Source: a virus. From it: a stretch of DNA of 47,959 nt. Both the position numbers and the translations under genes were made by a program. Below the pieces are notes generated by a model. That model saw nothing but the letters and a program-made list of their open reading frames with translations, did no database searches and had not been told where the DNA came from. This document shows, in pieces, positions 1 to 47,959 of the stretch; position 1 is the stretch's first letter, and every line of letters begins with the position of its first letter. The stretch spans positions 1-47,959 of the IMG/VR virus record IMGVR_UViG_3300022916_000027; one strand, given 5' to 3'.

Positions 1-2670
1 GCCGATCTGATACGCAGATACATCTCCGTGCCACGTTGCTTGCGGCGTCACGCCCAACCCGAGATTGCCGCTGGAGTCGAGGCGCATACGCTCCGTAGGT
101 GTCGCCGCTCCGTCTGCCGTCGTGCTGAAGATCATACGCCCAGGCACATCATTCGCCCCGGCTGTCCCGTCTATCTCAACGGTGATCGCCGCTACCTCAG
201 ACGTTGCATCCGTCCCGTCTGCTGCCGCAAACTTGATATGCCCAATAATATCATTATCTGCTACTGCCGTGAAAACCCCAGCAGTACCACGGGATCGCAT
301 AAACTCTAATCGTGGGGAATAGGCATCGGCACCATTAGACCACTCGGCAATCATAATACCGCCATTAGCTGCCGATAGATGTGTTTGGTTTTGAAAGGTT
401 AGACCGGACGCTGCTGTTGCTGCCGTGTGACCGAGAATGAGATTGCCCGAGGCGTCGATCACAAGGTCACTATCAATAGTCCCACCATTTGCTCTTGTGC
501 CAAGATGTAACTCTCCATCGTAATTATTGTCAGTCCCATTCGACTTCTCACTCCAGATCGCCGCATACGATGTCTGAAAATTATCACCAGATTTGTATAT
601 GCCGCCTAATCCTATACCAGCGCCGTTCCCTGCTGCCATCGCCGTATCGTCAAACATATACGTCAAGCACCGTGCGTCCCCGATAGGTGCAATAGTGCCG
701 TTTAACTCAAGTAGATTTGCGGGCGCAGCCGTGCCGATGCCGAAGTTGCCGCCACCATTCAGATACGAGTTACCAGTGCCGCCATTAATGGCAACTTTGA
801 GCGTGCCCGTATTATCGTTGACGTATATAATGCCATGTTCAGCGGTATTCGCCCCTTCGTAAAAACCTCCAACGTGCGTCCCATCGGCGTTAAACCATTT
901 CTGGATATAGCTATCATTGGCAGTGCCGTGTACTTCCAGACGCGATCCCGCAGAAGCAGTGCCAAGCCCAGTGTTACCATTTGCCGTCAGCGTCGTAACC
1001 GTCGCCTCTGCGGGAGTCGTCGCGCCGATTACCGTACTATTCATGCCCGTTGATGTAAATGTAGCGACTGCACTGCCACTTACTGTTGCATCGTCAGCCG
1101 CCGCTACGATGTTGACAATCGTTGCTGAGTTTACCGTTGAAGGCCCGCCTCCTATACTGATAACACTATTTGTTCCGTCTGAATCTACTAGGAGCAACCC
1201 AAAGTCTTGTTCTGTATCACTATCAAAGTGAGGCATACTAAACACGCCATATTTACGTACCCCATCGGTAATAGTTGTTGCACCGACATCTGCACCAATC
1301 TTTAAGGCTGGCGTCGCACCCGTATTGCCGCTCTGTGCGTTGACTTGCGAAGATGCCGTCAGCGTCGTAACGGTCGCCGCTAAGGGAGTCGTCGCGCCGA
1401 TTACCATTCCATTTAGTCCAGTGCTGGTAATGCGCCCACGCTCCGTTGCATTGGTATAGAAAACAATCGGCACATCCGTTGACGCAGAAATGCCTAACTG
1501 AGAAGACCCCTGCGCCTCGATCAATCCGCTGTCTGCGACATATTGGTTGGATGTGGTAAACGAACTGGAGTACGCCGACATTTGGATGCTATTGCTATTG
1601 GACCGCGCCCAAAATTGCGCCCTTGCAGCAGCACCCGCCGTATCGTTGGTGACAAATCCTTGTGTTGCCCCATCCTGATCATTGCGCACATCGAAGGCGG
1701 TCACCGTCGTTGCCCCCGCGCCGAGGGTGCCGGTGGTGACGAGATTATCATTATTAAAAGAGATGGCTCCTGTCCCAGACCTTATATTCGTAATACTCAA
1801 CCCAGTCGAAAAAGCGGCAAGCCCATCTGAATCTATCCAGCCCACAGTGACATTATTATAGTCCTTAAAATCAACAGTTGTTCCTCCTGCTGCGTCGCCT
1901 AATCTAATAAGCGCACTTTCATCTACAGTTGAGGATAGAATAGGCTCGTGGGTATCAACGTATACGATCTCACCTATTGCTGGATTGTCAACAGAGACAT
2001 GACCGATATGAATAATGGCACCTGAGGTAGGCTGCACATTTGTAACTGCGCCCGCTGTACTAAGATATACAGCATCCCCTTCTGAAAACGCGGAAGTGTT
2101 GAGACCTCCCAGAGAACCAGCCACCCGAATGGAGATACTTTGGCCCGTCGTTTTAGTCTCTGCGGCCAGCCCCCAATAGTGGGCCTTATCCTCATCAGTA
2201 TTGTCCGCGAGCATGACTTGAGGAAAACCACCTGTCGCACCGCTAATATAGACAGCTTCCCCAATGTCTATATTCTCCCCTGCCTTTGCCGTTATTGATA
2301 AGGCAGCAGCAGCAGCGGCGCCAACACCAGTCAGCCCACTCCCATCTCCAACGAAGGCGGTTGCGCTAACTGTTCCAGTAACGTTCTGCGCGCCCGTCTG
2401 CGTAATCGTTCCATCAACGCTCATCCCAGCGGAGAAGACAGCTTCCGCGAGCGCCGTAAACTCAGTCGTCGTAACGGTGTCGAAGATGCCATGAGCGCGC
2501 AACACCGCGAGAGAATCACTGATCTCGCTGGCCGCACCGCCAGGAATATCTGCGCGAATAGCCGCAGCGGTGTCAGCTAGCTCCGGCCTTGTTACAACAC
2601 CGTTCGAAGTCCAGGAGAAGGCAGGAACGGCGAAAGCGAGAATTGAAAGTAGAACAAAAAGCCTTTTCAT
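1..2670 (-). CDS. Giant tail fibre, N-terminal part (runs off left edge)
   Basis: An uninterrupted frame of 890 codons runs from ATG at 2670 to base 1 with no stop, so the gene continues outside the left edge. The start follows a strong SD (AGGAGG, 7-8 nt spacing). The N-terminus looks like a signal peptide: MKRLF, a hydrophobic stretch, then AFSW. After this come low-complexity fibre repeats: the GDGSGLTGV motif near residue 120, two copies of VIGATTP..ATVTTLTA, and repeated SSGNLGLG-type modules ending in QIG at the edge. These are typical of trimeric phage fibres that recognise the host surface. The right-edge frame resumes as AFYNSSNNPTYISN, the expected continuation, so this and 44979-47959 are very probably one gene of about 1883 aa with one base missing at the junction. 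Host receptor unknown. Confidence 0.88.
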   Translation of the reverse strand, partial: MKRLFVLLSILAFAVPAFSWTSNGVVTRPELADTAAAIRADIPGGAASEISDSLAVLRAHGIFDTVTTTEFTALAEAVFSAGMSVDGTITQTGAQNVTGTVSATAFVGDGSGLTGVGAAAAAALSITAKAGENIDIGEAVYISGATGGFPQVMLADNTDEDKAHYWGLAAETKTTGQSISIRVAGSLGGLNTSAFSEGDAVYLSTAGAVTNVQPTSGAIIHIGHVSVDNPAIGEIVYVDTHEPILSSTVDESALIRLGDAAGGTTVDFKDYNNVTVGWIDSDGLAAFSTGLSITNIRSGTGAISFNNDNLVTTGTLGAGATTVTAFDVRNDQDGATQGFVTNDTAGAAARAQFWARSNSNSIQMSAYSSSFTTSNQYVADSGLIEAQGSSQLGISASTDVPIVFYTNATERGRITSTGLNGMVIGATTPLAATVTTLTASSQVNAQSGNTGATPALKIGADVGATTITDGVRKYGVFSMPHFDSDTEQDFGLLLVDSDGTNSVISIGGGPSTVNSATIVNIVAAADDATVSGSAVATFTSTGMNSTVIGATTPAEATVTTLTANGNTGLGTASAGSRLEVHGTANDSYIQKWFNADGTHVGGFYEGANTAEHGIIYVNDNTGTLKVAINGGTGNSYLNGGGNFGIGTAAPANLLELNGTIAPIGDARCLTYMFDDTAMAAGNGAGIGLGGIYKSGDNFQTSYAAIWSEKSNGTDNNYDGELHLGTRANGGTIDSDLVIDASGNLILGHTAATAASGLTFQNQTHLSAANGGIMIAEWSNGADAYSPRLEFMRSRGTAGVFTAVADNDIIGHIKFAAADGTDATSEVAAITVEIDGTAGANDVPGRMIFSTTADGAATPTERMRLDSSGNLGLGVTPQATWHGDVSAYQIG

Positions 2671-2681
2671 TTTAACTCCTC

Positions 2682-3131
2682 CTACCACTGCGTCAGAAGG
2701 TAAGTGCTATCAATAGTCGTGGCCGCGCCGTTCGAGCTTCCGCCAGAGAACGTAATCCAGAGTGTTCGCGCGACTGGGATGTTTAGCTGGTAGAGAGTTG
2801 TGGTGGCGGAGCTGACCGTTACAGAATCCTCGAGATCCACGTGGAGGATGCCAGCGTCTCTATACCCAGCATAGAAGCGGGCCTTAACGTCCACGGAATC
2901 GCCATGCGTTACCAGAAGGATCCCTGTATATGTGGCCGGCGTCATGTGGTAAGCGGTGTCCGCGCCCGCACTAGTCGCCACCGAAAAGACCGTCGTCGCT
3001 CGATCCGGCTGCGTCAGCTGAGTCAGCTTAACGCTAGTCTGCAGCGTCCCCGTCTGCCCCTCAATCCCCCCTGGCCACAACACGATCCCAGCGAGAATAA
3101 AAGCCGCAGTTAAAATCCTAAAGTATTTCAT
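2682..3131 (-). CDS. Small exported-looking virion-associated protein
   Basis: 149 aa. ATG at 3131 is preferred over ATG at 3137 because GGAGG sits 6 nt upstream of the former and touches the latter. The first ~26 residues (MKYFR, hydrophobic core, GGIEGQ) look like a signal peptide. The rest is Thr/Ser/Val-rich and probably all-beta. It lies between the small terminase and the fibre gene; its start overlaps the end of the terminase gene by 14 bp, and the fibre start follows 11 bp after its stop. It may be a fibre-associated or periplasm-acting structural protein. I do not recognise the family. Signal peptides are uncommon on phage structural proteins, and the next gene has one too. Confidence 0.75.
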   Translation of the reverse strand: MKYFRILTAAFILAGIVLWPGGIEGQTGTLQTSVKLTQLTQPDRATTVFSVATSAGADTAYHMTPATYTGILLVTHGDSVDVKARFYAGYRDAGILHVDLEDSVTVSSATTTLYQLNIPVARTLWITFSGGSSNGAATTIDSTYLLTQW

Positions 3132-3651
3132 TTCCATCCTCCGTTAATGTCTCCCCCTCCTGCCCAGCCACCCCACCCGTTTCCTCTTCCTCTATAATCT
3201 CTGCCTCGACAGCCGTTCTGCGGGCCTTTATTCGATCCAGCGTTTCTGGTGTTACAAGAGCATGAGCCACACTTCCCTGGACTTTCTGAACCCTCGGATG
3301 TCCACCGCGAGAGAGGAGATCCTGGGCCGTGCTGACCCTTAGCCTAATGTCGTCCGTTAGTTCCCCGTCCCTAACTTTCTGAAGAAGCTCCAGACTCTTC
3401 TCCGCATCTGAAACCAGGACTCTCGAAACATCAACGGTGTCGGAATCCCTGGCAACCGTCAACATCTCAATCTTCGCCTTCGCAACTTCAGAGTTTCGGA
3501 GATCCGAGACATTCTGCGGCGTGACTCCAAGGATCGTCCCGATCTCCTTATTCCCAAACCCAAGCACGATTAGGCGAATCATCTCATGATGCCGACCCCA
3601 GAGAGATGTCACCTCATACTGCCTGCGAACGCCTTTCCTTCTCCTGCCCAT
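3118..3651 (-). CDS. terS: Terminase small subunit-like DNA-binding protein
   Basis: 177 aa. Residues ~22-60 form a helix-turn-helix of the small-terminase type (LGFGNKEIGTILGVTPQNVSDLR), followed by a helical region with LLSRGGHPRVQKV, a pattern seen in many small terminases and related phage HTH proteins. The C-terminal ~25 residues are very acidic. Known role of the family: recognise the packaging site and load the large subunit (here at 41429-42940). It sits at the head of the late operon, unusually far from terL in the window but in the same transcription direction on a circular map. Family call from HTH plus context; a transcription regulator is the alternative. Confidence 0.7.
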   Translation of the reverse strand: MGRRRKGVRRQYEVTSLWGRHHEMIRLIVLGFGNKEIGTILGVTPQNVSDLRNSEVAKAKIEMLTVARDSDTVDVSRVLVSDAEKSLELLQKVRDGELTDDIRLRVSTAQDLLSRGGHPRVQKVQGSVAHALVTPETLDRIKARRTAVEAEIIEEEETGGVAGQEGETLTEDGNEIL

Positions 3652-3662
3652 CGTTCTTCCTC

Positions 3663-4031
3663 TCAGATCGCCTTCGAGTCCAGGATTGCAGAGAACGGCC
3701 CCGGCATCGCTTCAAGCTTCAGCTTCCTCGCGAAGAGTAGCTTCTCTGGAACATCCTTCTTCCCAGCCAGCATGGCTCTTCGCCAGCTCATCTCCCAATC
3801 CTGCAGCCACGCTTCCGCGGAGACTTTCGTCTTCATATCCTGAAACCTCCAACTCCCCACAATGATCTCGAAGCCAAGATCCAAGAAAGCATGAAGCCGC
3901 CCAAAAATTCCCGGCGCCGGCCTCGCTTTTCCGGTCCTGAAACTCTCCTTATCCCTCTCATCCTCCCTTCCCATCCCCGCCACCACCACGCTATCAAAGG
4001 AGACCAGAACTCTCTTCTTTCCGTCTTCCAT
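3663..4031 (-). CDS. HAD-like protein with degenerate catalytic motifs
   Basis: 122 aa, ATG at 4031 with GGAGTG upstream. It is the first gene of the late arm, about 40 nt after the predicted transcription start. The layout matches small phage/bacterial HAD hydrolases: motif I as VSFDSVV (usual DFDGVI), a middle segment PGIFGRLHAFLDLGFEIIVGSWR (usual PG..E.L..L...FEVVI.SSR), and C-terminal FSAILDSKAI (usual FLTIDDRAI). The nucleophile Asp position is Ser and the second Asp of the last motif is Ser, so phosphatase activity looks lost. It may act as a regulatory or binding protein. The fold assignment is inference from spacing and residue pattern. Confidence 0.5.
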   Translation of the reverse strand: MEDGKKRVLVSFDSVVVAGMGREDERDKESFRTGKARPAPGIFGRLHAFLDLGFEIIVGSWRFQDMKTKVSAEAWLQDWEMSWRRAMLAGKKDVPEKLLFARKLKLEAMPGPFSAILDSKAI

Positions 4032-4076
4032 CTTCGCACTCCAGTCTTAACGCGCCAAACCTAATCTCGTACTATA

Positions 4077-4105
4077 AATATATGCTATGGAGAGAAGCTT
4101 GTCAA
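4077..4105 (-). promoter_or_regulatory. Late-arm promoter, TTGACA-N17-TATATT
   Basis: On the minus strand, a perfect -35 TTGACA (4105-4100), a 17-nt spacer and -10 TATATT (4082-4077). Transcription would start near 4070 and read the late operon from 4031 leftward, through the window edge. The same pair of boxes with identical spacing occurs three times on the plus strand. Confidence 0.8.
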
Positions 4106-4319
4106 GGGATATTCTTGAAGAAAAAGAGATCTCTTGAAGAAAAGAGGATCTAAGAATATCCTATCAAAAGCCCTCCCACAACAACAACTCGACTATCGTA
4201 GTAATCCGCGCGGGGCAATCCCCCTAGCGGGGGGTAGCTAACCCTAACAAACGTCAACGGATAATTCTATCCGCTTATTCTTTGAACAAAAGTATTTTCA
4301 CGGAACTAGCACTTTTTTC
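4106..4319. promoter_or_regulatory. Divergent control region with dyads and direct repeats
   Basis: No gene between the two divergent promoters. Visible structure: a perfect 10-bp inverted repeat GGATATTCTT (4107-4116) / AAGAATATCC (4152-4161) abutting the late -35 box; two direct repeats of CTTGAAGAAAA-type between those arms; a GC-rich hairpin CCCCCTAGCGGGGG (about 4211-4224); and a dyad CGGATA-ATTC-TATCCG (4258-4273). These are candidate operators for the switch between arms. No repressor could be assigned to them. Confidence 0.5.
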
Positions 4320-4348
4320 TTGACAATTGGTTGCGGATTGTTTATATT
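4320..4348 (+). promoter_or_regulatory. Early-arm promoter, TTGACA-N17-TATATT
   Basis: -35 TTGACA at 4320-4325, 17-nt spacer, -10 TATATT at 4343-4348. Predicted start near 4355, giving a ~130-nt leader to the gene at 4484 that contains the parS palindrome. A second TTGACA at 4385-4390 has no matching -10 box. Confidence 0.8.
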
Positions 4349-4416
4349 TAAACAGGTTGAAAATGGGGATGTCGAGGATGATCATTGACAATCGAATACG
4401 GGGCTAGGTTGATTCA

Positions 4417-4474
4417 CTAGGTTGGATTGTTTCCTAGATGTTTCACGTGAAACACTTTTAATCAACCAACCTAG
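4417..4474. repeat. Inverted repeat flanking the parS site
   Basis: CTAGGTTGG (4417-4425) and CCAACCTAG (4466-4474) form a perfect 9-bp inverted repeat whose centre is within about 1 bp of the centre of the parS palindrome. A further direct copy, CTAGGTTGA, lies at 4404-4412. The nested symmetry suggests a composite protein-binding site or an RNA structure in the leader of the gene at 4484. Confidence 0.55.
4439..4454. promoter_or_regulatory. parS: parS-like centromere palindrome
   Basis: The 16-bp sequence TGTTTCACGTGAAACA is a perfect palindrome and an exact match to the bacterial chromosomal parS consensus TGTTNCACGTGAAACA bound by ParB. A given 16-mer is expected by chance roughly 1e-5 times in 48 kb. 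It lies 30 bp before the start codon at 4484, downstream of the early promoter. It may recruit host ParB, or the phage ParB-domain methyltransferase at 18947-20323. Sequence identity is seen; binding is inference. Confidence 0.75.
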
Positions 4475-4483
4475 GGGTTTATC

Positions 4484-4942
4484 ATGGCAAAGAAAGAATT
4501 GTCCGCCGAAGAAATCAAACACGCGGAAGAAATGGAAATATTCAATAGGATTCTCGGAACTAGGACCATTGTGAATCTAGAGAATTACATAGATTCCAAT
4601 GGTAGCAATGGTATGAATGCGAATGTCGAGATTCATATTGATGTCTCGGGAACCAATGAAGAAATGATTATCCGCGGATTTAAAGATTACATCCGGAGGT
4701 GTTACCAGAATAAGTATACTCGCAAAATGTCGGATGCGGAAATCAAAAGAATCAATGATGAGAAAATTCCGCAACATTTCGAGGTCCTAGATTTAATGTC
4801 TCGCGGGCGGAAGAAAGAAGAAAAATGGGAAAATATGTCCAAAGAGGATCGGGCGAAGAAAGTCGTGTCGCATAACCCCGATGCGGATGAAATCGCCCAA
4901 ATGAGGGCAGCATTGGACGCTGCGGAGAAAACGTTGAATTAG
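4484..4942 (+). CDS. First early-arm protein, unknown function
   Basis: 152 aa, highly charged and largely helical, rich in Lys/Glu. I see no known domain. A central segment (~45-75) with NVEIHIDVSG and IIRGFKDYIRRCYQ could be a small alpha/beta unit. The AGGGG-like SD is weak. It is transcribed alone from the promoter at 4320, with parS in its leader and a strong terminator after it (4990-5023). A single tightly controlled gene next to the divergent switch could be a regulator or immediate-early takeover protein; that is inference from position only. Confidence 0.75.
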   Translation: MAKKELSAEEIKHAEEMEIFNRILGTRTIVNLENYIDSNGSNGMNANVEIHIDVSGTNEEMIIRGFKDYIRRCYQNKYTRKMSDAEIKRINDEKIPQHFEVLDLMSRGRKKEEKWENMSKEDRAKKVVSHNPDADEIAQMRAALDAAEKTLN

Positions 4943-4989
4943 ATTTGAAAAACAACCTAGTGAAGAAAACCTAGCCCCCAGTATATGAA

Positions 4990-5023
4990 CCCCTAGATCA
5001 GAAATGGTCTAGGGGATTTTTTT
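4990..5023 (+). terminator. Rho-independent terminator after first early gene
   Basis: Stem CCCCTAGATCA / TGGTCTAGGGG with a GAAA loop (one G-T pair), followed by A and a run of seven T. A textbook intrinsic terminator about 45 bp after the stop codon at 4942. Confidence 0.92.
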
Positions 5024-5143
5024 ATGCTTAGTTCGGAAGCCATCATTTTCTGAGCTCCAGCTTCTAAGCTCTAGCTCTCCAACTCCTCCCTCTTCTCCTT
5101 CTAAGCTCCCGCTTTCTTCCTAAAGAGGTTCGAAGAACCCCAC

Positions 5144-5166
5144 CTCTGTTCATTAAATGAACGAAG
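5144..5166. repeat. 23-bp palindrome, degenerate copy
   Basis: CTCTGTTCA-TTAAA-TGAACGAAG. The left arm is perfect; the right arm differs at two positions from TGAACAGAG. It belongs to the family at 8460, 10342, 16658, 20475, 28485, 35608 and 44118. Confidence 0.65.
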
Positions 5167-5209
5167 ACGTCAATTTCCCCCATTTTAGCCTAAAAATGGC
5201 GGTAAGAAT

Positions 5210-5472
5210 GAGGGAAATGATGGGGATATTCATAGACTATGAACTATGTCCTATTATCCTATCCCCCACCCCCCACCCCATTGTTCAAATGGTCTGAAGG
5301 GTGGGACAGCCCTGTCACAAGGGGGGGTTTATTAAAAAAAAAAACTTAGAATAAGACCTTAAAACACCTTCCTCCACCTTCTTCGCTCGGTACCTTAGAG
5401 GGTTCTGGAATATGGTTTGGGGTGGGGGTGGGTATAGGATAATAGACTATAGGATATAGACCCATTTCCCTC
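5210..5472. repeat. Large imperfect inverted repeat, candidate origin
   Basis: The left arm 5210-5280 (GAGGGAAATG ... TATTATCCTAT, C-rich CCCCCACCCC) is the imperfect reverse complement of the right arm 5418-5472 (TGGGGTGGGGGTGGG, TATAGGATAATA ... CATTTCCCTC). Arms are ~55-70 nt with a ~137-nt interior. The G-rich arm has several GGG/GGGG runs that could form a quadruplex. The structure precedes the promoter at 5499 by under 30 bp. Confidence 0.65.
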
Positions 5473-5498
5473 AATCGACCGAGCTGGCAAAATTTCCA

Positions 5499-5527
5499 TT
5501 GACAACGGGAAAAAAATTCCGTATATT
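5499..5527 (+). promoter_or_regulatory. Early promoter, TTGACA-N17-TATATT
   Basis: TTGACA at 5499-5504, 17-nt spacer, TATATT at 5522-5527. The spacer holds a dyad CGGGAA...TTCCG that could be an operator between the boxes. The promoter at 10128 has a related CATTGACAACGGG start and a similar GGGGGAAA..TTTCC spacer, suggesting joint control. Confidence 0.82.
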
Positions 5528-5594
5528 TGGGTATGGTGGGAAAATCCCATCGCTGGCGTTTTCTAACCTCGGATTTTTCACAAGGACCAAAAGA

Positions 5595-5771
5595 ATGACT
5601 GTTCGAGAATTGAAGGAAATCCTAGAAAAGTACAATGATGATGCGCCGGTTCTTCTCCAGGATGAAGGGTTTGAGGTTCGATGGTTCAACCTCTTTGAAT
5701 CAAAGTACCGACCGCATGACCCCACGTCTTTGATAGTCAAAGGCGATTTTTCACAAGCCGTGATGGAATAA
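5595..5771 (+). CDS. Small phage protein, MTVRELKEILEK family
   Basis: 58 aa. The frame is open further upstream but over the promoter, so the ATG at 5595, with AAGGA 8 nt ahead, is the real start. MTVRELKEIL, then NDDAPVLLQDEGFEV, resembles a widespread class of tiny phage proteins (RELxxxLxxxxxDxPV). Function unknown; probably a small alpha/beta fold. First gene after the promoter at 5499. Confidence 0.75.
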   Translation: MTVRELKEILEKYNDDAPVLLQDEGFEVRWFNLFESKYRPHDPTSLIVKGDFSQAVME

Positions 5772-5783
5772 GGAGAATAGATC

Positions 5784-5975
5784 ATGGAACGAACTCTTTG
5801 CAACCTCAGTTCTCGGGAACAAATGTTGTTATTCTTGGGGGGATTAGCGAAACAGGAACATGATATAAGTATTGCGCTAGGCACGCTAGACCTTCCAGAA
5901 TCTGACCGCCGGATGTTGGCAGATCTCGGAACACAGATTTGCACTGTTAAAGAAGAACTGATGGATTCGATCTAG
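5784..5975 (+). CDS. Small early protein, unknown
   Basis: 63 aa. The start has an excellent AAGGAG in the context AAGGAGAATAGATC before ATG, the same leader as the gene at 7132. It is helical (REQMLLFLGGLAKQEHDISIALG), with no known motif. A 10-bp-stem hairpin without T-run follows (5982-6014). Confidence 0.7.
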   Translation: MERTLCNLSSREQMLLFLGGLAKQEHDISIALGTLDLPESDRRMLADLGTQICTVKEELMDSI

Positions 5976-5981
5976 CAACTC

Positions 5982-6014
5982 TTGGGGATGGTGGCATGGC
6001 GCTGCCATCCCCAA
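5982..6014 (+). promoter_or_regulatory. Intercistronic RNA hairpin without T-run
   Basis: Perfect 10-bp stem TTGGGGATGG / CCATCCCCAA with a 13-nt loop, placed between the stop at 5975 and the SD of the gene at 6034. It lacks a T-tract, so it is more likely an mRNA processing or stability element than a terminator. Confidence 0.55.
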
Positions 6015-6033
6015 CCTCTCTTAGGAGAATATC

Positions 6034-6255
6034 ATGACTTCGGAAGATTTAATCAAAAGAATGGAACATGAGGCGAAATGCCTTTTAGAAGAAAAGTTAA
6101 ATCGTGTAGCGAACAGTTTACGTCTCGAACTCCAGAATTTACAGGACGCAGAAGAAATGGAAATGTCAATAGCGCTGGGAGAAAATCTCAGGCATCAGTT
6201 GAGAGATATGTTCAACACACTCGAGAAGCAAGGTATTAACGTTTCCTCTCGTTAG
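6034..6255 (+). CDS. Small coiled-coil early protein
   Basis: 73 aa, almost entirely amphipathic helix (KRMEHEAKCLLEEKLNRVAN, LRLELQNLQDAEEMEM). SD TAGGAGAATATC before ATG. No catalytic motif. It could be a small dimeric adaptor; function unknown. Confidence 0.7.
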   Translation: MTSEDLIKRMEHEAKCLLEEKLNRVANSLRLELQNLQDAEEMEMSIALGENLRHQLRDMFNTLEKQGINVSSR

Positions 6256-6270
6256 GAAGAAATAGAAATT

Positions 6271-6591
6271 ATGGCTATTACGAGGATCCAGATTCGAGAA
6301 AAGAAAGTCCCGAGGAAAAGAATTCATCTCGGGGATATTCGCGCATTAGATCGAAAGAAGAACTTCTCTAATCTCCGCTGGCTAGAGATGACCATTGAAC
6401 AGGATGCACTTTCGCAGGGTGTGGTTCTTCAGTTCTTTCGGGATCTCACATTCTATGGTATTTACGAGGCAATGGCATACGCACGAGGGTATGCCGAGAA
6501 AGGAGAATATCGCGAGGGATTTATCGAAAAGATCGAAGAAATAATCACGAAGGTCGAAACCGCAATAGCGGAAGGGAAAGAGATCCAATGA
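6271..6591 (+). CDS. Early hypothetical protein, 106 aa
   Basis: Basic N-terminus (RIQIREKKVPRKRIHLGDIRALDRKK), then helices (EYREGFIEKIEEIITKVETA). SD GGAAGAAATAG is modest. Its stop overlaps the start of the next gene as ATGA, indicating translational coupling. No recognised domain. Confidence 0.72.
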   Translation: MAITRIQIREKKVPRKRIHLGDIRALDRKKNFSNLRWLEMTIEQDALSQGVVLQFFRDLTFYGIYEAMAYARGYAEKGEYREGFIEKIEEIITKVETAIAEGKEIQ

Positions 6592-7013
6592 CAACTCAAG
6601 AGATCGAAACCATCGCGCCGGAACTCCTAGACACAATCATGGATGCTAGTCCTGAAGTAATCGAGGACTTGAGGATTCGCATGGAACAGAAGTTAGCGGA
6701 AAAGGCCAGCATGGAAAAGGCCAAAGAGAATTTCAAGAAGGCGCAAGAAAAGAAGATCGCGAGATGGAACCGCGAGGATGCGAAGAGAAACACATCGAAG
6801 GATCAGCCCCGAACCTCACGAGATCCTGAGGAAATGATGGAAGTTCTCGAATATTTCGCATCGAGGATGCGGGGTGATCTCATTGATTCTCTCTATTACA
6901 TTTATTCCGGAGAGAGTGCCGAGTATCGAAGGGGGATGGCGCATAGCATTCTTGCACCACTTCACGAGATCACCGATGCGATTTTAGCGAAGAAAGAATC
7001 GCAGAATAGCTAG
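6588..7013 (+). CDS. Early helical protein, 141 aa
   Basis: Start overlaps the preceding stop (ATGA). A Lys/Glu-rich central helix (~40-80: EQKLAEKASMEKAKENFKKA) is followed by a C-terminal helical domain (MMEVLEYFASRMRGDLIDSLYYIY). No known motif. A hairpin (7031-7055) and a ~75-nt gap follow before the next gene. Confidence 0.72.
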   Translation: MTTQEIETIAPELLDTIMDASPEVIEDLRIRMEQKLAEKASMEKAKENFKKAQEKKIARWNREDAKRNTSKDQPRTSRDPEEMMEVLEYFASRMRGDLIDSLYYIYSGESAEYRRGMAHSILAPLHEITDAILAKKESQNS

Positions 7014-7030
7014 ACCAAATCGCAGGCCGG

Positions 7031-7055
7031 AGGTCGGGACTCCACATCCCGACCT
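7031..7055 (+). promoter_or_regulatory. Intercistronic RNA hairpin without T-run
   Basis: Perfect 9-bp stem AGGTCGGGA / TCCCGACCT with a 7-nt loop, followed by AAAT rather than a T-run. A second small hairpin (GGAAGG...CCTTCC) lies just downstream (~7067-7089). Similar in position to the hairpin at 5982. Confidence 0.5.
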
Positions 7056-7131
7056 TAAATGCGACAGGAAGGTTCGGTAGTCCTTCCACGGTTCGAGAAT
7101 GTCGCTATTTCTCATAGAAGGAGAATAGATC

Positions 7132-7467
7132 ATGGCTTTGAATATTCAAGAAAAGAAGGGACAAGGAACCGCGTCCCTGAAGAAGATCACAGTCAGGGTA
7201 GCAGGGAGTTCTGTCTCGGGTGTCTTTGATCCCCAGGACGCGAACTCGAAAAGGGAGATCAAGGAACTCATGGAGGTCGTGACGGGAGAGATGTTAGGAA
7301 ATAATCGGTATCCTTCAATCTCCGTCAGTGTCTCGAATGCGCCGGTTCCCACGCCTCAGGATCTCTTCCAAAGGGCAGTAATGAGGGCAGAGAGGGCGGA
7401 GATGCTAAGGGATGAGAAGATCTCAGAGAGGAAACTAAACAAAGAGGAGAACTTCGATGGCCGCTAG
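7132..7467 (+). CDS. Early hypothetical protein, 111 aa
   Basis: SD AAGGAG in the same leader as the gene at 5784. The N-terminal half is beta-rich (SLKKITVRVAGSSVSGVF), then a charged helical tail (RAVMRAERAEMLRDEKISERK). No recognised domain. Its 3' end overlaps the next start by 11 bp. Confidence 0.72.
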   Translation: MALNIQEKKGQGTASLKKITVRVAGSSVSGVFDPQDANSKREIKELMEVVTGEMLGNNRYPSISVSVSNAPVPTPQDLFQRAVMRAERAEMLRDEKISERKLNKEENFDGR

Positions 7468-7708
7468 GAGGAAGATCGAGATTAAACTGGTTCCTCGGTG
7501 GGTAGATAAGGGTCGAGGAACTTTCGGGGAGGGTGGGGAGGAGATTATCATCAGGATTAATAAGGCCGACTTCGCGTCTCTTGTCTCTGGTTTCTTTGGG
7601 GAAGAGTCCAAGGATGGGCCGGCGAGGAGACGAAGGAATAAGGTCGGAGAAGCCCTCGCGCATTTCAACTATTTCCTCAAAGACCTGAAGAGGTTCAAGA
7701 ATGGCTAA
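7457..7708 (+). CDS. Small basic early protein, 83 aa
   Basis: Overlaps both neighbours by about 10 bp. Lys/Arg-rich (KIEIKLVPRWVDKGRG, PARRRRNKVGEALAHF), suggesting nucleic-acid contact, but no motif is recognised. Confidence 0.7.
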   Translation: MAARRKIEIKLVPRWVDKGRGTFGEGGEEIIIRINKADFASLVSGFFGEESKDGPARRRRNKVGEALAHFNYFLKDLKRFKNG

Positions 7709-8039
7709 AGTAATTCATATTCATTCTATCGGACAAGGCGTCGGAGAGACCCCGCCTGAAGAGATCGAAGTCAATGATCTCATCGCTAGCATGGATCGAG
7801 AGATTCCGCTGGCCCGAGTCACAGATTCTTTCGTGCTGACTGGTGCGATCATCTTCGTTTGTGAGCGGGTGTGGAGGGGGGAGGACGGGAGCGAAAGAGT
7901 GGAGCATCTGTACTGGGGACCGTTAGGAGAATATTCCAGTCCTCAGGAATACATCGGCCAGTGGGTAGCTCAGATCGGCTGGGATTTACTCACTTGGCAG
8001 ACAGGTGGCGAAGGGCCGCTAGGAATAGAAGGAGAATAG
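7701..8039 (+). CDS. Early hypothetical protein, 112 aa
   Basis: Acidic, mixed alpha/beta protein. The segment VLTGAIIFVCERVWRGEDGSERVEHLYWG looks like a beta hairpin core. Overlaps the upstream gene by 8 bp. No recognised family. Confidence 0.72.
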   Translation: MAKVIHIHSIGQGVGETPPEEIEVNDLIASMDREIPLARVTDSFVLTGAIIFVCERVWRGEDGSERVEHLYWGPLGEYSSPQEYIGQWVAQIGWDLLTWQTGGEGPLGIEGE

Positions 8040-8041
8040 CC

Positions 8042-8194
8042 ATGACCATTATCGGATATCTCAAGACCAATCTCGGAATCGACGGCGACTTCATGAGGGA
8101 GTACAAGAGTCTCTCGATGGAGGATAAGGTTGAGCTCAAGGCCTGGGCCGTGGAAGAGATGAAGATCCTCGGGATCGAGATCGAGGAGAAGTAG
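8042..8194 (+). CDS. Very small early protein, 50 aa
   Basis: ATG at 8042, 2 bp after the preceding stop, with AAGGAGAATAGCC immediately upstream. A longer upstream extension of the frame would overlap the neighbouring gene and lacks an SD. Helical (GDFMREYKSLSMEDKVELKAWAVEEMK). Followed by a strong terminator, so it ends the 5.6-8.2 kb transcription unit. Confidence 0.72.
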   Translation: MTIIGYLKTNLGIDGDFMREYKSLSMEDKVELKAWAVEEMKILGIEIEEK

Positions 8195-8206
8195 CCTTCA
8201 GTAATT

Positions 8207-8240
8207 GAGGGAGAGTCTTCAAGACTCTCCCTCTTTTCTT
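8207..8240 (+). terminator. Rho-independent terminator
   Basis: Perfect stem GAGGGAGAGTC / GACTCTCCCTC with a short loop, followed by TTTTCTT. Lies 12 bp after the stop at 8194. Confidence 0.9.
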
Positions 8241-8261
8241 ATCCTTAGAAGGAGAGAAGAG

Positions 8262-8456
8262 ATGATAGGAGATTGTCGGGGCTGTCGAAAGACTAACGTA
8301 GCGCTCTCAGTCGTCCGGACGAAGTATGGGCTTAAGTCTCTTTGCGTAGATTGCAGGAGGGTCCTTAAGGTCAGACGGCGGGAAGTTCTGCGCTCTCGAT
8401 ATTATCAGCGAGAGCCAGTTCGCAGCGTTCAGAAGGATCTCTTGGAGTGGAATTAA
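8262..8456 (+). CDS. Small zinc-ribbon protein
   Basis: 64 aa. The frame is open from within the terminator, but ATG at 8262 with GAAGGAGAGAAGAG upstream is the sensible start. Residues 5-8 are CRGC and a second CVDC follows about 23 residues later, giving a CxxC-Xn-CxxC zinc ribbon. The C-terminal half is strongly basic (RRVLKVRRREVLRSRYYQR). Likely nucleic-acid binding. A 23-bp palindrome starts 4 bp after its stop. Confidence 0.75.
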   Translation: MIGDCRGCRKTNVALSVVRTKYGLKSLCVDCRRVLKVRRREVLRSRYYQREPVRSVQKDLLEWN

Positions 8457-8459
8457 CGT

Positions 8460-8482
8460 CTCTGTTCATATAATGAACAGAG
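8460..8482. repeat. 23-bp palindrome copy
   Basis: CTCTGTTCA-TATAA-TGAACAGAG, both arms perfect. Intergenic, 24 nt upstream of the ATG at 8506. Confidence 0.9.
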
Positions 8483-8505
8483 TTAGAGAAAAGGAAGGAA
8501 GAGAG

Positions 8506-8733
8506 ATGAGAAGAAAGAAGTGGCACTTGAAGAAGACAGAAGAATGGGCAGGATCGTCAGTCTTGCTAGCTTGTGGTAGAGTTACTAACGGCATGCGCTG
8601 GTTTTATTCTCCTACTTTATTTCTGGAAGATAGTGAGGACAACGATCTGAACTGCAAGATTTGTGATAAGATAGCGAGGGGCGGGGTGGAGGGCGGAAGG
8701 GTGGGGGGCGGAGGGGAGCCGAGCGATGGCTAA
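8506..8733 (+). CDS. Small Cys-containing early protein
   Basis: 75 aa. An earlier ATG at 8473 lies inside the palindrome; ATG at 8506 with AAGGAAGGAAGAG upstream is preferred. Cys residues (LLACGRV, and CKIC near residue 50) could bind zinc, and the spacing resembles phage proteins that carry a tryptophan-rich core and terminal CxxC. The C-terminus is Gly-rich. Overlaps the next gene by 8 bp. Confidence 0.6.
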   Translation: MRRKKWHLKKTEEWAGSSVLLACGRVTNGMRWFYSPTLFLEDSEDNDLNCKICDKIARGGVEGGRVGGGGEPSDG

Positions 8734-9094
8734 TACCTTGAATGTCCAGACTCATCTGGATGCCAGGCTTTTCGCGGATATTATCCGGTGGATGAAAGCG
8801 GAAGGCTTGGAGCATCGGGGGAATTATTCCAGCGTTGTTAGGCTCCTCTTGACAGCTGTTCAGAAAGAGCAGAAGGCGGAGTTCTTCCAAGACACGGATT
8901 CCGCCCTCACCTTTCTGGCCTCGGAAGGTTTCTCGATTGCCCAGCTGAAGGGAGATAAGAAAGGGAAGCTATTCCGAGCACTTTCAGCTGAAGCTGTCCA
9001 GCAAGCGCAGAGAGAAGAGGAGGAGAGGGAAGCTCCCCCGGTCGAGGAAGGGAAGCTAGACGAAGTCCTTGCACTTTTCCAGGAGGAAGATTAG
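8726..9094 (+). CDS. Putative ribbon-helix-helix-like DNA-binding protein
   Basis: 122 aa. The N-terminus (NTLNVQTHLDARLFADIIRWMKAEG, then NYSSVVRLLL) has the beta-strand plus two-helix layout of CopG/Arc-type regulators. The rest is acidic and helical (EEEEREAPPVEEG). It is a candidate transcription regulator of the early arm, but no operator can be linked to it from sequence. Overlaps the upstream gene by 8 bp. Confidence 0.6.
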   Translation: MANTLNVQTHLDARLFADIIRWMKAEGLEHRGNYSSVVRLLLTAVQKEQKAEFFQDTDSALTFLASEGFSIAQLKGDKKGKLFRALSAEAVQQAQREEEEREAPPVEEGKLDEVLALFQEED

Positions 9095-9202
9095 ATGGAC
9101 CAGATAGAGAAGGTGCTCAAAGGTATTTTCTTCCTCATCATCTGTTATTTCCTTAGCGCGGGGGTATTATGGCTTCTAGGTCAGATAGCATCAAGGCTTT
9201 AG
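9095..9202 (+). CDS. 35-aa membrane mini-protein
   Basis: ATG directly after the preceding stop, SD AGGAGG 8-9 nt upstream inside the previous gene. Translation: MDQIEKVLKG, then a single hydrophobic helix (IFFLIICYFLSAGVLWLLG), ending QIASRL. One transmembrane segment. Filling the gap between two genes with overlaps and a good SD supports it. Could be an inner-membrane effector or superinfection factor; function unknown. Confidence 0.65.
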   Translation: MDQIEKVLKGIFFLIICYFLSAGVLWLLGQIASRL

Positions 9203-9342
9203 AAGAAGAGATCGTGAAGCTCGCAAAGATCGAGATTGAGATGCGAATCCAGTATCATAACGTGACTCAAAGCCTCAACTCGAAGAAAGTCGAACTTAAC
9301 TACCTCAAGAGTCTGGAGAGAAAAGCTAATGGCATTGGATAA
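9169..9342 (+). CDS. 57-aa coiled-coil protein
   Basis: Starts ATG inside the end of the membrane mini-protein frame and ends 14 bp into the next gene. One long charged helix (ALEEEIVKLAKIEIEM, LNSKKVELNYLKSLER). No strong SD (GCGGGGGTATT precedes). Overlap with both neighbours and coiled-coil make-up support a real small gene. Confidence 0.55.
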   Translation: MASRSDSIKALEEEIVKLAKIEIEMRIQYHNVTQSLNSKKVELNYLKSLERKANGIG

Positions 9343-9685
9343 GTTCAAAGCTCCCGAGATCGCGCCCGAAGCCATCTCTACCCTCGACCGCCTCCTCACG
9401 ATCATCTGCGAGCAAGGGATGTTTGAGAAGAGCTGGCAGGAAGCTATCATCAAGATCCTCCTCCTCAATCCCAGCGCCAGGTTAGATAGGCTAGCCGGAA
9501 AGCTGAAGAACATTCAAAAGATCTGTGATCAGCATGAGGATCTGAGGAGCATCGCCAGCTATGCGATCTCTCTCGCGGAGAAGGACGTAGAGGAAGTAGC
9601 CACCGGGATCAAGTTATTCGAGGAACTCAAAGCATTCGAGGAAGAGGAAGGAGAGCAAGAAGATGAGGACAGCAACGCAAGTTAG
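9329..9685 (+). CDS. Early helical protein, 118 aa
   Basis: SD GGAGAG 9 nt upstream. All-helical (STLDRLLTIICEQGMFEKSW, IKILLLNPSARLDRLAGKL) with a strongly acidic C-terminal tail (EEEEGEQEDED). Domain unknown. Overlaps the next gene by 23 bp. Confidence 0.7.
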   Translation: MALDKFKAPEIAPEAISTLDRLLTIICEQGMFEKSWQEAIIKILLLNPSARLDRLAGKLKNIQKICDQHEDLRSIASYAISLAEKDVEEVATGIKLFEELKAFEEEEGEQEDEDSNAS

Positions 9686-10103
9686 AATAGACGGAATGCA
9701 CAGAGGAGAGACAAAGAATGAGCGGATTCAAAAACTCTATGATATCTGCTATGATCTCGCCCTTCAGCTTGAGGTTCAAGATCGAAACAGTAGATCTCTT
9801 CAAGAAAGCAGCGCGGCGCAAGATGCCAAGATCGGAGAGTTCGTAGATCGACTCCTCGCGAAGAAAGCAAGAGAGGAAGGGGAGGAGCTGGAACCTTACC
9901 GAATCAATCGAGAAGTACACGAGGAGCTTTCACAAGTGGTTAGCTATCTCCACACCATTACAGTAATTGTCGAAAGTCGAATTCAAGAGGAGGAAAGAGA
10001 AAATACAGCTAGCGCTGCTCGAATAGTGCGCTTCCTTATTGACCTGAAGAAAGATTTATTACAGATAGATGAAAATCTTGGGGCCGTTCTCAACGATAGC
10101 TAA
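9663..10103 (+). CDS. Early helical protein, 146 aa
   Basis: SD GGAGAGCAAG upstream. Long helices with heptad-like spacing (YDICYDLALQLEVQDRN; KKDLLQIDENLGAVL). No recognised domain. Last gene before the promoter at 10128. Confidence 0.7.
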   Translation: MRTATQVRIDGMHRGETKNERIQKLYDICYDLALQLEVQDRNSRSLQESSAAQDAKIGEFVDRLLAKKAREEGEELEPYRINREVHEELSQVVSYLHTITVIVESRIQEEERENTASAARIVRFLIDLKKDLLQIDENLGAVLNDS

Positions 10104-10127
10104 AAAACCAAACTCCCAAAATAATCA

Positions 10128-10156
10128 TTGACAACGGGGGAAACTTTCCATATATT
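10128..10156 (+). promoter_or_regulatory. Middle/early promoter, TTGACA-N17-TATATT
   Basis: TTGACA at 10128-10133, 17-nt spacer, TATATT at 10151-10156. The spacer holds GGGGGAAA..TTTCC, like the dyad in the 5499 promoter. Transcription would start near 10163 and read the gene at 10554 through a ~390-nt leader. Confidence 0.85.
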
Positions 10157-10173
10157 TGTTATACATTCTAAAT

Positions 10174-10311
10174 ATGAATGGTCGCTCCTGGTTGGGAGCC
10201 TTGAAGGGAGGTGAGTCCGATGTCTTAAGAAAGCTCCACGGGGTTGTCTCCTTTAATTCTCTGATGCCATCTTATAGGAAAAAAGAAAGGCCGAGGGCCG
10301 AAAGGGGATAA
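10174..10311 (+). CDS. Possible 45-aa leader peptide
   Basis: ATG about 11 nt after the predicted transcript start, so nearly leaderless, and no SD visible. Translation begins MNGRSWLGALKGGESDVLRK and ends in a basic tail. May be spurious; listed because it is the longest frame in an otherwise gene-free leader. Confidence 0.25.
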   Translation: MNGRSWLGALKGGESDVLRKLHGVVSFNSLMPSYRKKERPRAERG

Positions 10312-10341
10312 GACGGCGATGGTTTAGATTGATTCCCACAT

Positions 10342-10364
10342 CTCTGTTCAAATAATGAACAGAG
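10342..10364. repeat. 23-bp palindrome copy
   Basis: CTCTGTTCA-AATAA-TGAACAGAG, both arms perfect. Followed 14 bp later by a half-conserved copy (TGTTCA-TAATA-GGAACAG, 10379-10401). Both lie in the leader of the gene at 10554. Confidence 0.9.
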
Positions 10365-10553
10365 TTGAAGAATTCTAAAGATGTTCATAATAGGAACAGG
10401 CCTCAACGCGAGGCGCAATAAGGGGAGGGAAGGAAATTTGATCTCAAGAATGATTTCCCGAGGCAGTTGGGGAACAAGGACTTGGGAGAAAACAGGGCCT
10501 TCCCTCCTCTCTTCAAACCCAATCTTCCTAGCGGAAGAAAGGAAAGTAAGATC

Positions 10554-11009
10554 ATGAGTAAGAAAGAAACGCCGCAGACGCCGAACGAAGCTACCAAAGC
10601 TCCAGTCGCAGACGCTCCCGTCGAGGAGAAGGCTGAGAAGGCGCAGGATAACACCATCTCCGTGAAGTCCAAGAAGAGCGGGAATGAGATCGAGTTCGAG
10701 AAGAACTTCGGAAGTTCTTTGAAGGAAGCTGTCGAGCTCTTCGGTGAAGAGATCGTCCTGACGAACTTCAAAGCCCAAGCCACGATCAAGATCCAGGCCG
10801 CCGTCCGAACGACCCTCGACAAGGGCGGAACGCTCGCGGAAGCCGCGAAGCTGGCCGAGGAATGGAAGCCGGGAGTCGTCCGACGCTCCGGTGCCCCGAA
10901 GCAGAATCCGGTTCAGGCCGTCCTCGCCGGTGTCGCCTCTGGCAAGATCGACGCAACGGAGCTGCGAGAGCTCCTGGCGAAGTTGGAAGCGCAGCAGGCC
11001 GCAGAGTAG
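10554..11009 (+). CDS. Abundant-looking early protein of unknown function
   Basis: 151 aa. ATG at 10554 with GAAAGGAAAGTAAGATC upstream is preferred over an upstream non-ATG start. The N-terminal ~45 residues are Ala/Pro/Lys/Glu-rich and disordered. A structured core (IEFEKNFGSSLKEAVELFG, FKAQATIKIQAAVRTTL) is followed by a linker (VVRRSGAPKQNPV) and a C-terminal helical hairpin. It is the only gene between a strong promoter and a strong terminator, so it should be highly expressed. It could be a nucleic-acid-binding or scaffolding factor; no family recognised. Confidence 0.78.
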   Translation: MSKKETPQTPNEATKAPVADAPVEEKAEKAQDNTISVKSKKSGNEIEFEKNFGSSLKEAVELFGEEIVLTNFKAQATIKIQAAVRTTLDKGGTLAEAAKLAEEWKPGVVRRSGAPKQNPVQAVLAGVASGKIDATELRELLAKLEAQQAAE

Positions 11010-11047
11010 CTCTTTCCTTGACCAGGCAGTGTCGCTGGTCGCTTGAG

Positions 11048-11084
11048 GGCAGGCGGGGAAGTGTCTCCCGCCTGCCTTTCTTCT
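11048..11084 (+). terminator. Rho-independent terminator
   Basis: Perfect 10-bp GC-rich stem GGCAGGCGGG / CCCGCCTGCC with a 9-nt loop, followed by TTTCTTCT. Ends the single-gene unit 10554-11009. Confidence 0.92.
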
Positions 11085-11109
11085 AACCATAAAAGGATCT
11101 TCTACTCTC

Positions 11110-11283
11110 ATGCTAAAAGCCCTCCTCGCAATCTTTGGAGCTGAGCTACCACAATGGCTCTCAGATCTCAAGGCCGTGGAAGGAACTAAAAATGACAGAA
11201 GATCACGCATTACCCGAAAGCTTAGGGCTAAGAAGAATGAAAGCCGGCCTCTCCAAACCTATTACCGAGCAAGACGAGGTTGA
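11110..11283 (+). CDS. Possible 57-aa small protein
   Basis: Frame starting MLKALLAIFGAELPQWLSDL and ending in a basic tail. AAAGGA lies about 14 nt upstream, too far for a good SD, and it overlaps the better-supported gene at 11192 by 92 bp. Codon choice looks phage-like in its first 27 codons. Low confidence. Confidence 0.25.
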   Translation: MLKALLAIFGAELPQWLSDLKAVEGTKNDRRSRITRKLRAKKNESRPLQTYYRARRG

Positions 11284-11518
11284 AGGAAGATGGATCTATT
11301 GGGAGGAGGAGTTTCGAGAAATTGTCGGGCTTTGGGATCAGGAGAAAAAACCTGGTTATGTCAAAGCGACATCTTCGACGCACTCTGGCTTTGCTTGTGT
11401 TTCCCTTCAAGATCCTGACGTGGCCCTCCTTTCAGTCCGAGCCGGGGAGTTATTAAAGAAGGGCCTGGATCATCTACACCTCAGAGAACTAGAAGAATTA
11501 GAAGGAGAGTTAGCTTGA
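11192..11518 (+). CDS. Hypothetical protein, 108 aa
   Basis: ATG at 11192 preceded by GGAAGGAACTAAAA; an upstream non-ATG start lacks an SD. Mixed alpha/beta, with WIYWEEEFREIVGLWDQ and a C-terminal helix (LLKKGLDHLHLRELEELEGE). The stop overlaps the ATG of the cytidine deaminase gene (ATGA type), so the two are translationally coupled. Function unknown. Confidence 0.7.
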   Translation: MTEDHALPESLGLRRMKAGLSKPITEQDEVEGRWIYWEEEFREIVGLWDQEKKPGYVKATSSTHSGFACVSLQDPDVALLSVRAGELLKKGLDHLHLRELEELEGELA

Positions 11519-11925
11519 TGAATAAACTAGATCCAAAGGTTTCCGAAGCACTCATTCTTAGCGCCAGGAACGGTGCTGCTCGCGCTGTCAATCCGCTGAC
11601 TGGCATCAACGTCGGAGCTGCAGTCCTTACCTCCAACGAGGATGTCTTCATCGGCTTCAATATTGAGAGCGCCTCCTCAGCTGGGATTCTCTGTGCCGAG
11701 CGGGTCGCTATAGTCAATGCCTTGCTGAGCGACTCCGCAGCAAGAATCCTTGCCCTCGCAGTTACTGTTCCTGGCGCAACTCTTAAGAGTCAGAAGATGA
11801 GTTGTGGGACTTGTCGGCAGTTCATGTCCGGGATTCTGGCTCCCGAAGCTTGGATCATTGTCGATACCGTCGGGCACTTCCGCCTTGAAGAACTCATCCC
11901 AGATCCTTATCGGAGGAAACAATGA
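11518..11925 (+). CDS. cdd: Cytidine/deoxycytidine deaminase
   Basis: 135 aa, the usual length for homotetrameric zinc cytidine deaminases. ATG at 11518 (an upstream TTG is less likely), SD AAGGAG. Signature motifs: substrate-binding FNIESAS (47-53), zinc and catalytic site CAE (59-61, in GILCAERVAI) and the second zinc ligand pair SCGTCRQ (C96, C99). The family hydrolyses cytidine or deoxycytidine to the uridine form. In phage it feeds dUMP/dTMP synthesis from host nucleotides. It fits a nucleotide-metabolism role ahead of the replication genes, and is notable beside a polymerase with a uracil-glycosylase domain. Confidence 0.9.
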   Translation: MNKLDPKVSEALILSARNGAARAVNPLTGINVGAAVLTSNEDVFIGFNIESASSAGILCAERVAIVNALLSDSAARILALAVTVPGATLKSQKMSCGTCRQFMSGILAPEAWIIVDTVGHFRLEELIPDPYRRKQ

Positions 11926-12224
11926 AGGTCTTCATCATCAACTCCTCTGGTCATGACTTCAGCAAGGCTGAGAAGTTCGGCGAGCTGGTCGTGATGACTG
12001 AGGGGACAGTTAACAAATACTCAATAACCTCGATGGCTCGGAACTTCCAACCTTTCATTGAAGAGAGCCAGCCTGATGACTTTCTCCTTCAAAGTGGGCC
12101 TGTCGTTCTTAGCATGATTGCAGCTTCGATGTTCGCGGAGAAACATGGAATCCTTAACCTCCTCCTTTGGAGATCGGAGGAAGACGGAAATGACCGTTAT
12201 GTTCAAAGGACGCTGAGACTTTGA
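11922..12224 (+). CDS. Hypothetical protein, 100 aa
   Basis: ATGA overlap with the deaminase. Starts MKVFIINSSGHDFSKAEKFGEL and contains DFLLQSGPVVLSMIAASMF, a Rossmann-like beta-loop-helix pattern. Homologues in other phages look like small alpha/beta proteins of unknown role (inference from general pattern). A TTG-start membrane ORF overlaps its end. Confidence 0.7.
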   Translation: MKVFIINSSGHDFSKAEKFGELVVMTEGTVNKYSITSMARNFQPFIEESQPDDFLLQSGPVVLSMIAASMFAEKHGILNLLLWRSEEDGNDRYVQRTLRL

Positions 12225-12346
12225 TTGAGTTTATCTTCATCATAACTGTCCTTCCCTTCCTCATCTTCATGGGAACGACGTTCGTTAGTTTCCTTTACCT
12301 CGCTGGAATCTTAAAGAAGAAAGATAGAAGGAGAAAGAAGAGATGA
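12221..12346 (+). CDS. 41-aa membrane mini-protein (TTG start)
   Basis: TTG at 12221 overlaps the upstream stop, and its own stop overlaps the ATG at 12343 (ATGA). One strong transmembrane helix (IEFIFIITVLPFLIFMG, VSFLYLAGI), then a very basic tail (KKKDRRRKKR), a positive-inside anchor. Exact tiling between two genes supports it; the TTG start without an obvious SD is the weakness. Confidence 0.5.
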   Translation: MIEFIFIITVLPFLIFMGTTFVSFLYLAGILKKKDRRRKKR

Positions 12347-13305
12347 AAGAACTTGAGATCTGGGGCGTTCAAGATGCCACGAAGATTCAAGAATATATGA
12401 GCTGTCCGAGACATTACTTCTATCGCTACGTCCTTGGATGGGAGCCAGAAGAGCCTAACATTCATCTGGTCTTCGGTTCCGCCTGGCATGAGGCGATGGA
12501 AGTCCTCCTCCTCGAAGGTTACAATCTGGACGCAGTCACCAACGCGACGAATGCCTTCATGAAGTGCTTCCGAGAAGAGTTCCCTCCGGAAGGCGATATG
12601 ATCTATGCGCCGAAGACTCCCGAGAATGCTCTTCGTGGTCTCCTCCAGTATTGCGAGCAGTATCGAGAGGATGACTTCGAGGTCCTCCACACTGAAGTCG
12701 CCGGAAGCGTGATGGTCAGTGAGACTCGCCAGCTTCACTTCAAAACTGACGCGATCATCCGCGACGAGGGCCAGATCTTCTCCCTCGAGCATAAGACTGG
12801 AAGGTACTACAACGCGAAGTGGGCGGATGGCTGGAGGCAAAAGATGCAAGTCGGTGTCTACACTCATGTCCTCTATTGCCTTTACGATCCGAAAGAAGTC
12901 TTCGGGATCAAGATCAATGGATTCTTCCCAAAGAATCCGCCGAAGCTGAAGAAGAACGGAGAACCTTACGCGAATCAGAATGATAGCGAGTTCCATCGAG
13001 TCCCAATCCGGCGGACCGTTCCAGCTATGAACGAATGGCTGACGATGACGAATAGCTATCTCGACGATCTCGAGGACGATTTCTCTGATCTTCTTGAAGA
13101 TGGCCTTGAGGAAGAGGAAGTTATGACTTGCTTCCGAAAGAACACCGAAGCTTGCACAAACTACAGTGGTTGCCCGTTCCTCGACTATTGCGTTCTCTGG
13201 CCTAACCCTCTCCAACATCGAGATGCACCGCCGCTAGGCTTCCGTGAACGTCACTGGGATCCTCGCAGTAAGCAGGAAACTGCCAAGGAGGTAGTAAAGT
13301 TATGA
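12343..13305 (+). CDS. RecB/Cas4-like PD-(D/E)XK exonuclease with Fe-S cluster
   Basis: 320 aa, SD AAGGAGAAAGAAG. Motifs of the PDDEXK RecB/AddB/Cas4 group: SCPRHYFYRY (Cys21), FGSAWHEAME (H49), KTDAII (D136) and LEHKTG (E149, K151), then QVGVYTHVL. Three more cysteines near 271, 277 and 283 (CTNYSGCPFLDYC) complete a four-Cys arrangement typical of a [4Fe-4S] cluster that staples the fold. The family degrades or resects DNA ends. Position beside a Sak4-like ATPase suggests a role in phage recombination or replication, or host DNA breakdown. Confidence 0.88.
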   Translation: MKELEIWGVQDATKIQEYMSCPRHYFYRYVLGWEPEEPNIHLVFGSAWHEAMEVLLLEGYNLDAVTNATNAFMKCFREEFPPEGDMIYAPKTPENALRGLLQYCEQYREDDFEVLHTEVAGSVMVSETRQLHFKTDAIIRDEGQIFSLEHKTGRYYNAKWADGWRQKMQVGVYTHVLYCLYDPKEVFGIKINGFFPKNPPKLKKNGEPYANQNDSEFHRVPIRRTVPAMNEWLTMTNSYLDDLEDDFSDLLEDGLEEEEVMTCFRKNTEACTNYSGCPFLDYCVLWPNPLQHRDAPPLGFRERHWDPRSKQETAKEVVKL

Positions 13306-13487
13306 GTACTTCAAGAAGCCTCGTAGTCTCAGCTGAAGCGGTCTCCATTTCGGATTCTCCGAAAGGTGGAATGATCGTGAAGATCACTAACCCAAGCACC
13401 ACGGAACTCACCAAACTGATCCGTGATGCGGCCAGGCTCCTTCATTTTAGGTTGGAGCAAGAGAGAGGAGGAAAGAAAGAGGTATGA
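13302..13487 (+). CDS. Small hypothetical protein, 61 aa
   Basis: ATGA overlap with the nuclease gene, SD AAGGAGG. Contains a beta strand (GGMIVKITNPS) and a C-terminal helix (LIRDAARLLHFRLEQERGG). No recognised domain. Confidence 0.7.
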   Translation: MSTSRSLVVSAEAVSISDSPKGGMIVKITNPSTTELTKLIRDAARLLHFRLEQERGGKKEV

Positions 13488-13837
13488 GAAATCCAGTATC
13501 TTGGACGGCGTTAATCCTCGCCATCCTCGCTATCGCTGTTCAGTTCTATCCTGAAGGAAAAGAGAAGGAAGAGCCGAAAGCTGTCCTAACTCTCGACGTG
13601 CGGAATGATAGCTTGGTCCTCGAAAGCAATCTTCCGCCAACGGAAGCTAGCCTTCCAATCATCAGAGCGTTTGAGAGCCAGAGCGGAAATGTCATCAATC
13701 GCGCTCGCGTCGTCATTGACTCGCTCTCTTTCGTCAATCTTCAGCTGAGCAAGATCGTCGCTACGCAGTCCCTTCATATTCAAGGATTGCAAGCGGAAGT
13801 TTCTCGGCTGGACTCACTTGCTGGAGAAGGAAGATGA
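13484..13837 (+). CDS. Membrane-anchored coiled-coil protein
   Basis: 117 aa, ATGA overlap, SD AGAGGAGGAAAG. N-terminal signal anchor (WTALILAILAIAVQFYP), a linker rich in Lys/Glu, and a C-terminal heptad-like helix (LQLSKIVATQSLHIQGLQAEVSRLDSL). The shape resembles Rz-type spanins, but it is in the replication arm rather than the lysis cassette, so that is only a possibility. It may anchor a replication or host-interaction factor at the membrane. Confidence 0.7.
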   Translation: MRNPVSWTALILAILAIAVQFYPEGKEKEEPKAVLTLDVRNDSLVLESNLPPTEASLPIIRAFESQSGNVINRARVVIDSLSFVNLQLSKIVATQSLHIQGLQAEVSRLDSLAGEGR

Positions 13838-14202
13838 AGGAATACACGACAGTTGATGTTGAGCGCGGCCTCGCCTTCCACGGTGGAGCTAGGTCTTCAA
13901 TCTCGACTTGTCTCAACGATCTGTCGCGTGAAGGTTGGGAGGTAGTTGCTTGCCTCCCCTCCTTCAACGTTGACGGAACTATTATTCTTGAGAGAGAGAA
14001 GGCAGAAGACATACATCAAAAGAACGCTCGCGCAGCTTTCGAAGCGCACGAAGCAGAGAAGTACGATGGAGAGAGGCAGAACGGGGAGTACGCCACTCCT
14101 AACGTTGTTGATCTCGTGAACGAACTCACGGAAGAGGCAGACAGTGAGACCAGCTGGCTAGAAGAGAAAGAGAAGGAGGAAAGCAACGATGGCGAGGAAT
14201 GA
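13834..14202 (+). CDS. DUF4177-like small protein
   Basis: 122 aa, ATGA overlap, SD AGAAGGAAG. The N-terminal ~50 residues have the pattern YTTVDV...LNDLSREGWEVVACLP......TIILERE, resembling the DUF4177 beta-alpha-beta fold. The rest is acidic and likely disordered. Role unknown; these domains are widespread in phages and plasmids. Confidence 0.65.
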   Translation: MKEYTTVDVERGLAFHGGARSSISTCLNDLSREGWEVVACLPSFNVDGTIILEREKAEDIHQKNARAAFEAHEAEKYDGERQNGEYATPNVVDLVNELTEEADSETSWLEEKEKEESNDGEE

Positions 14203-15013
14203 GCAGTTCCTGAAGGTTCAAGCTCGGGTTAAGAAAATCCGGGAGATGTATAAGGACAGCGCGTCGCAGTTCCAGAACTTCCTGATCTATGGTGATTACG
14301 GGACGGGGAAGACCACCCTTATCACCACCTGCCCGAAGCCGATCTTCATTGACTCCTTCGATTCCGGTGGGACTAAGACTCGCGCCCTCCAACCTCTCAT
14401 TGAATCTGGCGATCTGATCGTCGAGAATAAGTGGGAGAAGGATTCCTGGAAGGAACCGTGGGCCTTCCGGGAGTGGGAGCAGGAGATGGCGGAGCGTGAA
14501 CGTGAGGGCTTCTTCGACGCGATTGGAACCTATTGCCTGGACTCAATTACCAGCTGGACGGACTCAATGATGTTCAGGGTCCTGATGATAGGTGGAGATT
14601 CGAGGGGAAGCCGGAAAGGAAAGAAGCCGGAACTTCAGGATTATGGAATGGTTCAGATCACGGCCCTCGATTGGCTCGGAGTTATGATGGGATATAACTG
14701 TCACACTGTCATAACTGGCCATATTGGTATCGACAAGGATGAGGTCAGCGGAAGGATGGAGACGGGCCTCCTCCTCGCGAATCGCCTGGCTGGAAAGGTC
14801 CCGCTTGTCTTCGATGAGAAGTATATTACGAAGATGGAACGGGAGGATCATATGCTTCAGACGAAGAATGATGGAGTTTGGAAGGCTGAGACTAGAATGG
14901 GGGGAGAGCTCTTTGATCTCCTCGAGAAGCCAGACATCAAGGCCCTTCTCAGAAAGGCTGGGAAGGATGATAGTGACAAGCCCTCGCTCTTTGAGGAGGA
15001 AGAAGATGAGTAG
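14189..15013 (+). CDS. Sak4-like RecA-fold ATPase (recombination)
   Basis: 274 aa, SD GGAGGAAAG. Walker A GDYGTGKTT at 35-43; Walker B-like YCLDSIT (D118) at ~115-121; then TGHIGIDKDE. A small single-domain AAA/RecA-type nucleotide-binding protein as in phage Sak4 single-strand annealing/recombinase proteins. The C-terminus ends in PSLFEEEEDE, an acidic tip reminiscent of SSB partner-binding tails. Sits between a RecB-like nuclease and the polymerase, consistent with a recombination-dependent replication module. Confidence 0.8.
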   Translation: MARNEQFLKVQARVKKIREMYKDSASQFQNFLIYGDYGTGKTTLITTCPKPIFIDSFDSGGTKTRALQPLIESGDLIVENKWEKDSWKEPWAFREWEQEMAEREREGFFDAIGTYCLDSITSWTDSMMFRVLMIGGDSRGSRKGKKPELQDYGMVQITALDWLGVMMGYNCHTVITGHIGIDKDEVSGRMETGLLLANRLAGKVPLVFDEKYITKMEREDHMLQTKNDGVWKAETRMGGELFDLLEKPDIKALLRKAGKDDSDKPSLFEEEEDE

Positions 15014-15242
15014 AGTTGTAACTATCCTCCGTGTCATCGAGTATACAGGCCCTGTTGAGGATGTAAATAGATGTATTGCAGAACGGCGAGTTAAAGGAGT
15101 ATATCGTCCTGCTATGATGGGTCTCGGTGTTACAATCCGTGAGGGCTTACTTGGCGAAGTTCCTAGACCTATTCAAGGCGATGAGGTAAATCATTATCTC
15201 CGCTTTGATATTCCTGAGAAGGAGTTAGACACTGATGAGTAA
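15006..15242 (+). CDS. Small hypothetical protein, 78 aa
   Basis: ATG at 15006 with AGGAGGAAGAAG, overlapping the ATPase gene by 8 bp. Translation includes VVTILRVIEYTGPVEDVNRCIAERRVKG and IREGLLGEVPRPIQGDEV. No family recognised. Overlaps the protease gene start by 8 bp. Confidence 0.7.
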   Translation: MSRVVTILRVIEYTGPVEDVNRCIAERRVKGVYRPAMMGLGVTIREGLLGEVPRPIQGDEVNHYLRFDIPEKELDTDE

Positions 15243-16377
15243 GAAAATCGAAGCAGCGATAGCCGCGAACGCCGAGGCTTTGATGGCTAAGCTCAACGTC
15301 GTAGCCGTCGGAGAGGCGGAGAAGGAGAAGAATGGGAGGAAGACTGGCAAGCGGGGCCTGACCATCTACGTCGAAGGGAAGGTTCCGAAGGATCAGATCG
15401 CAGCGAAGGATCTTATCCCTCGAACAGTCGATGGAGTGAAGACTGATGTCGTGATTCTCGAAAGGGCGAAAGCCCTCCCTCTCCATGAAGGCTTCGAGGA
15501 TCGCTTCGATGGATGGCGTAGGCCTTATCTGATGGGAGACGAAATCGGCCCGACTTACCACAATCAGTGCGGGACGCTCGGAATGATCTTCCGTGCTTAC
15601 GGTCAGGATCTTGGCTTGACTAACTGGCACGTCCTTCACGCCAGCGATGACGAGGGCCAGGATATCAAGAATCATCACGTCTCTCAGCCAGGCTGGAAGA
15701 AAGCCGGGCAGCCAGAACCCACCTTCATCGGCGTAGTCGAAGCTCATTCAACGCTCGACCCTTCGACGCTTTATAACAAAGTCGATGCGGCCGTCCTTTC
15801 TCTCGAAAAGCCAGGCGGAAATGCGGAGAAACCGAATCCAGGATGGAACGCCCCAGGAAGCTTCTGGGATCGACATCTCGACACCATCGCTAACCGTGGT
15901 TACTTCAGCGAAGCAGGCGGCGCTCCTCTTCTCGGTTGGCCTCACTATCATAAAAACTTCGCCGCTCTCGTCCGAGATATTAAGGAGCCTAGCGGCTGCC
16001 GACCACAGCCTCACGGCCTCGGAACAGTTGACATCGGAGATCGAGTCTGGAAGAGCGGAAGAACGACGGGAGTGACCAGCGGAACCGTAATCGCGACGAA
16101 CTTCAACGCTGGTGTCTCTTACGGCGGAAAGCTAGGAACCGTTCGCTTTACTCAGCAAATCATGGTGAGGCCAGATCCTGCCCTCGGAGATCCTGAGCTG
16201 ATCGTGGCCGGTGGAGACTCGGGAAGTCTGGTCATTGATGAGACCGGGAACGCCGTCGGCCTTCTCTTCGCCGGAAGTAGCTCTTACTTCATCGCGAACA
16301 TTATTCAGAATGTCTTTGAACTCGTCCTTCCCGGTATTGAGAAGATTTATAATCTCAACCGCGAGGCCTTGTTATGA
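15235..16377 (+). CDS. Trypsin-like (S1 fold) serine protease
   Basis: 380 aa. The catalytic triad is readable: His132 in LTNWHVL, Asp184 in KVDAAVLSL and Ser329 in GGDSGSLV. The N-terminal ~80 residues (VVAVGEAEKEKNGRKTGKRGL, IPRTVDGVKTDVV) match the leader domain of bacterial S1-family proteases that have a VGVG...TG...VPxxxIDGVxTDVVE region. No signal peptide, so it should act in the cytoplasm. It is translationally linked to replication genes rather than to capsid genes, so it is unlikely to be a prohead protease. A role in cleaving a host or defence protein, or processing a phage protein, is inference. Confidence 0.85.
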   Translation: MSKKIEAAIAANAEALMAKLNVVAVGEAEKEKNGRKTGKRGLTIYVEGKVPKDQIAAKDLIPRTVDGVKTDVVILERAKALPLHEGFEDRFDGWRRPYLMGDEIGPTYHNQCGTLGMIFRAYGQDLGLTNWHVLHASDDEGQDIKNHHVSQPGWKKAGQPEPTFIGVVEAHSTLDPSTLYNKVDAAVLSLEKPGGNAEKPNPGWNAPGSFWDRHLDTIANRGYFSEAGGAPLLGWPHYHKNFAALVRDIKEPSGCRPQPHGLGTVDIGDRVWKSGRTTGVTSGTVIATNFNAGVSYGGKLGTVRFTQQIMVRPDPALGDPELIVAGGDSGSLVIDETGNAVGLLFAGSSSYFIANIIQNVFELVLPGIEKIYNLNREALL

Positions 16378-16694
16378 AGTATCTTCGGAAAAGCGAAGTC
16401 GTGGAGGCCTGGCAGTGGAGGACGCTGGAAGATGGCCCGGAAGGAATCGTTCAACCCTTCGAACCCACGGATTATCCTTCCGACGCGCCTTGCGCAATCT
16501 GTACCTTTCCCGCTGGCTCTCACGGAAAGGTCGAGACCAGCCGAGATCACTTCGTGATGTGTCCTGGAGATGTCCTGATTCAGGATGAGGAGGGCCGCTT
16601 TACCAGGATGAGTCCTGTCCCTTTCTTTAAGAAGCACGAAGCTTTGAAGAATGACAACTCTGTTCAAACAATGAACAGAGACGACGGTAACTAA
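16374..16694 (+). CDS. Widespread small phage protein (VEAWQW family)
   Basis: 106 aa, ATGA overlap with the protease gene. N-terminal RKSEVVEAWQW and C-terminal PGDVLIQDEEGRFTRMSPVPFFKKHE follow the layout of a common phage hypothetical (KPVVVEAxQW ... GDWIIxGxxGEFYPCKPxIFExxYE). Three cysteines in the middle (APCAICTF and VMCPG) are unusual extras. The 23-bp palindrome at 16658-16680 lies inside its last codons. Function unknown. Confidence 0.75.
   Translation: MKYLRKSEVVEAWQWRTLEDGPEGIVQPFEPTDYPSDAPCAICTFPAGSHGKVETSRDHFVMCPGDVLIQDEEGRFTRMSPVPFFKKHEALKNDNSVQTMNRDDGN
16658..16680. repeat. 23-bp palindrome copy
   Basis: CTCTGTTCA-AACAA-TGAACAGAG, both arms perfect, embedded in the 3' end of the gene ending at 16694 and 16 nt before the ATG at 16696, which has no other clear SD. 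Confidence 0.9.
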
Positions 16695-16695
16695 G

Positions 16696-17019
16696 ATGTT
16701 AATTGAGCTTCCCGGCTTGGAACAAGCCAAGAGAAAGGGCCAACCTATCCATTGCAAGCATCTCGCGGACGCGGCAGCATTAAAAGTCAACACTGACGAT
16801 GACGCCTATTGGCGGACAGCTGAGCGATTCCTTCGAGACACGCATGGAAAGACGCCTTCGGAGCTCTCGACCAAGCAACTCAACTGGCTTGGTTCTCTGA
16901 GACAGAACTTAACTCATCCTGCTGGAGACACGGATGATACTCCGTTCAACGAAGTTCAAGCAGCTAAAATCTCACGCGATTCTAAGTCTAATTCTAACTT
17001 GGAGAAATCTAAGCAATGA
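16696..17019 (+). CDS. Hypothetical protein, 107 aa
   Basis: Starts MLIELPGLEQAKRKGQPIHCKH. Central segment ERFLRDTHGKTPSELSTKQLNWLGSLRQNL looks like a helical DNA- or protein-binding domain. C-terminal tail is polar and probably disordered. ATGA overlap with the next gene. The SD is weak, with the palindrome just upstream. Confidence 0.7.
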   Translation: MLIELPGLEQAKRKGQPIHCKHLADAAALKVNTDDDAYWRTAERFLRDTHGKTPSELSTKQLNWLGSLRQNLTHPAGDTDDTPFNEVQAAKISRDSKSNSNLEKSKQ

Positions 17020-17429
17020 CTAATTCTCTTCTCGACCTCAACATGGACGATGCTCAGGATCTCAAGACCCTCCCGAACGACACGGAGGTCGAAATCCAGA
17101 TCTCGATGGCTGAGGTCGTGGCGAACAAGAGCGATCCGACCAGGAATAACCTGGCCCTGACCTTCACCGTCCCTTCGGACATCACCGTCGATGATATAAA
17201 GCTCTGGCTTCCGATCCCGCCGGCGGCCTTGAAGGAGGAAGATCCGAAGAAGTATAACAAGCAGCTCCTCCGGATCAAGGACTTCTACGAAGGCTTCGGA
17301 GTGGATACTTCCAGGGGCGTCGATCCCGTCGATCTGATCGGCCTGACGGCTTACGCTATCCTCGGCGAGAGCGAAGACCCGAATTACGGAATGCAGAACT
17401 TCGTCCGCCGCTACGTCAAGAAGCGGTAG
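17016..17429 (+). CDS. Hypothetical protein, possible ssDNA-binding
   Basis: 137 aa, ATGA overlap, SD TGGAGAAATC. Beta-rich N-terminal half (TEVEIQISMAEVVAN, LALTFTVPSDITVDDIKLWLP) then a helical part and a basic C-terminus (FVRRYVKKR). The beta-barrel-like layout and its place in a recombination/replication cluster allow an SSB or DUF669-like role, but no decisive motif is seen. Followed by a strong terminator. Confidence 0.65.
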   Translation: MTNSLLDLNMDDAQDLKTLPNDTEVEIQISMAEVVANKSDPTRNNLALTFTVPSDITVDDIKLWLPIPPAALKEEDPKKYNKQLLRIKDFYEGFGVDTSRGVDPVDLIGLTAYAILGESEDPNYGMQNFVRRYVKKR

Positions 17430-17450
17430 CGTTTTCAACCGTTTTAAATC

Positions 17451-17482
17451 GAGGAGGGGGAGAAATCTCCCTCCTCTTTTTT
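17451..17482 (+). terminator. Rho-independent terminator
   Basis: Stem GAGGAGGG ... CCCTCCTC (with an extra inner GAG/CTC pairing), followed by six T. Ends the 11.2-17.4 kb transcription unit. Confidence 0.9.
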
Positions 17483-17503
17483 AACTTTTTCTAGGAGGAG
17501 AAG

Positions 17504-17728
17504 GTGAATGAGAGAAGGATTTCCTTCAATATCAGTGAGGAAACTTACGATAAGTTGAAGCGCTTTATCCCTTATGGTCAGCAGCGATATGTCTTTCGCT
17601 TTCTCGCCGAAGGCCTGGCGAAGGAGTTGGAAGAGACTGACCGTGCGGATTTCTTTATAGCCATGTATACGAGGAGGTTGAGGGTCTTTAAATTATTGGA
17701 GGAAGAAGATGATTTACGGAACGGCTGA
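17504..17728 (+). CDS. Putative ribbon-helix-helix regulator
   Basis: 74 aa, GTG start at 17504 with the perfect SD AGGAGG 5-6 nt upstream. N-terminus ERRISFNISEETYDKLKRFIP is a strand followed by a helix as in CopG/Arc proteins; RYVFRFLAEGLAKELEE would be the second helix. It is the first gene after a terminator, so it probably has its own promoter, which I could not identify. Candidate DNA-binding regulator. Confidence 0.6.
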   Translation: MNERRISFNISEETYDKLKRFIPYGQQRYVFRFLAEGLAKELEETDRADFFIAMYTRRLRVFKLLEEEDDLRNG

Positions 17729-18551
17729 CGCGCTATTACGTAAGCTCTACAATGCTTGCGGACACGGGGTAGAGATTGAGCCTGTTCTTTATGGCGAGTT
17801 GGCTTGTTATATTGACTCCTTTACTCGCCCATCGGACGACTCTACCGTATCCCCTCCAGATTGGCGAACTGAGGTAGAGAATAGTCAGTGGTTTGACGAC
17901 GTGCCTGAGTCGGACGAATCTATTGATTGCAATACCTCACCCTACCAATGTTCGCATTGTTTCTCTGCTGATCCATTAAATCATCACTATGGATGCACCA
18001 ATCATGAGGATACGCCCGAAACGTCCACTGCCTATGTCCACGTAGAATGCCCCGAGTGCAAGCGGCGAGATGAGCTGATCGAGAGGAAGAACGCGAAGTT
18101 GATCGACTTAGTTAAGAATTGGCCGTTCACCTATACATCAAAAGACATAGCAGCAGTTGCCAAAATGCAACTGGAGGAAGTCGCTCCTACTACTGTCAGC
18201 GGTCATTCGGATGCGCCCGACACGGCACCGATGCGTCCGGTGGAAATAGTCGATACGTCTATATCGTGGCGGTCACATAGAGATTGCCTACGCGATCACG
18301 CCGATCACCTGACGCGACTCCAGCAGCAGATCGACGCAGTAAAGGAGTTGGCAGAAGAGGCAATCGCGCAACTCACAGAAACGGTAAAAGCGAAGCACGT
18401 TACAGATGTGAAAAAACGTATCTCTACGCTGGAACGACGCTTGCAGCCGGAGGATACGCCGCTGGATGCAGACCTTGACGGTCTGTATGACACATACGAA
18501 GTGCGTCGTAAAATCAACTGGTTACTCCAGCAGTTCAGAGGAGGAGAGTGA
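17709..18551 (+). CDS. Cys-rich protein of unknown function
   Basis: 280 aa, SD GGAGGAAGAAG. A Cys/His region (CSHCFSADPLNHHYGCTNH near 80-100, then ECPEC near 115) suggests one or two zinc fingers. Later a helical coiled coil (RLQQQIDAVKELAEEAIAQLTETV and KKRISTLERRLQ). Codon choice looks less biased than its neighbours, hinting at recent acquisition. No known family. Confidence 0.65.
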   Translation: MIYGTADALLRKLYNACGHGVEIEPVLYGELACYIDSFTRPSDDSTVSPPDWRTEVENSQWFDDVPESDESIDCNTSPYQCSHCFSADPLNHHYGCTNHEDTPETSTAYVHVECPECKRRDELIERKNAKLIDLVKNWPFTYTSKDIAAVAKMQLEEVAPTTVSGHSDAPDTAPMRPVEIVDTSISWRSHRDCLRDHADHLTRLQQQIDAVKELAEEAIAQLTETVKAKHVTDVKKRISTLERRLQPEDTPLDADLDGLYDTYEVRRKINWLLQQFRGGE

Positions 18552-18554
18552 GTG

Positions 18555-18758
18555 ATGGCTAGCCTAAAGGATTCAAAAACCAGCATCTCCGCAATGTCTC
18601 CTGATGTTGCCATGACTCACATCATGGAAATCAGAGGACGGCGTCGAAGCTATGGCGCGAGACAAGCGGAGAAGAAAAGAACAAGCTCGGCTAAGAAACA
18701 ACTCGAGAAGCTCAGTCTGGAAGATCTCAAAACCATCATCAGTCAATTGGAGGCTTAA
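18555..18758 (+). CDS. Small hypothetical protein, 67 aa
   Basis: ATG at 18555 with GAGGAGAGTGAGTG upstream (GTG at 18552 possible). Basic, with a middle patch RGRRRSYGARQAEKKRTSSAKK and a C-terminal helix (LSLEDLKTIISQLEA). Perhaps nucleic-acid binding. It ends 4 bp before the next ATG. Confidence 0.6.
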   Translation: MASLKDSKTSISAMSPDVAMTHIMEIRGRRRSYGARQAEKKRTSSAKKQLEKLSLEDLKTIISQLEA

Positions 18759-18762
18759 GGAA

Positions 18763-18942
18763 ATGGCACTCATCGACAAAGAAGTAGAAATCTTCCATCG
18801 GATAAGCCTTTGGGAACTAACCAAACAGATTGAAAAAGATACCGATGAAGATGAACTCATTTCTTTCATTCAATCGTTGATGACAGAGCGAGACTCAATG
18901 AAATGCTACGAAGCTATTCAAACTTGGCTTGAGGAGGCTTAA
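18763..18942 (+). CDS. Small acidic helical protein, 59 aa
   Basis: ATG at 18763, SD TAAGGAAA. The sequence around this start (GAGGCTTAAGGAAATG) is nearly repeated at the next gene's start (18934-18949), a small direct duplication of a translation-initiation region. Helical, acidic (LTKQIEKDTDEDELISFIQ). Function unknown. Confidence 0.6.
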   Translation: MALIDKEVEIFHRISLWELTKQIEKDTDEDELISFIQSLMTERDSMKCYEAIQTWLEEA

Positions 18943-18946
18943 GGAA

Positions 18947-20323
18947 ATGAAAAAGTGCCGGATGGAAAATCTCCCAATCTTCAGCATCGACCTGGGAGAT
19001 CGGGCGAGGAAAGATTATAAGGACGTAAATCTCCTCTGGGAAAAGATTCAAGAAAAAGGCCTCCTTCACCCAGTCGCAGTCATGGAGAAAAATGAAGAGA
19101 TGATGGGCAAGGAGCGAGCTCTCGGTATTGATCCAAAGCCCTTCCTTCTCCTCGCTGGCGGCCGTCGATATCTAGCTCACGCCCTTGGCGAAGCGAAGAC
19201 GATTCCAGCTAACATCTTTGAGGAAGAACTCTCGATCCTTGAAATCAAAGAGCTAGAACTGATGGAGAATATTGATCGAGAGGATCTTAGCTACGCAGAA
19301 GATAGTGCGCTGAAGGCTGAAATCCACGCACTTCAGATTGAACTCCACGGAGAAGCTGCAGGGCCGAGTGGCGGAGCTTCCATCCGGAAGACGGCTGAAC
19401 TCCTAAACGTCAGCGTGGGCGCGCTTTCTGAAGATATAGAACTGGACAAAGCCATAAAGGATGATCCGACCCTTGGCCAGATGGCCACGAAGACTGAGGC
19501 GAAGCGCGCAGTTAAGAGGATGAAAGCTGATAGAGTCCGCGAAGAAGTGATGAAGCGGCATCAGGCAAAGATTGAAGAAGGTGGCGGAGAGCCCGCGAAG
19601 AATGCCTTGATTGATTCCTTTGTCGTCGGAGATTTCTTCGAGAAAGTCAAGCAGATCCCTGATCATACCTTCCACGTTGTGGAGGTCGATCCGCCTTATG
19701 CTATAGATCTAAAGAAGGTCAAGCAGAATGACACGGATCGAACAGCGCTCAATCGCTATAACGAAGTTGACGCTGGCGAGTATGTGGATTTCATGACGAA
19801 GGTCTTCGACGAAGCTTACCGAGTTCTTCAGGAAGACGGCTGGGTTATTTGCTGGCTCGCTATCCATCCTTGGTATCAGACGATCTTAGGTCTCATGACC
19901 AACGCGGGCTTCAACACCTACGGGCTTCCGAACATCTGGTATAAGACTAGCTTCACTGGTCAAACGAGAAATCCTGAAGTCCGCTTCGGAAGTGTCTACG
20001 AACCTTACTTCTTCGGACGGAAAGGAAAGGCCATTCTTTTCAAGCAAGGTCAGCCGAATGTCCATCCCTTCTCGCCAGTTCCCTCCCTTAAGAAGGTCCA
20101 TCCGACGGAGCGGCCAGTTGAGATGATCTCAGACGTCCTGGTTCGCTTCACCCCGCCTGCTGGTCGAGTTCTAGTTCCCTTCGCTGGCTCTGGCAATACA
20201 CTTCTCGCGGCCGCCAACATGGGGATGAAACCGCTTGGTTTCGACCTGACTCAAGAATGCAAGAACGCATTCGTTGAAAGGGTCGAAGCCAGGAAGATTG
20301 GAGATTTCTCTTCTTATGTCTAA
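18947..20323 (+). CDS. ParB-domain / DNA methyltransferase fusion
   Basis: 458 aa from ATG at 18947 (SD TAAGGAAA). Residues ~5-115 form a ParB N-terminal domain: FLLLAGGRRYLAHALG (canonical GERRxRA box, here GGRRYLA) and ENIDREDLS. Residues ~144-165 are HTH-like (SIRKTAELLNVSVGALSEDI). The C-terminal half is a beta-class N6-A/N4-C methyltransferase: DPPY at 248-251, then HPTERP (385-390) and the SAM motif FAGSGNT at 412-418. Such fusions occur in phages and are thought to modify DNA against restriction. The ParB part could give site targeting. The genome also carries a perfect parS site, which makes a link worth testing. Confidence 0.88.
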   Translation: MKKCRMENLPIFSIDLGDRARKDYKDVNLLWEKIQEKGLLHPVAVMEKNEEMMGKERALGIDPKPFLLLAGGRRYLAHALGEAKTIPANIFEEELSILEIKELELMENIDREDLSYAEDSALKAEIHALQIELHGEAAGPSGGASIRKTAELLNVSVGALSEDIELDKAIKDDPTLGQMATKTEAKRAVKRMKADRVREEVMKRHQAKIEEGGGEPAKNALIDSFVVGDFFEKVKQIPDHTFHVVEVDPPYAIDLKKVKQNDTDRTALNRYNEVDAGEYVDFMTKVFDEAYRVLQEDGWVICWLAIHPWYQTILGLMTNAGFNTYGLPNIWYKTSFTGQTRNPEVRFGSVYEPYFFGRKGKAILFKQGQPNVHPFSPVPSLKKVHPTERPVEMISDVLVRFTPPAGRVLVPFAGSGNTLLAAANMGMKPLGFDLTQECKNAFVERVEARKIGDFSSYV

Positions 20324-20471
20324 TTTTAAATATACTATGAAGTTAGCCCTCATCGTTCTAACCACACCGCTCTGGATCCTGCCAGTCTTTATCCTTCTAG
20401 CTATCCTAGCTTACACGGATGCTAAATACCAGATGTTCAAGGAAGAGAACGGATACGACGGAGAATATTAG
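20316..20471 (+). CDS. 51-aa membrane protein
   Basis: ATG at 20316 overlaps the end of the methyltransferase gene by 8 bp; a second ATG at 20337 is also possible. One long hydrophobic helix (LALIVLTTPLWILPVFILLAILAY) and a short charged tail. Single-pass inner-membrane protein of unknown function. Confidence 0.6.
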   Translation: MSNFKYTMKLALIVLTTPLWILPVFILLAILAYTDAKYQMFKEENGYDGEY

Positions 20472-20474
20472 CAC

Positions 20475-20497
20475 CTCTGTTCAGAATATGAACAGAG
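20475..20497. repeat. 23-bp palindrome copy
   Basis: CTCTGTTCA-GAATA-TGAACAGAG, perfect arms, 26 nt upstream of the DNA polymerase ATG and 4 bp after the previous stop. Confidence 0.9.
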
Positions 20498-20522
20498 ATG
20501 GAAACCAAAAGAAAGGGAAACT

Positions 20523-22907
20523 ATGAACGCGCCATATTGTGAAGGGCCTCTTCAGGCTAAAATCGCCTTCATCGGGGAAGCGCCAGGGGCAGAGGAGGAG
20601 AAACTCCGCAGACCCTTCGTGGGAACTGCAGGTCGACTTTTCAATGACCTTCTGCGCAGAGCTGGCATTCAGCGCCATGATGTCTATATCGACAATGTAT
20701 TCCAGGAACGGCCAGCTAATAATCAGATTAATCTCTTCGCTGATCTTACGAAGAAGGTTCCTTTGCTGACTCCAATCTGGAATAACCACGTCGAGAAGTT
20801 GAAGGAACGACTGGAGGCTAGCGAGGCTAATGTCTTTGTCTGCCTTGGCAACACGCCACTCTATGCCTTAACTGGCCTTAGGGAGATTACTAAGCGGCGT
20901 GGAAGCATTCTTGAAAGCACTCTCCTTCCTGGTCGAAAGGTAATCCCTTGCATCCATCCTTCCTCTGCCCTCCGTCAATATCTTCATCAATATCTAATCA
21001 TTATGGATATGACGAGGGCGAAGGAGCAAAGTGAGTTTCCAGAGATTCAAAGGACTGAGCGAAGCCTCCTTCTCAATCCTGGTTTCCAAGATGTAATGGA
21101 TTGGCTCTCGGACGATCACCACTGGGAATTTGTTGCCTTCGATATTGAGGTGAAGTTCGGTGAGGTCAGTCATATCTCCTTCGCCCCAGATGCTCACAAC
21201 GCTATCTGCATCCCCTTCGTCGACGGCGTCAAGGACTGGTGGGCACCGGATCAGGAGGCTGCAATCTGGAAAAGAGTTGCGGAGATCTTAGAGAACGAAG
21301 AGATAAGGAAGGTTGGCCAGAACGTCTCTTTCGACGCAACCTTCCTATATCGAAAGTACGGAATCCACGCAAAGCCTCTCGACGATACTATGATCGCTCA
21401 GGCAATCCTCTATCCTGATTTCCCGAAAGGCCTGGACTTCATCACGGCTAGCTACTGCGCCGGGGAACCTTACTATAAGGATGAAGGAAAGGAGTGGTTC
21501 AAGAATCCCTTCGCATCCGAGGAGATCTTCCGGAACTACAGCGCGATGGACTCAGCTGTTGTAGCGGAAGCCTTTCCGAAAATGATGGCGGATCTTGAGA
21601 AGCAGGGGAATTTCGAAGCTTACAAACGCCAATGCCAGCTCATCCACCCTCTCGTATATATTGGTGAGAAGGGGATTCCTATGGATACAGAAGGGTTGGC
21701 AAAAGAATCAAAGCTCTGCGATGCCAAGATCGAAGCGCTCCAGACTGAGCTTCGTGAGATCTGCGGATTCGATCTGAACCCTGCCAGCGTTAAGCAAGTC
21801 AAGGCTTACTTCTACGTCCAGAAGGGGCTAAAGCCTTACACCAAGCAAGGCAGTGTGACGGTTGATGATAAAGCTCTAAAGAGAATCGCGGCGAAGGGGC
21901 ATCGCGAAGCTATCATCATCCTCGAACTCCGGCATCAGAAGAAGATGAAGGGGACTTACTTCGATATGAAGCTGGATGATGACGGACGTCTTCGCTGCTC
22001 CTACAATCCCGTCGGAACGAAGCAAGGCCGGATCTCTTCCTCCAAGACCATCTTCGGGACTGGTGGAAATCTCCAGAATCAGCCTCCTGAGATGCAAAGC
22101 TATATGCACGCTGACCCTGGATATATTGCTATCTCTATGGACCTCGGCCAGGCGGAGAATCGTGTCGTAGCTTACATCGCGAACGAGCGAGCAATGATCC
22201 ATGCTTTCGAGCAAAAGATCGACATTCATAACCAGACCGCAGCTATGATCCTGGAGAAGGACATCACGGAGGTTACGAAAGATGAAAGAGGAACCGTTGG
22301 AAAGCGGGCTAACCACGGACTTAATTACGATCTGGGATACAGAACTTTTGCTATCTATTATCAAATACCTGAGCGAGAGGCCGCCTTCATTGTCGAACGG
22401 TATCATCAGATCTATCCTGGTGTTCGAGAGTGGCACGCGAGTATCCGTGAAGAGCTATCCAAATCGAGAACTCTCCGTAATTGTTTCGGACGAAAAAGGA
22501 CATTTATGGACAGATGGGGCCATGAACTCTTTAAAGAGGCTTATAGCTACATCCCTCAAAGCACAGTTGCGGAAAAACTCAACCTCTGGGGATACGTATA
22601 TATTTACGAAAGGCAAGATCTATTTCCCGAGGTAGAACTCTTGAACACCGTTCACGATTCGATTAAGTTCCAGGTTCCCCTCGATGTCGGAGCGGATCGA
22701 ATTGTCGAAGTCATCAACAACATCAAGGATAATCTCGAAACCCCTCTCGAATGGAAGGGCCGGGAATTCTCTATCCCTGTCGACACGCACCTCGGATTTA
22801 CGCTCTCAGAAGCAGAAGGGCTGGAGTGGAAGGCGGATGCCGTTAATGAAACTGCCGACGCTGATCTAGCCGAGGAGATAAAAGAATATGTCTCGGCAAA
22901 TAGCTGA
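20523..22907 (+). CDS. polA: UDG-domain / family A DNA polymerase fusion
   Basis: 794 aa, SD AAAGGGAAA. Residues ~1-165 form a uracil-DNA glycosylase-superfamily domain: GEAPGAEEE (18-26), RPFVGTAGRLF (30-40), IHPSSAL (144-150). Residues ~200-350 are a DnaQ-like 3'-5' exonuclease: FDIEV (D207, E209), NVSFD (D271), YSAMD (D343). Residues ~400-794 are the Pol I-type polymerase: motif A MDLGQAENR (D540), motif B RGTVGKRANHGLNYD (K594) and motif C VHDS (H711, D712). The Phe762-equivalent (E. coli numbering) is His598. UDG-polymerase fusions are known in some phages such as SPO1. This is the replicative polymerase. Confidence 0.95.
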   Translation: MNAPYCEGPLQAKIAFIGEAPGAEEEKLRRPFVGTAGRLFNDLLRRAGIQRHDVYIDNVFQERPANNQINLFADLTKKVPLLTPIWNNHVEKLKERLEASEANVFVCLGNTPLYALTGLREITKRRGSILESTLLPGRKVIPCIHPSSALRQYLHQYLIIMDMTRAKEQSEFPEIQRTERSLLLNPGFQDVMDWLSDDHHWEFVAFDIEVKFGEVSHISFAPDAHNAICIPFVDGVKDWWAPDQEAAIWKRVAEILENEEIRKVGQNVSFDATFLYRKYGIHAKPLDDTMIAQAILYPDFPKGLDFITASYCAGEPYYKDEGKEWFKNPFASEEIFRNYSAMDSAVVAEAFPKMMADLEKQGNFEAYKRQCQLIHPLVYIGEKGIPMDTEGLAKESKLCDAKIEALQTELREICGFDLNPASVKQVKAYFYVQKGLKPYTKQGSVTVDDKALKRIAAKGHREAIIILELRHQKKMKGTYFDMKLDDDGRLRCSYNPVGTKQGRISSSKTIFGTGGNLQNQPPEMQSYMHADPGYIAISMDLGQAENRVVAYIANERAMIHAFEQKIDIHNQTAAMILEKDITEVTKDERGTVGKRANHGLNYDLGYRTFAIYYQIPEREAAFIVERYHQIYPGVREWHASIREELSKSRTLRNCFGRKRTFMDRWGHELFKEAYSYIPQSTVAEKLNLWGYVYIYERQDLFPEVELLNTVHDSIKFQVPLDVGADRIVEVINNIKDNLETPLEWKGREFSIPVDTHLGFTLSEAEGLEWKADAVNETADADLAEEIKEYVSANS

Positions 22908-24051
22908 TTGGCTTGATGGCTTCCTGGAATATACAGACAACACCGAGCCACCTTACCTCTTCCGCCTCTGGACCGCGATCTCAACCATTGCAGCGGTCAT
23001 GCAGAGAAAGTGTCGGCTCGAGTGGGGGATGGAGACTTTCTATCCTAATATGTATGTAGTTTTAGTCGGCCCGCCCGCTGCTAGAAAGGGAACAGCCATC
23101 AAGCCTGGAACTGCGTTTCTCGATCAACTCGGAATCCAACTGGCCGCGGATGAGACTAGCCGACAGAAGCTTGTCGCCACCCTCATCGACGCTGCCGTAA
23201 CTGAACAAACGGAGGAAGGAGATCTTGAATTTCATGCCAGCCTTACTATCATCTCCAGCGAACTCACCGTCTTCCTCGGATACCAAAATAACGAGCTCCT
23301 CACTATATTGTGCAAGTGGTTTGATTGTGAGAATAGATTTATCTATGACACTCACTCACGAGGGAGGGAAGAAGTTGCCAATGTCTGGGTTAACCTTCTG
23401 GGCGCGACTACTCCGATGCTTCTTCAGACTTCAATGCCTGAGGGCGCTGTCGGCTCTGGTTTTACGTCACGAACTATCTTCGTCTACGAGCCTGATAAAG
23501 GAAAGGTCGTAATCATCCCGATCCTCTCCGAAGAGCAGGAAATTATTAAGGAAGCCCTCCTCGCTGACCTCGGAAGGATCAGGGCAATTACTGGCCGATA
23601 TGTCTTCACCGAAAAGTTCCTCCTAACGTATCAAGATTGGAGAGTAGAGCAGGAAGCGAAGCAGGTCTTCTCTGAACCTCGTCTTGAGTTCTACATCCAA
23701 CGCCGCCCCCTTCATCTCCTAAAGCTCAGCATGATTATAGCAGCCGCGAGAAGAGATGAGAGAGTGCTGGAAGAAGATGACTTACTCAAGGCTATGAAGA
23801 TCCTTAATCAGACAGAAGAGAAGATGCCTCAGGTCTTCCAAGGCGTTGGTGGGAATCCCTTGGCGCCGATCCAACTTCGAATCATGAGGCTGCTTGATGC
23901 CCGTGGCTCCATCAAGGCCAGCGAACTGACTGAGATGTTCTTCAACGACGCTTCGAAGCAGCAACTCGCAGAGATCATCGCAACGCTCGAAACGATGAAC
24001 TTCTGCCGGATTGACCACACGAATCGAGCGATAGTGAGGACAAGGAAATGA
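22888..24051 (+). CDS. DUF3987-type ATPase, putative replicative helicase/primase partner
   Basis: 387 aa, overlaps the polymerase gene by 20 bp. Walker A in VVLVGPPAARKGTA (GPPAARKGT, 61-69), with upstream PYLFRLWTAISTIAAVMQR typical of DUF3987/primase-C-terminal helicases. A later segment LLGATTPMLLQTSMPEGAVGSGFTSR contains the conserved polar and arginine residues of the fold. C-terminal ~70 residues form a winged helix (QLRIMRLLDARGSIKASELTEMF). No separate DnaB-type helicase is seen, so this is the best helicase candidate. Confidence 0.82.
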   Translation: MSRQIADWLDGFLEYTDNTEPPYLFRLWTAISTIAAVMQRKCRLEWGMETFYPNMYVVLVGPPAARKGTAIKPGTAFLDQLGIQLAADETSRQKLVATLIDAAVTEQTEEGDLEFHASLTIISSELTVFLGYQNNELLTILCKWFDCENRFIYDTHSRGREEVANVWVNLLGATTPMLLQTSMPEGAVGSGFTSRTIFVYEPDKGKVVIIPILSEEQEIIKEALLADLGRIRAITGRYVFTEKFLLTYQDWRVEQEAKQVFSEPRLEFYIQRRPLHLLKLSMIIAAARRDERVLEEDDLLKAMKILNQTEEKMPQVFQGVGGNPLAPIQLRIMRLLDARGSIKASELTEMFFNDASKQQLAEIIATLETMNFCRIDHTNRAIVRTRK

Positions 24052-24476
24052 ACGCGGAAAGGATCTTAGAAAACCTTCTCGAAAAAGGAAAGATTACGGA
24101 GGCTGATCTCGTCGACGTTGGAGAGATTACGGATGACTTCAAGAACACTGTCAAGGTCGTCCATGCTCTCTTCGAGAGACCTGAGATCGCGAAGGGCTTT
24201 CATCTTGAGGAACAAATGGCAGATGGCTGGACGCGGGAGCATCATCGAATCTGGACAAATCATACTAAAAAGATTCTGGAGATCCTCGAAGTAAGTAATG
24301 AGGATCTCCAGAAGATAATCAACATCGCTGTTCAGCTAAATAAGAATCTACCTCGCGAAAATGCTGAGGCGATCATGGACTTCTTCATCGCCATTCATGA
24401 GGAGGAATCTATAACCTCCTTTATCTCCGGCCTTGAGGATTCTGGCGAAGATATACCTGCTTTACCTGCTTCGTAA
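24048..24476 (+). CDS. Hypothetical protein ending the early arm
   Basis: 142 aa, ATGA overlap with the helicase gene. All-helical (KILEILEVSNEDLQKIINIAVQLNKNL). Its 3' end overlaps the 3' end of the minus-strand polyvalent gene by 56 bp, so the arms converge without a gap. No bidirectional terminator is obvious; only a weak AGGAGG...CCTCCT hairpin near 24401-24423. Confidence 0.7.
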   Translation: MNAERILENLLEKGKITEADLVDVGEITDDFKNTVKVVHALFERPEIAKGFHLEEQMADGWTREHHRIWTNHTKKILEILEVSNEDLQKIINIAVQLNKNLPRENAEAIMDFFIAIHEEESITSFISGLEDSGEDIPALPAS

Positions 24477-27400
24477 CAGATCCTCGCAGGCGTCTGATCG
24501 TGCGGTCGATGAACTTTATCTTCTGCACATCAGATAGCCTGGCGTAGCCTCGGCCACCAAGCGCGAGAGAGATAGCTTCCTTCGTCCTGGCTCCATAAAG
24601 AAGAGCGTATTCCCGCCAAAGTTCATCTGAAAGCTCGTGCTTCTCTCCAGAGATTGTAATCTCCTTGCTCGGAAGACCAGGATAGACTCCAAGTCTTTCC
24701 AGCTCCTGCTCCGTTGGATCGTCCGTGCTATCACTCCATTTGAAAGGAAGCCATTGGCGCATCGCTCCGCCAGGAAGTCTAATCTCTTCTCCGAAGTTAT
24801 TCAACCTAGCCTTCCCTTCATCATCTATGATATATTCACTGAAGGGAATCGTGTTAGCCAGCGCCGCCGTAAAGCCCTTCGCCTCCCTCAACGTCGCATC
24901 TCCCTCCGTGATTGCCTCAGCTGCCCGATTAAAGCTTCGGAAGAAACTGGAATAAGGAACCATGGAAGATGGGAGCCGCTCTACGACACGCTGAATCCCC
25001 TTATCATCCATCAGCCTCGAAACGTTCTCAGTATAGGTTGAGCTGATAACAGTCCTCATCATTACGTTTCCAAGCGTTGAGACATACTCCATCAGCTCCG
25101 ATTCCTTAACATCTTCTCTCTTCGTCGCTTCCATGATGTTGGCAGTGATAGCCAGCGGAAGAGCAAAGGGCTCGAACTTTCTATAACTAATCCAAGTCCC
25201 GTTTATCTTGACTGCGTAAGGAATCTTGCCCTGACGATAGAAGGCATCTCGTTCAGCTTGCCTTTGGGGAACGGCTCCAGTAATTGGGAAGTCGCCTTCG
25301 TCATCTGGATCACCGAAAGCCAGCGTTGTCGCCATCGCCAAGATCAAGCCCTCGACTTGCTTAGTAATGACATCAGAAGCTTCAGCTTTTCCCTCCTTGA
25401 TATTATTACGAGAAGCAAGATATCCGACACCAGGAGTTATCTCAACCCCTCTCTTCAGGATGTTCGTTAGAGTATTAACGAAAGGAACAATCAAGCGACC
25501 GACGCCGAAGGGGACCTTGTCCCTCAATCTAATAATATTCGTCGCGAGCGTTCCCGGCGCGTCCATGAAGGTCGCATACTCTCCGAACTGCGCGGCGTCT
25601 GCAATGATATTCTCTGGCGGATTCGCAATGACTTCCTTGAACGACTTCCCAGTCTTCTTCGCCTCCCTTACGATGAGGGCATTAAGCTGAGCGTCGAAAG
25701 CCAAGGCATGAAAGAACATATCTTGAGCTTCAAGTGCCTTCGCCGGGCGAGAGATATAAGGAGCCAGCGCTCTCATCCAAGCATGAGGAGAGCGTTCAAA
25801 GGCTTCGAAGCTCTGCCCCATTTCTCTACGCCACTTCGTTGCTTGGCGGTCGAAGGTGTCAGGGTCCATCCCCTTCTTATCTACGAGATAACGGTAAGTC
25901 TTATTAGCTCGATTCTTAATCCCTTTCCACATCGGGACGACTTCGTCCAGGAAGATATTTCGACTCTCTTGATGCAGCGAAGGAAAGATGCTATGTACTA
26001 GCTCGCTAGTCAAAGTCTTATCAACCGCTGCCTGCAACGCTCGATGCGGGAGCTGGAAAGCCAGCCATAAAGCATTATTCCCTACGTTCACGAAGTGAGT
26101 CGGAATACCAGAGAGGATGGAGTTATAAAAATACTCGAAGAAGTAATCCTTAGCCTTCGGCTTCTGAAGACGATTATACATATCTCTCGCCGTCTGCGGA
26201 TCGTTGATTGAGCCATCCTTTACGATCTGAGAAAGATAAGCCGCATCTTCTTCAGAAAGTTCAGTCTCAAGATTCCGGAGATGTTCCCAGAGGAGATAAG
26301 GATCTCTCATCCTCTTCCTGGCTTCGAGCCTCCGGCCAGCGTCCTTGCTAAGCATTGAGGCCACTTCAAAGTCATGGTCAGCCTGTTCCTTAAGAACCTT
26401 CGCGATGTCAGGCTCCTCTCCCATTGCCCACTGATCCAAAGCATTAACATACCCTGATGCGGAATAAGTATCCAGCGCATCTGCTTCTTCGAGAGAGATC
26501 TGACCGGTCTCAAGGAATCTTTGAACAAGGGCTTCCATACCAGGAAAGCCTTTCTTCCGAAGGATCTCAGTACTTCGACTTTCCAGATCCTCCCTTGTCA
26601 TTACCGTCGGATCAGCCTTCTTCGAGAGTTCATCTTGGATTAACTGCTCCATCGCTTTGTCGAGGTTGATCCGAGTTAGATTAACATTCCCTGCGTATTC
26701 CTTTGCCTTCTTATCCTGGAAGGAATAGCGATCTTCAATTGTGACAATCGAGGGATCATAAACAACGTAGTTGGCGTCTTTTATAACGGAGCCTCTTACT
26801 GTATTTCCTCGAAGAGTGTTTGGAGGATACTTAGTTCCATCTATTCCCTCTGCCCATAAAGCGCGACTAGCTAGAACCCTAGCCTTATTCTTTCCCAGCG
26901 CTGGATCGTTGCTTCTGAATATATCCTTTAGATCCCAATAGTAGCTAGAATAATCTCGTAAGGCTAATTCCTCCTCTGCCATCTTTGCTTCCATTTCCGC
27001 CACATCTTCAAGGGAATCCCGCAGTGCTTGCCTTGCTTCCTCCATCGACAGAAAATCACCGAGTCTATTCTCCCCTGAGTCATAAATAACAAATTTACCT
27101 TTCTCAAACTTGATGTCGTAGTCAATCTCCATGTTATCAAGAATTAGTTCTTTATCAACTACGAACCGAGCCATACGTCTTCTAATTAAAGATTGTACAA
27201 CTTCCTGTGCTTCTGCTAACGTATTTGTTTCTCTGACCAGTCTTCCATCCGCGCCATAAACAGCGGCACCGCCATCATCAAGTGGCTTTGCTGTATATGT
27301 TTGAGCAAGCGCTCCTTCAAAGGCTCTTTTGATTTTTCCTAGTTGCCGCTCCGTTGGTGGCGCATACCAGTCCGGTATATCATAATTAGCTGGATCTTGG

Positions 27401-30393
27401 CCTTTACGAAGGAAAGCAGTATATATATGTCTTCCACCGCCCTGAAAGTACACTAAGGTAAAGTCGGATTCCTTCAACTCAATATATTCGCGAAGATCTT
27501 TATGCGCTTCTAACGCTCTATCTAAAATACGCTGAGCTGCTTTGTCATCCCGTGATTTAAGTACTTTACGTCCTTCAGTAATAGTTTCCTGTAATTTTGC
27601 TTCCTGGCTTGCTGCGACTTTATGTATGATGCCTACAAATTGTTTAAGTGTAATTTCTTTATCAGCCAGAGATGCTGATGCATCTTGAAGATCTACACTA
27701 TGCTTATAGAAAGGTAAATCCAAAAAGTGGGTATCTTTTCCTCCTATATTAAGTGTAAGTTCAATATCTGTAAAGGAGCTGTCTGATCCAGCTATCTTTG
27801 CATATAGCTCAGCAATGCTTCTAATATTTGTAAAGTAAAAGCCAGCACCGAAAGCAAGACTGCCTTCGCCACTCATAAGATACTGAAGATCCATCTCATC
27901 ATAAATTGCACCACTTCCGTGGTAAGCAAATATCTGCGAAAGATACCCGCTCTGCCCTCTCCCATTCGGGGCACTCTTCAGATGAATATTCGCGGCTTGA
28001 ATCAATTCCTCCTGCGTCATCTCCACACCAACGGCATCCTTCGCCGCCACCCACATATCCTTCATCCAGCCGCCAACCCTCTTCGCCGGCCCCGCTTGAA
28101 TGCGATCAGCGTAATACTGTCCAACGGCATCGCTGAGCTCTTCCTCTGGCTTCTCCTTATCCTGATAGAAAGCCAGCATTTCCTTTGCAATCGGAGTATC
28201 TCTTCCGAGAAGATCCAGGAGCCGATGAAACCCCTCATGTCCGATTGTATTAAACTCAACATCCGCTGAGAGATAAACAGTCCCAGTCGCTCGATCAAGG
28301 ACAGCGTTGGCGGGCTGGCTAGTTCCTGGATGATATAGCTGTCCAGGCGTCTGAACCACTCTTCCAATGATTCCAGAAGTTTGAAGCGGAAGAGCTAGAC
28401 GTTGACGTTGGATAGCCGTTGGTTCAGCCTTGTCTTTTGCGCTCGCCGTACTGATCGTATTCTGTTCCTCAGCCATTCCTTCACCTCTGTTCAAAGTATG
28501 AACAGAGGTGTCGGTTGTGATATATGCCGCGACGTCCGCGAGCATCGTGTCAGGTAACTCTTTAAAGGCCTTAATTGCTTCAACTTCATCAAGCGCCAGA
28601 ATCCGATCCCCTTCAGCCTTCACCTCATCGCTGAACTCTCTCGGCTGTCCGATGAAGCGATCCCCGATGTCAAGAAGTCTATTTTCTTTTCTCGCCTTTA
28701 TCTGCTCTTCGAGAGCGGCAACGGTTCCAGGCTTCGGTGCTCTTTTAGCAAGCTCAGCTTCTTCTCTTTTCTGTTGTCTCCGCTGCTTCCTAATCTCTGC
28801 CTTCGAAAGAGTTGCCTTCTCCTGCTCTGCATCACGTTGCGTCGCACGATCTGCTCTCCCTTCAGCGGGCCTAATCCCCTTCGTCCAACCAGGCTGACTC
28901 TTCTCCCAGATCTTTGTCCACTTCGCCCCAGCGCTTGCTCTCTTCGTCGGAGGTCCTTGCTCTTCCCGACTCGCGATGTAAGCCTTCAATCCCTCGCTAT
29001 CCGTATCCTCCGGATTAGCCTGATTCCACGCGAAGATCAGCTCACTCTCTGAAAGCTCAAGCGCAGCCATCTCCGCATTCGGAACCTGGCCAATTGCGCT
29101 AACTCTCTCCACATCCTGCTTTGCGAAGGCAGTCGCTTCGTAAGCGGTCTCGATCAACTCATTTGTGTAGAGAGCCTTGTTAAAGTCTAGTTCCTGCCTC
29201 GACGCATCTGGAAGGGTCGGAAGATTTCCCCTTACAATCTCCGCCGTATTCGAGACGCCAAGCGGCTGCGTTCCAGTCATTGCCTTCGGATCATCCCCTG
29301 CCGCGAGCCTCGAAACAGCTTGCCAGTTTCTAGCTTCCGAGAAAGTCCTTGCCTTGCTAGGATCCGCCGCGAGCATCATAGCTTCTCGTGCCAGCTGAAT
29401 ATTCGTCGCCTCCGCTTTGATAACAATCGGATTCTGCTTATCCGAAGAGGGCGGAAGGTTGCGCAGTTCATCGGGAGCTTCTCCCTCTTCCACTCCTTTA
29501 ACATCCCTAGCCATGCGCCGCACACGCTTGGGGAGCAAAGGAAAAGAACCAAAGCCTCCTCCCAGAAGGCCTCCCAATCCCGCCTCCCTTACGCCTTCCA
29601 GCAATCCCTGATCAGGATTTACCAGGATTTGTGTAAGGCTATTCTGCACAAACTGTTCCGCCCCCTCCTCAGCACCTTCCTCCACTGCCATCGCGCCGAT
29701 GATCTTAGCCGCCTCAGGGATATTCTTTGCAATGAGACTATCCGCAACTCTCTTGAAAAGAGTCGGTGCTTGCTTCTTAAGAACGTAATTCCCCGCTACC
29801 ATCCCCAGCTTCTCCATCGCAAACGCAGAAGCACCGAAGCCAAGAGCTAGGGCAATCTCGGTTCCATCACTTACATCCTCGCCTGTTTCCGTCTCATACT
29901 CTCGAACGATCTTTCTAGCTTCTCCCGCGCTGGAAAGACCATAAGCGGTCAGGACTCCGTAAGAAAGAGGGATGGCCGCCGGAGGAAACATAATACCTCC
30001 AGCCAACGCCGCCGCTGACGGAATGGCCGACGCCAACGCACTTCCCGCGAGAGCTGCGTTCCCAGTCGCTGGATATTCGAAAGCTGTCTCTTGCCTCGTC
30101 CTATCTGCCTCTTCTGCATAACCGAAGAGTTCCTGATAACTAGCCATCATGCTTCCAGGAACAGCCATAAAGCTATTCACGAAGCTATCAAAGCCAGAAG
30201 GAGCAGGGTCTGGGCCTAGCCTCATCATGAAGCGCTCCCTCATATCACGCTGCTCTCCTCTCGACATCTTCCCAAAGCGTGGATCGAGAGAGAAGTTGTT
30301 GTCAAAATAGCTGGTCGCCATCTTGACCTTATCACCATAAGGCATGGCTTTAAAGCGATTATCGCGCTCAATATCTGTCCACTGTAGCGGCAT
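24421..30393 (-). CDS. Polyvalent virion protein: metallopeptidase + ART-like + LPD38-like
   Basis: 1990 aa, start ATG 30393 (TTAGGAG upstream). Residues ~100-155 are hydrophobic Gly/Ala-rich helices. A zincin motif HEGFH (719-723, HExxH) follows QLYHPGTSQPANAVLDRATGT. Residues ~823-1225 have an ADP-ribosyltransferase-like domain: YHGSG (824-828), GEGSLAFGAGFYFTN (842-856), then AEGIDGTKY and NYVVYDPSIVTI (1208-1219). Residues ~1415-1700 (NSILSGIPTHFVNVGNNALW) resemble the large polyvalent-protein associated domain LPD38. Such proteins are carried in the virion and injected. A palindrome-SD-ATG at 28476 may give a 1351-aa C-terminal product. Last gene of the late arm. Confidence 0.85.
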   Translation of the reverse strand: MPLQWTDIERDNRFKAMPYGDKVKMATSYFDNNFSLDPRFGKMSRGEQRDMRERFMMRLGPDPAPSGFDSFVNSFMAVPGSMMASYQELFGYAEEADRTRQETAFEYPATGNAALAGSALASAIPSAAALAGGIMFPPAAIPLSYGVLTAYGLSSAGEARKIVREYETETGEDVSDGTEIALALGFGASAFAMEKLGMVAGNYVLKKQAPTLFKRVADSLIAKNIPEAAKIIGAMAVEEGAEEGAEQFVQNSLTQILVNPDQGLLEGVREAGLGGLLGGGFGSFPLLPKRVRRMARDVKGVEEGEAPDELRNLPPSSDKQNPIVIKAEATNIQLAREAMMLAADPSKARTFSEARNWQAVSRLAAGDDPKAMTGTQPLGVSNTAEIVRGNLPTLPDASRQELDFNKALYTNELIETAYEATAFAKQDVERVSAIGQVPNAEMAALELSESELIFAWNQANPEDTDSEGLKAYIASREEQGPPTKRASAGAKWTKIWEKSQPGWTKGIRPAEGRADRATQRDAEQEKATLSKAEIRKQRRQQKREEAELAKRAPKPGTVAALEEQIKARKENRLLDIGDRFIGQPREFSDEVKAEGDRILALDEVEAIKAFKELPDTMLADVAAYITTDTSVHTLNRGEGMAEEQNTISTASAKDKAEPTAIQRQRLALPLQTSGIIGRVVQTPGQLYHPGTSQPANAVLDRATGTVYLSADVEFNTIGHEGFHRLLDLLGRDTPIAKEMLAFYQDKEKPEEELSDAVGQYYADRIQAGPAKRVGGWMKDMWVAAKDAVGVEMTQEELIQAANIHLKSAPNGRGQSGYLSQIFAYHGSGAIYDEMDLQYLMSGEGSLAFGAGFYFTNIRSIAELYAKIAGSDSSFTDIELTLNIGGKDTHFLDLPFYKHSVDLQDASASLADKEITLKQFVGIIHKVAASQEAKLQETITEGRKVLKSRDDKAAQRILDRALEAHKDLREYIELKESDFTLVYFQGGGRHIYTAFLRKGQDPANYDIPDWYAPPTERQLGKIKRAFEGALAQTYTAKPLDDGGAAVYGADGRLVRETNTLAEAQEVVQSLIRRRMARFVVDKELILDNMEIDYDIKFEKGKFVIYDSGENRLGDFLSMEEARQALRDSLEDVAEMEAKMAEEELALRDYSSYYWDLKDIFRSNDPALGKNKARVLASRALWAEGIDGTKYPPNTLRGNTVRGSVIKDANYVVYDPSIVTIEDRYSFQDKKAKEYAGNVNLTRINLDKAMEQLIQDELSKKADPTVMTREDLESRSTEILRKKGFPGMEALVQRFLETGQISLEEADALDTYSASGYVNALDQWAMGEEPDIAKVLKEQADHDFEVASMLSKDAGRRLEARKRMRDPYLLWEHLRNLETELSEEDAAYLSQIVKDGSINDPQTARDMYNRLQKPKAKDYFFEYFYNSILSGIPTHFVNVGNNALWLAFQLPHRALQAAVDKTLTSELVHSIFPSLHQESRNIFLDEVVPMWKGIKNRANKTYRYLVDKKGMDPDTFDRQATKWRREMGQSFEAFERSPHAWMRALAPYISRPAKALEAQDMFFHALAFDAQLNALIVREAKKTGKSFKEVIANPPENIIADAAQFGEYATFMDAPGTLATNIIRLRDKVPFGVGRLIVPFVNTLTNILKRGVEITPGVGYLASRNNIKEGKAEASDVITKQVEGLILAMATTLAFGDPDDEGDFPITGAVPQRQAERDAFYRQGKIPYAVKINGTWISYRKFEPFALPLAITANIMEATKREDVKESELMEYVSTLGNVMMRTVISSTYTENVSRLMDDKGIQRVVERLPSSMVPYSSFFRSFNRAAEAITEGDATLREAKGFTAALANTIPFSEYIIDDEGKARLNNFGEEIRLPGGAMRQWLPFKWSDSTDDPTEQELERLGVYPGLPSKEITISGEKHELSDELWREYALLYGARTKEAISLALGGRGYARLSDVQKIKFIDRTIRRLRGSVTKQVKQVYLRQNPQGRR
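28485..28507. repeat. 23-bp palindrome copy inside coding sequence
   Basis: CTCTGTTCA-AAGTA-TGAACAGAG, both arms perfect, in frame within the 1990-aa gene (about residues 630-637). Read on the minus strand it is followed by GTGAAGGA and an ATG at 28476, giving SD AGAGGTG five nt from an in-frame start codon at residue 640. Confidence 0.9.
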
Positions 30394-30405
30394 CTTACCA
30401 TACTC

Positions 30406-31596
30406 CTAATTGAAGCGAGAACCCCGTTCGCGGCGCGCTGGTTTCTTTATAGTACTTTCTCCACGCAGACCGGGAGCAATACCCGTTGCTTTCTCCTTCT
30501 TCTTTCCGCCTCTATTACTATCTCCCTTTGGTTCCTTCTTTTCCTCTTTCTTTGCTGGTGCTTTCTTCAGAGGTGCTTCCTTCTCCCCTTCTACTGCAGG
30601 AACTTCAACACCTGCCCCTTCCGCATAGAACTTAAATTGATCTGGCGGTGTGACAGTGCCTGCTGTCTTCTCCAAGCCCTCCGCAAACTCCTCCAGCCCA
30701 AACGATTTCAGCAAGCGAACAAACTCCGCCGTTGATTCCGCTGGAGTTAAAGGCTGCGTCTCAAATCTGTTTAAGTTCACCATCTGCTGCATGACAGCAT
30801 TCAGCTTGACCCCCATCATCGGATCGTCACCGAACCTAGCTTTGTTAGCCTTAATCTGCCCAGCCACATCTAGCTGAATTCCGAGAAGGCGGAAGGTTGC
30901 AGCAGTCACCGCAACGTCCAGCTGGCCTTCCCTGTTACTTTCCGCGATAGCTGCATCAATCCCACCCTTCTCGCGGATAAGCTCAAGGTCTTGCTGAGAG
31001 CCTTGATATTGCTCGAAGCGATCTTCCTCGCCCTGTGCTTTGATGAGTTCCTTCCGCTTCTCCGTTTCTGATTTCAGGCTTTTCCCAACTTCCTCACCGC
31101 CTGCCTGCCAGTTAGGATCAATGCCAGCAGCGGCGTATGCCTGATTTGTCATCTGAATACGAACGTTCTCAGGAAGGTCCATATTGGCAATTTGTTCTAA
31201 CTGCGAAAGAAGCTCTTTATTCTTACCCAGTGATGTCGCCTGTCCTTCCTTCTGCAACTTCAACGCACGTTCAATCTGATCAGGATCCAATCCTCGCGTA
31301 TCAACATCGCTGATATTCTTCCCCTCAAGGAGGTCTGAAAGAGTTGAGGAGAATATATCCTGCTCCGCTTCCCCTGCGATCAGATTCCCAATCTGGGCGA
31401 AAGGGTGAGCCTGGTCCCCAATTACTGCGGCGCCAGCACGACCTAGCGCCGAAGCAATACGATTTCCTCGGTTGTCACTTTTCTTCTTAGTTGTTGTATT
31501 CGCTCCGCCTAGGGGAGGCGCGCTGGCAATAGGCTTAGCCTTAACAGGCTGCCCGGCTACGCCGCCAGATCTTTGAGCAAAAGGATTACTTGGCAT
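30406..31596 (-). CDS. Putative internal virion / ejection protein
   Basis: 396 aa, SD AAGGAGAATAGAAA. N-terminal ~70 residues are low complexity (Gly/Ala/Pro/Lys), the middle is helical coiled coil (LKLQKEGQATSLGKNKELLSQLEQI; ETEKRKELIKAQGEEDRFEQYQG), and the C-terminal ~80 residues are Lys-rich and disordered (KKAPAKKEEKKEPKG). Size and location between the polyvalent protein and the tail genes match podovirus ejection proteins. No enzymatic motif seen. Confidence 0.65.
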   Translation of the reverse strand: MPSNPFAQRSGGVAGQPVKAKPIASAPPLGGANTTTKKKSDNRGNRIASALGRAGAAVIGDQAHPFAQIGNLIAGEAEQDIFSSTLSDLLEGKNISDVDTRGLDPDQIERALKLQKEGQATSLGKNKELLSQLEQIANMDLPENVRIQMTNQAYAAAGIDPNWQAGGEEVGKSLKSETEKRKELIKAQGEEDRFEQYQGSQQDLELIREKGGIDAAIAESNREGQLDVAVTAATFRLLGIQLDVAGQIKANKARFGDDPMMGVKLNAVMQQMVNLNRFETQPLTPAESTAEFVRLLKSFGLEEFAEGLEKTAGTVTPPDQFKFYAEGAGVEVPAVEGEKEAPLKKAPAKKEEKKEPKGDSNRGGKKKEKATGIAPGLRGESTIKKPARRERGSRFN

Positions 31597-31608
31597 TTTC
31601 TATTCTCC

Positions 31609-32751
31609 TTAAACAGCGCTACCCGCGAGAGCGCCAACAACTCCGCCTGCGGCCGTTATAAATGGATTGCCTCCTGATACCTTAGCTCCCAATGCTGCCC
31701 CTGATAAACCCCCAGATAAAGCAGTCTGAACTCTGGATGGCCCGGTAGGGAGAGCAATGATCGAGCCGGAACCTGCGCTAACAACATTTCCCATTCGTTG
31801 CATGGCTTCGGCGTCCCAAAGAATTTCTCTTGCGTCGATCTCAAGATTTTTCTCATACTCCTCAGACTTTGCAATAATCTTAGTTCGCTTAACATCAGCA
31901 GTTATGTCTGTTAGCTTCTGCTGATTAGCAAGATCATCCCCAGTTAATCCTAAGACCATCTGCGAAGCGCCAAGCATGTAAGTAAGCTTATCTTTCTGCG
32001 CGCCGCTATAGCTTGAAAGATAATCTCTTACGACGTTTAGATAAACTTGAATAAACGCACCAAATGCTGCTTGCGTCATAGGAAGACGCAGATCATTTGA
32101 AGCTTCCTTTATTCTATCCTCAAAGTCACTTTCGAGGATAGAAAGACCGACGGCAAACGCGGAGCTGTTCACAGCATTGATATCACTCATCGGTCCAGTA
32201 AAGCGATTAAGGGCTCTGGTATGAACCTTCCGAGCCTGCTTCTCATAAACAGCAACAGCCTCCGCCATGACTTCGTCTGTCACCGCTTGGCTTGCTGCAT
32301 TCGCGGCAGCCGCGATAACTGGATCACCAAGAGATTGAGCCCGTGCAAAGACCGTCTCAATAACTGCATCTACATCAAGATAAGGAAGATCTTCCTCTGC
32401 ATCCGGCTCGAAGACATCTATCCAACCAGGAACATCCACGATAGGATTAATGGCCTCAACAGCTGTCTCAAGTTCACCTAGCCGAATATCAACGTCCGAG
32501 AGTTCGCTGTCAGGAACATACGTGCTAACACCTTCAAAGGGATTCCCTCCTTTCCCAGTTGCGGCCTTCTCAAACATCCATCTAGCGATAGAAGGATTTT
32601 CCACGAAGGTTGTGGGCGTTGTAGCTGTTGACCAGCTAAAAGCAGCCCCAGAATCCCAAGCGAAGCCAGAATAACCTCTAGCTGCCGCTTCCCAAGTATC
32701 CGAAACTTCAGTTGGTATAGACGTAGCTGCCGTAGAACCGCCACCACCCAT
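31609..32751 (-). CDS. Putative internal virion / ejection protein with Gly-rich tail
   Basis: 380 aa. ATG at 32751 (MGGGGSTAAT) is chosen because GGAGG lies 7 nt upstream; an ATG at 32757 abuts that SD. Helical core (DKLTYMLGASQMVLGLTGDDLANQQKLT; AKSEEYEKNLEIDAREILWDAEAMQRMGNV), C-terminal Gly/Ala-rich hydrophobic segment (FITAAGGVVGALAGSAV) that could insert in membranes. This pattern is common in podovirus DNA-ejection proteins. Function inferred. Confidence 0.65.
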   Translation of the reverse strand: MGGGGSTAATSIPTEVSDTWEAAARGYSGFAWDSGAAFSWSTATTPTTFVENPSIARWMFEKAATGKGGNPFEGVSTYVPDSELSDVDIRLGELETAVEAINPIVDVPGWIDVFEPDAEEDLPYLDVDAVIETVFARAQSLGDPVIAAAANAASQAVTDEVMAEAVAVYEKQARKVHTRALNRFTGPMSDINAVNSSAFAVGLSILESDFEDRIKEASNDLRLPMTQAAFGAFIQVYLNVVRDYLSSYSGAQKDKLTYMLGASQMVLGLTGDDLANQQKLTDITADVKRTKIIAKSEEYEKNLEIDAREILWDAEAMQRMGNVVSAGSGSIIALPTGPSRVQTALSGGLSGAALGAKVSGGNPFITAAGGVVGALAGSAV

Positions 32752-32753
32752 GA

Positions 32754-33194
32754 TCATACCTCCAAGGTTATAAAATAAGTGGATGCGTCACCCCCTAAGG
32801 ACTCAACAACATCCTTGATTCTTTTCACGGATGTTAAGGCCACAATTGCGCGGCAGTGAGTCCCTTTCGCATATTTCTTTAAAGTTTCAAGTCCATCTTT
32901 CCACATGATTTCTTCGATCTTATTATAACCATAAAGAGCGTAAATAAGAAGATTTCTGTCTGCTGTTCCAGGGTCTTCCCAGATGGTTGTAATAACTAGA
33001 GCATAAACTTTCGTGTTCTCCTCCTGCATATCAACTAATGCCCAAGCTTGCATATTGTCTTGAAGTAGTCTTGTATGTATGTTATTTAGCGCATCATCCG
33101 TTGCGTCTGCCAGAGGAGGAACACTAGCCCTTAGGGCTGCATCAATATCTTCCCAATACCGTGAAATAAGATTAGATTCCAGCTTGGTCAGCAC
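32754..33194 (-). CDS. GNAT-like small virion-module protein
   Basis: 146 aa, overlaps the nozzle gene by 23 bp. Sequence YALVITTIWEDPGTADRNLLIYALYGYNKI then CRAIVALTSVKRIKDVVESLGGDASTYFITLEV has the beta/alpha rhythm of GNAT-like folds found next to tail genes in several podophages. No acetyl-CoA loop can be read with confidence. Enzyme or structural adaptor: undecided. Confidence 0.55.
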   Translation of the reverse strand: MLTKLESNLISRYWEDIDAALRASVPPLADATDDALNNIHTRLLQDNMQAWALVDMQEENTKVYALVITTIWEDPGTADRNLLIYALYGYNKIEEIMWKDGLETLKKYAKGTHCRAIVALTSVKRIKDVVESLGGDASTYFITLEV

Positions 33195-34692
33195 TTGGCC
33201 CTCTCATCGTTCTGCGGCCAGAGGCCTGCCAGTGAGCGTTGATGTAATCTATCTTGAAGCCCGCAACATCGTTGATCTTAACCTTCACCCTAAATTCCAA
33301 CGCAGTTATCTGAACGCGGCCGAAGCCTTCTCTATTACACAAGACCCACGCTCCTGTTGTCCAACCGTCGTCATTCTCATAGCGATAGTCAACGCCAACA
33401 TATATAAGGTCGCTGGCTCCGAAGACTCCTCCGACTTCAACAGTCGTAAGGGTCTTTAAATCTCTGAAGTGAAAGTCAACCTCTTGAACAACGATCTCAG
33501 TTGTTGTAGCAGCAGAAAGATCGTAAACACTATAGCTTTGTCCTTCCGCACTTACCACACCCGTTAGCTGCTGCTTCGTTGTGCCTAGCCCCGTTGAAGT
33601 TAGAACAAAGGAGAGAATATTGGAGCTACCATCTTCCCCTGAGATATAAAACCAATTCTCTTGCGGATCATAAGATATCACCATCTCCTGATCCACCATG
33701 TCGCTGAGATATTCCTTATATCCTAGCTTCTGCGGCCCACTGTCAACTGGCCATCTCCACGCATCTCCCCTTTGATCCACGAAGCAATGAACGTCTTCAT
33801 CTCCGCCAACGGCTCCCCTTTGCGGAATCCCATGATCCAGGACCTTCTGAAGGCCGAAAGTTGGGAATGGTTCAGAGACTGGGAAGAGTAGGTAAACACC
33901 ATCAAGGGAATAAACCGCGACATTCTTGCCAAGACTCTTCACGGCTAGAACTGATCCCTGACTTGGCATTGGCATAAAGCCCATCTCATTCCGACGAAAC
34001 ATCTCAATATATTCAACGGGAGGATCGAAGAGAGAAAGAAGATCGCCTCCACCAATCGAGGTCCACCAGACAAAGTTATCTCTGATGTCAAGAGTCGGAT
34101 CAATGGCCAGCTCGCTCTTCTCTATCCATTCATCGAAGATAGCTTTCCACTCATCCTTCCAAAAATCACTCGGATCAAAGCCTCCAAGAATTGCCCTTCC
34201 TCGATGCGCGCAACCTGTCTGAACGGTAATCTCATTGATCCCAAAGACTGTATTACTATCCCCTATCATCCCTTCCCGATTGGTCTTTAAGAGAATGTCA
34301 TTCCCGTTTAGCAGCATCCAAGTAAGACCGAAATCTACTAAGTGCCAGACGCCTGTAGGCGTTAGCGTAAAGTTAGCAGAAGGATCATAAAACTTCATCC
34401 CTGTAATTCCAGATGAGTTCGTCCAGGGATCGTTCGTCTCATTAACAATGTTAATTGCGTCTTCGCCCCCACTAAACGTAACCTCGCTTCCTCGAATTAG
34501 CTGAGGCCAAGGCCAGGAATCAAACTGACTAGAGCCATAAGGATCGACTAGGCCGTAGGAAGGAATCAGTCCTTGCTCCGTCGGCTGCGCCCGGTCACAA
34601 GAGACGAGGTAAGGAACATTCCTCCCAACGTCATTTCTTGGCCGCAGACCATTAACCAGAGCCTGCTGGATTGGAAGAGTGAACTCTTGCAT
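33172..34692 (-). CDS. Putative tail nozzle / tail hub beta-propeller protein
   Basis: 506 aa. Start ATG 34692 overlaps the upstream stop region. Repeating beta-rich blades (GVWHLVDFGLTWMLLNGNDILLKTN; NVAVYSLDGVYLLFPVS; DEDVHCFVDQRGDAWRWPVD; YDPQENWFYISGEDGSSNILSFVL) match nozzle/stabilisation proteins of short-tailed phages (P22 gp10, T7 gp12-type). Location right after the head-tail adaptor gene supports this. Confidence 0.7.
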   Translation of the reverse strand: MQEFTLPIQQALVNGLRPRNDVGRNVPYLVSCDRAQPTEQGLIPSYGLVDPYGSSQFDSWPWPQLIRGSEVTFSGGEDAINIVNETNDPWTNSSGITGMKFYDPSANFTLTPTGVWHLVDFGLTWMLLNGNDILLKTNREGMIGDSNTVFGINEITVQTGCAHRGRAILGGFDPSDFWKDEWKAIFDEWIEKSELAIDPTLDIRDNFVWWTSIGGGDLLSLFDPPVEYIEMFRRNEMGFMPMPSQGSVLAVKSLGKNVAVYSLDGVYLLFPVSEPFPTFGLQKVLDHGIPQRGAVGGDEDVHCFVDQRGDAWRWPVDSGPQKLGYKEYLSDMVDQEMVISYDPQENWFYISGEDGSSNILSFVLTSTGLGTTKQQLTGVVSAEGQSYSVYDLSAATTTEIVVQEVDFHFRDLKTLTTVEVGGVFGASDLIYVGVDYRYENDDGWTTGAWVLCNREGFGRVQITALEFRVKVKINDVAGFKIDYINAHWQASGRRTMRGPSADQAGI

Positions 34693-34904
34693 TACTCTAC
34701 TCCGACAGGAAGTTCCAGCTGCGGCGGTGAAAGCTTCTTCTCTTCCTTCTCCTTCTTCTCCCCCTCTTCCTTTCTCTCTTCCTCCTGCCTCTTCTCCCTT
34801 TCCTTCTGCAACTTCACAACGGAGGCAGCCCGGCCTTGCCTGATACTTTCATCTCGATAAGGTCTCTTCCTCTGCAGATCTTTCTTCCAAACTTTCTTAC
34901 TCAT
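34692..34904 (-). CDS. Small highly charged protein, 70 aa
   Basis: ATG at 34904 (upstream alternative starts lack an SD). Very Lys/Glu-rich with a long predicted helix (LQKEREKRQEEERKEEGEKKEKEEKK), then LSPPQLELPVGVE. Lies between adaptor and nozzle. Could be a disordered virion linker. Confidence 0.6.
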   Translation of the reverse strand: MSKKVWKKDLQRKRPYRDESIRQGRAASVVKLQKEREKRQEEERKEEGEKKEKEEKKLSPPQLELPVGVE

Positions 34905-34905
34905 C

Positions 34906-35597
34906 TCAGCCCTCCATCTGCATGGATTCAACAGTCATTGCGTCCGCTGTATCTACGTCAATTCCTCGAAGGATAGCGTTGATCTGATTGAGGTAATCAT
35001 TAACGCCTTGTGTGTTTCGATAGAAGCCTTCCATTGACATCAGCGAAGCTAGAACGAGAACATCTGGATAGTTTACGCTCCAGTAATTCTCCTGAATATT
35101 CTCCTTCAATTCCAACGAGTGGAAGATGCCGAAGACTTCAATTGTAATGGCCGCGTCCGTCGGCGGCATAATCATCACGCTGTTATATTTAACCTGCTGC
35201 CCACTACCCACCTGGCTCGGAGCGAAGCGAGAGATGTAAGGAGCCCACTTTGTCGCTGTTCCGTTATCTTCCCCAGAGAGCTTAGGATAGTCCTCGCGAA
35301 GGGCGTCTCGCGTGGTAGGGGTGAGTTTGGTCCGACTCCCTTCCGAATCCCGAAACCAGACTTCCTTAACCACCCTGCAGTTCTCCATGAGAACTCTCCA
35401 GTCCCCAATAGCGAAGCTCTCATCATACTGTGCCGCCTCCTTGTCAGTCTCCTGCGCGAGATCGAGCCAGCGTGTTCCGTTCGCAATGAAGAAGTCCGCA
35501 CCAGAGTCAGTCCCGCTAACCGTAGCTCCATCAGCTGTCGCCAAATCTGCACGACCGCTTAAGGAAACAAACTGCTGGCGAATCTCAAGAAGGTTCA
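34906..35597 (-). CDS. Head-tail adaptor (P22 gp4/T7 gp11-like)
   Basis: 230 aa from ATG at 35597, with AGAGGTG, part of the flanking palindrome, supplying the SD. Sequence MNLLEIRQQFVSLSGRADL, GTRWLDLAQETDKEAAQYD, and a C-terminal helical region matches podovirus adaptor proteins that join the portal to the tail. The 4-to-11-nt spacing to the palindrome at 35608-35630 suggests translational control by that hairpin. Confidence 0.75.
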
Positions 35598-35607
35598 TTT
35601 CTATCAC

Positions 35608-35630
35608 CTCTGTTCATATTATGAACAGAG
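35608..35630. repeat. 23-bp palindrome copy
   Basis: CTCTGTTCA-TATTA-TGAACAGAG, perfect arms, between the capsid gene stop (35666) and the adaptor ATG (35597). On the minus strand it runs into AGAGGTGATAGAA-ATG, so the SD overlaps the 3' arm. Confidence 0.92.
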
Positions 35631-35665
35631 ACGACGAATTGCTCCGCCGTCCCTGCTCGCCAACT

Positions 35666-36970
35666 CTACGACACGTCGTTCTTCAAACCGACGCCGTTCA
35701 GATACGCCGACTTCTCGCCGTGATGAAATTCCAGCCCGGCCTCCGTCAGATACTCCTCCTGCTTCCCGTCCACCCCCGTCCCACCGCCCTCGGTGTCCGT
35801 CTTGTCCGGCTTGAACATCGTGTCCGTGATGTATTTATACCGGATCTGCTTCGGCTCGAAGATGACCATCGAGTTCCGATTGGTCGCCTCGTAGCTGAAG
35901 AGCGGATGGCGCTTGAGGTTGATCACGCCGAAGGGTGTGACCCACTCCACGACCTGGATGCCGAAGGCCTTCTCGCGGACGTTTAGCTGGATATTCCCGA
36001 CGCTCTTGGCCAGCTGGTTCAAGCCGAGCAAAGCTCCGCTTCCGCAGAACGCCAGCTTCTCATCCGCGCCGTAGCGGAAGACCTCTTCCAGATGCTCGTC
36101 CATCCACTGGTCGCCCGCTTGAAGCCAGGTCATCCCGGCGTAAGCCGCATCCGTTTCGAGGGTGTAATCCGCCACGGTTCCGGCAGCCTTGATGAAGGAA
36201 AGCAAGCCGCCGGTGGTAGTCTCCGGCTTCCCGTTCACTCCCGTCCCCGAAGTCGCGATGCCCCAGATGAACGCCTTCTCCATCCCGATGCCGTGAAGTT
36301 CCAGCGCGTCCCGTTTGGCCTCGAGATAAGCCTTATCGGTCCGCAGCTTCGTCTTCATCAGCGTCCGAGCAAGCTCCAGCGGATCTCGGAAGATCTGCGT
36401 ATAGTTCTCATGCTCGGTCGGGCTCTGGGTGATGGCTTCCGGCCGCGTTCCACCCTGCGGATTCGCGTTACCGATGATGAGGATAACATCCGCATCGCTG
36501 AGGTCCAGGCTGGCCGCAGCACCGTTGTCGTCCGCTTCCAGAAGGCTAACCACGACGTAGCTGCTCGCGCCATTCTCCTGAACATCGGTGACCTTCGCCG
36601 CGCAGTCCACGGTGTAGTTGCTGGCATCCCGCAACATCACGATCTGCCCAGTCCTGAACATATTGATCCCGGCAGCAGGGATCTTCACATACAGCGTGGT
36701 TCCTGCCACACCACCGGAGGTGTAAGCGTTACTCAGCGCGACGTCGGTGTAAGTGGCCGTAATCGCACTCCTCTGCGTGGTCAGCGTCTTCGTCCACCAA
36801 TGGTAATGAGGATCAGAAACTTCCTCACTTGCCATCAGCGCAGTCAAGGCCGTCAGCGGCATATCCCCGTTAGGGAACAGCCTCAGAATGCCCTCGCGCC
36901 AGCTCTCTGGCCGTTCGTTCGTGGCGAGATCGCCAGTTGCTCTAAGTCCTACAAAATACTGGTCAGTCAT
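35666..36970 (-). CDS. Major capsid protein, SU10/DUF5309-like
   Basis: 434 aa, SD AGAAAGGTTTAGAAA. Pattern ESWREGILRLFPNGDMPLTALTALM, QSPTEHENYTQIFRDPLELARTLMKTKLR and EKAFIWGIATSGTGVNG, followed by a C-terminal VINLKRHPLFSYEATNRNSMVIFEPKQIRYKYI, is the SU10-type HK97-fold major capsid. Located after scaffold and decoration genes in transcription order. Forms the icosahedral shell. Confidence 0.85.
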   Translation of the reverse strand: MTDQYFVGLRATGDLATNERPESWREGILRLFPNGDMPLTALTALMASEEVSDPHYHWWTKTLTTQRSAITATYTDVALSNAYTSGGVAGTTLYVKIPAAGINMFRTGQIVMLRDASNYTVDCAAKVTDVQENGASSYVVVSLLEADDNGAAASLDLSDADVILIIGNANPQGGTRPEAITQSPTEHENYTQIFRDPLELARTLMKTKLRTDKAYLEAKRDALELHGIGMEKAFIWGIATSGTGVNGKPETTTGGLLSFIKAAGTVADYTLETDAAYAGMTWLQAGDQWMDEHLEEVFRYGADEKLAFCGSGALLGLNQLAKSVGNIQLNVREKAFGIQVVEWVTPFGVINLKRHPLFSYEATNRNSMVIFEPKQIRYKYITDTMFKPDKTDTEGGGTGVDGKQEEYLTEAGLEFHHGEKSAYLNGVGLKNDVS

Positions 36971-36983
36971 TTTCTAAACCTTT

Positions 36984-37772
36984 CTAGTAACCTAACCGCG
37001 ATTGGATAAAGGAAACCCAATCGAAATAGACTGTCCTGGCCACGGCCGCCGCTGTCTTAATCGCCATGAAGGGAACTAAGTCCACATTCGTTGGGATGTT
37101 AGCTATTGTGCTGTGCCTTCCGACACGTACGTTGTCGACGAAGAAGTCCACCCGCGCGTTCGGGCCGTCCCAGAGGAAGCCTAGCTCGTAGTAAGTATTA
37201 ATCGCCATCGTAATGCCGGTGTCCTCTGAGGTTACTGCTGCATCCTCAGTATTCATCGACAAAACGTTAGTCGAGCCGTGGGTGAAGTATATTCCGTCTG
37301 TAATCCCAGCCACAAACGGATCACCCGCTAATACATTGCTCAAGCCAACCTGGAACATAGCAGCAACTGCACCAATGGCCACCTTTGCAGTGAACCAAAG
37401 CTTTCCCGTTGTAAGAACCGGGCTAGCAATGGTATGGTGCCACTGGATATAATCACCGTCGCCTGATGTCGCGCCCGAACCTAGCCGCGCCTCACCACCG
37501 TAGCCATTAAGGTTTGCAACTACGAAGGTGTTCGTCCCCTGAATCGCTGTAACAAGCCAGCCGACTTCATCCGAGTCATTCTTGTTAATCTCGAAGAAGT
37601 CCTCATGGAAGCGAATTGCCGCCGCTGGATCGACGAAAGGACCGGGCGCTTTCCCCCAAGGGCCGTTGCTAGGACCCTGAGTCAAAAGCCCAGACTTAGC
37701 ATGCGCCAGTTGCCGCGTTTTGTCTCCGCCAACGGAGACACCGTTCTGAAGTAGCCGCCCTTTAGTACTCAT
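36984..37772 (-). CDS. ConA-like lectin-fold decoration protein
   Basis: 262 aa. After a ~40-residue N-terminal arm (with GPWGKAPGPF), the sequence IRFHEDFFEI, KLWFTAKVAIGAVAAMFQVGLSN, TYYELGFLWDGPNARVDFFVDNVRVG and VYFDWVSF is the concanavalin-like beta sandwich found in phage head-decoration or fibre modules. Lies between the capsid gene and a second small beta protein. Likely a surface decoration protein; a carbohydrate-binding role is possible. Confidence 0.7.
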   Translation of the reverse strand: MSTKGRLLQNGVSVGGDKTRQLAHAKSGLLTQGPSNGPWGKAPGPFVDPAAAIRFHEDFFEINKNDSDEVGWLVTAIQGTNTFVVANLNGYGGEARLGSGATSGDGDYIQWHHTIASPVLTTGKLWFTAKVAIGAVAAMFQVGLSNVLAGDPFVAGITDGIYFTHGSTNVLSMNTEDAAVTSEDTGITMAINTYYELGFLWDGPNARVDFFVDNVRVGRHSTIANIPTNVDLVPFMAIKTAAAVARTVYFDWVSFIQSRLGY

Positions 37773-37785
37773 TGGTCATCCTCCC

Positions 37786-38139
37786 CTAAGCGATGCCGTT
37801 AAGAAGGATGTGCCAATACCGACCGTCGCAATAAAGCACGACGTAGTCGCCGTCCGCGTCCATTGTCAGCGGGCTCCAACCAGGCGAATCACTTTTGTCC
37901 TCCAAAGTGATAACCTCATCATCCCCGATGGTTACGTGAACAGTGCACACCATCCCTGCAGCCTCCCCCACATACGGCAGGTAGACCGTGAAATCCGCCT
38001 GATCCGCTGCCGCTGTGATATGCACAACGGAGTCGCCGACACCAATAGTGCCAGTGGCAACCAACTGCGTATACACACCACGCTGAGACCGACCAGTCTC
38101 CACACTTTCTCTCGTAAGTCTATTACCTGGACCTAACAT
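37786..38139 (-). CDS. Small beta-sandwich virion protein
   Basis: 117 aa, SD GAAAGGACAATATA. Sequence MLGPGNRLTRESVETG, then VGDSVVHITAAADQADFTVYLP and DEVITLEDKSDSPGW, YVVLYCDGRYWHIL resembles small beta domains that appear as head fibre/decoration units or fibre tips. Adjacent to the lectin-fold protein; a 106-bp gap without gene separates it from the scaffold gene (38140-38245). Confidence 0.65.
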   Translation of the reverse strand: MLGPGNRLTRESVETGRSQRGVYTQLVATGTIGVGDSVVHITAAADQADFTVYLPYVGEAAGMVCTVHVTIGDDEVITLEDKSDSPGWSPLTMDADGDYVVLYCDGRYWHILLNGIA

Positions 38140-38245
38140 TATATTGTCCTTTCCTTCATGAATGAAAAACTTCTACGAATGCGCTCTGGTGTTCCTAACT
38201 TTCTCTCCCCCTACTAAGCCAATGCTTTCCAGGAGAGGAGAAGAG

Positions 38246-39175
38246 CTAAGCCCTTTCCATCTGCGCGATCTCATCCCCGATGCCAGCCGGTGCCTTGGGC
38301 TTGCCGCGTCTAGACGACCTCCCTGGGCCTGGAGCCTGATGGGGCTTTCGAGTCTTCTTTCCCTTCTTCTTTCCTTTTCCTCCAGCTTTCCCTGTAATTC
38401 CCAGCTGCGCTCTCGCACTCGTCGCAGTCAAGTTCATCTGTTCTGCAAGATCCATATCCGGATTCTCCGCTTGAACTCCCCTAAAGACATAAGCCACGAA
38501 CTTCTTCGCCGATGTGAGATCAGGGTTAGCTGTGTAAAAATCAGTCACTGCCTGAGCATTCGTGCTCTCATGATGCACCTGTCTCGCCACCATCGCCGGG
38601 ATCTGGGTCAAGACATGCTTGACAGTCGTAGACGCCGTCTTCTTCGCCACCTCCACGAGGATCTCGTTAAAGGCCTCGCGATTCTCCATCGCCTGATCGT
38701 AAGCCTCATCGGAGTCAATGAACTCGATCTTCCCGAGATCAATACTCTCCGCGATCTCCTCAACCGTCTGCTGCTCTTCCTCCTCCTCTTCCTCCGCCAT
38801 CTCACCCTTCAGCCGCGCGTTCTCTTCGCGTAGCTTCTGCAGCTCTGTGGCTTCCCCGTCTTCCCCTTCTTCCTCCTCGTCATCCGCCTCCCCTTCTCCT
38901 TCCTCTTCCTCCTCATCTTCCAGCAGCGCCCCTACGTCGTCTCCATCATCGTCTTCTTCCTCCCCCTCATCTTCTTCTCCCTCTTCCTCCTCTTCCTCTC
39001 CGTCTTCCCCTTCCTCTTCATCATCCGCATCGTCCTCGTCCTCTTCGTCGTCTTCATCTTCTTGCTCCTCTTCTTCGATTTCCTCCTCTTCAGCTTCCTC
39101 TTCCTCAGGCCCCAGACCAAGCATCCGCCCCAAATCGTCGTCGGCAGCTCCGGCTTTTTTGTCTTCATCAGCCAT
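38246..39175 (-). CDS. Scaffolding-type protein with extreme acidic domain
   Basis: 309 aa. ATG at 39175 (MADEDKKAG) has SD AAGGAG; an ATG at 39193 lacks one. Residues ~20-115 are almost only Glu/Asp in repeating EEE/EDE/DDE blocks, then a coiled coil (TELQKLREENARLKGEMAEEE), a helical middle with KKTASTTVKHVLTQIPAMVARQ, and a basic C-terminal tail (KGKKKGKKTRKP, SSRRGKPKAP). Placement between portal and capsid genes identifies it as the likely scaffold. The acidic block may keep DNA out or mimic DNA. Confidence 0.75.
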   Translation of the reverse strand: MADEDKKAGAADDDLGRMLGLGPEEEEAEEEEIEEEEQEDEDDEEDEDDADDEEEGEDGEEEEEEGEEDEGEEEDDDGDDVGALLEDEEEEEGEGEADDEEEEGEDGEATELQKLREENARLKGEMAEEEEEEEQQTVEEIAESIDLGKIEFIDSDEAYDQAMENREAFNEILVEVAKKTASTTVKHVLTQIPAMVARQVHHESTNAQAVTDFYTANPDLTSAKKFVAYVFRGVQAENPDMDLAEQMNLTATSARAQLGITGKAGGKGKKKGKKTRKPHQAPGPGRSSRRGKPKAPAGIGDEIAQMERA

Positions 39176-39473
39176 TATCTTGCTCTCCTTCATCAGTCTC
39201 CTTCAAGCGATCCACGATCCTGTCTGGTATTTCCAGAAAGCTACGAATCGCATAACATTGACCTTGCAGAAAGGCAAAGTCTTGCATGGTTACTTCGTCT
39301 TCTTTCCCTATTGTTTCCATCTCGTCTCGAACGCCAGCTAGCATCATTGCGAGGACTTTCCTCATATCTCCCCAGAGATCACCATTCTCAAACCTCTCCC
39401 AGTCAACTGGAGTTGTTTGAAGATGAAGATCTTGTCCGCCTTCCAAAACCTTAACCATTTCAATTAAGTGCAT
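39168..39473 (-). CDS. Small hypothetical protein between portal and scaffold
   Basis: 101 aa. ATG at 39473 has GAGGGAG 8 nt upstream and overlaps the portal stop by 14 bp. Helical (WGDMRKVLAMMLAGVRDEMETIGKED, FLQGQCYAIRSFLEIPDRI). Function unknown; small helical proteins in this position are common in phage morphogenesis clusters. Confidence 0.7.
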   Translation of the reverse strand: MHLIEMVKVLEGGQDLHLQTTPVDWERFENGDLWGDMRKVLAMMLAGVRDEMETIGKEDEVTMQDFAFLQGQCYAIRSFLEIPDRIVDRLKETDEGEQDNG

Positions 39474-41427
39474 CGTCTAACTCCCTCAACGGAACAACGT
39501 CACCACGGCGAGCAGCTTCCTCAACGTCAGCGTCTTGCATGACTTGAGCGTTGATTCCCTGCTTCTTTACGAACTGATCTATATTCTTCCCTCCCATCAG
39601 GCGGGCAGTGTGCTTGAAGATATTTACAATATCAAAGACTTCTCTTAGCTCTGGATCATTCGCCGTGATTTGAAAGATCGAACTCCAGAGCTGCGGATCA
39701 CCAGAAGTCGGAAGGCTTCCATCCTGAACTTCAACATCGTAATCAATGAGGAGATCGTAAGGGCTAACCATAACTCGATCATCCACGCCGAAGGTGGCCC
39801 TCAATTCATCCTCATACCTTCCAGCGATCTTAACGTATTGCTCCTTCGTCATAAATTGCTGAGTCTGACTCCCGACCATATAGCCTAAGTCATGAATGCT
39901 TTGCATACCAGCGATTCTTGCCGCTTTTTCCAGCCGGGACAAGGCACTTCCCCGCGTATCCCTAAATTCCGTGGCGCTAACTCTTTCACCGCCCTGTCGA
40001 GGTAAGCCCTTAATAGCGTCCGTCGCTCCCGTCGATTCATCCATCATCCTTCCGACAATACCACTCTCCGCGATATTCCCCGCTGTTATATCCAGGACCT
40101 TAAGCTGCTCCACCGCATTCTGGACTCCTCTTCCCCAAGCCTTCTTCCGAAGTCGAATCAGCTTTCCAGGAGCCGGATTTCTGAGATCATTTAAGTTAAC
40201 CATCTCAGGATCAACCACGAACATATCGTTGATTGCCTTACGGACATTAGCTACGTGGCTGTTATAGAGGAAGTCCACGAGATGCTGCATTCCGTAGACA
40301 AGCTCAAGTTTCGAGATCGGCGTCGCTGAATACCCATCATAATCCGGGGCGCAGACAGCCACCGGAAACATATCATGGTCAAGGTTCGTCGGCCCCGCTG
40401 ATATAATCACCTGATCTCCGGCCAATGCGAAGAGCCACTTCTCAGGATAATCACTCCGTCCAACGCCCCACTCAGCAGGAATCAGATCAATATATTGATA
40501 GATTACATCAACAGGCTGGCCAGTGCTGCTCCTCCTCGTCCCCTCTTCCCGCACTCCATCCTTATCTCTCCGGCTGTTCTCAATCCCTAAGACACTTCTT
40601 CCGCTAATCTCCTTGATATACTTCCCGTTGAAGAACGTCCCGTTATCCCTCTCTCTATCCAAGATCTCAGTTCGATTCTCCCGACGAAGCCAGCCAACGT
40701 ATTCGCCCCGCTGAACATCCTGAATCGGAACGTTAACGTCAGGAAGGAAGGAATAAGGATCAATATTGTAAAGTTCATTCCCCTCAAACTTCAGAACTCT
40801 TTCCTTCTCCTTCGTAAAGCCTTTCGAGAGAAAGCCAGCGGCGCTGGAGAGAAAGCCATCTTCCTTCTTCGTAGTCTTAAAGCCATGATGCCGAGACCAG
40901 ATTGGAGCCACCGCTCCAAAGCCGTAAGTGAAGGCATCCCTGAACATCGTATGGACTTGAATCCCCGCCTTCGCCCTTCGCATCTGAACGCCGACGACTC
41001 TTTCGAGCAGCATCGCGCCAGTTATATCCTCACTCCCCACACCTTCATACTTGAAGATCGGATCATCGAAGAAGGCAGCCACGACGTAAGTGAGGAGAGT
41101 GTCGAGCGTTGCATAGCTTAACGGAACCACGATTGAGACAGGCCTTCGACTATCCTTATCCTTAAGATTCTCCTCCTCCGTATCCAACGGAATATACGCT
41201 GTCAGCGTATCGTCTATCTTATTCCAAGTCGCATACCGCTTGCTCATCTCGGAATGGCTGGCCATAGCGCGAGACATGATTTCAGTCCGAAGCCTTGTAT
41301 GTAGCTCACTTCCAGGAACCAAGTCGAGATCCAGTGGATACTTATACTCCAAGTCCCCAACGCTAGCCAGGCTTGACTGAAAGGAAGGAATGTTGTCTGC
41401 ATCGCTGTCTTCTAAAATAAAAGGCAT
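39460..41427 (-). CDS. Portal protein (podovirus type)
   Basis: 655 aa, start 41427. Family features: N-terminal DSDADNIPSFQSSLASVGDLEYKYPLDL, long middle with IWSRHHGFKTTKKEDG, AATGATDAIKGLPRQGGERVSATEF and the C-terminal helical stem (RLEKAARIAGMQSIHDLGYMVGSQTQQFM). The length and the sequence DTEEENLKDKDSRRPVSIVVPLSYATLDTLLTYVVAAFFDDPIF match long portal proteins of P22/N4-like podophages. Forms the dodecameric DNA gate; next to terL as usual. Confidence 0.85.
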   Translation of the reverse strand: MPFILEDSDADNIPSFQSSLASVGDLEYKYPLDLDLVPGSELHTRLRTEIMSRAMASHSEMSKRYATWNKIDDTLTAYIPLDTEEENLKDKDSRRPVSIVVPLSYATLDTLLTYVVAAFFDDPIFKYEGVGSEDITGAMLLERVVGVQMRRAKAGIQVHTMFRDAFTYGFGAVAPIWSRHHGFKTTKKEDGFLSSAAGFLSKGFTKEKERVLKFEGNELYNIDPYSFLPDVNVPIQDVQRGEYVGWLRRENRTEILDRERDNGTFFNGKYIKEISGRSVLGIENSRRDKDGVREEGTRRSSTGQPVDVIYQYIDLIPAEWGVGRSDYPEKWLFALAGDQVIISAGPTNLDHDMFPVAVCAPDYDGYSATPISKLELVYGMQHLVDFLYNSHVANVRKAINDMFVVDPEMVNLNDLRNPAPGKLIRLRKKAWGRGVQNAVEQLKVLDITAGNIAESGIVGRMMDESTGATDAIKGLPRQGGERVSATEFRDTRGSALSRLEKAARIAGMQSIHDLGYMVGSQTQQFMTKEQYVKIAGRYEDELRATFGVDDRVMVSPYDLLIDYDVEVQDGSLPTSGDPQLWSSIFQITANDPELREVFDIVNIFKHTARLMGGKNIDQFVKKQGINAQVMQDADVEEAARRGDVVPLRELDDALN

Positions 41428-41428
41428 C

Positions 41429-42940
41429 TTATATCACCCTCTCATAATCAAGCGCCGGCTCTTCTAAATCCTCGAGATCAGCATATTCCGCTTCAATATC
41501 TTCCCCAGTGTCCCTCGGCTCAAAGTACCGATCCCCTTCTTCCAAAACATAGATGATGCCAGAAAGCGCATCAATTACATCCCATTTGCTCGGTCTCGGC
41601 CACTGAAGGAGATACTTCTCAATAATCCCTGAGCAAGCCGAGCTATGCTTTACGAGCTTATTCCTATACATCGGGACGAGGCCACCACTTCTCCTCGGCC
41701 CACTCTTTCCTTCTCTTGGCGAGACCTCCACAATGACATAGAACTTGCCAAGCCTGAGCATCTCGTTTCTTAGCGGATAAGTGATATATTCGTGAAGGCC
41801 CGTTACCTCCGGCGCAATCACCAAAGCGTTCAAACGCTCCGCCATTGCGAAGGTCTCATTGTAGAGAGTGTCAGGATACATCTGATCCTCGATGATTTCC
41901 CTCACGAAAAGCTCATTCGTCCGAGTGTTAACGCCAACGCCAACTATCGCTGTGTTAGCACTTCCAGTCTTCATCGTCCGCGCAGGGTCCATGAGCACGA
42001 CACTCTCGACATTCGAGTCCTTGTTTAAGTCTACATCTTTCTCCTCATACTCTTGGAAGTATTCTTGCTTGAAGCCAGCGTTCTCCTTCGCGACTGGAAT
42101 GTTCCTAAACTCACGATATAGAACATCCAGCATTTCATTCCTTCTATAACTATTCGCCAACTTCTTAATATCTCCATCTGTCATGTGCTCAGGCCAGATA
42201 CTCTTATAATTATCATCAAAGAGCTCGAGCCTAACCGTCTTCCAATCCGGATACTTCTCTTGATCCAGAAGATTATTAAGGAGAGAATCCTCATGAAGAA
42301 TAGTCCCTACCACAATAACTCTCCAATCCCTTCTCCCTCTTTCCACGCTGTTGAGAAGGGCTGAGAAGAACCACTTCTTAAGTTTCTCTCTCCGCTCTTC
42401 ACTCTCCACCCCCTCATCATCCTCAAGATCATCCACGAGGATAAGATCAGGCCGCTGGCTACGAAACTTTCTACCACGAACCTGCTGGCCCGCCCCGCGA
42501 GGCATGACCTTAGTCCCTTTCGCCGTAACCCATTCCTTCCGCCCAAAGCTATCCTTCCGTTCCTCTGGCTCAAAGTTCCCGAAGAGTGCTGCAATATCCT
42601 CGCTCTCGATCAGCTGGGTCTTAATATCCTCACTTTGCTCAACCGCGGAATCTGATGTTGCTGAGACCGGGATGATGTAATGACTGTCCTGAAATATCAT
42701 CCTCTTGATCGGAAAGATTGTATTTACTAAAGTCGTCTTTCCAATCCCACGAGGAGCGGCAATGGCCGCCGTCTGAATCGAGTCATCGTCTAAGATCTCA
42801 AAGATCGGATCATGGAGCTCTGGCGAAAACTCCTTATAGAAAACAGCAGGGAAGAAGGAGCGGCAGAAATACTTGAAAGAGTGATCGCACTCCGCAAGAA
42901 ATTCCTCCACTTCCTTCTCATTAGCCAGATTCTCACTCAC
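41429..42940 (-). CDS. terL: Terminase large subunit
   Basis: 503 aa, start ATG 42940 (overlap 4 bp with the upstream gene). Walker A PRGIGKTT (63-70), Walker B DLILVDDLED (~165-174), coupling motif VVGTIL (~211-216) and RNase H-like nuclease Asp318 in VVLMDPART. A classic ATPase-nuclease packaging motor, about the usual length. Together with TerS at 3118 it translocates DNA into the prohead through the portal. Confidence 0.95.
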   Translation of the reverse strand: MSENLANEKEVEEFLAECDHSFKYFCRSFFPAVFYKEFSPELHDPIFEILDDDSIQTAAIAAPRGIGKTTLVNTIFPIKRMIFQDSHYIIPVSATSDSAVEQSEDIKTQLIESEDIAALFGNFEPEERKDSFGRKEWVTAKGTKVMPRGAGQQVRGRKFRSQRPDLILVDDLEDDEGVESEERREKLKKWFFSALLNSVERGRRDWRVIVVGTILHEDSLLNNLLDQEKYPDWKTVRLELFDDNYKSIWPEHMTDGDIKKLANSYRRNEMLDVLYREFRNIPVAKENAGFKQEYFQEYEEKDVDLNKDSNVESVVLMDPARTMKTGSANTAIVGVGVNTRTNELFVREIIEDQMYPDTLYNETFAMAERLNALVIAPEVTGLHEYITYPLRNEMLRLGKFYVIVEVSPREGKSGPRRSGGLVPMYRNKLVKHSSACSGIIEKYLLQWPRPSKWDVIDALSGIIYVLEEGDRYFEPRDTGEDIEAEYADLEDLEEPALDYERVI

Positions 42941-43239
42941 GCTGAGATCTCCGCGCTCCAGTCAACACCGCCGGAGACATTTGAGTTCGTGAGATTAACC
43001 AACCGATCCGTCGTCGTGTCCCCTGTGCACTCCACCAGTGCAACGGAGCTCCCGGTCAAGGGAGGACCGCCCGCTGTCAAGAGCTTATCCATCGTGTTCA
43101 CGACCTCAGCGTCACTCACACCAGCAGCGCTGAGATCCGTCTCCAGCTGAGCTGCCCTTTCATTAATGGCGATCAGCTCCTCGATAATCGTCTTCGCTTG
43201 GGCCAGCTTCACCCTTCGTTCCGCCACTGTCTCAGCCAT
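42937..43239 (-). CDS. Tandem-paralogue structural protein, copy A
   Basis: 100 aa. Starts MAETVAERRVKLAQAKTIIEELI and ends SGGVDWSAEISA. Same layout as the next gene upstream (MAEKCSERRTKLATAQKLLNELI ... TGGVDWTAEAESTA), so the two arose by tandem duplication. Shared features: N-terminal helix, GGPP motif (TAGGPPLTG vs LPGGGPPTDG), then TxxRLxNLxNxxVxGGVDW. Likely a small virion or assembly protein; ATGA overlap with terL. Confidence 0.75.
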   Translation of the reverse strand: MAETVAERRVKLAQAKTIIEELIAINERAAQLETDLSAAGVSDAEVVNTMDKLLTAGGPPLTGSSVALVECTGDTTTDRLVNLTNSNVSGGVDWSAEISA

Positions 43240-43547
43240 TACGCTGTTGACTCCGCTTCTGCCGTCCAGTCAACTCCGCCGGTCACGGCATCGTTTAGGA
43301 GATTATAAAGCCGTCCTGTTATTGTCTCTCCGTCCGCCTCACCAAAGGCAGCGGCTCCATCTGTCGGGGGACCGCCGCCTGGGAGCATTAAGTCCTGAGT
43401 CCCTTCAATATCGGCAGCAGCTGTAACGCCTGCTGCAATCATCTGAGTCTCAGTTCTCGAAGCTGTTTCGTTCAACTGAATCAGCTCATTCAACAGCTTC
43501 TGGGCCGTCGCCAACTTCGTCCTTCTCTCGCTGCACTTTTCAGCCAT
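43239..43547 (-). CDS. Tandem-paralogue structural protein, copy B
   Basis: 102 aa. Paralogue of 42937-43239 as shown by the shared MAE.xxERRxKLAxA start, GGPP core and GGVDW end. The genes overlap by one base. The copies differ through the middle (TSLRT vs ASRTET region), so they have probably diverged in function. Unknown role. Confidence 0.75.
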   Translation of the reverse strand: MAEKCSERRTKLATAQKLLNELIQLNETASRTETQMIAAGVTAAADIEGTQDLMLPGGGPPTDGAAAFGEADGETITGRLYNLLNDAVTGGVDWTAEAESTA

Positions 43548-43716
43548 CGTAGATTATTCTCCTTTTCATACTATCATCTTCGTCGCTCTGCCTAAACGCC
43601 GTTTCCCAAGGACTCTTCAGAGTCTCCGGTCGGTCTCGCACCGTCCAGATATCATCCCCAATATCCTTGATTTCCACTGTCCCGTCAGATAGAAGAACCG
43701 CCCTTCTTCTCGTCAT
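43540..43716 (-). CDS. Small tail-module protein, 58 aa
   Basis: ATG at 43716 overlaps the upstream stop (ATGA). The frame is open further up but into the neighbour. Starts MTRRRAVLLSDGTVEIKDIGDDIWTVRD and ends in a basic tail. Beta-rich, possibly a small tail or head-completion piece. Confidence 0.65.
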   Translation of the reverse strand: MTRRRAVLLSDGTVEIKDIGDDIWTVRDRPETLKSPWETAFRQSDEDDSMKRRIIYDG

Positions 43717-44108
43717 GAGTTCGGAATCTCCTTCGAGACACTGAACAAACCCTGAGCTAAACGAGATACAGTAATGCCATCGGCCGCCGTCAACTCCACA
43801 ATATAAACATAGTCGTTGTAAGTCCAAGTGGAGAGAACCGAAGCAGCTATTGAGATAACTACTTTTCCATCACTTCCGTCAGGCGTTCCAATGTCACTAG
43901 GTCCAATCTTAATATCTCCAGCCTGCGTCGTCGTTGAAGCTACCCAAGTTCCGTACTTAACCTGAGCAGTACCATAAGCAGGAGAGATATTCATCCTCAT
44001 GTCGTAAGTCGTAAGGTCTACAACGACGCCATCTTTATCTTTCCAAACAAAAGTCAGATTAAGCTTTGCGCCCTGCTCCGCGAGGATGTTAAACTTTGCT
44101 GCTAGCAT
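43713..44108 (-). CDS. Small beta-sandwich baseplate/tail-like protein
   Basis: 131 aa from ATG 44108, chosen over GTG 44117 because AAAGGTG from the palindrome flank lies at SD distance. Sequence AKLNLTFVWKDKDGVVVDLTTYDMRMNI (a BppU-type lNLtfxxkDxdGxpxDLtg motif) and VYIVELTAADGITVSRLAQG, typical of N-terminal domains of phage tail/baseplate fibres. The 23-bp palindrome sits just upstream. Confidence 0.65.
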   Translation of the reverse strand: MLAAKFNILAEQGAKLNLTFVWKDKDGVVVDLTTYDMRMNISPAYGTAQVKYGTWVASTTTQAGDIKIGPSDIGTPDGSDGKVVISIAASVLSTWTYNDYVYIVELTAADGITVSRLAQGLFSVSKEIPNS

Positions 44109-44117
44109 TCTTGTCAC

Positions 44118-44140
44118 CTTTGTTCATAATATGAACAGAG
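44118..44140. repeat. 23-bp palindrome copy (one mismatch)
   Basis: CTTTGTTCA-TAATA-TGAACAGAG. On the minus strand it is followed by GTGACAAGA and the ATG at 44108, so AAAGGTG acts as the likely SD. It lies between the endolysin stop (44144) and this gene. Confidence 0.88.
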
Positions 44141-44143
44141 TTG

Positions 44144-44536
44144 TCAATCAATCAACTCGAAATGCCCAAAATCAGCCAGGCTCTGATCTATGGTCTCAGT
44201 ATCTCCATCCCAGTCTCCGCCCCAGCGCAGCTTAATTCCCCTAACCCTCGCAAGCTCCATAATGATCCCAGCAACGAATGCAAACCGATGCGTGTCTTCC
44301 CATTTGATCGGATAAGGAGCAATATCCACTGCCTTGCTTGGCAGCGTATTATGCTTTCCGTTCGGCCAGCTGAGCTCACTCTGGCCAGTCAGGAAAGCTT
44401 CATTCTGCGCGCCTTCCCCGCGATGCCCACAGAGGACCGAGAAGTCCACTATCATAATCGCGGCATGAAGGACCATCTGGATATCTTCATGGCACGTCGC
44501 GAGATTGAGCTGCGAAGCCCGACTGAAACTAGCCAC
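44144..44536 (-). CDS. Endolysin, M15-type L-alanyl-D-glutamate/DD-peptidase
   Basis: 130 aa. GTG at 44536 has AAGGAG 7 nt upstream; the frame is open further up but inside the next gene. The active site is the VanY/M15-like pattern: H62 in GKHNTLPSKAVD, D71, and H125 in ADFGHFELID, with WGGDWD between. Length fits short T5-type endolysins. It cleaves the peptidoglycan stem peptide for lysis. It follows two membrane genes, as expected for a holin/endolysin cassette. Confidence 0.88.
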   Translation of the reverse strand: MASFSRASQLNLATCHEDIQMVLHAAIMIVDFSVLCGHRGEGAQNEAFLTGQSELSWPNGKHNTLPSKAVDIAPYPIKWEDTHRFAFVAGIIMELARVRGIKLRWGGDWDGDTETIDQSLADFGHFELID

Positions 44537-44804
44537 CTTGCATCTCCTTCTGCACCAGCAATTCAAGAAGTTTATTAGCTGTCTTCTGATGTGAGACCAT
44601 TTCATCAATCTTCCCAACGAGAGGCGTAAGAGCCGCTGAAGCCTGGCACTCGTTCCCTTCACCCCGAGAGAAGCCGAAGACATACTTAGCCGTCAACAGC
44701 GTGCCCAGCGAAGAGAGAACACCCGTTCCTCCAACGGCAGCGCCAATAACCTTAACACTCGATGCTAGCTCTGCCGCCGCCTGAAGTTCTTGAGGAGACG
44801 CCAT
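44529..44804 (-). CDS. Putative holin-like membrane protein
   Basis: 91 aa. Residues ~18-46 (VKVIGAAVGGTGVLSSLGTLLTAKYVFG) could be a transmembrane hairpin or one long helix; the C-terminal third is amphipathic (KIDEMVSHQKTANKLLELLVQKEM). Overlaps the endolysin gene start. Position directly before the endolysin suggests holin or antiholin function, but the low hydrophobicity leaves doubt. Confidence 0.55.
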   Translation of the reverse strand: MASPQELQAAAELASSVKVIGAAVGGTGVLSSLGTLLTAKYVFGFSRGEGNECQASAALTPLVGKIDEMVSHQKTANKLLELLVQKEMQGG

Positions 44805-44805
44805 G

Positions 44806-44979
44806 TCACGATTTCTTTCCCAGGATTGCCAGGAAGATGTCCTTCGCCATCTTCAGCGCATCGTCATCACCCTTCCACGGTGTCTTCTGCACAACGATGT
44901 TCAAGACGGTGAACGTCAAGAGTCCGTGCGTATACGGTGCTTCCGCATACCAGGCCCAAATCCCTTGTAGAAATTCCAT
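44806..44979 (-). CDS. 57-aa small lysis-cassette membrane protein
   Basis: Starts ATG at 44979, sharing a base with the stop of the fibre gene (TAATG). Translation: MEFLQGIWAWYAEAP, a hydrophobic helix (HGLLTFTVLNIVV), QKTPWKGDDDALKMAK, ending LGKKS. Good SD GGGAGAAGG inside the fibre gene. Likely a holin or holin partner; it sits between fibre and the putative holin gene. Confidence 0.7.
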   Translation of the reverse strand: MEFLQGIWAWYAEAPYTHGLLTFTVLNIVVQKTPWKGDDDALKMAKDIFLAILGKKS

Positions 44980-47959
44980 TACCTTCTCCCTTCGAGATAC
45001 GAGATCCTTGCTTCATTCCTCTGCGTCTTCGCTTCTAGCGCCTCAACTTTCTTCATCAAGTCCTGGATGATTATTGCCTGCGCCATCATCATATCATGGC
45101 CGCTAAATGTTTCCCGCTCCGCTTCTCCTGGCCTGAGAACTTCCGACACTTGGACGAATTCATCCGCCATCGGGCCGACTTTGATGTCTTCCTTATTCTC
45201 AGGACTTCGCCACTGATAATTATAAATATCAAAGCGTTGAAATGCTTTCCATACATCAATACGGCGCTGCCCTCGAAAAAGCTTCAAATTTTTCTTAAGC
45301 GCTCTCGCTGAGCTAACCGAGAAGGTAGCTTCGCCCGCATCAATCTCAGAGTAGCTAGCCCCATTATTAATGCGGAAGTCGTGTGCATTTGTAGTTGTTC
45401 CACCGATAGCTACACTTCCCCCACCAGCAAACCGATGAGTCTTAGCTACTCCCGCCGACGAGACAGACAGCTCAAAATTCGCACCGTTCTCCGCTGCCCC
45501 CTGCGCTTTCCAAACCATACTACCCACAACAGTATTTCCAGTACCAGCAAGAATAGCGTCAATAGCTAATCCCTGCTCGTCCGCGATATTATCACTATAG
45601 ACAGATCGCTCAACTACGTTCGCGCCTGTGCCTTCTATAGTATTTACAGTGGTTGCGCCCAAGCCACCATAACCAACTATATCATACGCTCCCGTTGATC
45701 CTTGAATCTTTCCTTTTTTTACATAAAAGTTCCCGCCCGCTTTTATTCTAATCTGCACAGTGTCTTGATTAGCAAACTCAATAATATCCGAACCAGATGC
45801 TTCAAACACCAAACTGTTGCCTGTTGAACCGTCAACTAAATCATCATCTTGCCCAGTCAAAGCAACGATACCATAACCACCGCTGTTCGCTAAATGAAGC
45901 TGTGCAAGACTATCCTGAGCCGTTTGTACTAAGATCTTCTGATCATTGACGTTATTATATAAATGAAGATCTGCTTGCGGTCCGCTCGTCCCCATGCCTA
46001 CCGGAAGACCAATCGGCGTCGAGATCGAAACGGGCGTCTCCCCTGTTCTCCTAAAAGTCAGAAAGGAGTTCCAAGAACTTCCTGTATCGTCCCCAGCAGC
46101 AATAACCAGGTTACTTCCTGCCGCTTGTAGCTTCCAATTCTTTTCATTCGACACTTCATCCGTCTCATAAAGCTGCACGATAGGAGCAGAGGACCGAGTC
46201 AAGAAGTCACCAAAGACAGTAAGCTCTGGATTATCCACAAAAGCAGAGACGGATACATCCGTCGTGTTTACAAACACCTTTGTATTGAAAGCAGCCAAAG
46301 CTGGCTCTGTCCCACTCCTTGTTATCACCAAAGCACTTGTGGAGTCCGCCGCATCATCCTCCCAAGCGGTTATCTTAAATCTATCTTTCGCACTTCCAAC
46401 TGTCCATAGCTTCTCATCAGCGTCTCCGTCTGCGTCATATAACTTAAGTCTAGGATCGTTGCTATCTATCCCAATCGCGTCTCTCGACACCACCGCCTCA
46501 TCCAGCGTCCCTCCATCTCTCCCGCCGAAGAAGTGATAAGAGGAAGGAAACTCCATCTTCGCAACAACCGCACCGGTTCGAGGAACAGTCATGAAAGTGT
46601 CCGTTGCTGTTCCCGCTGTATTAACGGCAAACCAGTCAAGCTGCCCAGCATCTGCACTTAGCTGCCACCAAAGCTCATTCGCAGGAGCACCAACCTCGTA
46701 TAAATTAAACTGCGGAGTCGTTGTCTCCAGAGAAACATCCCCAGTTACGGACAACTCCGTCGTCAGCGTCGGCCCAGCGGAAGCAATATATAGATGCGTA
46801 AGCCCAACAACTGTTCCCCCTGTTATCGCCACGGCGTCAGCATCTTGCGTAGACATTGTTCCAAGACCTAACGCGGACGCTTCCCAAGTCGGGGCTGTCC
46901 CTGCTCCGTTCGTCGTAAGAACATACCCTGAAGTCGCACCACCAGACGTTACGGCAAGGGCACTTCCATCTCCATAAGGAACAGCTCCAGCTGTCACTGC
47001 CACCCGCGCAAACTCCCCAGTCCCGCTAAAGCCGGCAGAGATCAAAGTATCTAAGCTCGCTCCCGCTACCTGCGCACTCATTGCCGCGCGAGAGTCAGCT
47101 GCAGAGAGACTGACGAAGTCATTACCATCGCCAGCGATAAAGGTATTCAACGTCGGAGTCATCGCCGCAATATTATCTAACTCCGCATCTTGCTGCTGCG
47201 CCCCCAAGGAAGTGCGCGCTGTCGCTCCACTCTCTGCCACCCAGTTAGCACCATCTCCTACGATCACATTACCATCTGTGACCGCCAAGCCTGAAATGTC
47301 TGTCAAGCCAGCGTCAACCGGTTGAGCGCCAAGACTCGTTAGGGCCGTCGCTCCACTCTCCGCCACCCACGTAGCGCCATTCCCAACCGCAATATTCCCA
47401 TCCGTCACCGCGAGATTATGAAGAGCCAGCGCATTCCCAGTCAGCGCCAGCGTTCCAGTGGTAGTAATCGGCCCACCCGTCAGTCCCGCGCCACTCGCCA
47501 CACTCGTTACCGTTCCCGCCCCCGCCGCTGCCATCTGATCCAAGACCCAGATTCTTGTAGTCAGGTCCTGATCCGCAACAGGATCTTCGGAGGAAGAGAT
47601 GAGACCAGTTACAGCTATTCGATTCGTAGTACCAGGTGTGAAGGTCGCCATCGAGACGTGAGAGCCTGTTGCATAAGTCTGAATCTCCATCGTCCCGCCG
47701 ACATTTGCAGCAAAGCGCCACTCATCAGCATCATCATCACATTCATCCGCGCATAACGTTAGAAGGCCTGCATTTGCCTCTGCCGCCGCTATTGTAGTCG
47801 CGCCTGTGTTCGCAATCGTCAGCTTCGCGGGGCCCCACGTTATCGTGCCAGTGGATGCACCAGCAGTATAAAAAGCATGAGTACCATTGACTTGATTATA
47901 ATACGATGCCTCGTCGTTGCTGATATATGTTGGATTATTAGATGAGTTATAGAAAGCAT
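44979..47959 (-). CDS. Giant tail fibre, C-terminal part with S74 chaperone (runs off right edge)
   Basis: No start inside the window; the frame is open to the last base with two bases left over. Read from the edge it begins AFYNSSNNPTYISN, then fibre repeats, with a duplicated 31-residue unit (LAVTDGNxxVGxGAxWVAESGATAxTSLGAQ, 42-residue period). The C-terminal ~110 residues (after SSARALKKNLKLF) are the peptidase S74 intramolecular chaperone, which trimerises the fibre and cleaves itself off. An internal ATG at 47690 is not the real start. Joined with 1-2670 across the junction, the gene would be about 1883 aa. Host-recognition fibre. Confidence 0.92.
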   Translation of the reverse strand, partial: AFYNSSNNPTYISNDEASYYNQVNGTHAFYTAGASTGTITWGPAKLTIANTGATTIAAAEANAGLLTLCADECDDDADEWRFAANVGGTMEIQTYATGSHVSMATFTPGTTNRIAVTGLISSSEDPVADQDLTTRIWVLDQMAAAGAGTVTSVASGAGLTGGPITTTGTLALTGNALALHNLAVTDGNIAVGNGATWVAESGATALTSLGAQPVDAGLTDISGLAVTDGNVIVGDGANWVAESGATARTSLGAQQQDAELDNIAAMTPTLNTFIAGDGNDFVSLSAADSRAAMSAQVAGASLDTLISAGFSGTGEFARVAVTAGAVPYGDGSALAVTSGGATSGYVLTTNGAGTAPTWEASALGLGTMSTQDADAVAITGGTVVGLTHLYIASAGPTLTTELSVTGDVSLETTTPQFNLYEVGAPANELWWQLSADAGQLDWFAVNTAGTATDTFMTVPRTGAVVAKMEFPSSYHFFGGRDGGTLDEAVVSRDAIGIDSNDPRLKLYDADGDADEKLWTVGSAKDRFKITAWEDDAADSTSALVITRSGTEPALAAFNTKVFVNTTDVSVSAFVDNPELTVFGDFLTRSSAPIVQLYETDEVSNEKNWKLQAAGSNLVIAAGDDTGSSWNSFLTFRRTGETPVSISTPIGLPVGMGTSGPQADLHLYNNVNDQKILVQTAQDSLAQLHLANSGGYGIVALTGQDDDLVDGSTGNSLVFEASGSDIIEFANQDTVQIRIKAGGNFYVKKGKIQGSTGAYDIVGYGGLGATTVNTIEGTGANVVERSVYSDNIADEQGLAIDAILAGTGNTVVGSMVWKAQGAAENGANFELSVSSAGVAKTHRFAGGGSVAIGGTTTNAHDFRINNGASYSEIDAGEATFSVSSARALKKNLKLFRGQRRIDVWKAFQRFDIYNYQWRSPENKEDIKVGPMADEFVQVSEVLRPGEAERETFSGHDMMMAQAIIIQDLMKKVEALEAKTQRNEARISYLEGRR
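47196..47414 (-). repeat. Tandem repeat inside the tail fibre gene
   Basis: Two 93-bp units (47322-47414 and 47196-47288), 126-bp period, encoding LAVTDGN..VG.GA.WVAESGATA.TSLGAQ twice. Fibre genes often grow by such unit duplication, and these are sites where recombination between copies could change fibre length. Confidence 0.7.

Follow-up and report, generated by a model that had tools for sequence, protein, structure and literature searches.

A probable ejection protein of an SU10-capsid-type phage with a zincin-type chassis domain and an apparently inserted ADP-ribosyltransferase

The 1990-aa protein encoded by the final gene of the virion block in IMGVR_UViG_3300022916_000027, a tailed phage whose full record of 47,959 bases constitutes the window analysed here, is probably (roughly seven chances in ten) a large ejection protein of a short-tailed phage with an SU10-type capsid, in which a chassis common to the lineage has recently received an ADP-ribosyltransferase (ART) of the H-Y-D type, and which would be ejected, processed and employed to modify the host. 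The protein would thereby take the position held by gp16 in T7 and P22. Sequence comparison shows that the lineage-wide chassis comprises a zincin flanked by an N-terminal region and by a C-terminal region of the internal-virion-protein type. Comparison and base composition together favor an insertion of the polyvalent ART after the zincin and before the C-terminal region, so recent that the foreign composition has been retained.

Table 1. Location of the genes and protein features in the window
Feature	Coordinates	Strand	Basis or remark
Terminase	41429-42940	-	
Portal	39460-41427	-	
SU10-type major capsid protein	35666-36970	-	
382-aa protein	31609-32757	-	Weak P22 gp7-like and Gly-zipper matches; equivalent position in relatives
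396-aa protein	30406-31596	-	Adjoins the 1990-aa gene upstream; counterpart at the same position in relatives L025 and L029
Gene for the large internal virion / polyvalent protein (1990 aa)	24421-30393	-	Open reading frame; final gene of virion block
N-terminal chassis region, residues 1-330	29404-30393	-	31% identity over residues 5-301 with relative G001
Zincin-type metallopeptidase domain, residues 660-812	27958-28416	-	Conserved residues, profile match, predicted fold
HEGFH motif, residues 719-723	28225-28239	-	H719, E720 and H723 invariant in 15 aligned domains
E751, predicted third zinc ligand	28141-28143	-	Invariant in 15 aligned domains
ART cassette, residues 815-1225	26719-27951	-	Low GC (values in text)
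H825, predicted NAD+-binding histidine of the H-Y-D triad	27919-27921	-	54/54 homologues
Y853, predicted triad tyrosine	27835-27837	-	54/54 homologues
D1213, predicted triad aspartate	26755-26757	-	41/54 homologues
Insert within the ART (about residues 1033-1145) made of two beta-beta-beta-alpha modules in tandem	26959-27297	-	Secondary structure of the model
C-terminal chassis, residues 1380-1990, internal-virion-protein type	24424-26256	-	Matches to phrog_6651, G001 and MW202801
"S1 protease" gene	15235-16377	+	Trypsin_2, E 3.6e-4; GDSGS at 327; early/replication gene block

Gene order and chassis

The minus-strand virion block runs from the terminase via the portal and the major capsid protein to the 1990-aa gene at its end (Table 1). 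The open reading frame is present as described in an earlier note on this DNA, which had given no strand. Contigs with an identical terminase are short fragments. The putative products of the two genes directly upstream fit the expected set of ejection proteins, and the 382-aa protein matches PF25688 (P22 gp7-like ejection protein, E 0.0094) and PF13441 (Gly-zipper, E 0.002). A separate S1 protease gene, which the earlier note had associated with the large protein, does exist, but it is located on the opposite strand within the early/replication block, and nothing connects it with the large protein.

The C-terminus of the protein is matched by the "internal virion protein" family phrog_6651 (E 2.7e-17), and the match recurs in all three members, i.e., the window protein and its two relatives. 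Residues 1333-1970 share 43% identity with relative G001, the hhalign probability with the MW202801 protein is 98.7%, and further matches were obtained with proteins named "internal virion protein D" in a number of marine phages and Desulfovibrio phages. The likeness to these proteins of T7-like phages is confined to the C-terminal chassis, whereas the zincin-ART middle is extra in the window protein. An alanine/glycine-rich hydrophobic stretch (residues 113-141) is found in the N-terminal region. The LPD38-like region formerly proposed has no support: PF18857 gave no match at E ≤ 10 in the window, although the control genomes yielded none either, so that the result falls short of proving absence. 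The C-terminus matches internal virion proteins instead. In position and backbone the 1990-aa protein thus resembles an internal virion or ejection protein, and it probably resides in the virion and enters the cell along with the DNA.

In phages with related capsid proteins, namely, those of Desulfofustis, Microcystis, Vibrio, Caulobacter, Pseudomonas (PaP2) and Roseobacter (CRP-810), a giant gene likewise ends the virion block. HExxH is present in the giant proteins of Vibrio VS-ABTNL-3 and Microcystis Mel-JY34, and the CRP-810 equivalent contains two HExxH motifs and one ART, while reading of the Desulfofustis, PaP2 and Kuura proteins revealed neither HExxH nor the H-Y-D ART signature. Profile comparison detected no similarity of these giant proteins to the window chassis, so that they share its position, with homology not demonstrated. 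A search of other viral contigs found no near-identical copy of the complete gene or of its ART part.

The metallopeptidase domain

The HEGFH motif had been read as that of a zincin, and this assignment holds. HExxH on its own is weak evidence, arising in 1.7% of composition-preserving shuffles of the 1990-aa protein, and it is strengthened because the motif is conserved together with the third ligand in relatives: H719, E720, H723 and E751 are invariant in an alignment of the window domain with those of the relatives P0006 (IMGVR_UViG_3300017963_000085) and P0007 (IMGVR_UViG_3300034152_000302) and with metallopeptidases (MPTases) taken from ART-bearing ORFs. The profile match to 22 MPTases from such ORFs is strong (hhalign 95.7%, E 9.2e-9).

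The zincin and the ART were modelled separately, because a mixed alignment misplaced the ART-less rows. The zincin model is of moderate confidence (pLDDT 75.5) and places HExxH in helix 75-90 and E751 in helix 110-127, with a short helix (95-102, model numbering) between them; zincin-like MPTases are recognized by a helix bearing HExxH and a glutamate in the helix that follows. Foldseek searches of the PDB with this model returned no significant E-values, and re-ranking with VIA-align was needed. It retrieved mostly zincins, among them IrrE/PprI, lethal-factor-type domains, PPEP and ArdC; the Z-scores are modest (IrrE/PprI, up to 6.7, being the maximum) and the match list is coherent, which is consistent with the predicted fold. 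In BFVD, the viral proteins that match best are structural and polyvalent ones from crAss-like phages and others (E 2e-4). HEGFH accordingly sits, as judged from conservation and model, in a genuine zincin-type domain with predicted peptidase activity.

The ADP-ribosyltransferase and its insertion

The ART-like domain that the earlier note had placed in residues 824-1219 was confirmed, with YHGSG at 824-828, GAGFYFTN at 849-856 and NYVVYDPS at 1208-1215. The signature HG[ST]...GxG[FL]Y appears in just 0.04% of composition-preserving shuffles of the protein and is therefore far above chance. H, Y and D in strands 1, 2 and 5, respectively, constitute the H-Y-D layout of polyvalent-protein ARTs (PMC5512222). 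Pattern searches yielded at least 343 relatives of the ART in viral contigs and 42 in genomes. The match to Pfam PF18760 (ART-PolyVal; E 1.7e-4, 17.5 bits) stays below the curated cut-off of 31.2, as it does for three clearly polyvalent proteins (P0003, P0004, P0011), and the DUF3990 match is likewise below its cut-off. The insert within the domain comprises two modules, and the ART of L074 has one similar module at the equivalent place.

When the zincin, the ART, the C-terminus and the whole protein were compared by sequence with solved structures, chance-level matches alone were obtained, and Foldseek alone found nothing significant in the PDB with the ART model (pLDDT 79, moderate confidence), so that VIA-align re-ranking was needed here as well. 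The model superposes on residues 1418-1606 of 9k3a chain B (Z 11.6, 176 residues, rmsd 4.2), ahead of tankyrase PARP domains (about 7) and MbcT (6.8). This chain is gp27 of cyanophage A4, which is identical to ORF27 of Anabaena phage A-4L and exhibits YHGT...GSGTYF at the position matching the window motifs; the reference list of PMC12810830 gives the A4 pre-ejectosome study as Hou et al. 2025. An ART-like domain is hence already present in a solved ejection machine. Like the putative ejection protein of the window, A4 gp27 is giant and encoded where the virion block ends, its ART-fold domain being C-terminal, but beyond ART motif and fold the two proteins have no detectable sequence relationship, and HExxH was not found in gp27 or the adjoining gp28, gp29 and gp31. 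Both enzyme domains described in the earlier note hold up, with their catalytic residues retained. Residues 815-1225 represent, by motifs and predicted fold, a complete polyvalent-type H-Y-D ART for which NAD+-dependent transfer is predicted.

Two close homologues, P0006 and P0007, share the gene position of the window protein as well as its N-terminus, its zincin and its C-terminus, at identities of up to 43%, but the full alignment documents that the ART between zincin and C-terminus is absent from both. Of the two, relative G001 aligns with residues 5-301, the zincin and residues 1333-1970 and leaves the ART unmatched. The base composition follows the same borders: GC/GC3 amounts to 0.53/0.52 in the N-terminus, 0.53/0.50 in the zincin and 0.50/0.53 in the C-terminus versus 0.417/0.319 in the ART, and the GC3 dip is confined to codons from about 811 to 1225-1230, its edges coinciding with those of the domain. 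The difference in GC3 (0.32 versus 0.53) has a Fisher p of 5e-14, which serves as a guide because codons are not independent. None of 17 sampled ART-bearing records (0/17) contains the window chassis. The ART could instead have been lost from the two relatives, but the base composition favors a gain; together, the ART-less relatives, the foreign composition and the unshared chassis favor recent capture as a cassette over loss, and the ART looks like cargo that the ejection protein acquired recently.

The motif [LIMFY][FY]Q was considered as a mark of protease cleavage at the ART borders. It occurs beside the ART in 9/35 and 8/31 cases in ORFs with HExxH versus 1/64 and 0/59, but elsewhere in HExxH-bearing ART proteins there is no excess (41 occurrences against an expectation of 40.9) and the comparison is confounded by ART subfamilies; we do not claim it.

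Roles of the two domains

Of 91 open segments that contain an ART and are 600 aa or longer, 41 have HExxH in frame with it, before or after it, and Iyer et al. 2017 reported that polyvalent proteins contain zincins more often than any other domain and that ARTs are the commonest of their protein-modifying domains (PMC5512222). The pairing is therefore ordinary, and the special status formerly ascribed to it is not supported. The polyvalent proteins of that study equally combine a zincin-like MPTase and an H-Y-D ART (Tox-ART-HYD2) in one large phage chain with predicted injection, but the window chassis is of another internal-virion-protein type, neither LPD38 nor an N4-like RNA polymerase was found in it, and its ART is visibly inserted relative to close relatives. 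The window protein is thus an addition to a known kind of polyvalent or ejection protein and a clear example of the insertion of an ART cassette.

Zincin-driven processing of polyvalent proteins has been proposed (Iyer et al. 2017, PMC5512222). The persistence of the zincin in relatives without ART is the main argument here and indicates that it is independent of the latter and more likely serves the ejection protein, i.e., that it is a part of the chassis and a processing protease rather than a second weapon. The large protein would enter the particle together with the products of the two upstream genes and be ejected ahead of or with the DNA, and the zincin would process the ejected polypeptide, possibly its own chain, while the phage assembles or enters the cell. 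Within the first minutes of infection, the ART would then ADP-ribosylate a host macromolecule with NAD+ as substrate. T4 Alt, which ADP-ribosylates RNA polymerase, resembles it in this predicted working mode, an ART delivered with the DNA. It belongs to the R-S-E class, a different ART clade from the H-Y-D type of the window (PMC5512222).

An extension of this scenario, which we regard as conceivable at well below even odds, is that the junction of zincin and C-terminal region in the ejection protein of this lineage is a cargo slot in which unrelated effectors are swapped and from which the zincin frees the cargo after delivery; the window ART would then be one cargo caught soon after its capture. 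We consider it improbable that the protein is a two-pronged weapon, as the earlier note supposed, whose zincin cleaves and whose ART modifies host proteins. Catalytic residues are kept in both domains and host-targeting is among the possibilities considered for such metallopeptidases (Iyer et al. 2017, PMC5512222), but the zincin is conserved with the rest of the chassis in the two ART-less relatives, as expected for a chassis part, and shares the base composition of the chassis, while the ART does not. We also think it unlikely that the ART guards the phage against an NAD+-based host defense, by consuming or competing for NAD+ or by modifying a defense protein, rather than redirecting host transcription; early delivery would fit and the conflict of phages and hosts over NAD+ and ADP-ribose is widespread (PMC9503650), but the sequence does not tell these targets apart. 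An enzymatically inactive ART, a relic or structural passenger, is very doubtful, because the unusual residues by the motif (GAGFY in place of GWGLY) and the long insert with its two extra modules are set against an intact triad, a reading frame unbroken over 411 codons and a core that is wholly present, including the middle stretch YxVxLxKGxxPxxYxxxxW and the C-terminal NYVV[FY]D strand (here NYVVYDP).

The ART, probably injected, represents a known phage strategy, here with its insertion still visible, and its likely action is to attach ADP-ribose to molecules of the host. To take the metallopeptidase by default as a part of this weapon would be unwarranted. The relatives with and without ART provide a natural comparison for the contribution of an injected ART, and the sequence evidence joins two ideas, namely, that ARTs ride in the ejection machinery of phages and that they pass in cassette form from one ejection protein to another, unrelated one.

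The ART insert and the junction in ART-less relatives

Within the ART region of the giant predicted ejection protein lie two tandem mini-modules (Table). One similar-looking module is present at the matching position in L074, and another similar-looking mini-module occurs in the Desulfofustis phage protein P0002. In two relatives without the ART (loci L025 and L029), a short conserved linker joins the zincin to the C-terminus in its place (HLSDIYHKGSSEI / HLNDIYYRGQSDL). It bears a faint resemblance to the start of the ART (YHGS), which could be a scar or chance.

Table. Location of the features discussed
Location	Strand	Feature	Remark
26959-27297	-	Two tandem beta-beta-beta-alpha mini-modules, ~50 aa each	Inside ART
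15235-16377	+	Trypsin-like (Nal1/Trypsin_2) protease-like protein, 380 aa	Carries GDSGS
18929-20323	+	ParB_N + N6/N4 DNA methylase fusion	
20523-22907	+	DNA polymerase I-like protein with N-terminal family-4 uracil-DNA glycosylase domain (fusion)	Domain matches
L033 18491-24040		YRGL...SYTF stretch in PaP2 gp25, giant protein at same genome place	Sequence stretch
L010 10116-19269		P0003, Rhodobacteraceae phage LS06-2018-MD07	[LM]FQ x6

Plus-strand genes of the window

The protease-like gene is located within the early/replication block, and its product has no obvious signal peptide. The glycosylase-polymerase fusion matches UDG_fam4 (E 8e-24) over residues 6-168 and PolA over residues 173-663.

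Candidate sites in other giant proteins

The stretch in PaP2 gp25 may represent a putative ART of the R-S-E class. In the polyvalent protein P0003, the six [LM]FQ motifs are found close to domain boundaries in the vicinity of the MPTase, the ART and the methyltransferase, and all [LIMFY][FY]Q motifs together number 8 versus 2.6 expected (P 0.003); a general enrichment of [LIMFY][FY]Q was sought in other proteins and not found. The [LM]FQ motifs of P0003 look like possible cleavage sites.
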